DNA of 64,000 nt from Lunularia cruciata (lineage: Eukaryota > Streptophyta > Marchantiopsida > Lunulariales > Lunulariaceae), in NCBI GenBank assembly GCA_948567375.1, contig OX419755.1:253001-317000 (forward strand). Direction: 5' to 3'. A program made the translations under genes and the position numbers. How positions within the stretch are numbered: position 1 is the stretch's first letter; each line of letters starts with the position of its first letter. The notes under the pieces are model-generated. The model ran no database searches. It saw only the letters and a list, made by a program, of their open reading frames with translations, and was not told where the DNA came from. Shown here in pieces: positions 1-64,000 of the stretch.

Positions 1-119
1 CTAACTCTAGATAGCCATCTACTCTAAGTATATGGTATACCCTCTAATGGGCAAAGATCAGGAGGCCGGGTGCTATGGAGCCCCATTGTTAGTTGCATGT
101 CTGCAATCTATACCATATA

Positions 120-300
120 AAGAATGAACTGGCTAGAGGTCAAGTACATCTAGGACATAACCATTGTCCCTAAGGAACCACCATAAGGGAAGGAGTCATA
201 CATGCCATATGCCATCCTCTCGAACAGCTATCACACACTAACATAGTAGCACCTCCACCAGAAAGAGCCACATAACATACACCTCAAGCCTGCACGTACA
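120..300 (-). pseudogene. PHD-type zinc finger at the integrase C-terminus (element 1)
   Basis: Directly behind the integrase tail the minus strand reads CMLCG (about 275-290), then, after a one-base frameshift, ATMLVCDSC, then RGWHMACM, and finally, past a stop, GQWLCPRC. This C-x2-C ... C-x2-C ... H-x2-C ... C-x2-C spacing with the W-H-x-x-C core is the C4HC3 pattern of PHD fingers, which bind histone H3 tails; a role in choosing chromatin targets for integration is an inference. A TAG at 170-172 precedes the last Cys pair, and the second copy (element 2) has TAG at the same codon (60629-60631). Confidence 0.7.
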
Positions 301-1718
301 AGTGCCAAGATTGGGTCCATAGTACCATCAATGTTTGGGAGGTGGCATGGCGCACAATTGTGCACATGATCCTTCCAAACAACACCATCACGTCCTTCTA
401 ACACAAAGACTCTAGATGGCAAAACCTCACGCAATCTCAAGATAGTGCGGCCTATAGAAACATCAAGTGTCATCGGTGCTGCATGTTGTAGATATACATA
501 GTCGCTTGGATGAAATTGACGGATTGAGGGTCTATAACCTCCTCCTTGAATGGTAGTATAGAGTAAAGTATCTCTATGCTGAGCAATCGCCAAGTTCTCA
601 AAGGCCATTGGCATCACTCTCTGAAAGATCCCTGCCCGTTGAGAACATGCGTTCATCCATACATCGGGGTCATCCAAGTCCAAAACTATAGTAGCATCTC
701 AATGAATGGCTGCAAGTAAATATGGATCTCGTCCATAGAGTAGAAAGTATGGAGAGAAGGATGCTAAGGAGGCTTGTCGGCTGAACCGATAGCCCATGGC
801 CAACCAAGGTAATTGGAGATCCAAATCTCCCAAGTGGCCTCTCTGCAAACCATACTTTTGCAATCCTCTCTTCACTGTCTGAACCACTCTCTCTACTAAG
901 CCATCTGCCTCAGGGTGATCTCAGGATGTAGTATGATGATCAATCAAAGCCTTGTCGCACAAGACCTGAAATTCTCCCAAGAACTCTGTACCCTGATTAG
1001 TCAAAACCTGAGCTGGTGCACCAAAATGACTAAGAACTCAATCCAGGAACAAGTAAGTTGTCCCTTCTCTAGACTTGTCAGGAAGTGCCACCAACTCAAT
1101 CCACTTGGAGAAGGACTTCACCATCACCAAAACATATTGATGATGTCTCACAGTCAGCGGTAAAGGTCCGGCAAAGTCCAAACTCCAACGGTAACCCAAT
1201 CCCATGATATGTAATGGGTGTAATTGTGGTGTAGGAGCATTGAATGATGCTCTAACTCGGTCACAAACCACACATCTGGCAACAAACTGTTGTACCTTGG
1301 TCTGCATACCGAGCCACCAATAATGACTCTGGAGTAAGCTATATGTATGCTTTACTCCAAAATGTCCTAGCTCCTCATGAGCATGACGGACCAACTGTGG
1401 TCTCTATGATGGAAGTGGTACTACTCGCACTCTACCATCCTCCCATACATGCAAAAGGTGTCTACCCTCCAATCTGAACCGTCTGGCTCGCTGAAGAACA
1501 TGGTCTCTCTCCTTGGCCCCAACTGTGCCACCCACAATACCAGTGCAAAGATAGTCCATCACTAAGACATCATTATGAATGTCTCGCTGAACTGTATCAA
1601 TATCTTCACTCTCTAGATCTGTGACCTCAATAACTCCTCCTGTATATGTTGAGAGAGATACCACCAAAGCCTTTGCAAATATACACAAAAAGGCCGATGC
1701 ATGCCAACCTGGCACCAT
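301..1718 (-). pseudogene. Integrase (element 1)
   Basis: The module would insert the cDNA into the genome. The N-terminal zinc-binding part shows HEELGH and later CVVCD (1394-1255). The catalytic core begins with RWSLDFAG, its Asp at 1176-1178. At the second catalytic position the reading is LTNQGTEF, so the usual Asp is Asn, fitting a G-to-A change. The Glu region is HPEADGLVERVVQ (around 885-910). The C-terminal part (683-301) contains GGGYRPSIR, DYVYLQ and NCAPCHLPN, the tail found in plant gypsy elements that end in a PHD finger. Stops at about 1396, 1037 and 698 and a frameshift split it into four pieces. The upstream piece 1404-1718 is the poorly conserved linker between RNase H and integrase. 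Confidence 0.88.
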
Positions 1719-1760
1719 CTCCTCATCTGTCTTGCCATGCCAACGTGCTCCGGTCTGATC

Positions 1761-2384
1761 CTACTGGCTGAGACATGGGTTTCTACTCAACCCATCTACA
1801 TCACGGTTCACCACTCCAGGTCTATAAGCAATCGTGAAATCATACTCTTGTAAAATCAGAGCCCATCGTGCAAGCTTCCTTGAAAGCTTGTCGGACTCCA
1901 TCAACCACTTCAATGGCTGATGATCAATGATGAGAGTGAAGGGGTTACCAAATAGGTAACATCGAAAATGTGCTACTGCCCAAACTGCTGCCAAGCACCC
2001 TCCCTCATATGAACTATACTTCACCTCCGCTGAATTGTTGGAGCGACTAGCATAGGCCATCACAAACTCCTTCTCCTCATCATCATGCTGGGTGAGCACC
2101 GCTCCAAGCCCCAACATACTCCAATCAGTATGAACCTGAAATGTTCGTCCCTTGATCGGTCTCCTCAAAATAGGAGCAGATGCCAACCTCTCCTTGAGCT
2201 CTACAAAAGCTCTCTCCTGCTCATCTCCCCAACACCACTCCTGTGTAAGCTTGGTCAGCTTCGTCAAGGCCTTAGCAATGGCACTAAATCCTCTAACATA
2301 GCGGCGATAGAAGTTTGCCAACCCAAGGAATGCTTGCACTTTGCTCACATCCCTAGGCTGAGGAATACGTGCAATAGCCTCCAC
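1761..2384 (-). pseudogene. RT connection and RNase H (element 1)
   Basis: This open stretch of 207 codons is the best preserved part of the element. It opens with the RT thumb/connection (FLGLANFYRRYVRGFS) and continues into RNase H: HTDWSMLGLGAVL carries the first acidic residue, YSSYEGGCLAAVWAV the second, TLIIDHQPLKWLM the third, and it ends at VDGLSRNP, the usual end of gypsy RNase H. It removes genomic RNA during cDNA synthesis. It is separated from RT upstream by a single stop at about 2385-2390, so the two once formed one polyprotein. Confidence 0.92.
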
Positions 2385-2390
2385 CTTGGT

Positions 2391-3019
2391 CTACTGAACA
2401 CCAAGTCCTCTAGGGTAGATAGTATGACCCAAATACTCAACCTGCTTGTGGAAGAACCTACACTTCCCAAGATGTAATTTGAGTCCATGAGATCTCAACC
2501 TCTCAAACACCTCCAACAATTGTCTCTCATGCTCCTCCACATTAGTGCTATAAACCAAAATGTCATCAATATAGCACCGAGCAAAATCCAATCTAGCTAG
2601 GATCCTGTCCATGACCCTCTGGAACTCAACAAGAGCATTATTTAACCCAAATGGTAAGAACCTCCACTGATATAACACATCCTTGCCGTGAGGATCAATA
2701 GCCCAAAATGTTGTCTTGGACTTATCCTCCTCCCTGATAGGCAACTGATGATATCCCGCTCAAAGATTCAAGTACTGAGGATCTTTGCATGCCCAATCGC
2801 ATCAAAAATCTCCTCTGGTGTAGGCATGGCATACCAATCAGCCCTGGTCTCTCGGTTGATAGGACGGTAATCTCCACACATCCGCCTATCTATATAGTTG
2901 CCATGCATATCCTTCTTGGTTGGAATCATTGTCGTTGATGCATACTCTCCATGTGAAATCTCCACCAAACCAGCCTCAAAAAGGTCACTACTCCGGCTCT
3001 GAATCAATGTCTTCTCCAT
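2391..3019 (-). pseudogene. Reverse transcriptase (element 1)
   Basis: Two pieces, 3019-2768 and 2744-2391, cover the fingers and palm. The first contains CGDYRPIN and MPTPEEIFDAIGHAK; the second contains YQWRFLPFGLNNA and the catalytic box YIDDIL (2562-2573), followed by LGHTIYP. The YxDD aspartates are intact. A short broken stretch at 2745-2767 would hold the first palm aspartate (a STLDL-type motif in the family), which is not clearly readable. It copies element RNA into cDNA. Confidence 0.93.
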
Positions 3020-3253
3020 ATCACTATATTGATAAGGACGTCAGAAAACTGGTGTGTTGCTAGTCAGCTCAATCCGTATACCAGGTCCCTTTAGAGCACC
3101 CAAATCCTTCATAATGAAGGCAAAACAACTTGTGCGACTCCTCAAGAACCTCCAAACCCTCTGTCTTTCCTCTCCAGTAAGCTTGGGCCCAAGATCTGGC
3201 TCCCAAGTATCTTCTGTAACTGTAGTAGGAGGGGAAGACGTATTGACTGACTG

Positions 3254-4665
3254 CTACACTGGGCCCTTGGGAGCAATAGTGTCATGCTCCCGACCACTAG
3301 AGGTCCCAACCTCTATGTGAAAAACTCCCTCCACTCTGGCTACAAGCTTCACACGTCCTCTAGCTGCATCCCGTGTGGACCAAGGGTGTAATCCAAGTAA
3401 CCCATGCTCACCTGGATGGACTCCAAGTAGACCACTCTCCCTAGTAGCTACTGGATGTGTCCCAAGAATACCATGTCCAATTGGTCTATCGCCCCCAACA
3501 TGTGCCTGAATCGTCTTGATAGGCACAAGGCTCACAATTGTTCGAGTGGTGATGCCTATCAAGCGCATCCTACACTGCTCTACCAAGCCAAGGCTCACAA
3601 TCCAGGTCAAACAATTCAGGTCCATAGCCTGACCTAACACTTGGCGCCTGGATGCCTCTGACACTGCTGGAACAGCGGTAATACCGGTGTGAAAACCCAT
3701 TGCCCGCTCTCTCTCATCAGCATTGAGCTCCACCAACTACTGTAACTATGAGTCCCAAACAAGTCCAAGTCCTCCCTCTTGAAAAGCATGAGAGCCTAGG
3801 AAACTCATGAGTGTGGGAAATGCGGCTCTAGGCTATCCAACTAGGTTCACCACTACCATAGGTGACCTATCAGCCACTACCACTGTTTGAGACTGACGCC
3901 CGACATCCAAGATATCATCAACAAGGATGTGGTCAAGTAGTTGAATCCCATCATAAGCACACTGTAGAACCTCTCTGGGTAAGAGGTTTGTCCACTAAAG
4001 ACGAAGACAATGAGCCGTGATCCCACTCTGGTTGCATCTAACAATATAGTAGGTCCCATCCAAGAATGGACCTAATGTGTACTCGCCACCACTTTGGTGC
4101 GAGAATCACCCATCAAAGAAACGTTCTCCAAAAGGTAAGTTGGAGAAACGGATTGATGAACTTGGGGATGTCGTACAATCCGTAACATCTCCCAAAACAC
4201 ACCAGAACGAGGATCCCAAAGACCTAATCCTCTACCAGCACGTGTATGTCCCTAACATGGCCATCCAAAAATCACCAAGTGAATAGGCCCATGTCTCTCT
4301 AGGTCATGCACCCCCAATAAGGAAATGTCTCTTGGTAGGGCCTTCTGGTAACCTCTGACTGCTGACATCGGTAATAACTCTGAATACCGATAGGCCAAGT
4401 TTGCCACATGATGTAGAGAGACTTGCCTAGCAGTCTCATCTCTCTCTACATACAAGTACCTCTGTACTTGGATACCCGCCTATAACACCGCAGCTAGTCC
4501 GGTGCTGATCCCACCAAACAACTCCAATAGGCATATCTCCTCTACTGGATACTGCCAAGCAATGAGTGTGGTATCCAGAGGTGTCAAAGCAATTGCCTCT
4601 AGAGGCTCATCCTCACACTCATCTCCTAATGGTACGAAGGCTCCACTCCAAGCCTGTTGCACCAA
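3254..4665 (-). pseudogene. Cytosine-5 DNA methyltransferase domain inside the pol region (element 1)
   Basis: Between protease and RT the minus strand encodes a compact C5 methyltransferase of about 310 residues. Motif I (AdoMet binding) is LLELFGGISTGL at 4495-4530. Motif IV is FGWPC, with the catalytic Cys codon at 4255-4257, followed by a TAG and RAGRGLGLWDPRSG. Motif VI is LLENV (ENV at 4120-4128). Motif VIII starts at DATRVGSR (4015-4038) and continues after a frameshift as LRL-stop-WTNLLPRE. Motif IX is ERERAMGF (3692-3715) and motif X LGQAMDLNCLTW (3602-3637). About 95 residues lie between VIII and IX, a short target-recognition region. The enzyme class transfers methyl from AdoMet to cytosine C5. 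Downstream, 3254-3600 is a linker with a repeated LLG-x-HP pattern. At least five stops and a frameshift make this copy inactive. Confidence 0.85.
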
Positions 4666-4677
4666 TTGATCTGCATG

Positions 4678-5298
4678 CTACTGCAATGCCTCCTCGGAAC
4701 TCCACAATGGAACATCAAAGGTGGATGGAACAATCCCACTCGTACTCCAAAGCCAAGTCATCTCCTCTGGTACTGGAGTATCCTCTGCATGGGCGTTCCC
4801 CTCCAACAAGTCACCAGGCCATGTAACTGCACCATTGAAAGCTAAAACTGATGCTGCCATGGTCCTGGACTGTAGTGAGCCAAGACTGCCACTACTGAAG
4901 CGTACTGGTAGGCAACATACCCATCCCTCACCAGACTGCCAACCAGGTCTATAAGAGGTTGTCTCCTCCCAATAGTCAATGCTGAAACCCATGGAGTATA
5001 ACAATGCTCCCCCAACTAACACATCATATGACTCAGCTATCGTTGCAATAGCCTGAGCTCTCACCACCAAGCTATCAGTTGGATGACCAGGCTGAACCTG
5101 GATAACAAGCTCTCCATGTGTGATGTACTGTGTCGAACCACCACCTAGAGATGTTTGGATCTGAAATGGACACCTCTCCACATCGGTCTTTTGTAACTCT
5201 GGACCAAAAATTGCAGCCTTCCCCAACATAAAGGGCTGCACACTAGAGTCTAACAAGACTCTTTGTGGTGTGTAGACCTTCCCTAAAGGTCCCACCAA
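4678..5298 (-). pseudogene. Retroviral-type aspartic protease (element 1)
   Basis: The reading begins with VLLDSSVQPFMLGKA, the position of the D-S/T-G active site; here the Gly is Ser, so the catalytic triplet is broken. The downstream ESYDVLVGGALLYSMGF and YWEETTSYRPGW segments resemble the protease flap and C-terminal part of this gypsy family. It would cleave the Gag-Pol polyprotein. After residue 120 the piece becomes a linker rich in Ser and Trp leading toward the methyltransferase, separated from it by one stop. Identification rests on the position and the DS-box. Confidence 0.7.
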
Positions 5299-5313
5299 AC
5301 GGAAAATCCCCCT

Positions 5314-6000
5314 CTAGTTATCCAATAGGACAACACCAGGTGTGAACCGTGCTCTCTCAAAGGCCGGTCTAGCTGGCAACTCCTCCAGTCTAGCCGCTGC
5401 TGCCTGCCATAAACCACTGGTCGCTGAACGGATACCATGCTCCTCAACCAAGTTAGCTCCACTACCAACCACCTCTGCTCTAATAGTAGGAACCGCACCA
5501 TCCCTACTCTTACACAGCACGGCAGCCAACCGGAATACTGGGGTTGGGTCAACTCCAAATGTAAACATATCACTGGCCGAAAACAAAGGACGTTGCATAA
5601 TCAGCTGAGCCGCCCCCAACATCATGCTAGACTCAGTCTGTGTAGTAGCAAGTGGCTGACTAGCAAGTAGTCCATCATGTACTCCATCACCACCTACCAC
5701 ACCTACACTAGGACATCTAGGAACCATGGATGTTTTTTGTAATGCCTCAAATAGTGTGAAAGATTGGGGAAGTCTGACTCGTCTCCCAACCTCTCTTCTC
5801 TGTGGATCCAACTCCACTGATGCTCCTCTAGGCTCTAGAGCACGTATTGCACTCTTAGTCACTGCTGCAGATGCATCCACTTGTGCTGCTCTACACATGA
5901 AGTCCAAAGCATCTCTATCACTAGCATATGAGGTGAAAGCCTCAGCACCCAAATCTGATCTCCTCTGAGCAATAGCCATACTAGCCAATCTCTGCTCCAA
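5314..6000 (-). pseudogene. Linker between gag nucleocapsid and protease (element 1)
   Basis: An open stretch of 228 codons that follows the Gly/Arg-rich tail of gag after a frameshift and ends at a stop just before the protease. I do not recognise a domain in it. It contains an SYASDRDALDFMCRAAQ segment and a Pro/Val-rich middle. About 390 bp of it (5583-5975) are present a second time at 8193-8583. The corresponding linker in other gypsy elements is poorly conserved, so it may be a spacer in the polyprotein. Confidence 0.5.
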
Positions 6001-6004
6001 CTAC

Positions 6005-7255
6005 TCAATCCGAGTAGCCATAGCTGTGCAGAAGTAAGGGCAAGTACTGCACCCCTACTAGGTGTAGATCCTCTACCACCACCTCTACCACCTTGTCCTC
6101 CATGAACTGGAGCTCCTCTACTACCAGCCATAGCAGCCCTACCACTCCGTAACTCCGGGTGTAGGTCAAAACACCGGTCACTAGTGTGACCAAATCTGTG
6201 GCAGTGCTCACACTGTCTCTATGCTGGCTGTGATGCACCCAAAGTATCAGGTGCACTGCCTTGAGTAGACTCTCTCTGATGGTGAGGTCCACCATAAGTC
6301 CAACAAGCAACACCACCACTCATTGGCTACTGCTGACCCGATAACGAGGGTAAGGGTCTAACTCCATTAGGCCCTCCACTCGCTCCATAAGATCTGGGCT
6401 GTCCACCCTGTCCTCAAAAACCAACTGGTGTGGTGTACTCTACTGCACCTAGAAGAAGTCACATCCGTGGATGAGGTCTCCCTACCAAATCCAGCTGTCA
6501 CCACTCTCTCCTCTACCATGTTGAGCTCATTACGCTCAACCAAACCAAAGACCATTGCCAAAGTAGGCGAAGTAGCCTGTAACAACATAGCATCACAAAC
6601 TCTACGTCGTAACTTCTTGTCCCGGTATCCAATACCAAAACTGGACTGCTTGGGCTTCAATGACTCCCTAAGTGAAACTGATCAGCCGCTTCATGCGAGT
6701 GTATGCCTCATGTAGGCTCTCTCCAACCTTCCGCTAGAACTCTTGCAAGCTCCTCAGCTTGTCAGTCCGCACTCCTTGGTAGTTCTGCCTCAAACACAGG
6801 AAGAACTCCACCATGGGGTTAAACCCTGGTACCACACCACCTCTTGCAGCGGTACCTCCACTTGTAGTAGCACTATCTCCAGCTAGTGCACCACCACTAG
6901 CTCCACCCACACTACTCGAGCTAGAACTCGTAGGTACAGCCAATCTACTCTTGGCCACCGAGCCTGAAGTGATGGAGACATAGTGTGGAGACCAATACTG
7001 TCTCCATAACTCAATCTCTTCCAAATGAGCTCTCCTGAACTCATGGTAGTCATCCATTGGTAGACTCTCTAGATGCTGAAACAACCCCTTCCATGCCATG
7101 AAGGGTGTGAACAAAGTCGGGTTCCACATCTGCTGCAGATCACACCAACTATCGAAGTCCTGGATGAAGTCATCCAACTCAATGGTTCCCACTGTACCAT
7201 AGTAATGCCTAGGGCTTTTGGAGGCCCCATAAATCTCATCCATGTCCCACAACAA
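6005..7255 (-). pseudogene. Gag capsid and nucleocapsid (element 1)
   Basis: The start of the readable frame (7255) gives MLWDMDEIYG; LDDFIQDFDSWCDLQQMWNP and PPMDDYHEF-like PMDDYHEFRRAHLEEIE mark the capsid. GVRTDKLRSLQEF and ESLHEAYTRMKRLI belong to the Retrotrans_gag-type region. One nucleocapsid CCHC knuckle, CEHCHRFGHTSDRC, lies at 6171-6212 and is intact (C-x2-C-x4-H-x4-C), followed by a Gly/Arg-rich RNA-binding tail (GGQGGRGGGRG). It would package element RNA in virus-like particles. Stops near 6733 and frameshifts near 6660 and 6360 break it. Confidence 0.85.
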
Positions 7256-8192
7256 CGGTGTGAATACACCAAGTGCACTCTCAACTGAATCAGCTCATGT
7301 GTCGAACTCCAACTCAGAGTCAATCTCCTCCCTCATTAGGACCTGAGATACAAGCTAATATCGAGCACCACTCCGAGTAAACCCATTGCATACTGCAGGG
7401 CTAACTCCTCTGGAATCTCCAAAGAACTCCGTTGTGACAAAGTAACCGCAACAATAAACCCAAACCACCAACTGCAACCACAAGTACCCTACCAAGTGCC
7501 AACACCACCATGTGCCAACACCAACTAAGCATCATCCACTAATGTAACTCTAACCAAGATAACTACACTAGGAGAAAGGGCAACCTGTAACCTGCCATCA
7601 TAACACGCACTCTCACGGTCTGCAGGTCATCACTTCCTACCTCACCGGAGAGAAACAAAGGTAGTTTGACTAGTCATCACTCTAGCCTCACCACCGAGAG
7701 CACACCAGAGCACCAATGCTCAAAAGTCAGGGCACCTCACACAACGTGGTGCACAAACAGGAAGTAGAGAATGGGGGGGGGGTCCAATCACAAGAAATCT
7801 AAACAAAAACCCTCCATCTCATAACACAACACAGGACTGACTCTGCCACCATTTGGCATTTGACATAAGAGAAGTTCATATCTACCAAGATCACCAAGAA
7901 TGGGATCAAACTACCTCTCCTAGCCAAAACTACATGTGTATAGATAACAGTGACACTCACTATGACAACAAGTGAGGGTGGATCAGTTGGCTAGGGCACC
8001 AATCTAGGAACAAGAGATCTAGGGGTCAAACCCTATTGCGCATAATCTAGCAAAAAAGGCAGATTTTGCCAACCAATGACCAAGATCTACTCTAAACTAG
8101 CTAGCCTCACACCAGCAAGTTGGCTTGCTGGCCCTTCTAGGCCTTCGTAGCCTCTCATAGCCCTATGCCTCAAAGCCCTATCATCGTAACAA

Positions 8193-8583
8193 AAGACACC
8201 GCATAATTAGCTAAGCCGCTCCCAACATCATGCTAGACTCAATCTGTGTAGTAGCAGGTGGTTGACTAGTAGGTATTCCATCATGTACTCCATCACCACC
8301 TACCACACCTACACTAGGACGTCTAGGAACCATGGATGTTGTCTATAATGCCTCAAATAGTGTGAAAGATTGGGGAAGTCTGACTTGTCCCCCAACCTCT
8401 CCTCTCTGTGGATCCAACTCCACTGATGCTCCTCTAGGCTCTAGAGCACGTACTACACTCCTAGTCACTGCTGTAGATGCATCCACCTGTGCTGCTCTGC
8501 ACATGAAGTCCAAAGCATCTCTATCACCAACATATGAGGTGGAAGCCTCAGCAACCGAATTTGATCTCCTCTGAGCAATAACC
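8193..8583 (-). repeat. Displaced duplicate of the element 1 gag-protease linker
   Basis: This stretch matches 5583-5975 in the same orientation with only scattered base differences. It encodes an 80-codon piece (8585-8343) almost identical to part of the 228-codon linker. The left break is at the gcataat/agctaagccgc motif and the right break at ctctgagcaata; outside these points similarity stops at once. Confidence 0.88.
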
Positions 8584-9005
8584 AAAATCCAACCAAAATC
8601 TGACGTAAACCCTAAAGTTGGCTATCCGCCAAATCCCCCACTAACTTTCCACTCGAGCCAAATTGACAACACGGGTTTTCCAAATCACAAATTCATGAGA
8701 AGAGCTTCCCAACTCCACCTTCAATTTGACTTTTTGAGTCCAACTTGCAGCAAAGTGGTCCTACCTTTACCTCCTGAGCTCAAAATCACAACCATTGCTC
8801 AAAATTTACTCCTTCTTTGCTCAAAATTTGGCCAACGCTTCCGCACACCGGCCGTCTAACTGCCAAATCTGCATCAATTAATTGAGCTTCTACACACTAG
8901 GGAAACATTGAACTTGAATCAAGCTACCAATGATCCACCAAGCTTGGAGATACCACCAACACTCAAAGTTCCTACACTCGATTTCCCCCTGACTTCACTC
9001 TAGGA

Positions 9006-9031
9006 AGTGAGCTCCAAAGAGCTCACTTCTC
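9006..9031. repeat. 26-nt palindrome next to the element 1 LTR
   Basis: Arms of 11 nt (gaagtgagctc) surround four bases. The exact reverse complement of the 26 nt is found inside the LTR at 9222-9247, and a shortened form is found in element 2 at about 60084-60105. Confidence 0.85.
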
Positions 9032-9034
9032 TGA

Positions 9035-9485
9035 TGTAATCAGATTGCTTACCACTCTCAAATCAACTCAACTCAGATCAGTACTTGATCTGTCACTCTA
9101 TAAACTGCCAACAACTAGGTACTGATTACAATCAAGCCACACCCACTCCAGCATAGAGAATCTAGGTGACGCTCGCCGGCCTCTGTCCACCATAGCCAGG
9201 AACTCGAAGGCTCAACATCAAAGAAGTGAGCTCTTTGGAGCTCACTTCAAAACTATAACCCTTGGACTCGAGCTAGCTCTAAAACCCTAATGGTCTCGCT
9301 GACGGCACACTCAACGGTGCGAACGGTGCAAAGTGATGGTGGGCCCCACCGTGAAGTCAGTACCCCAAACACCAAATCTGACCGTCGGAAAGTAGTCTTT
9401 GGGAAACTACTGAAATAACTCTAACTACTATCACTGGAACTCTAGTGTCCGAGCATCTAGATGCGGCACTACAAATGGCCTGACA
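9035..9485 (-). repeat. 5' LTR of element 1
   Basis: The segment starts TG and ends CA (TGTAATCAG ... GCCTGACA in plus orientation) and matches 59896-60321 in element 2 over its whole length. It directly abuts foreign pol sequence at 9486, which is the expected border of an inserted element. Length about 451 bp. Confidence 0.7.
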
Positions 9486-10069
9486 CTCGGAATGGTGTAT
9501 GCTTGTGGTGCCCACATTTTTTGTTTTTTTCAAAATAAAGGAGAAGAAGTGTATAGAGAAGTTGGATTGCGCCTATATGGCCGAAGAAGGCGACAAAAAT
9601 TGTCTTCAGGATGAAACCCAAAGTAAAGTGACTTCAGGTCATAAGGCGAAGTACTTGGAAATGCCATGTCAGCATACAATACAAAGTAAATTGTCTTCGG
9701 CTCGGGGAGAGCTCAACCCGAGGCAAAGACAGTCTAACAACCTTTCGTCGGGGCGAGAAATTCAAGAAGGGGCCATTTCAAAACTGGCGGCTCATATGCG
9801 CGAAGGTTGAGTGACAGTGACAAGTGCATGCCGGAGGTGTGATTTCTCGGTAGAAACTCGAAGTGACAAAAGACAAAGAAGTGCAACTCTATAAAAATCG
9901 AAACTGCAACGACGAAATGTCGAGCAATTTTCCTTTGCCGTTGAGGAGTCGTCTTGCAAGTGATCGGGGAAAGGGAAATAGAGTTGGACTTGTGTTAGTG
10001 CGCAAGGGAGAAGTCGCGAGAGAGAAATCTAGAGACAGTAAGAAAGCAGAAGAGATGGGAGGAGGGAAG

Positions 10070-10475
10070 AAGAACTCCGAATTTGCAGTGAGAAATCATG
10101 CAATTCGGAGATTAGATATAGTAGCGAGGATCCAAGTCTTGAGCCGACTTTGGATCACTTTTTTGGCATGAAATTGGAACGTAAGTTTTCCAGGATTCAT
10201 GACAGAAATTATCAAGAGTAAATGTCTCGATGGTCCCAAGGAAGAAGGGAAGAGAGGACATTTGGCTCGCTGGACAGAGTCAGATTGGAGACTCGTACTC
10301 AGGAAGGAGGCGGGTTCGGAGCAGGGAGCCACGTTCTTGGGGAAAGGAGAGATAGCCCAAGAAACGCAGGAGGTGAGAGATGCCTTCTCGTCAAAGAGGA
10401 CAAAGAATGGGTACAAAGTTGAGAGCTACAAAGACCCTGTGAGGAGAGGAATTGTGAGTGCACTAATGGCCAATT
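10070..10475 (+). pseudogene. LTR-encoded protein, N-terminal conserved part (copy A)
   Basis: Readable fragments are RRLDIVARIQVLSRLW, LARWTESDWRLVLRKEAG and NGYKVESYKDPVRRGIV. The same order is present in LTRs B (about 14955-15310), C5' (38575-38935), C3' (56345-56705) and D (62350-62705). I do not recognise the family. In A the frame changes once between LARWTES and the NGYKVESY block, and after ALMA the sequence jumps to a hairpin, so the central part seen in D (FKPKQTMYVNMQQVVFF and beyond) is deleted. Confidence 0.75.
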
Positions 10476-10504
10476 GTCTTCGGTTTCTAATACAAAGAAG
10501 AAAT

Positions 10505-10567
10505 AGCGCTGCATTGTCTTCGGTTTCTAATGCAAGCCGAAGTAGAAACCGAAGACAATGCAGCGCT
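10505..10567. repeat. Perfect 25-bp inverted repeat with 13-nt loop
   Basis: Left arm 10505-10529 and right arm 10543-10567 are exact reverse complements; the core attgtcttcggtttctaa also occurs as a direct repeat at about 10476-10493. It lies exactly where copy A lacks the central part of the LTR-encoded protein. Confidence 0.95.
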
Positions 10568-10804
10568 GGAAGACGAAGTACCAGTGCTTGAGGAGAAGAA
10601 GATCGCAGTACAGCGAGGAATTTGCTTGAGACGTAAGGTGAAGTGTGAAGCGGGACCGAGTAGAGTGAAGGAAGAGGTAGAAGAAAGCTCGGGTAGTGAG
10701 GCATCAATCCCGATACGAAGACTCCAAAGAAGAAGGTGAGTATCGAGAGAACACAAGGAAAGAAGAGAGACCACTCCGCAGGAGGACGAAGTTGCCAGTA
10801 ATGG

Positions 10805-11934
10805 AGTAGATTACCTGCAGACGGTAGTATGCCCGTTGTTGGTGAAGATGGAGAAGAAGAAGAAAGAGATGCAGTCTACTTGTCCAGAGGTAAAGACTGT
10901 GTTGCAGGTCTTATCAAGATTAGAAGAAGAAAACTGGGAGTTGAAGAAGAGTATAACCCGAGGTGAGGAAGAGAGAGAAGTATTGCGAGCGGAAGCAGTT
11001 GAGAAGAGTCAGGTAATCGAAGGCCTGAAGAGAGAAGTGAGTTATCGAGAAGATCTTGTGAGGAAGAGTGACATTGCAAGGGAGAGACAGGTAGCGGAGC
11101 ACAAAATCTTGAAGCAGCAGTTTGTTGATTCAAGAGTAGAACTTATCCATGCTATGGCAAGGGTAGCATCAAAGGATCAAGAGCTCGATCGAGTGATGGA
11201 GAGTATGGAGGAGAAGAAGCAACTTTGGCAACAAGAGTTGGCTGTGAGATATAGAGAAGAAGAGAGATTACGAGAATTACTTCGTAATCAGGAAGAGAAG
11301 GTTGGACAGAAGGAGAAAGAGAAGGAAGCGGTAAAGGCTGAATTCGAAGAAGAATTGGCGATGTACAGAGAGGACTGGCTTGCAGATCGGGAATGAGAAT
11401 GCAAGACAAGATTGGAGCCATTGAAGGAAATAGTCCTCAGAGTGAACACAATGTTAAGTACAGAGGCCAGCGTTTGAATTGAAGAGACGAGACTGCACGA
11501 GTTGAAATTGTTGGTGCAAGAGACGGGGCAAAGACAAGCGAAAGACACCGAGATGAACGCCTTGTTGATTAAATTGAGAACTCGTGTAGATAGGAAGATA
11601 TTAGAGGTAGAAGACAATATTGCGATTAGATTAGACTTAGTGAGAATAGAGTTAGAAAAGCTTCGGCAGGATGTTAAGGCAAAACCCGAAGTAGATAACA
11701 TAGGAATCCAAATGTCTTTGGAGTTGCCCTCAGAGACATTAGGGAAGAGTGGGTTGAACGATGAAGAGTTAGATAGACTACCCACTAGTGCAATTTCAGA
11801 TCAGGAAAGAGAATTGCTGGATATGGTAGAAGATGTAGGAGATCTGAAACCCAAGGAAAAGATAGTAGGAAGTAAGATTACTTCGGGTTCGGGTTTGAAA
11901 GCCGAGGAAGAAGTAGACATCGGATCGGATTAGT
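10805..11934 (+). pseudogene. LTR-encoded coiled-coil protein, C-terminal part (copy A)
   Basis: The best preserved copy of this reading: about 376 codons with only two TGA codons (about 11394 and 11476). It contains YLQTVVCPLLVKMEKKKKE, long Glu/Lys/Leu heptads typical of a parallel coiled coil, then ETRLHELKLLVQET, DRKILEVEDN, RLDLVRIELEKLRQ, LPSETLGKSG and the end EEVDIGSD-stop. The same C-terminus occurs in B (EEVDIGSE) and C3' (AKVDIRSE). No catalytic motif is visible; an assembly or nucleic-acid-handling role would be a guess. It sits in an LTR upstream of the TATA-like box at 12048, hence in U3. Confidence 0.8.
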
Positions 11935-12047
11935 AACCGATTTGAGATTTGAAGGGGCAGATATGAAGAGGTGCATTGTCATTTTGGATCTGCAGGTTAG
12001 AACAATTGTTGTAGGAACGGTATAGTTGTTAGAACTGTTGATTGCTT

Positions 12048-12060
12048 CACTACTTAAGAG
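12048..12060 (+). promoter_or_regulatory. TATA-like box of LTR A
   Basis: cactacttaagag lies at the same place as cactatttaagag in LTR B (17390) and cttatttaaagg in LTR C3' (57637), each followed after about ten bases by a shared cattc segment. Conservation across three divergent LTRs suggests the core promoter; the transcript start would be about 30 bp downstream. Confidence 0.5.
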
Positions 12061-12732
12061 TGGCATTCGCAGAGAATTGTTGTTCAGTGCTCATTATTTC
12101 AGAGAATAGATAAAGCGAAGTGCTGTGAAGCAGTGCTCATTGCTTGAGCTAGATTCCGAGTATCAGCTTTGTGATTGTGTTTGTGAATGTTTGGAGAAAT
12201 TCAAAGTGCAAGTCAAAGTGTTTGTTGGATGTCGGATTCCACAGCCTTGATCTTCATTCTGTGTGTTTGATCTTGAGTGAAGTGCAATCGAAGCAATGCC
12301 TTGACAGATCTGAGAGGAATTGTAGTGTTGGTAGTATTTTGCATTTGTGAGTGCAATGCAAAGTTGATGTGAAGCAATTTCGATCGAGGAAGTTGTGCCT
12401 TCAGTGGAGGGGTGGAACACAATTCTGAGGCAAAGTTGTTTTGCAGTGAAGTGCCATTTTTGGGAGAGCCTGAATCATCACAATCAAGATTGTTTGGAAA
12501 GATTTGATGGAGTTGTGATTATGGAGTGTTAATTTGTGACAAGACTGCGAGTCAATGCTTGGTACTCTCTTCTGGGTGTGGTTTCTACCTGAGAGATTAA
12601 AGACACAACCAAGAAGAACTGACATTGTTGCTTTACTTTGTATTTGGACATTTCTGACTCGTATCTCTGCGGGAACGAACTTTACTTACCCGATTACCGC
12701 AAAAGTGATATTTGCCGGGTTGTCACAATGCT

Positions 12733-13002
12733 TGCAAGGAATTTCACCACTACCTGCTGGGATACGAGTTTGTCTTCTATGTTGAGCATTATGCATTGCA
12801 ACATTTGGTCAAGAAGGCAGATTTGTCCATGCAAATTGCAAGATGGATCTTGTTGTTACAAAAATTCACATACACTGCACAAGTAGGGAAAGGAGCTTTG
12901 CATTCAAATGCGGACTTCTTATCCAAGTTAGAAACTCAAGACCAAGACTTGGAAGTTGATGATCGGTTTCCTAATGAAGAGCTATATCATCTGATGGCTG
13001 TT
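12733..13002 (+). pseudogene. RNase H C-terminus (element B)
   Basis: Readings YEFVFYVEHYALQHLVKKAD, IARWILLLQKFTYT and HSNADFLSKLE match the end of gypsy RNase H; the same segment in element C is at 54220-54420. A frameshift lies near 12790. Upstream it continues at 9486-9503 on the other side of solo LTR A. Confidence 0.85.
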
Positions 13003-13008
13003 TGAAGT

Positions 13009-14260
13009 ATGAGGTATGCGACCAAATATCACTATCTGCATACATGTCATTGTCTTGAGGGGCTAGACCCGGAGCAGAGTGCAGTCTTCCTCCGGAAGAT
13101 GGGATTGTACCAATTAAAACACAACATTTTGTTTAAGATGGGCAAAGATGAAGTACTTTGGAGATGTTTGGAGGCATACAAAGTCGGAGAAGTCATTGAA
13201 TCCTTACACTCTGAAGCATTGGGAGGACACTATGCCCTGAAAAATACGGTGAAGAAAATCCTTTCAGTAGGGTATTGGTGGCCTATAATGTATAAAGATA
13301 CTTATGCCCATATTTGAAGTTGTGATGCCTGTCAAAGAACAAAGAAACCGATGGCGACTTCCCAGTTGCCTTTGAAACCAATTTTGGCATTGGCCCTATT
13401 TGAGAAATGGGGTATTGATTTTGTGGGTCCCATTCAACCAGTGACTAGAATCACAAGGAAGAGATACATCTTAGTATGCACTGATTATGCAACCAAGATG
13501 GTAGAAGCGGAGGCAACACAAAGAGATGATGCGGAAATAGTTGCAGAATTTTTCTTCTAAAACATCATTTCCCATTATGGGTATCCTTTGGAATTGGTCA
13601 ATGATCAGGGAACTCATTTTTTGAACTCAATGGTGGAAGGGAATCGTTAACCAAGTACTTCCAAATTAAACATTGGAAGACCACAACCCAAAAGAAAATG
13701 AACTCACGGAGAAGGCCAACGGATTGTTGTGCAAAATTTTGAATAAGGTTATAGTCAATTATGCCTACAACTAAGACACAAAGTTACCTATAGCTTTGTG
13801 GGCATATAGAACAATTGGAAAGATTACTACCAAGCAAACTCCTTATTTCCTGACATACGGATTGCATCCCATACTACCAGTTGAATTTGAAGTACCAACA
13901 TATCGGATTCTTTGTGAAGAATGATTGTCGGAGGAAGAAAGCCAGAATCTTTGGATCCATCAATTGATGTGGTTAGAAGAGAAAAGGGACAATGCAATGC
14001 AAACCACAAAGGAAGTCCAAGAACAGCGAAAGGTCAGGCTTGATAAAAGAATCAAGCATGTGGCTGTTCAGGATGGGGACTTGGTATTGTTATATGACAA
14101 TTGTCACATATTTTTTCCAAGGAAACTACATTTGACGTGGATGGGGCCATACTGTGCTATGCACCTATATGCCAATGGCTCTATTCAACTTGCAGACCTG
14201 GATGGCAATCCTTTTGCCACTTGAGTAAACGGGAGGAGGGTTAGAAAATATTGGACCACG
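13009..14260 (+). pseudogene. Integrase (element B)
   Basis: HSEALGGHYALK with CDACQRT forms the zinc-binding head (stop TGA between them at about 13316). The core shows KWGIDFVGP and LVNDQGTHFLNS with both Asp. Behind them the frame is lost several times (13560-13920); it resumes with LMWLEEKRDNAMQTTKEVQ and KLHLTWMGPY, the usual C-terminal barrel. It closes at RVRKYW-like sequence before the polypurine tract. No chromodomain or PHD finger is seen in this family. Confidence 0.85.
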
Positions 14261-14316
14261 GACCCGACCTTGTATAAAGAACCGGTTGTCGGTGTTCGCG
14301 GGGATGCTCACATTTG

Positions 14317-14341
14317 AGCCGCGGGGGGGGGGGAGAGAGAG
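14317..14341 (+). other. Polypurine tract of element B
   Basis: A run of eleven or more G followed by agagagag ends six bases before the LTR start tgtggtgcacac. It is the primer for plus-strand synthesis. Confidence 0.75.
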
Positions 14342-14687
14342 TTGTATGTGGTGCACACATTTTTTGTTTATTTGGGAGAAGAAGTAAACAAAGAAAGCTG
14401 AATTGTGAAAGAAGGAATGGACGGGAGTGACTTTGGAGGAAATCCGAAGAAGTCAAGATCGGATCCGATGATGGAGGTACACAGGAGAGAGGTACAAAGA
14501 AATAAGTCCAAAGAGCATCATCTTTGGATTGGGAAGTGAAGGCTGCTACAAAGACCATCTAACAACCTTGGTACGTAGCAATAAAGTACACTTCAAGAAA
14601 CAATGGAGGCAAAAGAAGCATGTCTTGATAGTGACAAGATAGCAACACACAGAAGAAGTGGAAGTTGATTTTGAAATTGACTAAAGA

Positions 14688-16280
14688 ATGATTGCAATTT
14701 GGAGTAATATAAAATTGCAATTGCACAGGGACAAGTTGAATATATCAAGTACATTTCCAATCCCTCTGAGTAGTTGTCCTGCAGTAATGCGTGTCAAGAA
14801 GCCAATTGAGAGTGAAATTTTCCAAAATCTAGAAGAGGTTAGAGTGTCTCGTCCAAGAGAAGGAATAGTTTTCCAATGCCAAAGAACAAGAGAGTAGATC
14901 ATGGCAAAGAAGGTCATGAATGCTTTGGCAGTGCAAATTTTCACAATTCATAGGTTAGACGTTGTAGAAGGATCGAAGTCTTGAACAGACTTTGTATTAC
15001 CTTTTTAGCATGGAATTGGGATTTCAGTTTCCTAGGAGTCATGGCAGAGATAGCTGCCAACAATTGTGAGGAAGGCCCCAAAGTCAAGGGAAAGAGGGGA
15101 AATCCGGCTTGATGGACTGAGTTGGATTGGAGGTTAGTGTTGGGGAAGGAAGCAGGAGAACCGACGGCGATCACCTTCCATCAGAAGTGTGATGTTGCAA
15201 AGGAGATGGTGGAGATCCAAAATTTGTTCTTTGCTCCGTGTACAACAAATGGTTACAAGGTGGAGTCCTATCAAGACCCGATTAAATAAAGTATCGTGAT
15301 TACAATAATAGCTATGTTCAAACCAAAACAAAAAACTTATGTGAATATGCAACAGGTAGTCTTTTTCCACCGGATGTTTGCAAGAGTGAAGGTGAACTGG
15401 GTGAAGTGTTTTCACCAATGAACAAGGCAGATGGTGGTCAATTGGAGGACAGGTTTGCCTCCACATTATTTCACACCATTGTAGCACACTTCTACTTTGG
15501 GTTGAACTTGTTGACAATAGAGGAGAGGCGTTGCATGGTGTCGTATTTCCATCCTGATTTGAGACAGGAAGCGGATGAAGAAGAACAACAATATATGACA
15601 CACTTGCAAGCCAGTGATGACCACTTCTTGAGAAAGGGACAATGGAAGTTGGAAGAAGTCACAAGTCCAAAGAAGAAGAGGCGCAATAAACCCAAAGATG
15701 CACGGTCACCTCCAGCACAAAGGAAGACCCAAAGACTGGTTCTACAGAGGAAGAAGATGGTGATGGAAGCATCATCGAAAACCGAGTCTAAAGGGGAGGT
15801 AGAGTCTTGAGGAGAGGACTTAGAAGAAGACGAATCCACTTTACAAAGTGAAGAATCCGGAAGTGAGAGTGAGGGGGAACACAAGGTTTAGCAATTGGTT
15901 GGAGTGAGTGAAACTTGTCATGCGATGATTGATAGTGTACCAGGAAAGAAGAATCATTGTGTAGCCTTGGTGGAGGAAGGGAAGGAGGCTGAAAGATGGA
16001 AGGAGTATCCTACGGGGCCGAGTTCAGTAGGTAAGGAAGAAGAAAGATCGGAAGTAGTATCTCTAAAGATACAAAGATCACGACTTTGGCAAAAGGAGCC
16101 AATGGAAGAGGTTAAGTATGAAGATAGGGCCAAAGATGAAGAGAACTTTGGCGGAATACAATACCTATCAAAGGTTGTCACTCCATTGTTGGAACTGTTG
16201 AAGGAGCACCAAAAGGTAATTCCCCAAGATTGTATGAACGTGACAAATGAGTTGCAGGTAGTGAAGTATCTGCTGGTTGA
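14688..16280 (+). pseudogene. LTR-encoded protein, N-terminal and central parts (copy B)
   Basis: Pieces in order: IESEIFQNLEEVRVS (about 14797-14845), WTELDWRLVLGKEAGEP (15115-15170), NGYKVESYQDPIK, FKPKQKTYVNMQQVVFF, then ERRCMVSYFHPDLRQE (15526-15572), a basic stretch KKKRRNKPKDARSPPAQRK, CHAMIDSVPG, VVSLKIQRSRLWQKEPM and IQYLSKVVTPLLELLKEH. The same blocks in the same order are in LTR D. Many TAG/TGA stops and several frameshifts. Function unknown. Confidence 0.75.
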
Positions 16281-16329
16281 AGTGTAGGGGTTGCAGGAAC
16301 GAGTAGTCCAAGAGATGAGGAAGTTGAAA

Positions 16330-17279
16330 AACTTTGGGTGGATGCAGTCTTGAAGAAGAAGACTTTCAAGAAGTTGCAAGAGAGTTTTGAGTCAAGAAGT
16401 AAGGAGTTGCAGAAGCAAGCCAAAGAATTGAAAGAGCAGGCAATGTTGATGACCAAGATGAAAGAGGAGGTCAGTGATGTGCGCATCGAGAGTATTCATG
16501 TGAAGGCGATGGGCACAATAATGGAGTAGGAGTTGGAAAGCTTGAGGAAGAGTGCAGTTGGGAAGGATCAAGCATGGCAAAGAGAGTTGGCGGTCAAGCA
16601 TCAAGAAGAAGAAAGATTGCACAAGCTGGTACAAAGTGCTGAGTTATAGAGTTCATAATATGTGGAGGAGAAGAAGCTGCTCGCTGCTAAGTACAAAGAT
16701 GAGTTGAAGATGTACCGTGAAGAGTTGACGGTAGAGCGATCTCGAGGTTATGAGTCGGAATCAGTAGGAGAAGTTGCAGGAAAGTTATGAGCAATCTTGA
16801 GCACAGAGACAGAAGGGAGATTGGAAGAAGCACGTCTACATGAGTTAAAGTTGCTTGTGTTGGAAACTCGGAAGAGAAAAGCCAAAGATGTGGATATGAA
16901 CACTTTGCTGATCCAATTAAGGGAGCAAGTAGATCAAAAGATGTTAGAAGTAGGAAACAATGTCAGTCTTAGATTAGATTTAGTCAAGTCAAAGTTAGAG
17001 CAAATCAGGAATAATGTGACAGTGGAAAGGAAGTCCGATGTTGTAGAGGTAGGAATTCAGGTGTCTTTGGACTTGTTATTTGAGACATTAGAGAAGAGTG
17101 GGTCGAAAGATAAAGAAGTAGATGAATTACCCAAGACCTCAATTGTAGATTGTAGAGAAGAAGTAGTGGAAGCAGTGAAGAAATTAGTAGAATTAGATAT
17201 ACTCAAAGAAGGAGAAGTAGTAGGAAGATCATTGGGTTTGAAAGCCAATGAGGAGGTTGACATCGGATCGGAGTAGTAA
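16330..17279 (+). pseudogene. LTR-encoded coiled-coil protein, C-terminal part (copy B)
   Basis: The first half (16338-16529) is Lys/Glu/Leu-rich helix; the second (16797-17276) is open for 159 codons and aligns with copy A: EARLHELKLLVLETRKRKAK, DQKMLEVGNN, RLDLVKSKLEQI, GIQVSLDLL, ending EEVDIGSE-stop. Same end as A although the DNA has diverged, which points to past coding constraint. Confidence 0.78.
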
Positions 17280-17389
17280 TAGTTTTGAGATTTGAAGAGG
17301 CATATATGAAGGGTTGCATTATCAGTTTGGATCTGCAGGTTAGAAGAGTTGTTGTAGAATGGTATTTTTGTTAGAACTGTCATTTGCTT

Positions 17390-17402
17390 CACTATTTAAG
17401 AG
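17390..17402 (+). promoter_or_regulatory. TATA-like box of LTR B
   Basis: cactatttaagag, positioned about 110 bp after the end of the LTR reading frame, as in LTR A. Confidence 0.5.
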
Positions 17403-18070
17403 TGACATTCATAGTGAATTGTTGTTCAATATTCATATTTTTGAAGATAGATAAAGTGAAGTGCTGTTTTTAGTGCTTGTCACTTGAGCTTGATTCCGAG
17501 TATCAATTCTATGTTTGTGTTTGTGAGTGTTGGGAGAATTTTTGAGCAAGTCAGTATGTCTATGGATGTTGGATTCCGCAACCTTGATCTTCATTTTGTG
17601 TGTGTGTGTGATCTTGAGTGAAGTGCAATCGGAGCAATGCCTTGAAAGATCTAAGAGGAATTGTAGTGTTGGTAGTATTTTGCATTTGTGAGTGCAGTGC
17701 AAAGTTGATGTGAAGCAATTTTGGTCAAGGAACTTGTGCCTTCAGTGGAGGGGTGGAATGCAATTCTGAGGTGAAGTTGGTTTCACAGTGAAGTGCTGTC
17801 TTTGGGAGAATCTGAATCATCACAATCAAGAGTTGTTTGGACAAAATTTTCTATGTTGTGATTAAGGAGTGTATGAGTGACGAGTTGTCAAGATTGTGAG
17901 CTTGTTACTCTCTTCTGGGTGTGGTTTCTACCTGAGAGATTAAAGACATAACCAAGAAGAACTAAAATTGTTACTTTGCTTTGTATTTAGAAATTTCTGA
18001 ATTGTATCTCTGTAGGAACAAACTTTACTTACCCGATTATCGCAAAAGTAATATTTGCCGGGTTGTCACA

Positions 18071-18470
18071 GAGGCATCCCATGATGCTTGAAGACATTTT
18101 TAAAGTAGACTTGGACCAATGTTGGAGCATCCCTTGTATCAAAGGTTGGTGCCAAATGGATTTTCCTACTAAGCTTATCAACAAACACCACAATTGTTGT
18201 GTGACCTTGCTTTGTCTTGGGCAAGGATGTGATGAGATCTAAGCTCATATGTTCCCATCAAGTAGATAGAATTGGAATTGGTTGAAGGAGTCCACTTGGT
18301 TTTTGGTTATTGGCCTTGTTACATTGGTAGCTCTCACAAGATCAAACAAACTCTTGAACCTCTCATGCCATGTTGGGCCACCACCATTACCATTGCAGGT
18401 ACCCAAGGTCTTGTCCACACCCATGTGACTAAAAAATGGTAAGTCATGGGCTCCTTGAAGACACATAAGT
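18071..18470 (-). pseudogene. Integrase fragment (element G)
   Basis: MSLDLITSLPKTKQGHTTIVVFVDKLSR is the start of the catalytic core with its first Asp; FFKNVFKHHGMPL-like YFKNVFKHHGMPL is the strand before the second Asp, which has been removed at 18071. Upstream, FSHMGVDKTLG and WHERFKSLFDLVR are the decayed zinc head. Confidence 0.82.
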
Positions 18471-18826
18471 TGTATATCATCCTTGGCTAGAACATAGATC
18501 TGGTTCTCATAGAATAAAAGGCCTTACTCGAAGGAGAAGGTGTTGTATTCTTTGTCATATGTTGCAAGACAACCTTTTACCATCTAAAAGAAGGGGCCTT
18601 GTTATAAAGCAGTCCTAAACTTGGTTTGGACTTTTGAGTCAATTAACACCATCATAATTACTGCTGTGATGAGAGAAAGAGTCTTCAAATCAGGTCATCA
18701 TGATAGGGCATTGGAGATGACATAGAAAATATCAGTTTTGCACTCAAGTTTGATATCAAACAATTGTAGTTGTTTCTCCCATTGATGATGTTTACTCTTC
18801 ATGTGCTCCAAATGTAATATTTATAA

Positions 18827-19111
18827 TCAGGGTTTGTGATCTGTTCCCATGATCACTTGTTTCCCCAAGAGATAATGCCTCCATACCTTGGTGGCATACA
18901 CTATTGTTAGTTGTTCTTTATCTTGAGCAAAATAATTCTTTTTTGCATTGTTTAGTTGGCAAGATACAAAGGCAATGGGATGTAATCTATCTGGAAATTC
19001 TTGCCACAACAAAACTCCAATGTTAAACTTATAATCATCAAAATCAACTACACAAGGTAGTTGAGGATCATATGGTTGAAGAATTGGTCTTGAAAACACC
19101 ATATGTTTCAT
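18827..19111 (-). pseudogene. RNase H (element G)
   Basis: CVVDFDDYKFNIGVLLWQ, HPIAFVSCQLNNAKKNYF, DKEQLTIVYATKVWRHYLLG and GTDHKP follow the gypsy RNase H pattern; the open part is 94 codons. It ends in an early stop. Confidence 0.85.
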
Positions 19112-19239
19112 TTTCTAAAATACTTCTTTGTACTTGGTGGTCCATTGAAAGCTTGAGATCTTCTCCAAGAGATTGGTCAATGGTGCGGCCACATGAGCAT
19201 AGTAGCGGATGAACCAATGATAAAAACCTTGCAAATCCA

Positions 19240-19900
19240 TTAAATGCATGCATTTCTATGGCATCCTTTAGAGTTGGCCAATAAAAATAGCTTTGATTTC
19301 TCCTCTTCTATCTTGATCCTCTTTGATGAGATCTTATGACCCAAGAAGATAACTTCCTTTTGCCAGAGGGCACACTTTGACTTCTTGAGTAAAAATTCTA
19401 TTGACATAGTCATCTTAGGACTCATTGCACATGATTTTGTGCGTTCTACCTCATCTTGCTATAGATTAAAATATCATCCAAGAACACCACCATGTATTGA
19501 TCCAATAGCCCATCCAACACTTGATGCATTTGATCCATGAAGACAATTGGAGCATTAGTGATCCCAAAAGGTTGAATTGTTCATCTAAAATGCCCATATC
19601 TTGTGCTAAAGGTATACTATTTTGCATATCCTCTCTATCAATGAGAATGTACTTAAATCCAATTTGGAGATCCAACTTGGAGAAGTATCATGCTCCACTC
19701 AATTGATCTAGCAAGTCATTAATTCAAGGAAAGGGATATATATTTTTTATTGTTTGTTTATTGAGGCCATGGTAATCAATACAAAAGCAAAGTCTCCCAT
19801 CTTTCTTTGGGACAAATAATACCAGTGCTCCCTAAGGAGATATACTATGTTGTATCAAATCCTTCTCTAACAACTCCATCAATGTTGTTTAAAGCTCCTC
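19240..19900 (-). pseudogene. Reverse transcriptase (element G)
   Basis: Readable motifs are [16 protein letters not shown] (about 19790-19840), YFSKLDLQIGF (first palm Asp, about 19660-19690), and FLLKKSKCALWQKEVIFLGHKI (19400-19340). The YxDD-equivalent lies at about 19470-19490 (YINTWWCSWMIF in the shown frame, shifted). Several frame changes. Confidence 0.8.
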
Positions 19901-20199
19901 CAACTCCTTTGATGAGAATTGATAGATTGGTCTACTCATTGGAGTACTTCCTAGCAATAACTCAATCTTGAGGGGCATACCACAATTTGAGTCTAGACCC
20001 TTCAACAAATATCCAAAAAAATATATGCAAACTCTTGAACTATTTGATCAACTATAGCTTGATGAGACTTTTGGCTCTCATTATATTCTCCACACAATTG
20101 GCTTGATCCACATTGCAAAAATAAGAATATCTTCCTCCAAAGCTTGCTTGATGGCTACTTTACTAACAAACTTCCCATCTTGGGACTGACTATTCTTAG

Positions 20200-20680
20200 G
20201 TGTCTTACTCAAAGGTGTTGGTCGGATAACCTAATATGTAACTCTTACCTTGGTGTTGTATTTGAATTTGTAGTTGGGTCCAATCAAATTGAACCTTATG
20301 AAATTCTAGCCAAGGTAACCTAGAATGACATCATAGTGTAGAGGTGCCACTACAAACCTCATACACTCCAAATACTCCTTCTCAATCTTAAATGTAATAG
20401 GATGAGGTATGAAAATGCATAACCCTTTCTACAATCTACTATCATCAATCTACTTTCAAATATTGATAAGAATACCTAATTTCTTTGTTAATTGCATGTA
20501 CATGCAATTCTCTAAACTTCTAAAATCAATTGATATCCTAGAACCATGATCATACCTTGCAAGTGAAGTATACTTGCATAGGTCAAGTCTTAAATCCCAT
20601 TGAAACTGATCAAGTTCATGATAGGTGACTTGAACTATCCTATTGGGATTCTTTGTTTCCTTGATCATCATGCTCCACAA
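20200..20680 (-). pseudogene. Probable protease region (element G)
   Basis: The frame 20680-20456 (74 codons) and neighbouring readings such as GPNYKFKYNTKV lie between gag and RT, where protease is expected. No D-S-G triplet could be read with certainty, so the call rests on position. Confidence 0.4.
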
Positions 20681-20849
20681 ATTCTATTTGGACAATTTGT
20701 TGAGGTCATCCATTCTTGAGTGGACATTCAACAATATGATGTTCAAATTTGGCAACAATAAAAGCAACAACCATTTTGTCAAAAAATTTCTTTGTCTATG
20801 GTGCCAAATGGTCTCCATTAATGGCATCAATCTCCATTAGTGCTGGCTC

Positions 20850-21560
20850 CTCCATTTGTGTGTAGTGTGTGGCAAGTTCTGTGAAGGTCAAGGTCAAGAC
20901 CAAGTTGTTGCAACCAAGGAATCAAAGTGCCTAGCCAACTACATGGCTTCCTTTAAGATTTTAGGTCCCTGCATGGTCACTTCCAGTGTTTGATTTCAAG
21001 CCCCTCATAAATTTATCCAAAGCTTCACCTTCTAGTATATCTAGAATTTGCATTATGGTGTTCTAGAATTGGGTCATGTGGCTCCTCACAAAACCAATTT
21101 TCTTCAATTCTACCAATCTATCTTGTATGACTTGTAGAACATTTATAGTTTGAAATCTTCTAATTATTGTGCTCTTGAATTCTTCCCATGTTGAGATTGG
21201 CGTAACAAATTACTATTTAATTTGCTCCATTCAGAATCACCACTATAATTTTGCCACTCCATCCAATTGGCTTGAAGCTAAGAGAATCTATCTTAGTTCA
21301 TCTTGAAGCTTTGTAACTTCAAAATAAGGTTCACAATCAAACAAAGTTCTCCACTACAATTGGGAGATTCTTCCTTTCAAATACCTTGGGCTTTGGAAAT
21401 TTTATTTGCTCTTCTCCTTCTCAAAATGGTGCTCTCTTTACATGCTCTTGTCGTTGATGGTCTCTTTTTTCTAGCAATCATGTAAGGTGCTTAATTTGTT
21501 GCTACATAACAATGATAACTTTGGGCATTGCTACCATAGTTACTACTCTATCACACTATA
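20850..21560 (-). pseudogene. Gag (element G)
   Basis: The reading DRLVELKKIGFVRSHM, then ILDILEGEALDKFMRGL (about 21000-21060), is the Retrotrans_gag pattern. A decayed knuckle HIVECPLK follows at about 20710-20750. Rest is unreadable in one frame. Confidence 0.65.
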
Positions 21561-21653
21561 TACAATTATCTAAGTTAACATGCAGGTGCAAGACGTCCAC
21601 CATTCTCTATAAGTTACAATCAGAAGTATCAAAGGTTCATTGAACAAGGTGAT

Positions 21654-22679
21654 CATGTAATCTTCCGAGGATAGGAGACCTGAAGAGAAACACTAAAAAA
21701 GAAACACATAGTTTCACACTCAACCTCCAAGGCCCAAAGGAGCATTGTAAAAGACCCAATACCAAGGAGAGAAATAGGAGAATGGAAGATTACATTAGGA
21801 CATTTGAATGAGAGAAACTCCGAATGCCTAGCATGAGATTTGGCTTTGGTATTTGTAGGGAGTATACAGGACCTTCGGAACCTTCTCAAGAAGCTTCCTT
21901 AAGCCACTTTCTTGGAGTGTAAGCCAAGTTAACCGGGAAGCTTCTCAAAAAAAAGAAGCTTTCTTCTAGAAGTCGCTTACTTAGCATGCAAGCTAAGCTA
22001 GTTGTAAACTTCTAGAAGCTACCTACTTGGGGTGCAAGCTATGATTGCCGGGAGCTTCCCAAGAAGCTTCTTAGATACTCTTGGAATATTCTAGGCTAAT
22101 TTGAGCTATTTGCTACTTTCTTAGCCCTAATTAACTTTGTCACTAAACTCCATATTGTATTATATAGCACCTTGATTGTATTATATAGCAAAAGGGACTT
22201 CTCTCAAGGGAAGCTCCAGCCTTGGATTAGATACATGGATTTGTGACATGGCAGTGATCTCTACCCTTAAATTAGTTGCATGCATGGGTGACATGTTGAT
22301 TATGATCCTATTTGGTTGGTCAAATTATATTTGACCAAAGGGAATCTTTAGGGAATCTTCTTATATGAATCTCCAAATTGCACAAGTGAGGTACCATTGG
22401 AAAGCTCTGAATGAGACACCTAAGGAGAAGGAAGACCAACCTTTCCTCTACTAAGAGGAGGGGGGAGTTGCACATTTTTGAGGTCTAATTCATCTATTTA
22501 GGCCCCAAAATTGGCTTTGTAGTTTCCAAGCTATTTTTGACACATGCACTATTAGCAAAAGTCCTCTTTTGGTGACACCTCTATCTCATCTACCTAGCAC
22601 ATCATATATATAACATCCTTCCAGATGTTACCAAGCTAATTTTCACCTCTAGCTAATATATCTAGCTATTGGTATTACA
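21654..22679 (-). repeat. 5' LTR of element G, interrupted by H1
   Basis: In plus orientation it begins TGTAATCTTCCGAGGATAGG and ends TATCTAGCTATTGGTATTACA; the latter is the exact reverse complement of the start of the E LTR (44826). Internal stretches such as tttgaccaaagggaatctt also match E in reverse complement. Without H1 it is about 606 bp. Confidence 0.82.
21746..22165. mobile_element. LTR-like unit H1 inserted in the G LTR
   Basis: The unit starts TGTAAAAGACC and is about 75-80 percent similar by eye to H2. It interrupts the G LTR between ggcccaaaggagca and gcaccttgattg; flanks agcat (21741-21745) and agcac (22166-22170) are a near-match 5-bp duplication. It contains about 60-bp tandem repeats with aagcttc and gcaagctaagctag motifs. 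Confidence 0.65.
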
Positions 22680-22819
22680 GATTGCATTTTGAAAATTCTA
22701 CCCAAAGTGTGAGATGATGAAACAACATAAAATGATGTTTGAGTAGTACATGGACACAAAGAGAAAATAAATTTGGTGGTCCATAAATTCCATCTATCCC
22801 ATTCCTATTCTCATACCAA

Positions 22820-23290
22820 TGTAAAAGACCAAAGAGAGAAATAGAAGAATGGAAGATCACATTGGGACTCTTGAATGAAGGAAACTTTGAATGCCTAGTA
22901 TGAGCTTGGACTTTGATATTTATATGGAACATAAAAGGCTCTTGAGAAGCTTCTCAAGAAGCTTTCTAAAAGTTGTCTTCTTAGAGTGCAAGCTAAGCTA
23001 ACAGGGAAAATTCTCAAGAAGCTTCCTTCTAGAAACCGTGTACTTGGTGTGCAAGCTAAACTAGTCAAGAAGCTTCTTTCTAGAATCCATCTACTTGGCA
23101 TGTAAGCTAAGCTAGCCAAGAAGCTCCCCAAGAAGCTTCCTCCTAGAAGTCACCACTTGATATACATATTACCCAATACTTGGAAGGTACTAAGTAGCTT
23201 CTAGAATATTTGTATAATTCTTGGCTAATTTGGTCTATTTGCTACTTTGTTAGTCTCAACTAACTTGTTTGTAAACTCCATATTGTTACA
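22820..23290. mobile_element. LTR-like unit H2
   Basis: Starts TGTAAAAGACC and ends ATATTGTTACA, so TG...CA. It carries three to four degenerate copies of a 55-65-bp tandem repeat (aagaagcttc..tctagaa..gcaagctaagctag). No matching 5-bp flank was found (accaa / aattt), and strand cannot be decided. Confidence 0.6.
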
Positions 23291-25150
23291 AATTTGGTGA
23301 GGGTTTGGAAGCAAGTTGGTTTTGGTTCCTTTCTTGTTGAGACCATTACCTCCAACAACCGATACCAAAACAACATGGTGACTGATTTCCTTAGGGCTAG
23401 TTTGTGATTAAGGGATCTAAGATGAGTGTATCAAGATTATAGCGGTAACAAGGTGATGATGAGGTAAATTAAAGATAAAATAAGCAAAAAAAATTCCTTC
23501 TACACTCTATTGAGGGTTAACTCCCTTGGTTGCCCTAATTAGGATTGCAACACCTTTGACCACTTGACTCCCAACTTCATCTTGTAGACTAGAGAGTTAA
23601 GATGTCAAAGTGTAGAGCATTGTACTCTTTAGGTCTTCCTCCTCTCCTCCAACTTCTAGAAGGATGCACTTCATTTACAAATGACTTACATATTCTTAGA
23701 GTGCTATTATGGTACTAGGACTTTGTTACACACTTTCTAGATATCACTTTTGTAGAGGATATCCTTCATATAGAGGACATTATTTTCCTAGGGGATCCAT
23801 AGATGACATTTTGTATGCTCTCCTTTAGTATTGCTTCTCAAATGACCTACCTACTTCTCACGGTTCTTCCTTGTATGATCTTCATATCATGTTCAACAGC
23901 TTTTGATAAGAGGATTACAAGAGTCTTTAATGATGTAATTGGACTAAGGACTTTTGAGTGTGTAATAGATGACTTGGGGGTTTAATAGATAGCACTACCA
24001 TTTTATATGGAGGTGTATGCATACTTTTGATAGAATAGATGACACTTGTAGTATTTTGGTGTAGTTGTACACTCTTTACACCTTTGCCTTCTTCTCATTT
24101 TGGGCTAATCTTGGAAACGTATATTTTAGAAGTGAAGAAGGGATCCATTTCTCTTGATGTACTATTATGGTAGATGAGAGAATAGATTGTCTCCTAGGCA
24201 TGATATGATCTCCTATCCTTTGTCTCTTACCTTCCAATTGGACTTGAGGTTTATAGTTTTCTTTAATGGATCAATAATTTTAGAAAGCTCTACAATCTCT
24301 TCTAGTTGACCTATCTATTCCTTGTGTTATGAGTGCACATCTTTTCCCTTACTCTAGCAAAGATGAGGCTCTTGAATCTTAGCTTAACCTTGTATTAGGA
24401 CATTCTGATTTACATAAACTATTTTCTCTATGTGATGATGTTTTGCTTAGGTTTGGTCCACTTGTATGTTATGGTTATGGATCCCACTTACCATGTGGTT
24501 TTGAAGGGGGTGATTACCTATCTTCTTGGATGGTCCATGAGCAGAGCTGCAATAGCAAATGCCTCCAAGTTTAAGGGTGTGTAGTGAAGTCAAGTTTTTG
24601 CTCCTTTAGCCTTGGAGTTATATGGAGCTATGGATATGTATCCGTCCTATTTATTCAAGATTGCATGAGAGCTTACACTAGAGGTTTTTCATTTTCTGAT
24701 ATTATAGTTTACTTAACTAGCAGTTGTCCTTTGTAGAGAGAGAGTTTTCACTTTCCTATATTGTAGTTTACTTAAACAGCCTCTGTCTATTGCTCTACAA
24801 AGTGCAATGATTTGTGCAATCCTGAGGAGGGCAATCACACGAGGTGGTATTTCTTAGGAAGTTCCACTTTTAAGTTTTACATAAGAGCTGTTGACTTATA
24901 TAACTATAAAATTGTAAATACTGTAATACAGAATTCTTCTTCTCAATATTATTGGGTTTTAATCCAACTGTACCTATCAGATTTCAAGAATTTTCCTGTT
25001 TTCGCTCCATTTTATCTGTTAGGTTTTGTCCTTCTTCGGCTTCAAGGGTCATCCTATACTTCTTATTATACCATGTGTGCTTCGGGTACATTTAAGTCAT
25101 TTAGTTTTGGGATAAACTTAAGTCTTTCTGTCAACTTGAGGTGCCGTTAA
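23291..25150. other. No recognised gene
   Basis: AT-rich DNA with scattered stops in all frames. A 112-codon open frame at 24812-25150 shows no domain and no similarity that I recognise. Probably decayed transposon or intergenic sequence. Confidence 0.5.
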
Positions 25151-26737
25151 AATCCGAAAGCCACAGTTGGGTACAGCGTCCATATGTGGGAACGGGTATG
25201 ACGTTTGCTGCTTAGGTGGAACTTTAAAACGTCAGAATACAGGTGCCGCACGCTTTACCAACAGGAGAGAAAGAGCCGCGCACCATATTACGGGCTTTGC
25301 GGTCTCAATCCAACCAGTGGCTGCTTGAGACAGGGACATCCATTTATTAATATTGATTTGGGCCTCAAGATCCTGGGCTAGTGAAATCCCGTGCAAACCG
25401 GCTCTATATGCAGGTGCTAAGATGCCAGAAAATGAATGTGGAGCCCACTTCCAAGAGGTGCTCGCTCCTTGTTTGTGTTCAGTGAGGAAAGTGCAAGGCG
25501 TTAGCAAGATGAAGAACCTCTTCTGACTTGAGCTAACTCGCTCGACCAAACGATTCCTTGTCCTTCAAAGCACGTCGCGGGTTAGAACTAGAGGATGAAG
25601 GTATGCAATACTTATGTGAGTGATGGAGGGGAAGAGTAATGACCGGAGGTCGAGTGATGAAGTTTGCATGTCGTAGTTTCTTTCCCGAAAGGAAGAACCC
25701 TTGGGCATCATTCTGAAGTTTTGTGACTGTTATGGTCCGTTCATCACTTTTTAGTTCGACTTGCTTTAGTTGCAGGTGTTTCTAGACTATCTGCGACAAG
25801 CCTATGTGATCTACACCCCGCTTGCAGCTTCGTCCTGAACCAGACGTCAATGCAGAGAAGTTGAGGATTTAATTCATTCTCATTAGAGGAAAGTTTTATG
25901 CTGCCCGCCCTGAATTTAGTACGCAGTTGGAAAGCTTAACATCCTCTCTCTTCATCCAGAAGCGAATGGCTACTTCTGCTGGATTCCTTCTCGTGACAGG
26001 TTCTGTCCACTTATCTTCATCAGCTTGTAAGTGAAACAACGCACCCATGTGGTTCGAAAAAAAGAACATGTGAAACCAGGAAAGGAGATACTTCAGGAGA
26101 TTGTTTTTTCAACTTAGTTGTACCACCGCAGAACGTTGAAAACAGAAAGTTGATCTGCAAATTCTCAAGCTGATGTGAGATTGAGAATCTGCAGCAATCG
26201 TTAGGGCACACCTTACGAACTTGAAGGCGAAGCAGATTATACACTCAAGTGTGGGTATTGAGCCGGGACCATTGTTAGCTCGCGAATTGATTTACACCAC
26301 GCCGAGGGAGATTCCTTGAGCCAGAGAAATCACGTTTTAGTTCAAGATAATACGAGGACTGGGTATAGAAGCTCACTGCGGTTGGTCAAACATCCGTCTG
26401 TTAGCATGCTAGTTTGTCACCTTGGCTTGGGCATGATATAATAATCTCAGCCTAATGCTGGTCCGGAAGCGTATACACCTTTCGGGAGAATAGCAAAGAT
26501 AGGAAACCAAAGTTTTTCTAAGTTGGAGAAGGAGAATAGTCTTCAGGTCTATATAGCATGAATCTTTCCAGCACAAACGTTTTCATGTGACAGAAGAGGA
26601 AATCGTATATCATTCGATTCTGGAAGGAAGTCGTCAGCGGACAGGAGCTTCTTCAGGTCGCAGAGACCTGTGACAAGAGCAGTGCAGCGCGTTCGGGGAG
26701 ATTTAGTATACCGGGTCAGTGACCCATCACAGATATC
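25151..26737. other. Upstream region of the PAF-AH-like gene
   Basis: Base composition is more balanced than to the left. A minus-strand open frame of 105 codons (25549-25232) has no recognised domain. A TATA-like tgatataataatc lies at about 26434-26446, some 300 bp before the start codon, and may be the promoter or part of a 5' leader. Nothing else can be supported. Confidence 0.4.
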
Positions 26738-29700
26738 ATGGGCCTTCCAAAGCCTTTGGGAGAGTACACTGTAGGCTTCGGAGATTTCGACCTACGAAGA
26801 ATCGACGACAAGCCCCTGTCGGAAGTCCCCAGCTGCCCTCCATTTCGTGTGTTCTATCCTACCAACGTCAAACAACCAACTGTTTGGCGAAATCGGTGCT
26901 CGCGTGCTTGGCTTCCGGAGTTTTCTTACACGTGGGGTTACTGCTGTACGGCGCTGAAGCCCTCCACATATTTCCATCGCGTGCTCCTCTGGGTCATCGC
27001 CAGTATGTGCGCTCCTCTCCTCTGTTTGCTCACATTTTTACGCGGGTTTCGCTACTCAGGAACCACACTTGCTTCTCAGCTAGCTGCATACAGTTTTCTT
27101 TCTCCAATTTCTTGACCTACCAGAACTTCTGGGGCCTTTCTTCACCAGCTAAATGAGACAGGGATGTTGGTAGTAATGTAGGCTGTTTTTGGTCACGCGG
27201 AAGAAGTATGTCGTTTGTTCCTGATGCTGTTGCACGTCGTAGTGTCACCGTAGACATTATTGCATTTGGGTCTGTCTTCAACCCTTCCACACTAATATCT
27301 GTATTCCATGATTCATTACGTCGAGCGTGGTAGTAACCCACGTACAATCGTGAGCCTACTAGATGTTTCTGTTGGCTTCCGTTCTCTTTCTTTTGAACTC
27401 TATCTGTGTTCAATCAAGAAGTTCTCAAATTGTGAATTGCCAGTTCAGAAATTTCATTCCAGGTCGACGTTAAGAATCTGACCGATGCGCGTAGCTTGCA
27501 TCAATATCATTGAAGGGTAAATTGGTCAGATTGTCGATATTTGATATAATCTGCTTTCAACAATGTCCGACCAAGGGAGAAAAAACAGGAAATGGTTGTG
27601 AGACAGCATCCCCAACCTTACTGGGGTTTTACTGACGTGAGCGGTGTCGTTTAAGACTTTGTTGAACTCTATCGGCCAAGTTCTCTTTTACTTTAGACGT
27701 GAAGTCTAGCACGGATTCATGAGCTTGAAAGGAACGGACTGCCCTTATCGGGGAAGGTCGAGATGCAGGGCCTGGCAAATTCTGATATTCTGATATTGAT
27801 AAGTGAACTTCTAGCCTCAAGTTCGGAAAGTAGGTGTCTACTCAGTGGGAACGGTCAGTAAATGGCCTGAAGTTTCAGATGTTTTCACGTCCTGGATGAT
27901 TTTAAACTCCATTCATCTAGTCGTTGCTGGTTTCCGCGTACAGGCGTCATTCATGTCATCGTTTGGCCGTGGTCAACAATCCATGCGCGAGTAGGTGCTC
28001 CACTTCTTCCACCTCCAGGAGAGCATGAGGAAGACTCTTTTCTCCCTGTGGTTATATTTTCACACGGTTTGTGGTCTTGCCGAACAACATACAGCGCGTT
28101 CTGCTGCGATTTGGCCTCACATGGCTATGGTAAAAGGTCCTCGCACTTTCTACATTGGATGGTTTAGTTTATCACAGTTTTTACCATCCACTTCAGGTAC
28201 TGGGTTGAATATTAATAACTTATCGGGGCAGAAAGCAAACTCTCCTTCATTCCCTGATTGTCTTTTAATCTAGTTCTAGCATGCTGACTTTGGACTTTTA
28301 CTGTTTGACAGTTGTCGTGGCTGTGGAACATCTGGATGGTTCTGCACAAATGGCAACATATACGGACTTTCAAGGGAGAAAGAAATACTTGGCTCACGCT
28401 CATATAGGTGAATCTTTGGAAAAGATCTCCCTTGATGAACGTGCTAAACAACTCAAGCAGGTGAGGAGACGTCTGCCCGGTGATTGCTTGAGACGATGTA
28501 AATTGGCTCTTTTGACCGTTGACAGAATCCTACGTGTATTACAATATTTTCAACTTCTAGCTGACAGTTCTAAATGAGGTCTAGAAAAATGTTGACAGGA
28601 GAAGGGAAGAGCATATCTTGCCGCTACTCTTCTGACTCAGTATATTAAACTGAACATCCACTCATGTTTTTAAGGAAGACAGAGAGATTACTAGCTGTTT
28701 CCTTTCTCCACAGGAACGAGCTCTTAAGGGCACGGATAGCGCTAGTCCTTGAATACATCACGCTAGATAGTATGCTAGAAACGAGGTCAGTGTGTTGTTG
28801 TGTTTGCCAGATTGTTGCCGTTTTCTTTATCACGACAAAGATGGTTCTTACATCTAGAATACGAGAACATGGATATGTCCTTGCAGAGAGCATTGGAAAT
28901 TCAAAAAGTAGTAGATATTTTGGAGAACCTTCAAGAAGGACTTCTCACTCAAGGCTCGAACACAGTTACTGGCAATGCAAAGCTGGACGTGACATGCTTG
29001 CTACATAGGCTAGACCTGAATCACTTGGCTGTTGCTGGTCATTCTTTTGGTGGAGCAACTGCTGTGGTTGCAGCTGGCTTAGACAATCGATTCAAATGCT
29101 GCATGGGTATGGATGTGTGGTGGGAACCAACTGAAAAGGTATGGTGTCTCCAGAGGTAGCAAGATCAGTCAACAGAAACACGAGTCCTCCATCCTTATAA
29201 TGGTTTTGTTAGGAAAACACCACACTCACATACAAATTAGATGTCCCGATATGAAATCTGTCATCCTGTAGGTGTATGCTTCCCAACATCTCCGAACTTA
29301 TAGTGAGCCACCGATAATATTCTGGAGATCCCTTCAGAGTGAAGAAGTAAGGACCCTGTCTAATTTCGTCTGTGCGGTAATAGATCTCATGTTTGCCAGC
29401 TTGTCCTAACTTGAGACATTATATGTACAACGGTTATTGTTGAAATTGACCTTTTGTTTATGTAATTGTTTCTATATATCGTATTCTAGTCCGAATCAGT
29501 TTGTGAACCTGACTTGAGTTTCTTCATAGTCTGTGAGGTCAAGTAGCAAGGGTTTATTTCACGACAGGTAAGTAATGCATACCTGAACGCGAGTCAGTTA
29601 TTACTCCATATGTCAAGGAGCTACCCGTTACCCTAGACCCTTGAAGTCGAAGATCAGGGTTTCTCGTCTCTCTGCCCGAGTGATTCTCATATGATAGAAC

Positions 29701-30896
29701 TCTTTGCGTCTCTGTAACTACTCCTTCCTTGAGATAGTGTAGGTCAGAGAACTGGGTGGCTGTACTTAGTACAAGGTTATATTAACAGCATCTATTGATT
29801 ATTTGGATTTGTAGGTGAGTTTTGAGAAAACTGCGGGACGGGTGCCCATGCTTCTCCTCAATACAGAGAAATTTGATTGGAAAGCTCTGCGTGATGCTCG
29901 TCTGGTTTTCCTCAACGGAAGAGTTGCAGCGAGCAGTGAAGAAGAGCCTCTAGTGACAGACGTTTACACTATCAAGGTAAGCCGGTGATTTGTTTCTCGG
30001 CAAGAGGAAAACAAGTAAACGTAGGTGATCTATCTAGGCTTGAGCAAGGATAATTGCAGTTTATTGTCTTCGAAAATTTTAAGCTACAAAATCTAGACTC
30101 TTAGTTTGTCCTTCCGCTGTCGCATTTCATGTCCTCGTGCACCAACCTACAATATTTTAACTTAATGCAGGGAACAGTGCACCAAGATCAGTCAGATTTT
30201 CCTCTCATCTTCAAGTCTACGGCCAAGAGAATGGGGTAGGTTGTCGATTACACTTCTGAAACGTCTCTTCGCTCCCCTTGGAAAGCCTTTAAATTTGCCG
30301 AAGCTCAATTTCGCCTCACTTATATCTAAATGGCTTGTCGTAAGGAGCTGTTCGGTGCTACTGAGGTATCGCACTTCCGTGACGTCATGGCATTGCTTAA
30401 CTTGCTTACGACTTGCTTACGACTTGCTTACGACTTGCTTACGACTTGCTTAACTAGCTTACGACTGGAACATATGTCTGACATCAGTGTGCTATGCCTT
30501 CAGCACATGACCGGTGAGCGTGTCCTTTTCGGTTTGTCAGCACAAAAAGCATGTGTACTAACAGTTGTTTTGCTGTTCTTTTGTAGATTTACTGGTGACT
30601 TGGAGCCGCTACTCGCTAAAAATATTAACAACAGACTCTGCCTAGAGTTTCTACAGAAGCATTTACTTTCCGCTGGTGAGGTGCCTTTGATCCCATGAAG
30701 TCACCTGCAGAAAGGGTTTAAGCAAATTATCAGGACCAAGATAGTTCAAGATCGAGCTGATTCCATATGTACTTCGGATCTTAATGTTCTGTACGTGCTG
30801 TTTCTTTTTGCAGGAACTGTGATTCCACATCCAGTCACCAGTGTGCCAGAAGACGAGAAGCATCTGCTGAAAGGCAGCGTACAACCAACTCATTAG
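26738..30896 (+). CDS. PAF-acetylhydrolase-like serine hydrolase, nine exons
   Basis: Exons: 26738-27002, 27944-28129, 28312-28460, 28714-28785, 28841-29138, 29815-29976, 30171-30235, 30587-30675, 30814-30896; all introns GT...AG, total about 456 codons, close to the usual size. The product is an alpha/beta-hydrolase that removes short or oxidised acyl chains from phospholipids. Evidence: LGEYTVGFGDFD near the N-terminus, VVIFSHGLWSCRTTYS, VVAVEHLDGSA, the nucleophile elbow AGHSFGGATAV (Ser at 29043-29045), Asp in MGMDVWWEP (29112-29114), His in GTVHQ (30180-30182), and LEFLQKHLL near the end. No signal peptide is visible, as in the cytosolic type. Phases agree at all junctions except exon 3 to exon 4, where the obvious sites (CAG/gtgagg, ccacag/GAAC) leave the frame one base out; an acceptor 29 bases upstream would keep it open. 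Intron 4 is only 55 nt. Confidence 0.85.
30399..30470 (+). repeat. 11-bp tandem repeat in intron 7
   Basis: About five copies of acttgcttacg in a row, the last ones slightly changed, within intron 7 (30236-30586) of the PAF-AH-like gene. Confidence 0.9.
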
Positions 30897-33570
30897 CTCA
30901 GTCACTTTGTAAAATATTGTCAATTTGCTTTTGTGCAGAATATTGGCATCTCGTTATAAGAAAGTAGGCACACCAACATGTGTTGGTGCATATCATGGTT
31001 AGATCAAGTTACTCGTTGAGAAGAGTTCCCAAATGTCACAACTGCGGCGTTATTGAGGTACCAGAATAGCCTCATATGACCACTTCAGCTTGACAAGACG
31101 GCAAATGGTCATGTTTGTTCAATATGTGGAGAGCAACTGGCAAAGTCAGTAGCATCGGTTCCGAAACTTGTGCAATACTTACCAGCGAGTGTAGATACCC
31201 ATCGAGGCTCGCAACGTACAGTAATCTATCTTTTCTTTTACGCATATCAGCTTTGGACCGTTGCGGCTTTATTAGTATTTACCTTCACCGTAACCTGAAG
31301 ATACATAGTTTGCTTTTGCGAAACTGAATGCATAAACAACTTGAGACAGATTCTGGTCAATGTTTGGCCCTGGTAGGAAAACTTAGATATCGGGACGATA
31401 TTGGATCCATTGCTTGTGGTGGAGTTTGCAAGAGAAACATTTGTTGGAAAAGCGAATTGGATGGTGAAATAGAGTACGATTATTCCAATCTTTCTCATTC
31501 AAGAAATCAAAGATTTGACAATTTATTGACATAACAACCCCATAATCTACCCTCAATTTACTTCCAAGAAAATTATCATGTAAAAGATATTCGTACTATT
31601 CTCGATCCACACGAGGAGTATGCTTTATACATTGTTATATGGTCACCTCTATAATATATCATGTAAGATTGTAAACAATACTTACTATTTTACTTATCTT
31701 AATTATTCCAATAAATAAGGAGTTAACATTACAACAGCCCAACTTCTATGACAAGTTAACTGGAATTATTCATATTCGGCAAAGCATGAAGCTCAAAATA
31801 AGTGTTTTCTCGGTTATCTATTGTGTGACATGAACTCTAATATGATAATATGAACTTCTAAGACCCGAACAACTTTAGTTGAGAAAATTCAATTTTAATA
31901 AATAGAGCAAACTATAAATGAGGCGGGAAATGTGAGGAACAATAGATCCAAGTCCTCAAAAATATAACGATCAAGTTTTCCTTTGGAGATCACCTTTACA
32001 AAAAAATTATTTTCGCTTCAAATCAGCAAAAATATATTTATAAAAAGTATTATCAATACAAGATTCTGAAACTATAAACTATTTTTAGAGACAAGCTCTT
32101 GTAAGAAAAGTTGAAGTTGCTAAGGTTTTTAAATTTCTATAATCTTATAATAAAATATTAGCATAGTAAATTAATGTATGAGTGCAATTTCTAGACATAT
32201 CGTACTTACAGCTATTAGGCCTTTGATATACTGTTTAATATATTTTTATGAATTTTAAGTCAAATATTAAAGATAGTTTAGAGATATAAATTTATAAAAG
32301 TTTAAATGGTACTCAACATGTTTTTGACTACTTACTAAAACAGATTAAAAGAAACCAAGTCCCTCCCAAGGCATTGTGGTTTCCACTAACGCACAACCAA
32401 GGTCTATTGCACCTAGTTCATAGTGATACCACCATATTGACTTAAAATATCAGATCATTTTAGAATCAGCTATCAGAATAAAATTACATAACTTTTGAGG
32501 TGACAAAGATAATGTCTCTTTCGAATTAGTTTTTATTTTTTTTATAATCTAATCAGGATAATACTAACAGCATTCACTCCGCATGTTAAAAAGCATAGTT
32601 ACAAAAGCATTAATTTTTTTAAGGAAAAAACACGGAGCAAAGAAGAAAGAGGTTCACTTAATAAAAAGGATTAAAATCGCTTGTAAATTTTTATAAGAAC
32701 TATAATTTCTTGAATTTATACTATGTATGAATATCTTCAACAGATTTAAAAATCAGAAACTATAATATCATATTCCATATATAGAACCAATATGTATGTA
32801 TTATAGGTTTTAGATTATAAACGATTGAATAATATCTAAACCAGAATAATCATATAAGAACCTTGGGCTTGAATAGCGGACCCATACTAACTATTCAGTT
32901 AGCTGAATAAAACACTAATATATGATTTTATATAACTAATAGATATTTAAATTTAGAAGATAAATATTTTATTGAAATTTTGAATAACTGGCAATCATAA
33001 TACTGGATAATAGTAAAGCTAATAGAGGCTAAATTACTTGCATGATGATTTCTTGGCTCCGCTTCCAGTCGAGCTAAAATTTTGCTGCTAATATTGTCAC
33101 GATAAGAATTGTGAATTACAGGTCAGACAGATCGACTGGTAATGTCCCAAGGTCCCACGGCATGTTCACAAACTATTTCTCATATCTCGGTAAATTCTTA
33201 GGTTCATATTGGCATTCACTGCCTATCAGATAAAGGTTTTGTTTTTTGTTTTTTTAATGGTTTTTTTTGTTTTTGGTTTTTGGTTTTTTGGTTTTTTTGG
33301 GTATTTTTTTTAGCGTACCATAAGTTGGATGGATTCTAAGCTTAAACAAACAAGTGAAAACTAGAAAACCTTGTTATTCCGACTATGAATGTTAAAGAAT
33401 GCTCATATACTCAATACTCAATCGTGTAATATTTCATCCAATGAGATCTTATTTTGCTACATATGACTTAGGATACTGATAAGAGGGTACTCTTCTTGTC
33501 ATTCCAATGAAATTGTTAGATCATATTGGATCATATCCTTGTTTATCGTAGAAAGAAAGCGATTACATGA
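30897..33570. other. Intergenic DNA downstream of the PAF-AH-like gene
   Basis: The first few hundred bases are presumably 3' UTR and flank. From about 31540 the DNA becomes strongly AT-rich with no open frame above 60 codons. A T/G low-complexity tract lies at 33238-33312. No gene, RNA or transposon boundary was recognised. Confidence 0.55.
33238..33312. repeat. T-rich low-complexity tract
   Basis: Runs of T broken by single or double G (gttttttg, ggttttttgg) over about 75 bp. Confidence 0.9.
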
Positions 33571-33574
33571 AAAT

Positions 33575-33885
33575 TCAACAAATTATGTTTTGGAAGAGAG
33601 TAGGGGTAATTTATGGAAACGCACAAAGGCAAGTCAGCTCAAGATCAAGGAGCATCATGATGAGTAAAGTTAGAAAGTAGTAGTAGTAGTAAAGAATGAT
33701 CTATTACTCTTGTATGATGCCTCACATAAAGTTCTCGAGAAAATTAGATTTGAAGTGGATGGGACCGCACATAGTAACCAAAGTCTTTAACACCCCGTCA
33801 TTGCCATTTGCAGAACTCAAGAGTAATCTGCTTGCTACAAGGTTAGCTGGATGGAGGGCTCACAATTACTACAACTAGTCATAGA
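33575..33885 (+). pseudogene. Integrase C-terminus (element F)
   Basis: The frame 33696-33878 reads KFSRKLDLKWMGPHIV and ATRLAGWRAHNYY, matching the integrase tail of element B (FPRKLHLTWMGPY, ATxVNGRRVRKYW). Upstream KASQLKIKEHHDE is a decayed linker. It is the only internal part of F left. Confidence 0.75.
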
Positions 33886-36779
33886 GTCAATGTTTGTGAT
33901 GATGCTTACATTTGAGGAAAAGGTTTGGTGGTATTGTGAAATTTTGAATCTTTTACATTTATTTTGTTTTTATTTACACTTTGGTGTTCATACAAGGCAT
34001 TCCACAAAGAATAGTAACAAACCTCTTGCAACTTGCAATCTTTGGTTCATCTCTTTAAGTATGTTGAACTTTGTCACCCCAAAGATGCAAGGATGGAACA
34101 GACCAACTACATGGAGAAGAACCCAAAGGTGGAAGATTCCAACTACAAAGAGTTCATAACCAAAGTTGAAAGAGAAAATAACTTATTGTAAGGAAGATCA
34201 AATTGAAGTGAAGATAACTGGTATTCTATCAAATGCCACCTAAAGAATTGCAAATTTTTTTTGCGCATGAGTGGAAACTGGTCGAGGAATGATTAAAGCA
34301 AAAAATTCCATATAAATCTACACCTTGCCCAATAGAATAACTTTTTTTGCTGAGTTTCAAAGTGTGAGAACTTGCAAGCCGATTGAGCTTGGAGTGAGAA
34401 GCTGATGTGTTCTTACCAAGGATGTAGGAGTGGTAGGGAGATACACCTTAGACAACCTATACTAAGAGAAAAAGAGATGGCTAAGATATTGAAAAATCCA
34501 ATAATGGATATTTGATTCTACATTACAAAGAGTGCAGTTGCAATGGCAATTATGAAGTTTTTTTGAGCAACTTAATTCACAATAGTCAAACCATTTTCTT
34601 TGAGCATATCTTTTTTGGTTATGATATAAGTTGATTTCATTATTATACCCAACATATATAAGTATTGTCTTCAAAGAAGGGCCACACTACCTCATCCCAT
34701 TTTCTAATCATTTTTATGTTGAATTGGCACTATTTTTGGAAGAAGAGGAAGTTATCTTTAGAGACCACTTCCCTCCCACATCATACTTAGATAGCCAACC
34801 TCACAATAGAGATGTTATGGTTTCAATTAGAAAGGCAAGAAAACACTTTGTGCAAACAAGAGAGTTTGTTTTACCCAAAAAACCAAAGCTTAGATCAAGG
34901 AAGCCCACTGCCAAATGGAGAGCCTTGGGAACTTTGCAAGGCCCTCATCAAGAAAAGCCTCTTTAAGGTGAGTTAATAAAAGACCAAGGTGCCTTATTGA
35001 CAACAACAAAGAAACACTTACTATGGTGGTGGTGACCTCTTAGGATACAAACTTGTCAAGAGCACAAGGAGTGGAGGAGAAGAAAGATCAAGAAGCTCTA
35101 GAACCCACAAGGAACATAGGGACAAAAGAAGTGAACCAGCCTAACACAATTGTGCCACCCATTGAGGAACACAAAGAAGTACAGACCATTAAGGCAATAC
35201 TATAGGAGGAAGATGATCTAGAACTACCCCAAACCTTGATAGATATCCCAATAGACTAGCCACTTGGTGAACTATGGGAGCAAAGTGTCATGGTGACCAT
35301 CAAGTTCCTAGACCATATCTTTCTCATGTATTTAGGTTGGTGGATGTATATTCAAGATGGTTTAGATTGTTAAGACAAATGCATGTTGCCATTAGTGTTT
35401 GAGCTTTGATTTCTTATAATAGACATTAGATGAAATCATCGGAAAGTTGGGTATGACCAGGAGTTCTGAAATAGCTCTAGTAGAGATAGTAATTCAGATG
35501 CAAAAGGAAGTGGACAAGACAAAGGATAAGAATATGTATTTGAAGAAAGCACATGCTGATTTTGTTGAAAAATATCAATGCATGTACCACAAGCTTAACA
35601 ATATTGTTGAATATAAGGCAAAGGCATGTCAAGATTGATGGATTGTTGAGAAAGAAAAAGCTGCAAGCAATAAAGAAGTGTTGTAGAAATGCAATTGAGT
35701 CAAAAGTAAGTGTACAGTCAGAGCTCCATCACTTGAGGAGGTAGAAGGATGAAGAGGTCTTGTATATAATTTAGTTAAGCACTATTTAGTGAAATTATTA
35801 TGTGATCAACTACATGTACTTGTTGAGGAATATACAAATGAGCTTCAAAATTAGCGGGTAGGCTAGAATTTATCTTTGCTTGCTAGCAACAATCAAGTTT
35901 TGTAGTGTAATGGCTGCATGCTATCATCTATTTAAGTGGTGCATTCAAAGTGCCTTGTATTCAATACACATTCAAGGTGAATAAGTAAAAGAGCACAAGA
36001 TCCTTTGCACTTTTTCATCATTTGTGTAGAGTTTACATTTTCATTCTCCAAAAAATTGGTGAATCTTTGTGTATAGAAGGGTTGAATGCCCTATGTATTG
36101 TGGTACACAATGTTATTTGTTTTTATGCATAGGTTTAGTTTTTATGTTGATACAATAGATTTAGTGCAATGTTCTCTAGCTTTTTGGGTGGAAAGTTCCA
36201 CTGAGCTTTGAAGTTATGTACAAAGGAGGGAAAGACCCAAAGTCCTTGATTCATGTGATGTACTTTCACTAAAATGTTAAAACTTTGGAGTGAACCCTAA
36301 GGAGTTGTGCAGTAGGTTTGTACAAATGTTTGAATGGTACAACTAAAGCATGGTTGGAAAATAATTGATAAATTCATGCAATTGGCATGTATATATCACA
36401 TGGGAAAACCAAAAGAAGATTGACAAATGATCAATAAAAGAGAGGAAATTTTTTAGGTGGGTTCATCACAGTGAAATGCCAATCAAGGCTCTAGCTTGTT
36501 TTGCAATTGAGTTGTTTGCAAGGTGTATTTTTAGATCCTTTAGACAGGACGCCAAAGAGAGCAAGACAACCAAGGTCAAAAATTTGGGACATTTTGAGCT
36601 CTCAAGTTGATAAGTGGGAGATGGAAGCAAGGCACAATAAGTTAGTGGAAATATAGCTCATGTTCCTTCTCTAGAATGGGGAAGTTAACTTTTCTTGGCT
36701 TCTTCATAAGATGATTGATGGTGGTATGAATTGAAGTCAAAACCTTAGGAGCAATCCGCAAGCTTCAGACCAAAATGAT

Positions 36780-37930
36780 TGTGCTTAATATTGGGAGAAA
36801 AAGTTGGAGATCTACAAGGGTTAACAATTGACTTTAAGTTTGGGCTAAGGGATAAAATGGATGAAATGAAGGCAGCCTTCTTTGAAAAATGTAGCAAAAA
36901 TAGTTACCAGGTGGCATCCTATTGAAATCCAATTAAACAAAGTATTATAAGTTTGATAATACATATGTTTGAACATGATAGAACAACCTTTATCAATTTC
37001 ACTTGGGTGATTTTTATTGACTGTCTATTCCTTGGAGTGGTGTGAATTGGAGTCAAAGTTTTGATGATTATGTTGACAAGATGGTATGTAACCTAGATGG
37101 AGATTTCAACCCACACTATATTATACTATTTTCTATGCATTTGTATGTCATGCTTAACCTATTGTCAAGAGTGGAATGTCAAAATTTTTCAACCACTTCT
37201 ATCCAAACAAAGTCCTCATATGGAGATCCAAATGATTTTTTCTTTATAGAGCAAATTCAAACACTTTTGATTGACAAGAAAGGTGATGATTAACAATCAA
37301 AGTGATGAGCAATGTTGATTGACAAGAAAGTTTGTAGAAGTAGAATGTGAGTGGACTAAGAAGAAGCCAAAGAGAGCATTTTCCTCACCATCCAAGAAAT
37401 TTTTAGCCAAGGCTGTGAAGTGACCTCATAAAGAACCCAAAGAACAAAAAGATGTTACTTTAGGTTCTCAAGCTGAGAACACTATTGAGGAGAATGAATT
37501 AACATTGAGGGCATTTGGATCAAAGACTGATTTGGGAAAGACGATGATGATGTGCAGTTGGTCCGTAGGGTTGAAGAACCAATAATCAAGTCTGTTCATG
37601 TTGAATCCAAACTTGGGGGAGGGGGGAGGGATGAGATACAAAGTACAGAAGTGGTCCTTGAAACTAGAATATACCCTAGCACAAAACCCAAAACTTGTTT
37701 ACCCATGGCCAGAGTAGACAAAGAGAAGATATTGTTAACATTGTGGGGAATAATGTCTAGTGGTAGTAATGATCATCACATTGATAGGCCTAAATTTATC
37801 ATGGGTACTTTATATCCATTAATGAGTTACCCACAAATGTTGTTGCCAACGTATAAGGCTGACCATCTTGATGTGAAGGATTATACTTCAGTGGTGAAGG
37901 CAATGCCTACTAGTGAAACTATTCTATGAG
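36780..37930 (+). pseudogene. LTR-encoded protein fragment (copy F, left of C)
   Basis: The piece 37042-37293 (MNWSQSFDDYVDKMV ... PHYIILFSMHLYVMLNLL) aligns with the block VNWAKCFHHQTRQMV ... PHYFAPFAAHFYFGLNLL of LTR D, and ASYxNPIKQSII before it with ESYRDPIRRSIV. The rest, including 37552-37929, is Lys/Glu/Pro-rich linker. This is the most diverged copy of the family here. Confidence 0.65.
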
Positions 37931-38239
37931 GGAAACTAGATGTTGTTGGAGTTGAGTTGGAACAACTATAGGTATGATGAATGTGGTACACACATCTTTT
38001 GTCTTTTTGAGTTTTAAAGAAGAAGTGTGTTGGTAAAGCCAAAGGAGGGCTAAACGGGGAAGGAACACAAGTAAACATGTGTTTGGCATAAACCCAAAGT
38101 TGGCCTTGGGTCAAAGTCAAAAGGACTTGGGTCGGACAGATGGAAATATAAAGACAATGATAGATGACTTTGTATCAAGGGGCACCACCTGATCCAAAGA
38201 ACTTGTAACAACCTTTTCTCTAGTTCCGCCAATCAAAAA

Positions 38240-39955
38240 AGTACGTAGGAAGAAAATGACTCCCTCGAGACCAAGATGTTCTTGAAAGTGAGAGAAAACA
38301 AACTCACAAAATTGGTTAGTAACATAGAGAAGCAGCTGAAGAATGACCAATCAGCAAAGGACTATAGATTGAGATTTCAAAGAGGAAGCACTGCAATGTC
38401 TAGATGCTATCATGTCCCTATTTAGAGTTGACCTGAAGGAATGAAAACTATGAGTATACAAGAGGAGTAGGTTAGAGTCTTGGGTTTGATCTTTCAAAAG
38501 AAGAGAGTGAGGAAGCCCATGATGGCTCCAAAAGTGAATAAGTAGAGTGCGGTAAGGGGTCTTGCAATGCGTCAATAAGATGTAGTGGCAAGGATCAAAG
38601 TCTTGTCAAGACTTTGCATCACATTTTTGGCCTGGAACTGGAATTTGAGTTTTCTGGGGTTCATGGCAGAAATTGCCACTAGTGATTGCAAGGACAGGTC
38701 TAAGCAAGAAGGGAAGAAAGGAAATCTAGACCGATGGACTGAGTAGGATTGGAAATTAGTCTTGGGAAGAGAAGAAAGAGAGATAGGAGGTGTCACCTTC
38801 TATCGCAAGTGTGATGCTTTGGAAGAACTACCAAGGTGAGGAATTCTTTCAATAGACCTCACACCAAGAATGGGCACAAGGTAGATAACTACAAGGATCC
38901 AATGCAAAGAGGGGTTGTGAGCACAATGATGGCTATGTTCAAGCCATAGCAAACCACCTATGTAACAATGCAACAAGTAGTGTTCTTCCATCAAGTGTTT
39001 GCAGGAGAGGCAGTGGACTGGGTGAAATTTTTGCACCACTGCATTGGGCAGGTGATCACTGGTTGGAGGATGGATATGCAGCCCCACTAGTTTGTACTCT
39101 TTGCAGCTCACTTCTACTTTGGGCCAAATCTATTGAACTTGGAGGAGAGAGGACGGATGCAGTCCCACTTTCACCCTGATCTACAAAAAAAAAGCAGACA
39201 AGGATGAACGATATTACATCAAGCAGGTTCGTGAAGGCAATGATTATTACCTAAAGAGTGGAAAGGAGAAGATAGAGGCAATGGATAACCCCATGCCAAG
39301 GAAGAGAAGTAGACGCAAAGGATGAATTATGCTGGTGCAGCTCCAAAAGCTATGAAAGCCTAATTCAAAGCCCACACCAATAGAAGTGAAGGAATTGACT
39401 TTGGAGGAAGAATTAGAAGGAGAAACCAAGTTGAAGGGAGAAGCCTTGGGAGCAAAAGAAGAACTTACACTGTGAAGTGAAGAGTCGAGTAGTGGCAATG
39501 AAGGAGAGACTGAAGTTTAGCAATCAAGAGAAGGGATTGTTGAAGGAGACGACCTTGAGTTCCATGATACAATTGACCGCATGGAAGGAGGAGGCAGGTT
39601 GTGTTTGGAGTTGCCAACAGACAAGCTAGAGTATGAGCAAGAAGAAGAGGGTGCCTTGGTATTTCCAAGGGCGGCCAAAGGAAAGAGAAGTACTCAAGTG
39701 GTCGTCATTAAACCAAGCAAGGTTGCAGCCAAAGAGGAGAGTTCAGATGGCAGAACATTGAAGATACAAAGATTGAATCTTTGGGGTGAGGCCCTAGTCA
39801 AAGAACTACCTGCCAAAGACAAAGACGTCAAAGACTGCAAAGGAAAATATGCGAGAGTTGAGTATTTGTCAAAGATTGTGTGTCCTTTGTTGGTGCTTCT
39901 ACAACAAAAGAAAGCAAAGATGAAGAGTTATCATCCGGTGTTGTTGGGAAAATAA
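38240..39955 (+). pseudogene. LTR-encoded protein, N-terminal and central parts (copy C5')
   Basis: Blocks in order: FLKVRENKLTKLVSNIEKQL-like helix (38278-38345), RVRKPMMAPKVNK, WNWNLSFLGFMAEIA (about 38635-38680), WKLVLGREEREI, then the central block VFFHQVFAGEAVDWVKF (38980-39025), a charged stretch around 39400-39480, and the open frame 39581-39955 with LPTDKLEYEQEEEGALVF, TLKIQRLNLWGEALVKELP and VEYLSKIVCPLLVLLQQKK. Same block order as B and D. Many stops. Function unknown. Confidence 0.75.
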
Positions 39956-42734
39956 TCCATGCATACCACTGGTGCCATTTGGTGTGAGTTTTTCCTTTTA
40001 TGTTATAGTGAACTCGACTTTTTTTTATGTTATTGTGTCTTGAGAGTCATTTCATGTTACTTTGTCTTGGGAGTAAATTTTATGTTATGGTGAAGCTAAA
40101 AGTTGTTTTGTGTTCATGCTAGCTCAAGGGTTTTCTCTTGTGTTACATAAGCTTGGGATTTTCTCTTGTATTACATAAACTCGGGATCTTCTTATATGTT
40201 ACATTAGCTCAGGGCTTATTTGTATGTCACATAAGCGTGGAAGTTTGTTTATGTTAATAGGGTCACAAGAGTATTTTAGTTAGTGGTAGTAGCAAGGGGT
40301 TTTGGCTTCAAGAGAGTGCCTTGAAGAAGAGAAAAGAGAAAGGAGGTTTTTGGCTTTGAGAAAAAGTTGAACAAGTCTGTAGAAAGAGAAAGAAGGAAGG
40401 GGTTTTAGAGAAGAAGAAGATCGGGAGAAAACAAGGAAGCTGAGAAAAGGGACAGGGGGAGAAATCAAAAGAGAGGGTATAGAGAGAGGACTGTAGAGGA
40501 GAAATTTTGAGAGAAGAGATCTGGCTGTGCAAGGACCGGAGAGTTTGGACAGGGGAGGAATCAAAAGAGAGGGTATTGAGAGAGGCCTGCTTAGGAGAAA
40601 TTTCAAGAGAAGAGATCTGGTTGTGCTGGGGTTAGAAAGTTTGGACAGAAGAGAAATTTAGAGAGAAGAGATCTGGCTGTGCAGGAGTGACAGAAAGAGG
40701 ACATAGGAGAAATCTAAAGAGAGGGTATTGAGAGAGGGCTATAGAGGAGACATTTTGAGAAAATGCCTGATCTGGCTCAAAAGCAAAGAGGTTGTGCAGG
40801 ACATGAAGGGTAATGCTTTGAAGGAAGGCCTGAAGAAAGAGAGAGAGATTGGATAGAGCAAGGAAAAGCACCAAGGAAGGAGGCCAAGAAAGGGTAGAAA
40901 GAGGGAATTTTTGAAGAGTGAGGGGTGAAGGAAGAGAGAAGAGTAGGAGAAATCTTGCATCGAGAGAGAGAGAGAGAGAGAAGGAACTCTAGAGGGGTTC
41001 AGACAGGAAAAGGAGAGGAAGAAGAACAATTCTTGAAAAGAAGAAATCTGAGAAACAAAGTCTGGACAGGGGAACCTTCGAGGGGAAAGTCTGGACTGAG
41101 CAGGAAAATTGGATGATCAAAAGATTTTAAGGAAGAGTGCTTGGCTTGCGTAGGGGAGAGACATGAAGAAAAGGAAATCTAGTGTGCCTTGAAAAGGGAG
41201 GAGAAGGGTTGCTTCGAGGTTTGCCCAGGACAATAAAGGGAAAAAGGGATTTCAAGAGAGAGGGTTTCTGCTTGGACAAAGTGAGAGGTCTATCGAGAGA
41301 AACAAGACAGTGATAGGAAGGAGAAAGGTTTAAAAAAAGGGAGAAGAGGAGTATCAAAGAGAGAAGGGGGACTGCATGTCGGGGCAGGAAGGCATAGAAC
41401 AAGTGAAGAATTATCAAAGGGAAAGAAGGGCTTGCAGGGAAGATCCATCAAAAGAACAGGTTTATGTGAAGGGCTCGGCTGGGACAAGACAGAGGGGACT
41501 GAGGGATCAAAGGGCAGGAAAGATAGAGAATTTTGGGTGACAAGCAGGAGGAAATCAAAAGAGAAAGTGAGATTTGGACAGGGAACTTCCGAGGGGAAAG
41601 TCTGGACAGATCAGAGGAAACATTTTTGGGAGAACAGGCTTTGTCTTGGACAGAGAAGAGAAGAAATTTCAAAGGGGAAGGAGTTTTGGTGACTGGTGAC
41701 AAGAGGGACAAAAATTTCACAGTGATAAGGCTTGTGCAGGACAGCAACTGGACAAAGATTCTTGAAATTTGAAGGTCTGGCCAGAGCAGAGGGAAAGAGA
41801 AAAGAATTTGTGCAGGAAAAATTGAAGTGAAGGGCTTGTGCAGGAGCAACTAAGAAGAAATTTTGAAGAGAAGAGTCTGGCCAGGACAAAGGGAGAGAGA
41901 GAAGAGAGGGTAGTGCAAGAAGCTAGAGAGACAAGGCTTGTACAAGGCAGCAATAGAGGAAGAGAAGACAATTTGAAGTTGAAGTTGCCTAGATAGAGAG
42001 GACCTTAGACCTTGACTGTGACAAGAGGAAGAGAGAAATTTTGCAGTTGATTTTGCACCAAACAGAAATAGAGAATTACAAAGTTGGCTGCTGACAGCAA
42101 GAGAGGTGAAACCATCACGAGCCATATGGGATTGCTGGTGCAGGAGACTTCTTTGAGTAGTGGTTTGGCAAACATGAAGTTTGTGTTGTGAACTATTGCT
42201 TAGAGTTCTGTTCTGTTTGGTTACATGTTTTATTGCTTGAGCAGTTGTAGAAGTTCAGAGGTGGTCATTATGTGCTCTGAAACAATTTGGTTTTTCTCCA
42301 AAAGGTGTTTATAAATTGTGAGACTTGTCATTGTGATGAATGTTGTGTTTTCCTAAAATGATGAAATCCGCCCATTGTTCCAAGAAGAGTGTCAGGGAAA
42401 ACAAGAGAACTCCACTTTTGGATCTCCTAGACCAGCTTATGCAATTTGGATCAAATTGCTGATCCGATTGCACAGATCTGAGCTGGCCATACAAATTGAG
42501 GCCATTTTGTAAACCCCACCAAACCAGACCAATGCTACAAATCCACCAAGCCAGACAATAATAAACCCAAGAATAATAGACCAAGAATGATAGCTAATAG
42601 CACATGAAGGACAACAATAATCCGAGAAGCCAACCCAGATTGCCATTGATAAGGATCCGCATCCAAGAACAACCATAAACAAATTGCGCAACAAAAAGGT
42701 TGTTGTCATCAAGTCAAAGAACAGAGCCAACATC
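39953..42734. mobile_element. Unclassified 2.8-kb insertion in the C 5' LTR
   Basis: It is flanked by ggaaaa on both sides (39947-39952 and 42735-42740) and interrupts the LTR-encoded reading between the CPLLVLL block and the coiled coil. It has no TG...CA ends and no pol motif. It contains about 28-bp repeats with gttacataagctcggga (40040-40230), a purine-rich array (40290-42110) and an AT-rich tail. Confidence 0.5.
40290..42110 (+). repeat. Purine-rich degenerate tandem array
   Basis: About 1.8 kb made almost only of A and G on the plus strand, with recurring units of about 80 bp containing agagaagagatctggctgtg and tttggacag. Includes a pure (ga) run at about 40962-40981. The Ser/Leu/Phe-rich open frames on the minus strand are a side effect of this composition. 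Confidence 0.85.
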
Positions 42735-43450
42735 GGAAAAGCTTCTTGGTCATTGACAAAGAAGATAGACTAACTGCAAGCAGCCAGTTCTCAGCACATT
42801 CTCAAGAGCTTACAATCCTCATGACACCAAAAGTGAGGGATGAGTTGGCGGTCATAACAAAATGGAGGGAGCAAACCATGAAATTGAGAAGTAAGATAAC
42901 TCAAGGAGAAAAGAAAGCCAAAGAACTTTGAGCAGAAGCAGTCTTTGGAGTAAAAGCTCGGATGCCTTGAAGGAGAACTTTGTGAAGTGTAGTGATGAAT
43001 TGAAGGAGAAGATGGCATTAGTCCAGATAATGAAAAGTGAAATTGTTGATGCACGAGTGGAGGTTATACATTCAAAGGTGAGTGCAGTAGTGATGGAGCA
43101 AGAGTTAGCAAGTTTATAGAAGAGTGCAATAAAGAAGGACCAAGCCTGGCAATGAGAATTAACAAAGCATAGTTTGGAGGAAGAATGATTGCGGGGATTG
43201 CTTAGAGGAGTTGAGGATCAATTAGTCTTGTATAGACAAGAGAAGGAAGCATTGAAGGCCAAGTTTGAGAACAAGTTGATGATGAATCAAAATGAATTGG
43301 AAATGGAGAGAAGTAAGGAGAAGGTAGTTTTGAGTGTGTAGTTGGATGCAATAGGAGTAGTAGTGAAGGAGTTAAAGGAAAAGCTCAGCATTGAAGCCCA
43401 GATTAAATTGGAGGAAGCGAGACAACATGAATTGAGTGGTGAGACTACAA
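42735..43450 (+). pseudogene. LTR-encoded coiled-coil part (copy C5')
   Basis: VRDELAVITKWREQTMKLRSK, then after frame changes DALKENFVKCSDELKEKMAL, VIHSKVSAVVMEQELASL and EKEALKAKFENKLMM match the helical region of copy C3' (56700-56990). It stops at LEEARQHEL (43430) where about 1 kb is deleted. Confidence 0.7.
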
Positions 43451-43630
43451 GTCAATGCTTGTTGCTCTCGTCTAGGTGTGGTTTTCTACCTGAGAGATTA
43501 AAGACGTAACCAAGAAGAACTACATTGTCATTGCTTTACTTTGTTTTTGACTATTTTTGACTCATATCTCTATGCAAACAAAATTTATTTACCTAATTAC
43601 CGCAAAAGTGATGCTTGTTGGGTTGTCACA

Positions 43631-43652
43631 TGATTTTTGGTGCCATTGCCAA
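43631..43652 (+). other. Primer-binding-site region of element C
   Basis: Immediately after the LTR: tgatttttggtgccattgcc. The core TGGTGCCATTGCCAAGG resembles the sequence often found directly inside plant gypsy LTRs. The tRNA was not determined. Confidence 0.55.
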
Positions 43653-44820
43653 GGATACAAATCTCGGAGTGAAAGAATATGAAGCCAAATCCAAAACTGG
43701 GTGTCCAACCAATATGAATATCTGCATTGGAAGAACAATGGGAAGAGAGAGTTTGTAAGCAGACTTTGCACTGTGAAGAGGAACACAAGAAGAGCCATAT
43801 CACCTTTGACAAAGTTGAGAAGGAGGCATTGGACTTGCAACTTCTTCACAAAGTTCAAGCAACCTTGAAAGACCTTGAGCAGAAGAAACAAGAGACTGGG
43901 TGGTGAGATTACTTTGCATGTCTAAATCCCAAGAAGAAGAAAGACATGAGCAAACAAACATATTTGCTGCAACCCAATACACTTACTCCCACAGAGTTGT
44001 CAAGGGAGCCAATTTCATAAAAAAATTCATTCATGAAAAGACAACATGAATCTTGACGGAAGAAGAGTGTCAATATCTTCTCCATCTAATTCCTTGACTT
44101 GTTCAAAGGGATCTGAAAGAGCCAATTGAAGAAATTGAGCCTTTGTCTCCAACTCTAGTTGAAGTCGATGTACAAACAAAAGATCCATCTGTCGACGAGG
44201 ACCCCACCTTGAACTTGGTAAACCATAGGGCCAAATTTGATGTATAAACACCAACCAGTACCTTAGGTCCATCAAGCCTCACATTACCATAACTTGTTGT
44301 TCAGAGTTACAAGATTACTTTGCTACCCGTTACCCAACATGCCTATCAAAAGTACAAGGGCACGGAAAAAGACAAAGACCCAAATGAATTCATCAAAGAA
44401 TTTGAAGTCATCTCCTTTGCCAATAAGGAGCATGACTCTGCTGATCAACTTTGAAATTTCCCAAGTCTGCTCCAAAAGAAAGCTCGGAGTTGGTATATGC
44501 ATGTAATCCAAAAGGAGTTCAGACCAACGGACTGGGCAGATTTGAGAAAAAAATTTCATGGAGTGATTCTAGGAAGTTGATTATGATACGAGTTTCTTTG
44601 CAACACTCAATGATTTGGACAAAGGGAAGAAGGAGAAGTTGAGAGACTACTCTAAGCGGCTCATTGCCTTATTGAACCAATCCGGTGTTGTGGGTTACTC
44701 TGATGCCCAAGCCATCACCAGGTTCCTTGGCACTATCCCTAGAGAGTTGTATGTTTGCTAGGAAGAGGAATGTAACTTCCCTGGAAAAAGTCCTCAAACA
44801 TGTCACTTGATATGATGTGG
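43653..44820 (+). pseudogene. Gag, N-terminal part (element C)
   Basis: YQKYKGTEKDKDPNEFIKEF (about 44340-44405), KARSWYMHVIQ and ADLRKKFHG follow the Retrotrans_gag pattern (short helices around a W). It is cut by element E; after E the reading resumes at 50765. Stops at about 44452 and several others. Confidence 0.75.
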
Positions 44821-44825
44821 CCCAT
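44821..44825 (+). other. Target-site duplication CCCAT (left) of element E
   Basis: cccat here and again at 50760-50764 flank element E exactly. Confidence 0.95.
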
Positions 44826-45231
44826 TGTAATACCAATAGCTAGATAGATGATCTAGAAATGGAATTTTGGTTTGGTAAACATCTGAAATTAGGTTTCTTG
44901 GTCTCACAGAGAGTTTTCCAATGGTATCTCACCCATGTGATTCTGAGATTCCTACAAGAATATTCCCTAAAAGATTCCCTTTGGTCAAAGCCTATTTGAC
45001 CAACCAGATGGGACCAAGACAAACATGTCACCCATCCAAGTAAGTGATCAAAGGGTGGAGCTTGCGGACAGGTCACCTATCCATGTACCTAATCCTACGG
45101 TGGAGTTTCCTTGAAGGAGATCCTCATTGGTTATATAATAAAGAGAAGGTGCTCCTTTGGGGCATCAGAGGATTGAGTGTGAAATCTGTATTTTCTCTCT
45201 TGTAGAGTTCTCTTGTCCTTGGAGTATTAAA
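44826..45231 (+). repeat. 5' LTR of element E
   Basis: Starts TGTAATACCAATAGCTAG; its last bases read ggagtattaaa where the 3' LTR has ggagtattaca. 406 bp. A tatataataaag at about 45131-45145 in the 3' half may be the TATA box, present also in the 3' LTR. Confidence 0.92.
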
Positions 45232-45232
45232 A

Positions 45233-45247
45233 TGGTATTAGAGTGAG
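45233..45247 (+). other. Primer-binding site of element E
   Basis: TGGTATTAGAGTGAG next to the LTR resembles the plant initiator tRNA-Met site (TGGTATCAGAGC), with a C-to-T change. Confidence 0.75.
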
Positions 45248-46079
45248 TGTTTTGATCCAAGAGAGTGGATCACCCCTCTTGGAAGAACAAGAGCTACTAA
45301 AATTGAGTAATTTGAGGTGGAGAATGTAGTGTAATTGCTAGACTTAGGAAGGGCTTTAGAGAGCAGATGGGATGGATCCACATGGAGGGTAATTTATTAC
45401 ACCTAGCTTCTCATTCTTGAATCCATTCCACATCAAGATTATGTACATCTAGTGTGAGAAAATGAGAGTATTGCTAGTTTATCACTTTGGAGTATAATTC
45501 ATGGATAGAGTGATGAATTCTCCAAACTCGGTAATTCTACCTATGGTGTTATATGATAGAGAGTGGGATTTCACAATCTACATTCTATTATGATGTTATG
45601 GATCTGAATGTACTGAATCCTCACTCGTTCAACACGCAAGTAGAAATCCGTTATATAGTTAGACCAAAAGTAATGTTTAGGGATTTTGTAATCCACACTT
45701 TTGGTAAGGAATATTATCAATAAGTGATGGCCTTTGAGGTCCTAATGGTAGTCCACATAGTTTGTGCATCCTCTTGAGTGATCATTCTAATCCTTTATTG
45801 AAGCAAGAAGTAGCAAGTGAACATCTATAGGAATCATGGAACCGCAATTGTAGGAGTTGATGCAAGGAATGCAAGGGTTGTTGAACAAGATTCAAGAAAT
45901 CAAATGACCATGAAGGAATTGCCAAATCAAGTATGTGTTTTCAAGAAGGATCAAGTAATGCAAGAAGGGGAGCTATCTCAACAACCAACACCAGCAATCA
46001 AAGTACCTCAAAAGGTATGCATGCCGATGACACCGATTCCAATCAACAACCAAGCCACATTGTTACTATGAATGAAAAA

Positions 46080-46990
46080 GACATGCAACATTGAGCCTTA
46101 CAAAGGACAGCATTCCATGGGGTAGTGGAAAATTGGATTTCAAGAATGAATCAATACCTTCTATTGTTCATAACAAAGATCACTAATCATCATTCTGTAG
46201 GTGTGTTTGAGTGTGGGTACTTGACCAATAAGGCTCTCACATGGTATGATGCTTGGGAATGATCATTGCTAGTAGAAGGAAGAGAAGTCACTTGGACAGC
46301 CATGCAAGAAGAGGTACTCAAGAATTTCCAAATGGATTTTGTGCAAATGGCCTGAACCAAACTTTGGGGGTTGAAGCAAAACAATAGCATACAAGAGTAC
46401 ATGGAGACATTTGTGGATCTACATGTTGTGATAACTAATATGAGTCCAGCCAAAGCTCTTGAAAATTTCAAGAGAGGATTAAAAGAGCAGATTCACCAAG
46501 AGGTAATGATGCAAAATCCTTGGATTATTTTTGAAGCCATTTCTTGCACCCAAAGAATAGCAAGTAGGAGGTGAAGTGATAACACCGATGTAAAACTATT
46601 GGGCTGAGACATACCATTTTGGTGGACCAATACTTATGGAATTAGGCAATATTCAGTTCCAAGATAGAGGAGCAAGACCTCTCCAAGGAGAACACGGTCG
46701 GGTCAAAGAAAGGAGAGAAGGAGTTACATGGGAGAAAGGGCTCAAGCAAAACAACAATGATGTTAAAATTGTGGCAGAATTGGGCACATAGCCATCAATT
46801 GTCGTGCTTGTCATCTTAGAGGCCCTCAGCCTCCATACAAGCAACCTTTGAACCACATGGAGAGATGAATTAAAGAAGAAGATACGGAAACCGCCTAGAA
46901 AAATAAAGATTGCTAGTAAATGTACCTTGCGGCCTTACTTGTGGCCTTCTTGGCTCAATGAAGAAGAGTAAAAGCAAGGGAAGAGGACAA
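46080..46990 (+). pseudogene. Gag (element E)
   Basis: NNSIQEYMETFVDLHVVI and LENFKRGLKEQIHQEV (46371-46510) are the capsid C-terminal pattern. The knuckle at about 46752-46800 reads C-stop-NCGRIGHIAINC, with one TAA inside an otherwise correct CCHC box. A 85-codon frame at 45817-46071 may be the N-terminus. Confidence 0.8.
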
Positions 46991-46992
46991 GT

Positions 46993-47260
46993 ATGCAAAG
47001 GAGGAAGATAAATGCACAATTAATTTTTGTAAATGGAGTGCTAGAGGGCAATCTGGTGAGAGTGTTGATAGACCCTAGAGCAACAAAAAATTTCTTGTCT
47101 TGCTCTATTGCAATAAGGTTAGGGATGAAACTAGAGAAGGATGAAAAGGACAAAGTAGAGTTACCTAATGGTCAGACAAAGAGGATTGAATCATTACCTA
47201 GAAAGGTACTATTCTCTATAGGAGAGTATTGAGAAGCAATCAAGTGTTGAGTGATACAAC
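46993..47260 (+). pseudogene. Aspartic protease (element E)
   Basis: VLIDPRATKNFLS sits where the family has D-S-G-A-T; the Ser-Gly pair is replaced by Pro-Arg. AIRLGMKLEK and the following strands fit the fold. Followed by LAHYDAILGISWMEHYNP at 47254-47307, the usual link to RT. Confidence 0.82.
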
Positions 47261-47499
47261 TAGCTCATTATGATGCAATCTTAGGTATATCGTGGATGGA
47301 GCACTACAACCCCACGGTGGATCGGAGAAAGAAAGTAGTGAAAAATAGTCAATGGAAGATCTTTGGGATTAAAGGAAGATCACAAAGGCAGGAGTTGCCT
47401 TTGTATGTCATAAAGACCACATCTATTGGTAAGACAGATAGATGTTTCATGGGTTTAATAAGAGAAGTCCAGAGTGCACAACACAATGGACAAATTCTT

Positions 47500-48295
47500 G
47501 AGAAATTGAAAGATGTGGTTAATGAGTTCCAAGATGTCTTTTTGGATGAATTACCCATAGGTTTACCACCAAAAAGAAGAGTAGATCATAAAAGTGAGAA
47601 ACATCCAGAGAAGACACCTCCTTGTAAGGCCACATATTGACTATCACCTCAAGAGTTGGCAGAGTGTAAGGCTCAAATCAAGGACATGTTGCAAAAGATG
47701 TTTATCCAACCCAATGTATCATCATACGGGGCTCTTGTTTGTGAAGAAGAAGGACGGAACAATGCACATGTGCATTGACTACCGTGCACTAAATCAACAA
47801 ATGGTGAGGAACAAATATCCATTACCTTGCATAGATGACTTGTTTGATCAACTCAATGGGGCAAGGCACTTCACCAAACTTGATTTGCGGAGCGGTTACA
47901 ACCAAATCAAGATTGCAGAAGAAGACATGCACAAAACGGCCTTTTGAATAAGGTATGGTCACTTTGAGTACTAGGTGATGTTGTTTGGCTTCACCAATGC
48001 TCCAACCACTTTCATGAGTTTGATGAATGACATATTTTTTCCGTACTTGGATAAATCCATTATCATTTTTCTTGATGACATCTTAGTCTATAGTAGGACG
48101 CTAACAAAGCACAAGCAACATATGCAAGAAGTACTCCAGATCCTACAACAAAATCAATTGTGTGCCAAAATCTCAAAGTGCAAGTTTGGCAAATCTGAAG
48201 TAGACTACTTAGGGCATAGAGTAAGTGCAAAGGGTATCCAAGTGTTAATAGATAAAATAGAGGTCATTCAAAAATGGAGTGCTCCAGAAGATTAG
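47500..48295 (+). pseudogene. Reverse transcriptase (element E)
   Basis: [39 protein letters not shown] (first palm Asp), LFGFTNAPTTFM and FLDDILVYS (catalytic Asp pair near 48070-48080) are all visible, followed by LGHRVSAKGIQV. One frameshift before 47594, one TGA at 47946 and one TAG at 47972 break it. Confidence 0.93.
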
Positions 48296-48860
48296 ACTCA
48301 ACTCAAGAGTTTCTTAGGATTGATGGGGTTTTATTGTCAATTTGTAAAGGACTTGTCCAAGATTGCACAACCTCTAACAACACTATTGCAAAACTCTAAC
48401 AACACAAGGAGAAGAGATGGATATGGGAAACCGCACAAGAATGTGCCTTTCAAGAGTTGAAAGACGCATTACTACATGCACCAATCTTGAAATGGTATGA
48501 CCCAAAATGTCCAATCAAGATGGCTATAAATGCATTAGGTGTAGCAAAGGGAGCATTCCTACAACAAGAATGGTAGGATGGATGGCACCCAATTACATAT
48601 TTCTCCCATAAGTTGCTACCAATAGAATGCAACTCTCACACCACCAAACAAGAAGAGTAGCACATTGTCCTTGCAACCAACTATTGGAAACACTATTTGG
48701 CCAAGAAGGCATTTGTGGTAGAGATGGACCACAAACCTCTAGTCTACCTTCAAACACAAAAGGATCTTTCTCATTGATAGATTTGGTGGGAAAAATGGAG
48801 ACAATGACAATAAGATATGTGGAAGGCAAGAAGAAACTTGTAGATGTATTCACCTGAATG
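48296..48860 (+). pseudogene. RNase H (element E)
   Basis: After a TAG (48292) the reading LKSFLGLMGFYCQFVKDLSKIA is the connection; AINALGVAKGAFLQQEW, the EMDHKPLVYLQTQKDL region and VEGKKKLVDVF follow. Frames change at about 48400 and 48625. Confidence 0.8.
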
Positions 48861-48929
48861 GCAATGGCAAACAATTTAGTGGTGGAAATCAAGATGAACC
48901 CTGAATTTTAGCCCAAGATTCTTGATGCT

Positions 48930-50130
48930 ACAAAAATTGTTCCATAGATTGTAGGCACTCAATCATCCAAAGGCATCACCAATACCCAAGGACTCACCTT
49001 CCATGATGGTAGGTTGTGGATCCCAGATGATATGAATCTAAGAACCACCATCTTAGCAAAATGTCATGATTCTACCATTGCAGGTCTGTTGGAATGGACA
49101 AGACCTTAGATGCAGTCAAAAACCATTACTATTGGCCTAAGACAAACAACACAATGTGATGGAATATGTTTGGAGCTGCATAGTTTGTAAAAAATATAAG
49201 GCTTCTAATCAAGCTCCCACAGGACTCCTCCAACCTCTCCCCATTCCTACATAACGTTGGGAACAAGTAAGCATGGATCTGGTTTGTGAATTGCCCAAGA
49301 CCACCTTTGGGTTTTCCATCATAGTCTTTGTTGACCAACTCAGCAAAATGATTCATGTACATCCTACCACCAAGGATATGATTGCCCCACAACTAGCTCA
49401 ATTGTACTTAGATGCAGTCTTTTCCCATCATGGCTTGTCTTGAGTGCTCATCATAGATAGAAGCACTTGATTCATTAGTTTGTTTTGGAGAACACTCTTT
49501 GGGTTCTTCAAAACCAAATTGGCTATGTCCACAACTTACCATCCATAGACCAATGGACAAACAAAGAGGGCAAATTGCACTATTGAGGACATGCTTTGGG
49601 GCTTTACTTTGGATGAGCAAGAGAGTTGGACACCTTACTCCCATTGGTAGAATTTGCTTACAACAATTCAGTGAATGCCTCCATACAAGTCACACTATTC
49701 TTCCTCATGTAAAGAGAGCATCCTTTCACACCTTCAAGCTTGATGAAGGTCCATCCGGTGGCTACCAAGGTAGACATTGTCAACACTTTTGTTTCTAGAA
49801 TCCAACAAGGGGTGAAGCACACCAAGCACAAGTTGCAAATCATCCAAAATTGGTAGAAGTAGTATGTAGATGCACATTGCCAACACATGGAGTTCAATGT
49901 GGGAGATCAAGTCTAACTGTCAATCACCAACCTCACATTACTTGGTCCTCATAAGCTCAGACCTTGTTTTATTGGACCTTTCTCCATCCTTCATTGTATC
50001 AGAGCCGTGTCTTATCACCTCAAGCTACCACCACATATGAAGATCCACCCGGTGTTTCATGTTTCCTTATTATGCTTATATGCTCCTTGGGCATTCCACT
50101 TCTCTTCTATCTAAGAAAGTTGACCTTGTC
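48930..50130 (+). pseudogene. Integrase (element E)
   Basis: Zinc head YYWPKTNN...CxxC region at about 49120-49190; core SMDLVCELPKT (first Asp near 49275) and VFVDQLSKM; AMSTTYHPxTNGQTKRAN before the catalytic Glu position; FNVGDQVxLSI and [13 protein letters not shown] in the C-terminal barrel (49890-49990). Several stops, notably TAG where family members have a Gln. Confidence 0.85.
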
Positions 50131-50250
50131 CAACCTTGTTGATGACATAAAGGAGTATGAAGTCAAACACATTCTCCAAAAGTGCATCCAAGGTACTCAC
50201 CATCCAAGTGTACCTAGTACATTGGAAAGGGTACTCCTTGCATTAGGTGA
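50131..50250 (+). pseudogene. Chromodomain remnant (element E)
   Basis: IKEYEVKHILQKC begins the fold and, after a one-base shift, YLVHWKGYS (50212-50240) gives the conserved core of chromodomains; a stop follows three codons later, before the usual WEP end. Chromodomains of gypsy integrases guide insertion to methylated-histone chromatin. Confidence 0.75.
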
Positions 50251-50336
50251 CATGAGAGCAAGCAGGCAACTTGACCCACACACCAATGTTAGTGAAATCT
50301 TTTGAGCAATAGTTTCACAATGACAACAGTGCATCT

Positions 50337-50352
50337 TAAAAGGAGGGAGGTT
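50337..50352 (+). other. Polypurine tract of element E
   Basis: aaaaggagggaggtt lies directly before the 3' LTR. Confidence 0.9.
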
Positions 50353-50759
50353 TGTTATACCAATAACTAGATAGATGATCTAATAATGAAATTTAGGTTT
50401 GGTAACATCTGCAAGAATTTAGGTTTCTTGGTCTCACCTAGAGTTTCCAACGCTACCTCATCCACGTGATTTTGAAACTTCTACAAGAAGATTCCCTAAA
50501 AGATTCTCTTTGGTCAAAGCCTATTTGACCAACCAGATGAGACCATGACCAACATGTAACCCATCCAAGCAAGTGATCAAAGGGTGGAGCTTGCAAACAA
50601 GTCACATTTCCATGTACCTACTCCTATGCTAGAACTTCTTTGGAGGAAATCCTCATTGGCTATATAATAAAGAGAAGGTGCTTTTCAAGGCCTTGAAGGA
50701 CTTATTGTGAAATCTGTGTTTTCTTTCTTGAAGAGTTCTCTTATCCTTGGAGTATTACA
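50353..50759 (+). repeat. 3' LTR of element E
   Basis: Starts TGTTATACCAATAACTAG, ends TTGGAGTATTACA; 407 bp, similar along its length to the 5' LTR. The third base and several later ones differ (TGTAAT versus TGTTAT). Confidence 0.93.
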
Positions 50760-50764
50760 CCCAT

Positions 50765-51540
50765 TTTCATTCTTTTGGAAACCAAGGAAATCGGGAGAAG
50801 AAAGGCAAGAAGCCTAGATGAAGAGCTTTGCAATACATCCTCTTCTTTGGGGATGTATTGCACATCCACATCTTCTTGTTTTTCTTTGGAATCCAAAGAA
50901 GATTCAAAGCTAAGAATCCAAAGGCATGGAGGAAAGAAACCATTGACACCTCCAACAAAGGTGTAAATAAGACTAACAATAAGCTGGAGATTCTTATAAA
51001 AGAGTTTGCAGATTTTAAGATCCAGATTATTAGGGCGCAGGACCAAAGAAAGCCTCCTTCATTTGGCCAAGAAAATGTATGGTGCATTGCGTGTGGAAAA
51101 TTTGGCCATGCCAACACAAAGTGTCTCACCTGCAATGCATTTCTTGTGTAGAAAATTGATTGGGTTCCAGGATGTGACAAAGGTGAGGAAGAGGAGGCAG
51201 TGTATCAAACCCAAGAGGTACAACCTCAAGCGAGCACATCATATCAAGGTCTAGGGTATGGACCAAGGAGTAAAACAATAATGCTCCCCAACAAAGATCA
51301 CTGATGGGTGGCCAAAATAGCCTCAAAATATTGCATTGGGTGCTTGTTATGATTGTGGCTCTATGGGCCATTGGTCTCCAAATTGCCCCAAGCCAAGGCA
51401 TCAGGTTGGGTATGTTCCACCATGTGGAAATTGTAATTTTTAAAGGCTTGGGCCACATTGGAAATCTGTGCCCGCAACCACCTAACCTAAAGCCATTGAT
51501 GAATTATGTATAGACCCCAACTGAGTGTGCTGCACTTTAG
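50765..51540 (+). pseudogene. Gag, C-terminal part with zinc knuckles (element C)
   Basis: Two intact CCHC boxes: CIACGKFGHANTKC at 51083-51124 and CYDCGSMGHWSPNC at 51345-51386; a third, decayed one (CGNC ... GHIGNLC) follows at 51429-51472. The first lies in the open frame 50828-51151. This continues the gag interrupted by E. Confidence 0.85.
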
Positions 51541-52019
51541 TCAAGAGGAGATACAAAGAGATTCTTGAGATTTCTCTCTTGAGGAGGAGAGATCTCAAGA
51601 ACGGAGTCCAACTTTGGAAGGAGAATGGCTGGACCTTGAAATTTTGAAAGTTGAGACACGCTCCGATAAGAAGAAGCATGATCCCAAAGAAGCAAGTACA
51701 ACTTCTTTGTCTTCACAAAAGGCAAAGAAGTTGTGCCCAAAAGCTATTCTTTTTGCAAAGAAGGAAAAAATTCTAGCCAAAGCCAAAGTCAAGGCCTTGT
51801 AGAAAGAAATTAAAGAGACGGTACAAAGAACTCTAGAGATGAGTTTGGAGGGGGATGCAAAGACAAAGTCTCCCATGTTTTTGGCAGACATTAGATCCAA
51901 AGTAAATGATATGATCCAAGTTGAGGTGGGTAAACCCAAAGAACCTTGGGTCAAGACCATTGGTAGTCCGGTCACCATCATGAAGCGCACCAAAGTCCAA
52001 TTTGAACGAGGAGAGACTT

Positions 52020-52527
52020 TGAACCCAAAAACAAAGGCAAAGAAGGTGAAGTTGGGGGCAGTACTCCATTACAATATTATGGCAGATTTGGCATCCAAAA
52101 ATGCTAATGTCACCTTTAAGAAATTGTGGGAGACAACAATCTGTACAAGAAACAGCTGAGTTCAGCTCTCAAGAAAGTAAGGGCGATGACCAAGAAAGAC
52201 TTGCTTGCAATCAATCATATTGAGCAAGAAGATTTGGGATCTCCCAAAGTGGATGTGGGGATTGAGGGTTGCATGATAACATCAATACCCATTGATTCTG
52301 GTTTTGGTGTAAATGTCATGACTGAGGACATTGCAAACCGGTTGGGGTACCACACGTTTGAACCAACATCCCAAATTTTGAAGTTTGCAAACCAAACTAC
52401 AAGACTGCCTTTGGGTATGCTATCAAATATTACCATGATCATTAGAGAGGTGCCCTTCAAATTAAATTACATTATGTTGAGACCAGTGACCAAAACTGGT
52501 TACCCACTATTGATTAGAAGACCCTAG
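52020..52527 (+). pseudogene. Aspartic protease (element C)
   Basis: YNIMADLASKNANVTFKKLW precedes the domain as in related polyproteins; the active site reads IPIDSGFGVNVM with an intact D-S-G (52294-52302). ANRLGYHTFEPTSQILKFAN and the rest of the beta-fold follow in an open frame of 133 codons (52126-52527). Confidence 0.88.
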
Positions 52528-52999
52528 TTGTACAATGCCTAAGTTGTTGTGGATTGGCACCAATAAAAGTTGAGCTTCAAGGACATCATGTCCAAAGACC
52601 AGAAGCTGGTGACTAGGAGCTAGATGAAGGACCTCCACCTCAAGGAAATGACTTTTTCAAAAGATGAAGATGAATCCAAAGATTCATAATCTTTGTCTTT
52701 TGAAGACTCCAAAGACAAAGTCCAAGTCAATTACTTGGAGTGCTACAAGGTAGAGGTCAAAGACAAAGAACCATAGGACATCACCTTGGGCTAACACGAT
52801 TTGGAGGAATGAGGTTTGACTGCCATTTGACTCAGGTTAAGCCGAGTCAGTCACATCAAAGGAGTCATCAACCCCGATGACTGTCAAGACATTGTCTTGT
52901 CCAAAAGAAATTTTTTGAAGTTTTTGAAGACAGTCACTTTGGAGGAGTTGGTAGGATACACTACCCTATTTATAGAGTACCAAGATGTATTCACCTGGT

Positions 53000-53750
53000 T
53001 GATTGATCAAATGCCAGGTATTCCACACCGATTTGGAGAGCATTGAATTGATCTTGTTGAAGGCATAGTTTTGGTTTGGTAGAGATAGTACCACTTCAAC
53101 CTGAAGTACTCACTCTTGGTGAAAGATGAAATTGACAAGTACTTAGGGGCCAGAATAATCTTTCTTGTCCTAAGCAGTGAGTGGGTTTCCCCATTATCAT
53201 TGTTTCAAAAAAGAAGATTGGGAAGATTTGACCGTGCCAAGATTTTTGCAAGTTGAATGCAATCATGAGGAAGGATCATCATTCCTTACCTTTTACCCAG
53301 AGAATTTTGGACAAAGTAGTTAGTCATCCTTGATATAGTTTTCTTGACAGATTTTTAGGCTATAATCAAGTATCCATCCAAGAAGAAACAAGGACAAAAC
53401 CAATTCACTACCAATTGGGACACTTTCTATTACAATCAAATGCACTTCAGGTTGTGTAATGCTCCCACTACTTTCCAGTGGATGATGAATGAAACCTTCA
53501 AAGATTTTTTGCAAAAATTTGTAGAGGTCTTCATTGATGATTTTTGTGTGTTTGGGCAAAGAGAAGTACATTTAGATTATCTTTGCCAAACTTTTGAAAG
53601 GTGTCAATTTGCCAACTTGTCATTAGACCTAGAGAAATGCTTCTTTACAATGAAAGAATTCTTTTGGGGCATCCGATCTCAAGTTGAGGTATTGAAGTCA
53701 ATGTTAAGAAAGTGAAAGTCATCTCAATTTGGAAACCCTTAAAAACGTTT
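53000..53750 (+). pseudogene. Reverse transcriptase (element C)
   Basis: The N-terminal half is badly decayed (about 53100-53430). From 53440 the frame reads MHFRLCNAPTTFQWMMNETF, then EVFIDDFCVFG with the catalytic Asp pair at 53536-53541 (FIDD instead of the usual Y-x-D-D), and LSLDLEKCFFTMKEF. Confidence 0.88.
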
Positions 53751-53799
53751 AGAAGGTTTACCTGTACGTTCATCACGAAATAATTCTAAATCCCAATAC

Positions 53800-54480
53800 A
53801 CCCAATGCCAAATAGCTGCTAAAAACATGGGAGCTGAGGGCCTTCTTGGGACATGTCGGATACTATAAATGCTTCATGTCAAACTATGTGGTGCTTGCTG
53901 CACCCCTAACAAAGCTTTTGAAGAAGTCCAAAGATTATTTATGGGAAGCAGAACAAGAAAAAGCTTTCCAAGAATTGAAGAAGAAACTAGTTGAAGCACC
54001 GACTATGAGGGCCCCAAATTAGGATGCCCCTTTTCATGTGTTTGTGGACACTTGGTTCATGGCAATTGGAATAGTCTTAAGTCAAAAGGACAAGAAGAAG
54101 AAATATTACCCAATTTACTATGCCAAGCAACAACTTTCAATTGTGGAAAAGAGCTATTTGACGACTAAAAAGAGAAGCACTCAGAAAGGTGTATGCCAGC
54201 AAGATGTTTTACCACTACTTGTTGGGATAAGAGTTTGTCTTCTATCTGGGCTATTATGCGGTGCAACATTTGGTCAAGATGGCAGATTTGTCTAGGCAAA
54301 TTGCAAGATGGATCTTATTGTTACAAGAATTCACATACACTATACAAGTAAGGAAGGAAGCTTTGCATTTGAATGCGGACTTCCTATCCAGGTTGGAAAC
54401 TCAAGACCAAGACTTGGAAGTCAATGATAAGTTTCTTGATGAAGAGTCATATCATTTAATGGCAATGCAAAGTATAAGGT
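53800..54480 (+). pseudogene. RNase H (element C)
   Basis: FVDTWFMAIGIVLSQKDKKKK has the first acidic residue (54040), followed by YYPIYYAKQQLSIVEKSY. After frame loss it resumes at 54261 with IARWILLLQEFTYT and HLNADFLSRLETQD, ending the domain. It shares this segment closely with B, showing that B and C belong to one family. Confidence 0.87.
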
Positions 54481-54499
54481 ATGCGGGAAATATCATTAT

Positions 54500-55700
54500 C
54501 TGCATACTTGCCATTGTCTTGAGAGATTGGACCCGGAGCATAGGGCAATCTTCCTCAGGAAGAGGGGACCATACCAACTAAAAACACAACATTTTATTTA
54601 AACTAGGCAAAGACAAAGTACTTTGGAGATGCTTGGATGCATACAAAGTTGGAGGAGTAATCAAGTCCTTACACTCATAAGCATTGGGAGGACACTATGC
54701 CCTGAAAAATACTATAAAGAAGATTCTTTCATCAGAGTATTGGTGGCCTTTGATGTATAAGGACACTCATGCCTATATAAAAATTTGTAATTCTTGTCAA
54801 CAAACAAGAAAGCCAACAACTACTTCCTAGTGGCCTTTGAGATCAATTTTGCCTTTGGCCCCATTTGAGAAATGGAGAATTGATTTTGTGTCCAATCAAT
54901 TGGTGATACATTTCACGAGGAAGAGATACATCTTGGTGTGCATTGATAATGCTACCAAGATGGTTGAAGCCAAGGCAACTTAGAGAGATAAGGTGGTAAT
55001 AGTCATAGAATTTTTCCTTTGAAACATCATCTCAATTCCAAAAGACGGATGTCTTTTAGAATTGGTCAATGATTAGGGGACCCTTTTTTTGAACTCCATG
55101 GTAGAAGTGTTAACTAAGTCCTTCTAGATTAAACATTGGAAGACAACTCCTTAAAATCCAATGGACTAATAGAGAAGGCCAATGGATTGTTATGAAATTT
55201 TTTGAATAAGGTGATAGTCAATTATGCCTATGATTGGGATACAATGTTACCAACAACTTTGTGGGTAGATAGAACAACTGAAAAGATCCACACCAAGCAA
55301 ATGCCTTACTTCTTGAAATATGGCTTGCATCCCATATTACCAGTTGAATTTGAAGTACTGACATATTGGATTCTTTGTATGGAACAATTATTGGAAGAAG
55401 AAAGCCAAGATCTTTGGACCCATCAACTGACGTGGTTAGAAGAGAAAAGAGACTATGGAATGCAAACCACAAAGGAAGTGCAAGAACAGCAAAAAGTCAA
55501 GCACGACAAGTGAATCAAGCATGTTGCTATTTAGGAAGGCAATTTGGTATTGTTATATGACAATCACCAAATACTTTTCCCAAGCAAGCTGCATCTAAGG
55601 TGGATAGGGCCATATCATGCAATGCACATTTATGACAATGGCTCTATTCAACTTGCAGACCTGGAGAATTAGAAAATATTGGACACGGACTTGGCCTTGT
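54500..55700 (+). pseudogene. Integrase (element C)
   Basis: LGGHYALKNTIKKI and CNSCQQTRKP form the zinc head (54690-54815); KWRIDFVSN gives the first Asp and LVND-stop-GTLF the second. TTLWVDRTTEKIHTKQMPYFL and HPILPVEFE (55250-55350) belong to the C-terminal half of the core. Two frameshifts and TAG stops. Confidence 0.83.
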
Positions 55701-55742
55701 ATAAAGAACCCAAAGTTGATGTTCATGGGGACGCTTACATTT

Positions 55743-55756
55743 GAAGGGGAGAGGTA
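55743..55756 (+). other. Polypurine tract of element C
   Basis: gaaggggagagg directly before the 3' LTR start tgtagcaccc. Confidence 0.85.
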
Positions 55757-55991
55757 TGTAGCACCCACATTTCTCTTTTTTGAGTTTTAAAGAAGAAGTG
55801 TGTTGGTAAAGCCAAAGGAGGGCTAAACGGAGAAGAAACACAAGTAATCATGTGTTTGGCATAAGTCCAAAGTCGACCTCAGGTCAAAGTCAGAAGGACT
55901 CATGTCAGACAAATAGAAATACAAAGACAATAATAGAGGAATTTGTATTGGGGAGCACCACCTGATCCAAGGAACATGTAACAACCTTTCC

Positions 55992-57517
55992 TTGGGTTTT
56001 GCCAATCAAGAAAGTACACGAGAAGAAAGTGACTACCTCGAGACCAAGATGTTCTTGAAAGTGACAAGAAATAAACTCATAGAATTGCTAAGTAACACAG
56101 AGAGGAGATTGAAGAATGACCAATCAACAAAGAACTATAAAATTGAGATTTCAAAGAGGAAGCATTGCAATTTGTAAATGTTATCCAGTACCTATTCGAA
56201 GTCTACCCAAAGGAATGCAAACTGTGAGTATACAAGAGGAGTGGATTAGAGTCTTGTGTTTGATCTTTCATAAGCAGAGAGTAAGGAAGCACATGATGGC
56301 TCCAGAAATGAATAAGCATAGTGCGGTAAGGGGTCTTGCAATGCGTTGATTAGATGTAGTGGCAAGGATAAAAATCTTGTTGAGACTTCATACCATATTT
56401 TGGCCTAGAATTGGAATTTGAGTTTTCCAAGGTTCATGGTAGAAATTACCACCAACAATTGCAAGGACGAGCCTAAGCAGGAAGGGAAGAGATGAAATCT
56501 GGCTTGATGGACTGAGTAGGATTGAATATTAGTCATAGGAAGAGAAGCAAGAGAGGTAGGAGGTATCACCTTCTATCAAAAGTATGATGCTTTGGAAGAA
56601 ACAGCTGAGGTGAGGAATTCTTTCAGTAGACCTCACACCAAGAATGGGTACAAGGTGGATAGCTACAAGGATCTAGGGCAAAGAGGGATTGTGAGCGCAA
56701 TGATGGCTATGTTGGCTGTGTATGTGGAGGTTATACATTCAAAGGTGAGTGCACCAGTGATGGAGCAAGAGTTAGTAAGTTTATAGAAGAGCGTAGCAAA
56801 GAAGGACCAAGCCTTGCAGCAAGAATTAACGAAGCATAGTCAAGATGATGAACAATTGAGGGATTGCTTAGAGGAGTTGAGGATCAATTAATCTTGTATA
56901 GACAAGAGAAGGAAGCACTAAAGGCTGAGTTTGAGGACGAGTTGATGATGTATCAAAATGAATTGAAAGTGGAGAGAAGTAAGGAGAAGGTAGTTTCGAG
57001 TGTGGAGTTGGATGTAGTAGGAGCAATAGTGAAGGACTTAAAGATGATGCTTAGCACTAAAGCCAAGATTAAATTGGAGGAAGTGAGACTACATGAATTG
57101 AAGTTGCTTGTGCAGGAAACTTGGAAGAGAAAGGCAACAGACATTGAATTGAACAATCTTTTGATTTTTCTGAGAGATCAAGTTGATAGGAAGATGTTAG
57201 AGGTAGGAGATAACATGAGTCTTTGATTAGATTTAGGGAGATTAGATTTTGATAGACTTTGTAGTGAGATGAAGGAGAGGAAGTCCAAAGTAGTAGAAGT
57301 AGGAGTGCAAGTGTCTTTAGGTGAGTTACTTGAGACATTGAAGAAGAGTGGGTCAGAAGATAAATATGTAGATAAATTAGATATGAGTTCAATTGTAGTT
57401 CATAATGAAGAGATAGTAGAAATAGGAGATGTAAGAGTAGTATTAAAGAGACCCAAAGTAGGGGAAACTCTTGAAGGGTTGGAAGCCAAAGTCAAGGTTG
57501 ACATCAGATCAGAGTAG
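55992..57517 (+). pseudogene. LTR-encoded protein (copy C3', internally deleted)
   Basis: KLIELLSNTERRLKNDQSTK (56060-56120), KMxxPEMNKHSAVRGLAMR, then NGYKVDSYKDLGQRGIV (56645-56695) joined by the deletion to AVYVEVIHSKVSAPVMEQELVSL. The coiled coil 56864-57226 is open for 120 codons and contains EEVRLHELKLLVQETWKRKAT and DRKMLEVGDN; the end 57269-57517 reads VGVQVSLGELLETLKKSGSED ... AKVDIRSE-stop. It aligns with the C-termini of A and B. Confidence 0.78.
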
Positions 57518-57636
57518 TTACAATTTTGAGATTTGAAGAGGCAAATATAAAGAGATGTGTTGTCATTTTAGATTTGCAAGTTGGTAAAGTTGTTAGGAAA
57601 TGGTATATTAGTTAGATAATTGTCAAAGTGCTCAGC

Positions 57637-57648
57637 TTATTTAAAGGA
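57637..57648 (+). promoter_or_regulatory. TATA-like box of LTR C3'
   Basis: cttatttaaagg, about 120 bp after the end of the LTR reading frame, at the place equivalent to 12048 and 17390. The 5' LTR of the same element has lost this region. Confidence 0.5.
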
Positions 57649-58334
57649 GGCATTCATAGAAAAATGTTGTTCGGTATTCACATTTTTGAAGATAGATAAA
57701 GTGAAGTGATGTATCTTAGTGATGTATCTTAGTGCTTGTCATTTAAGCTTAATTCTGAGAATCAAGTTTGTATTTGTGTTTGTGAGTGTTTGGAGAATTT
57801 TGAAGTGCAAGTTAGTGAGCTTGTTGGATGTTGGATTTCATAATGCTGATCTTCATTTTGTGTGTTTGATTGTTAATGAAGTGCAATTGAAGCAATGCCT
57901 TGAGAGATCTGAAAGGAATTGTAGTGTTTGTAGTATTTTGCATTTGTGAGTGCATTGTGAGTTTGATGTGAAGCAATTTTGATTGAGGAAGTTGTGCCTT
58001 TAATGGACAAGTGGAATGCAATTTTTGAGGCAAGATCATTTTGTAGTGAAGTAGCAATCTTTGGGAGAATCTAAATCATCACAATCAAGATTATTTAGAA
58101 AGATTTGATGGAGTTGTGATTATGATTGTTATTCTATGACAAGACTGCAAGTCAATGCTTGTTACTCTCTCTTGGGTGTGGTTTTCTACCTAAGAGATTA
58201 AAGATGAAACCAAGAAGAACTACATTGTGATCATTCTACTTTGTATTTGACCATTTTTGGCTTGTATCTTTGTGGGAACTAACTTTATTTACCTGATTAC
58301 CGCAAACTGATACTTGTTGGGTTGTCACAATGAA

Positions 58335-59745
58335 CTGCCAATGATGTAAGAATTGTGAATAAGGAACTATCACATAAGTCAACAATGATTTAGTTGCAAA
58401 CCAAACAGAATTAATAGCTTCAAGATGAGATGAGCAAGTTGAGAATGTCAATGAAAAGGTCAGGTTTACACAAGTAGAAAGATCAAGAGATATTTTTTTG
58501 GAAGAGAAGTTAAGAAGAAACTCAACTTTAAGTGAAGAGTGGAGTCCAGCACTTTAAGGAGATATTGGATAAAGCTAAGGAAGAATTCAAATGTGAAGCT
58601 ATTGTGTTAGTAGAGTAAACTATTTCCTTGCAAATAGAGAAAGAAGGAGAAATTTTGGATTGAGAAACATTGGATGAGTTCATACTTTGTTTCCAAGCAA
58701 GAATGTTTATGTAGATAAAGATGCAATGACCAAGGCACAATTACACATGCTTAAGTTACATATGAAAGATACTAGGAAGAAGATGGCTTGTGATGTTGAC
58801 ATAAATAGGTTGTTAGTAAGATTTGCAATTGTTGTGATAGGAAGATGCAAGAAGCATGTGATAGTCTTAGTTTAGGCATTACTTTAATGCAAAGTGACTT
58901 GAAGGAAATCCATAAGTTAGTTGAACCCAAAGGTCCTTTGTAGGGTGAACCATTAGAACATATAGATTTAGCCAAAGATGATATGTTAGTTAGAGGAAAA
59001 GTAGGAAAATCAAGAGGTTTGGATGGCCAATGGCAACAATTGATGCGTTAGATTAGTGTTATGGTTGTAGTGGTATTTATTTTTAGTTTGTAACTCCCAA
59101 GTGGTTTGGCTCTTTAGAGTAGACAATCTAAGTGATTTTTCATTCAGTAAGAGCAGAAGGTGAATAAGTGAAAGAGCCTAAGTGCTCCTCACCATTTTTC
59201 TTAATTCTTATGAGCAATTCTTGAAACTTTGTGTTTGATTTGTCTGATTAATCTTTGCAATGAGCATGAAAATTTGTGACTTTGTGTGTTTTATCCTTGG
59301 TTAAGTCTCTAGAGATGACACCTTGATAGATCTTAAGTGAATTGCAATATTGGAAGAAATCAAAATTTGAGGCAAAGTTCATCAAGTTGTGGTGAAGTAC
59401 TATTGTGAGAAATGCATGCCTTTTAGGAAGGGTGGAACAAGATTTTGTGCAAAGTCATTCTGTAGAGAAGTAGATGCCTTTGGATTCAATTGAACCATCA
59501 CATCCATGACTACGTTGGATTTAGAGTTATTGAGATTGAGATTTTTTATTTTTTATTTTCGACAATAAGCCTTCTTGGTGTTGTTTTGCTCTTTTGAGTG
59601 TGGTTTTTGAACAAGAGTTTAAAGATGTGATAGAAAAACTTTGTTACTCTCACTTTGCATTTAACCACTTTTTTCTAGTACCTTTATGTGAATAAACTAT
59701 TACTTTCAACTTTACTGCAATTGTGTAGATTATGGGTTATTATGT
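58335..59745 (+). repeat. Right part of LTR F
   Basis: TKAQLHMLKLHMKDTRKKMA (58715-58775) matches TRLHELKLLVQET of copy A, and DRKMQEACDSLSL followed by LMQSDLKEIHKLVEPKG matches the next blocks. The last 200 bp (gagtgtggtttttgaacaagagtttaaag ... ttactgcaat) correspond to the conserved LTR end. The DNA is too decayed for exact ends. Confidence 0.65.
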
Positions 59746-59790
59746 GTATTTTGATCCTTGGTGTTTATGATAGACTCTTGAAAGGAATGT

Positions 59791-59895
59791 ATTGTGCGTA
59801 TATACAATGCTACGCAACATACATAATTGTTAACATCACACACTATAGAAGCACCATTCACACATAAGTCATACTTGGACTCTAAAGTACCACAA
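59791..59895. repeat. 105-bp block flanking the element 2 LTR (left copy)
   Basis: Near-identical to 60322-60429 in the same orientation (gcgtatatac ... acatcacacactatagaagcac ... aagtaccacaa). The two copies enclose the LTR core. Confidence 0.9.
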
Positions 59896-60321
59896 TGTAA
59901 TCAATTTGTTTACACAACTTGAATCTCTCTCAATCAGATCAGGCATTGATCTGTCACTCAATAATCTGCTAACAATTGAGCACTAATTATAGTCAAGCCA
60001 CACCCACTCTAGCTAAGAGAATCCAAGTGATGTTCATTTGCTTTCTGTCCACTCTAGCCAAGAACTTGAAGGCTCAACAATAGAGAAGTGAGCTCTTTGG
60101 AGCTGCACTCCTAGGGTATACTCCTGATTTTGACCTAGGTCTCACCCCAATGGTGCAAATGGTGCAAGTGACGGTGGGCTCCACCATGTAGTCAATACCC
60201 AAAACACAAAATCTGATTGTTGGAAAGTAGTCTATGAGTAATTGCTAAAATACCTCTAACTATTATCACTACTACTCTAGTCTTTGAGCAATCTAGATGC
60301 AACACTATAAATAGCATGACA
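59896..60321 (-). repeat. 3' LTR of element 2
   Basis: Matches the 5' LTR of element 1 (9035-9485) end to end, TG...CA. 426 bp. It has one half of the palindrome seen in element 1. Confidence 0.75.
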
Positions 60322-60429
60322 ATTGTCTTGCGTATATACATCACTACACAACATACATCATTGTCAACATCACACACTATAGAAGCACAACTCACACATA
60401 AGTCATACATGGATTCTAAAGTACCACAA
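60322..60429. repeat. 108-bp block flanking the element 2 LTR (right copy)
   Basis: Partner of 59791-59895. It lies between the integrase/PHD end and the LTR. No polypurine tract is visible at 60322; an alternative reading is that this block belongs to the LTR, which would then be 533 bp (59896-60428). Confidence 0.9.
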
Positions 60430-60599
60430 TCGCCTCACTAGCTGGTGGTTAGGTCCCTCTAACTCCAAATAGCCATATACTCCAAGTATATGTTATACCC
60501 TATGGTGGGCAAAAGATCAGGAGGCCGGGTGCTATCAAGCCCCATTGTTAGTCGCCTATCTGCAATTCATACCATATAAAGGATGAACTAGCTAGAGGT

Positions 60600-60910
60600 C
60601 AATTACATCTAGGACATAACCATTGTCCCTAAGGAACCACCACGAGAAGAAGAGTCATACATGCCATATGCCATCCTCTCAAATAACTATCATACACTAA
60701 CATGGTAGTAGCTCCACCAAAAGAGCCATATAATATACACCATAAGCCTGCACGCACACGTGCCAAGCTTGTGTCCATAGTACTATCAATGTTTGGGAGG
60801 TGGCATGGCGCACAATTGTGCACATGATCCTCCCAAACAACAGTGTGTCCTTCCAACACAAGGACTCTAGATGATAACACCTCGCGCACTCTCAAGATAG
60901 TCCGGCCTGT
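60600..60910 (-). pseudogene. Integrase tail and PHD finger (element 2)
   Basis: MRVREVLSSRVLVLEG, HVHNCAPCHLPN, then CILYG, ATTMLVYDSY and RGWHMACM: two zinc-binding Cys are Tyr here, while the H-x2-C part is intact. After VVVP a TAG (60629-60631) precedes GQWLCPRC, as in element 1. The reading frame is otherwise open for 88 codons, without the frameshift found in element 1. Confidence 0.78.
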
Positions 60911-61591
60911 GAGCCGGCCTGTCTCTCACTCAAGATGAACCTCTGATGGCCATTATGGCAACGCACCATGGACTAAGAAGGCAAGGAACTCCAACTCCAT
61001 CATACTCCTCCAAGGCTAACACTCCAAGACTCAAGGCATTTCTCACTAGAGAAATCAATGAGAGAGAGATAGTTGCAAATAAAAGGATGATGAGTACCTC
61101 CTCAGCCCTAGTTTATATACTTGTAAAATAGTTATGCACCAAAGTTATTAATTATTGGAGTAACTCAAGTTACTAGGCTAAAAGTCAAATAAAGTCAAAA
61201 AGCTAAAGGAATATCCATACTCATGGGAATATTATCCTAAACATGTGGTCTTATCTTAACCCAACCATTAAGTCAAGGATTCCTTCACATGGGCTATCCT
61301 TGGACTATAAGAGAATCCAAAACAAAAAGGCTTGTGGGTTCAAGAGTTCTCAACTCTTTCCTCAAAGCCAAACACCTAAGAATAATACCAAGTCAACACA
61401 CTCGAATCCAAAATAGTGGTCCTCATTTTTTCCACTTCCTCTAAAGTAAGGTCCCCTCTATCTTAGCTATGACTAACTTTAGCTAATCATGACTAATGTA
61501 AAATTATTTCTATATAAATAATATCTCTCAAGTACTTTTAATACCAAAATAAATATCCCAATACCACACACATGCACAAATGAGTGTTATA
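60911..61591. mobile_element. 681-bp insertion in element 2
   Basis: Element 1 is continuous at this place (about 446-455), element 2 is not. Flanks ggcctgt (60904-60910) and ggcttgt (61592-61598) form a 7-bp near-duplication. The body is AT-rich, without recognisable terminal repeats or protein; a 61-codon frame at 60946-61131 is not convincing. Confidence 0.6.
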
Positions 61592-61819
61592 GGCTTGTAG
61601 AAACATCAAGTATCATTGTTGTTGTTTGTTGTAGATATACATAATTGCATAGATGAAATGATAGATTGAGGGTCTATAACCTCCTCCTTGAATGGTAGCA
61701 TAGTGCACAGTACCCTTATGTTGAGCAATTGCCAAGTGTGGTGTCCAAATTTTTAGTTTTTCTTTGTTTATTAGCATTTGAGGGAAGAAGTAAGCACAGA
61801 AAGCTGAATTGCAAAAGAA

Positions 61820-62088
61820 GAATGGACGGAAGTGACTTCGGAGGAAATCTGAAGAAGGCAAGATTGGATCTGATGATGGAGGTACTCAGAAGAAGGTTAC
61901 AACGGAAAAAAGTCCAAAGAGCACTATCTTTGGGTCGGAAGGCGCAGGTGATACAAAGACCGTCTAACAACCTTGGTACGTGGCAAGCAAGTACACTTCA
62001 AGAAACGGCAGAGGCAAAAGAAGCATGTCTTGACAGTGACCAAACATCAACACGCAAAAGAGGGGAGGTCGAATTTGAAATTGACTAA
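61820..62088 (+). pseudogene. LTR-encoded protein, extreme N-terminal region (copy D)
   Basis: RRMDGSDFGGNLKKARLDLMMEV and RPSNNLGTWQASTLQETAEAKE are also readable at the start of LTR B (about 14417-14610) after frame changes. The frame 61729-62088 ends EVEFEID-stop, and the equivalent stop exists in B (14683), so this may be a separate small frame. Confidence 0.55.
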
Positions 62089-62349
62089 AGAATTACTGCA
62101 ATTTGGGGTAATATAAGATTGCAATTGCGTAGGGACAAGTTGAATATGCCGAGTAAATTTCCAATTCCTTGAGTAGTCGTCCTGCAGTATTGCGTGTCCG
62201 GAAGTAGATTGAGAGTGAAATTTTCCAAAATCTAGAAGGGGTTAGAGTGTCTTGTCCAGGAGAGGGCATCATCTTTCAGTGTCAAAGAACGCAAGTAGAT
62301 CATGGTGAAGAAGGTCACAAATGCTCTGGCGGTGTGAAGTTTTGAAATT

Positions 62350-63297
62350 TGTAGGTTAGATGTAGTAGCCAAAATCAAAGTCTTGAATAGACTTTGTATT
62401 ACGTTTTTAGCATGGAATTGGAATTTCAGTTTCCCAGGAGTGATGGCAGAGATAGCTGCCAGTAATTGTGAGGAAGGTCCCAAAGTTGAAGGGAAGAGAG
62501 GAAATCTGGCTCGATGGACTGAGTCTGATTGGAGGTTAGTATTGGGGAAAGAAGCAGGAGAGCCAACAGGGATCACCTTCTATTGGAAGTGTGATGCTGC
62601 AGAAGAGATGGCGAAAATTTGAAACTCTTTCTTTGCTCCAAGAACCACGAATGACTACAAGGTGGAGTCCTATCGGGATCCAATTAGGAGAAGTATCGTG
62701 GGGGTGATGATGGCCATGTTCAAGCCAAAACAAACAATGTATGTGAACATGCAGCAAGTGGTCTTCTTCCACCAAATGTTTGCAGGGGTCAAGGTGAATT
62801 GGGCAAAGTGTTTTCACCACCAAACGAGGCAGATGGTGATCAATTGGCGAACAAGTTCTCCTCCTCATTATTTTGCACCATTTGCAGCACACTTCTACTT
62901 TGGGTTGAACTTGCTAATAGTAGAGGAACAGCATCGCATGGTGTCCCATTTCCATCTTGACTTCAGACGGGAAGCAGACAAAGAAGAACGACAGTATATG
63001 ATACACCTGCAAGCCAATGACAATCACTTCTTGAAGACAAGACAATGGAAGATAGAAGTCACAAGTCCGAAGACAAAGAAGCGCAATAAACCCAAAGAAG
63101 CAAAGTCATCTCTAGCTCAAAGGAAGACTCGAAGACTGGTTGTGCAGAATAAGAAGATGGTGAGAAAAGCATCATCGGAATCACAGTCTGAAGAAGAAAC
63201 CGAGTTGCAAGAAGACGAATCCAAAGAAGACAAACTCACCATTAAAGTGAGGAGTCTAGAAGTGATAGTGATGGGGAACCTGAGGTTCAGCAATTAG
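62350..63297 (+). pseudogene. LTR-encoded protein, N-terminal and central parts (copy D)
   Basis: The clearest copy of this region: one frame from RLDVVAKIKVLNRLCITFLAW through WTESDWRLVLGKEAGEP, a single TGA (62620-62622), NDYKVESYRDPIRRSIVG, FKPKQTMYVNMQQVVFFHQ, VNWAKCFHHQTRQMVINW, FAAHFYFGLNLLIVEEQHRM, HLDFRREADKEERQYM, to a Lys/Arg- and Glu-rich end. No known domain is recognised. The middle, with predicted alternating helices, is the best query for a database search. Confidence 0.78.
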
Positions 63298-63735
63298 TGG
63301 CGGCCAATGAAGCTTGTCATGCAATGATTGATAGAGTACCCAGAACAACAAGTCATTGCATAGCCATGGTGGTGAATAAGCCGAGACCAAAGGAAAAGGA
63401 GGAGTATCCTGCGGGGCCGAGTTCAATCAGTAAAGGAGAAGAAAGTTCAGATGTGGTGTCTCTAAAGATACAAAGATCGCGACTTAGGATGAAGGAGCCA
63501 ATGAAGGAGCCAAAGACTGAAGATGAAGAAGATGAAGACGGCGACAAAGATAAAGATAACTTTGGCGGAATATGGTATCTGACAAAGGTTGTCACACCGT
63601 TACTGGAGCTACTAAAGGAGCATTGAAATGTAATTCCCCAAGATCGTAGAAAGGGGATGAATGAATTGCAGGTGGTGAAGCATCTATTGAGTAAAGTGAA
63701 GGGGTTGCACGAGCAACAAGTTCAAAGAAATGATG
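63297..63735 (+). pseudogene. LTR-encoded protein, acidic linker and start of the helical part (copy D)
   Basis: After a frame change: ANEACHAMIDRVPRTTSHC, EEYPAGPSSISKGEESSDVV, SLKIQRSRLRMKEPM, an Asp/Glu run, and WYLTKVVTPLLELLKEH, then MNELQVVKHLLSKVKGLHEQQ. Same blocks as B at 15900-16300. Broken off by LTR I. Confidence 0.75.
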
Positions 63736-63746
63736 AACTTGGAGAA

Positions 63747-64000
63747 TGTGGTACCCACATTTTTCATTTTGGACGAGTTTTGAAGAAGAAGTGCCTTGTT
63801 GAAACCAAATAGAAACCAAATGGAGAAGAAATGAGAGAAAATTTGTATTTTGATCAAGCCCAAGGAAGTCTACTTTGTGTCAAATGAAGACGAACTTAGC
63901 CAGGATTGAAAGAGGGCAGACCCGAAGGAGGAATGGAAGTTACAGGTCGAGATTCTTGTTGGGGCTATATCTCAATTTTCACAAGTCCAAATCAAGCATG
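63747..64000 (+). repeat. Start of giant LTR I
   Basis: TGTGGTACCCACATTTTTCATTTTGG followed by gagttttgaagaagaagtg is the LTR start of subfamily C (compare 37982 and 55757). It interrupts LTR D in mid-frame; the remainder is outside the window. Confidence 0.75.

What the first reader, a model, noticed from the sequence alone, without database searches (positions are those of the whole stretch)
3590..4535. A Ty3/gypsy retrotransposon that carries its own cytosine-5 DNA methyltransferase
Six conserved C5-methyltransferase motifs (I, IV with the PC dipeptide, VI ENV, VIII, IX, X) lie in the right order and spacing between the element's protease and RT. Retrotransposon-borne methyltransferases are, from memory, reported in dinoflagellates and charophyte algae; presence in what looks like a land plant would widen this. 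Methylation of its own cDNA could silence the element early or hide it from host defence; both are hypotheses.
Basis: partly seen in the sequence, partly recalled or inferred. Interest (0 to 1): 0.93.

Follow-up and report, generated by a model that had tools for sequence, protein, structure and literature searches.

The report
Plant retrotransposon carrying a DNA methyltransferase
This is a decayed copy of a still-young family of plant jumping genes that carries its own DNA-methylating enzyme, a kind known from one green alga and here seen in mosses and liverworts, with signs that the enzyme is kept intact by selection and that the element inserts itself by an unusual route.

Summary
In detail: a DNMT3-type cytosine-5 methyltransferase (MTase) lies between protease and reverse transcriptase of a Ty3/Gypsy-type polyprotein. 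The window copy is dead (in-frame stops, frameshift) but belongs to a large young family in its 566-Mb host genome. All 20 copies opened as 10-kb stretches carry PR-MTase-RT-RH-IN plus a PHD finger. Named relatives sit in Marchantia, Sphagnum, Calypogeia and Riccia assemblies, so land plants carry the lineage. Variants shared among copies suggest purifying selection on the MTase, about as on RT/RH/IN. MTase and RT are separated by an in-frame TAG followed by CAR-YYA, the tobamovirus-type readthrough motif (39 of 41 copies, and a relative with about 50% identical MTase), so the MTase is probably made with the abundant Gag-protease product. The ends are split repeats, A-internal-B-A-B, with TGTC...GACA termini and 4-bp target duplications (14 of 17); the B-A junction is a conserved palindrome. 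I infer insertion by a DDE integrase from a joined or circular intermediate. The closest known element is KnitGypsy-Dnmt3 (Klebsormidium, 2018), also with DIRS-like repeats. Self-methylation before insertion is the likeliest role; no activity was tested.

The parts
9034..9485 (-). 5' terminal repeat A1 of this copy, truncated at its 5' end
   Evidence: 73% match to the 3' repeat of a second fragment at 59895-60321; compare repeat A of genomic copies
6005..7255 (-). gag region with a CCHC knuckle near 6212-6132 (frames broken)
   Evidence: tblastn with L001 ORF1; translation; no Pfam match on 6737-7255
4681..5298 (-). aspartic protease ORF and linker
   Evidence: colinear with the protease region of L001; no Pfam match of its own, and the L001 protease is below the Pfam cut-off (PF13650 20.5 bits, cut-off 24.3)
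3563..4548 (-). DNMT3-type C5 methyltransferase; 7 in-frame TAG and one frameshift near 4020
   Evidence: class from relatives
3248..3256 (-). TAG CAG TCA: stop between the Gag-PR-MTase and RT-RH-IN-PHD frames, fitting UAG-CAR-YYA
   Evidence: TAG CAG in 41 of 41 distinct copies read (window included), next codon YYA in 39 of 41
2394..3253 (-). reverse transcriptase
   Evidence: PF00078 E 7e-23 on 2394-2744; tblastn 3274-2771 and on
1764..2384 (-). RNase H
   Evidence: PF17917 E 1.3e-33
704..1394 (-). DDE integrase (zinc-binding domain and core, broken by TGA stops)
   Evidence: PF17921 E 3e-16, rve 17.5 bits below its cut-off; tblastn HSP 2771-267, 60% to L001
146..302 (-). PHD finger at the end of Pol (frame 1 to frame 2)
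   Evidence: PF00628 E 3.9e-11 on a joined piece; tblastn 277-146, 58%
59885..60908 (-). 3' fragment of a second copy: PHD finger, 3' UTR and B-A-B terminal repeats
   Evidence: 87% to window 1-453; repeats
61592..61737 (-). further piece of the second copy (84% to window 449-595)

Best explanation
The finding is a dead copy of a young, high-copy retrotransposon family of a bryophyte-like plant. SHOWN: the order is gag-PR-MTase, one in-frame UAG-CAR-YYA, then RT-RH-IN-PHD; the MTase is DNMT3-type; variants shared among copies are short of nonsynonymous changes in it; integrated copies read to their ends have split repeats A-internal-B-A-B, TGTC...GACA ends and mostly 4-bp target duplications; the internal B-A junction is GACA-GC-TGTC. 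INFERRED: readthrough of the UAG yields much Gag-PR-MTase and little RT-IN-PHD, so the MTase is packed with Gag in the particle. RT primed after repeat A and finished from the purine tract before B would make an ordinary linear cDNA with (B-GC-A) at both ends. These ends are then joined. The DDE integrase opens one GACA^GC^TGTC palindrome, drops GC and inserts, giving A-internal-B-A-B. The MTase methylates this DNA before or at insertion, so that host maintenance enzymes keep new copies quiet. This limits damage to the host and lets the family persist. The PHD finger probably tethers the integration complex to histone H3.
For: MTase class: sequence profile best to DNMT3A (E about 1e-20) with DRM2 weaker (about 5e-9); AlphaFold model of relative P0001 (pTM 0.82) best to DNMT3A/3B in PDB, all 50 rows shown being DNMT3 entries. 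Catalytic Cys kept in 88 of 91 relatives with that column, ENV Glu in 112 of 122. Family: 20 of 20 copies have PR, MTase, RT, RH, IN and PHD pieces. Selection: variants shared by 3 or more copies change the protein in 14 of 28 cases for MTase (expected fraction 0.735, p 0.0066) and 16 of 33 for RT+RH+IN (p 0.0026). Stop: TAG-CAG in 41 of 41 distinct copies, YYA next in 39; TAG CAA TCA in L001; motif described for plant viruses in PMC5382211 (passages). Termini: 14 of 17 copies with both ends show a 4-bp duplication (7 of 8 by eye, 7 of 9); among 8 copies, B1 and B2 share a private variant in L016 and L018; the palindrome occurs once in L001, its GACA starting 105 positions after the end of a G run, against 106 in the host family. 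Methylation footprint: private C>T per possible site CG 0.313, CHG 0.284, CHH 0.066, A>G 0.021.
Against: No enzyme activity, readthrough or circle was measured. CG and CHG decay is explained by host MET1/CMT alone and does not show self-methylation. The Klebsormidium enzyme gave no methylation in yeast, a result its authors call inconclusive (PMC5890265, passage). Selection is not clear-cut: private variants, which should be neutral, are also mildly short of protein changes in the MTase (77 of 118, p 0.029) and RT+RH+IN (95 of 147, p 0.018), variants in exactly 2 copies show no clear depletion (17 of 28, p 0.096), and a shared-versus-private Fisher test is not significant for the MTase (p 0.31). 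The A2|B2 junction is identical in 22 of 25 copies, less variable than free end joining would give. Within-copy B1/B2 differences average 0.63 against 1.07 between copies, a small gap. The window's downstream RNA is not unusually folded (z 1.72), unlike L001 (z -3.36). Host copies are 97-99% alike, so their agreement on the stop is not independent. P0146 and P0151 have no stop between MTase and RT.
Confidence: 0.5

Rival explanations
1. The MTase is a passenger or captured host gene fragment without a role for the element.
For: The window copy is broken. No activity is known for this lineage. The plain shared-versus-private test is not significant (p 0.31).
Against: It is present in 20 of 20 copies opened (picked from MTase hits), in relatives at about 50% identity with catalytic residues mostly kept, and shared variants are short of protein changes much as in RT/RH/IN. 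Retro-MTases form one side of a branch apart from this host's own DNMT3 genes (100/100), so it is an old component and not a recent capture.
Confidence: 0.08
2. The MTase protects the element's DNA intermediate (from nucleases, sensing or self-insertion) instead of silencing the inserted copy. Methylation near the palindrome could also decide when the circle is opened.
For: The MTase is on the Gag side of the stop. The palindrome and its flanks, CACGACAGCTGTCACG, hold CG and CAG/CTG sites. The intermediate seems to be a joined DNA form.
Against: No direct data; the role of the sites is speculation.
Confidence: 0.2
3. The MTase acts on host chromatin or host genes (for example silencing competitors or defence genes), or on RNA.
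For: A PHD finger is present in the same element. DNMT-bearing elements were proposed to affect the host epigenome (PMC5890265, abstract).
Against: PHD and MTase lie on opposite sides of the stop. K. nitens has a plant-like methylome despite such elements (PMC5890265 section 9).
Confidence: 0.12
4. The A-internal-B-A-B ends come from a DIRS-like copying scheme in which the B-A junction is a template for both ends, without an end-joined circle.
For: DIRS elements have the same repeat order (PMC5890265). The A2|B2 junction is precise in 22 of 25 copies.
Against: The G-rich tract directly before B and the primer-side border directly after A would place ordinary cDNA ends exactly at the A2|B2 junction. 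The variants +CATCA (L023) and +CA (second copy in the window) look like imprecise ends.
Confidence: 0.3

Closest known systems
KnitGypsy-Dnmt3 of Klebsormidium nitens (de Mendoza et al. 2018, PMC5890265; abstract, section 9 and passages read)
   Same: DNMT3-type MTase inside a Gypsy polyprotein; repeats reported as DIRS-like with Gypsy domains; purifying selection on the MTase.
   Different: Found here in land plants. The paper's main text has 0 hits for PHD and for readthrough and protease. Its figures and supplements were not seen, and its sequence was not at hand.
SymbioDIRS-Dnmt3 and SymbioLINE-Dnmt of Symbiodinium (same paper, passages)
   Same: Retrotransposon-borne DNMT; SymbioDIRS enzymes methylate CG de novo in yeast.
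   Different: Tyrosine recombinase or LINE machinery; the authors treat the Klebsormidium acquisition as independent.
DIRS/PAT elements with split direct repeats
   Same: A-internal-B-A-B repeat order.
   Different: Here a DDE integrase, TGTC...GACA ends and 4-bp target duplications; no tyrosine recombinase in the Pfam scan of the L001 ORFs.
Type I stop readthrough of tobamoviruses (UAG-CARYYA; PMC5382211 passages)
   Same: Same 9-nt motif at the end of the upstream frame.
   Different: In a Gypsy-type retrotransposon, between MTase and RT; efficiency not measured.
Cellular plant DNMT3 and DRM
   Same: DNMT3 fold, with motif order as in DNMT3.
   Different: Retro-MTases form a separate side of the tree from the host's two DNMT3-like genes, its DRM-like gene and human DNMT3A.

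Membership tests
DNMT3-type C5 methyltransferase | motifs I, IV, VI, VIII, IX, X in this order (not rearranged as in DRM) | tested here: met
DNMT3-type C5 methyltransferase | catalytic PC cysteine and ENV glutamate | tested here: met
   present in the window; Cys in 88 of 91 and Glu in 112 of 122 relatives (9 have Lys); 8 of 91 have E in place of P before the Cys
DNMT3-type C5 methyltransferase | closest solved fold is DNMT3 | tested here: met
   on relative P0001
DNMT3-type C5 methyltransferase | groups with cellular DNMT3 rather than other DNMT classes in a tree | tested here: inconclusive
   only DNMT3 and DRM rows served as cellular comparison; the lone DNMT3A row attached weakly (62/85) on a very long branch
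DNMT3-type C5 methyltransferase | methylates cytosine in DNA | not testable with these tools
   bench assay needed
Ty3/Gypsy (Metaviridae-type) retrotransposon | Pol order RT-RNase H-DDE integrase, with gag CCHC and protease upstream | tested here: met
   RT-RH-IN by Pfam and in 20 of 20 copies by BLAST; CCHC and protease by alignment and pattern, Pfam being weak there
Ty3/Gypsy (Metaviridae-type) retrotransposon | identical complete LTRs at both ends | tested here: not met
   A at the 5' end, B-A-B at the 3' end (8 of 8 copies); A2 is followed by B2 in 17 of 20 tails fetched, one of them (L069) with a poorly matching B2, 3 not located
Ty3/Gypsy (Metaviridae-type) retrotransposon | TG...CA termini and a 4-6 bp target duplication | tested here: met
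   TGTC...GACA; 4 bp in 14 of 17 copies
DIRS/PAT | split direct repeats | tested here: met
DIRS/PAT | tyrosine recombinase, no target duplication | tested here: not met
   DDE integrase and no PF00589; 4-bp duplications
KnitGypsy-Dnmt3 lineage | DNMT3-type MTase in a Gypsy polyprotein with DIRS-like repeats | tested here: met
KnitGypsy-Dnmt3 lineage | sequence relationship to the Klebsormidium element | not tested
   no record named Klebsormidium was among the listed hits
Type I UAG-CARYYA readthrough | motif directly after an in-frame UAG, open frame downstream in the same frame | tested here: met
Type I UAG-CARYYA readthrough | measured readthrough | not testable with these tools
   reporter assay needed

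The most novel reading that the evidence does not exclude
An ancient streptophyte lineage of Gypsy-type elements inserts not from the ends of its linear cDNA but from an end-joined (two-LTR circle-like) DNA, opened by a DDE integrase at a conserved palindrome inside the repeat (GACA^GC^TGTC). It packages a DNMT3-type methyltransferase, made on the Gag side of a leaky stop, to methylate that intermediate before insertion.
Probability: 0.3. Interest if true: 0.9.

Novelty: new variant of a known kind. Interest (0 to 1): 0.75.

Why it matters
It takes retrotransposon-borne DNA methyltransferases from one charophyte and dinoflagellates into land plants, including the model liverwort Marchantia polymorpha, where the enzyme could be tested. 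It gives such an element a translation layout that would make the methyltransferase abundant, gives signs of selection to keep it, and exposes an odd end structure that joins DIRS-like repeats to a DDE integrase. That makes the question why an element would methylate its own DNA directly testable.

Tried and rejected
Rejected: chance motifs (Pfam, homologs, fold); a one-copy insertion; recent capture of this host's DNMT3; an ordinary LTR pair, which I assumed until and which contradicted. A stop-codon reassignment was considered when all MTase stops were TAG; TGA stops elsewhere, CAG>TAG and CGA>TGA changes and the C>T excess in CG and CHG fit 5mC decay instead.

Led nowhere: viral-contig scan (3 weak loci, 32-40% identity over a short part); the RNase H search to name the host (269 proteins, 120 listed; only Calypogeia fissa named among them, up to 79% over 57%); genome-wide counts of TAG versus sense codons at the stop (pattern searches not answered; only the TRA form answered: 22 TAA, 0 TGA). 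A first test of shared versus private variants was not significant for the MTase (p 0.31); the later test against a context-dependent expectation was, but there private variants were mildly depleted too.

Literature: 10 searches of the held open library; in their listings and the passages I opened I saw no report of a DNMT-bearing retrotransposon in bryophytes. PMC6338049 (passages) says such transposons are absent from land plants such as tracheophytes. PMC12344493 (passages) mentions streptophytes and dinoflagellates, citing the 2018 paper. Seen only as passages: PMC9516144, PMC10952607, PMC6453930, PMC8616336, PMC8566409, PMC5382211. PMC12440569 (Troyka): outline, abstract and one passage; it has 3-bp duplications and CG ends and is reported from animals, so it differs. 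Other papers appear only in search listings. On checking, the odds of the passenger rival were raised from 0.06 to 0.08 because of the private-variant result.

Full report
OBSERVATION. The minus strand of 4548-3563 encodes a C5 methyltransferase with motifs I, IV, VI, VIII, IX and X in order. In this copy the frame is broken by one frameshift near 4020 and seven TAG codons. Four of those TAGs stand where many relatives have Gln, one where they have Trp, and two at unclear positions. Pfam PF00145 passes its cut-off on the N-terminal piece; the C-terminal piece alone has no match. The element is colinear with gag, protease, MTase, RT, RNase H, integrase and a PHD finger.

WHAT THE ENZYME IS. A phmmer search with the closest relative (P0001) and a profile of 32 relatives both rank DNMT3A first among solved structures, DRM2 lower and HhaI/HaeIII lower still. 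A model of P0001 (pTM 0.82; mean pLDDT 77) matches DNMT3A/3B best, TM 0.75-0.82 by target length for the single-domain chains. In a tree of 35 rows, the 31 retro-MTases form one side of a fully supported branch, apart from two DNMT3-like genes and a DRM-like gene of the same host genome and human DNMT3A (long branches and partial rows make the cellular side's inner order unsure). In the earlier tree of 76 rows the single DNMT3A row joined a retro row weakly (62/85) on a branch of 2.4, so that tree does not place the root. The capture is therefore probably old.

HOW WIDESPREAD. The first homolog search gave 172 proteins at E <= 0.001, of which 120 were listed. The long-polyprotein search gave 37. 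Named sources are the liverworts Calypogeia fissa, Marchantia polymorpha, M. paleacea and Riccia sorocarpa, three Sphagnum species, and the zygnematophyte Closterium sp. NIES-53 (partial); Calypogeia and Closterium were looked up. For each of Calypogeia, Marchantia polymorpha, Riccia and Sphagnum at least one hit sits on a contig of 20 Mb or more, so these are not stray contaminants. One hit bears a bacterial MAG name, and L001 is filed under a cyanobacterial MAG; I read both as eukaryotic contamination (inference). In the tree of 76 rows the window lies in a set of 21 rows (100/95) that holds all Calypogeia, Marchantia and Sphagnum rows that were long enough to enter it; Riccia, M. paleacea and the other fragments were left out for coverage. 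Two layouts exist: MTase before RT, and, in five proteins (P0152, P0155-P0158), MTase upstream of the integrase. In the three of these that include RT and RNase H, it lies between RNase H and integrase. All five carry a PHD finger. The five plus P0076 form one supported clade, so the MTase has moved within the polyprotein, or was regained.

THE HOST GENOME. The window is part of a 565.8-Mb unnamed assembly. A PF00145 search scored 123 matches of 2161 candidates, so the count is a lower bound, and not all 123 are this family. Four opened matches are cellular genes: two DNMT3-like, one DRM-like, one CMT-like (L005-L008; names by my reading). Twenty matches opened as 10-kb stretches, chosen for long open frames, all carry protease, MTase, RT, RNase H, integrase and PHD pieces. 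In two of them (L016, L021) both frames are open with only the TAG between them; I single out none for use. Copies are 96.6-98.6% identical to one of them over the coding part. The A repeats at the two ends could be paired in 16 of 20, with 15 at K2P 0.003-0.041 and one at 0.11. The window copy is more diverged (93.0% over 8.2 kb), hence probably older.

SELECTION AND DECAY. Private C>T changes per possible site are 0.313 in CG, 0.284 in CHG and 0.066 in CHH, against 0.021 for A>G. This is the footprint expected of CG and CHG methylation. Against an expectation built from that spectrum, variants shared by three or more copies are depleted in protein changes (stops counted) in the MTase (14 of 28, expected 0.735, p 0.0066), as in RT+RH+IN together (16 of 33, p 0.0026) and gag (12 of 29, p 0.0003); RH and IN alone are not significant. 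Leaving out CG and CHG changes gives 4 of 14 (p 0.0007) for the MTase. Against this, private variants are mildly depleted too in the MTase (77 of 118, p 0.029) and in RT+RH+IN (95 of 147, p 0.018), and variants in two copies are not clearly so (all). A plainer shared-versus-private Fisher test was not significant for the MTase (p 0.31). Taken together the MTase looks about as constrained as the polymerase; with the conservation of its catalytic residues across relatives I take it as selected, but the within-genome test is modest.

THE LEAKY STOP. In L001, an intact relative whose MTase is about 50% identical, gag-PR-MTase ends in TAG followed by CAATCA and the RT frame continues in phase. In the window the same place reads TAG CAGTCA. 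Of 41 distinct host copies with this place covered (20 opened as 10-kb stretches, the window, 20 others), 41 have TAG followed by CAG and 39 have a YYA next codon; L014 has CTT and L036 CAA (five of the stretches given to one search did not cover it). An exact pattern for TAA or TGA at this place found 22 TAA and no TGA; the matching counts for TAG and for sense codons did not complete. UAG-CARYYA is the type I readthrough motif of tobamoviruses and others (PMC5382211, passages). Many other relatives end their first frame shortly after the MTase, whereas P0146 and P0151 run from MTase into RT without a stop. Readthrough itself is inferred.

THE ENDS. I first took the termini for LTRs. They are not ordinary ones. 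Copies start with TGTCACG (repeat A, about 449 bp) and end with B (106 bp...CACGACA); before the last A-B lies another B, joined to A by GC: GACA-GC-TGTC. The A side borders the internal region where a primer site should be; I could not assign a tRNA. The B side follows a G-rich tract (AGGGGGGCGA). Four-base target duplications are found in 7 of 8 copies read by eye and in 7 of 9 with both ends located (in 11 of 20 copies of that call one or both ends were not located). The A2|B2 junction is the same in 22 of 25. L023 has five extra bases, one other (L074) differs by one, and one (L069) is unclear. L001, assembled with a 127-nt exact end overlap as a circle, holds the palindrome once, its GACA starting 105 positions after its own G run. 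Fifteen of 20 host copies hold it intact in the stretch fetched. B1 and B2 of a copy share a private variant in 2 of 8 copies, L016 and L018, as if copied from one template. The simplest reading is given under best explanation; a DIRS-like templated scheme is the rival. The 2018 paper's Fig. 4 legend already says that the Klebsormidium element has DIRS-like repeats with Gypsy domains, so the repeat order is known. I did not see the target duplications, palindrome or leaky stop in the parts of that paper I read; its main text has 0 hits for readthrough and PHD, and figures and supplements were not seen.

HOW IT PROBABLY WORKS. The MTase is made with Gag and is likely to be in the particle in excess over RT. 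Methylating its own DNA before insertion would hand the copy to host CG/CHG maintenance, which is where old copies end up. Whether the gain is restraint, protection of the intermediate or something else is open. The PHD finger, with the C4HC3 pattern and a GWH core (recalled to resemble readers of unmodified H3K4), is present in the 20 copies opened and probably guides insertion.

VERDICT. Real, well supported, and a new variant of a known kind: a Gypsy-type DNMT3 retrotransposon in land plants with a readthrough layout and unusual integration ends.

Noticed in passing
window 59885-60908 and 61592-61737, minus: A second fragment of the same family with PHD finger and B-A-B end repeats.
   Followed up: partly
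window 5582-5978 and 8188-8584: A 397-bp stretch of the gag/protease region is repeated (92%) in the 5' leader of the window copy; not checked in all other copies.
   Followed up: partly
window 11489-18070, 18662-20017, 47768-49611, 53834-58332 (several): Other Ty3-like RT fragments and long purine-rich coiled-coil-like ORFs, repeated at 74-79% across the window.
   Followed up: no
L001 6763 and host copies L016 9136, L013 9255: A non-coding motif TGGGGCTC....GCACCCGGCC after the Pol stop is conserved between elements whose proteins are only 43-75% alike; role unknown.
   Followed up: no
L013 5' and 3' flanks: This copy is inserted inside the 3' part of another copy of the same family, with a TCTT duplication.
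   Followed up: yes
P0152, P0155, P0156, P0157, P0158: Relatives with the MTase directly upstream of the integrase (between RNase H and integrase in the three that include RT and RNase H); hosts unnamed.
   Followed up: partly
P0146, P0151, P0076: Relatives with WEC in place of WPC in motif IV, among 8 of 91 rows that have E before the catalytic Cys.
   Followed up: no
L001 1-127 and 9159-9285: A 127-nt exact end repeat: the contig, filed under a cyanobacterial MAG, looks like a circular assembly of one element unit.
   Followed up: partly
L005, L008, L006, L007: The host has two cellular DNMT3-like genes, a DRM-like gene and a CMT-like gene (by reading of the translations).
   Followed up: partly
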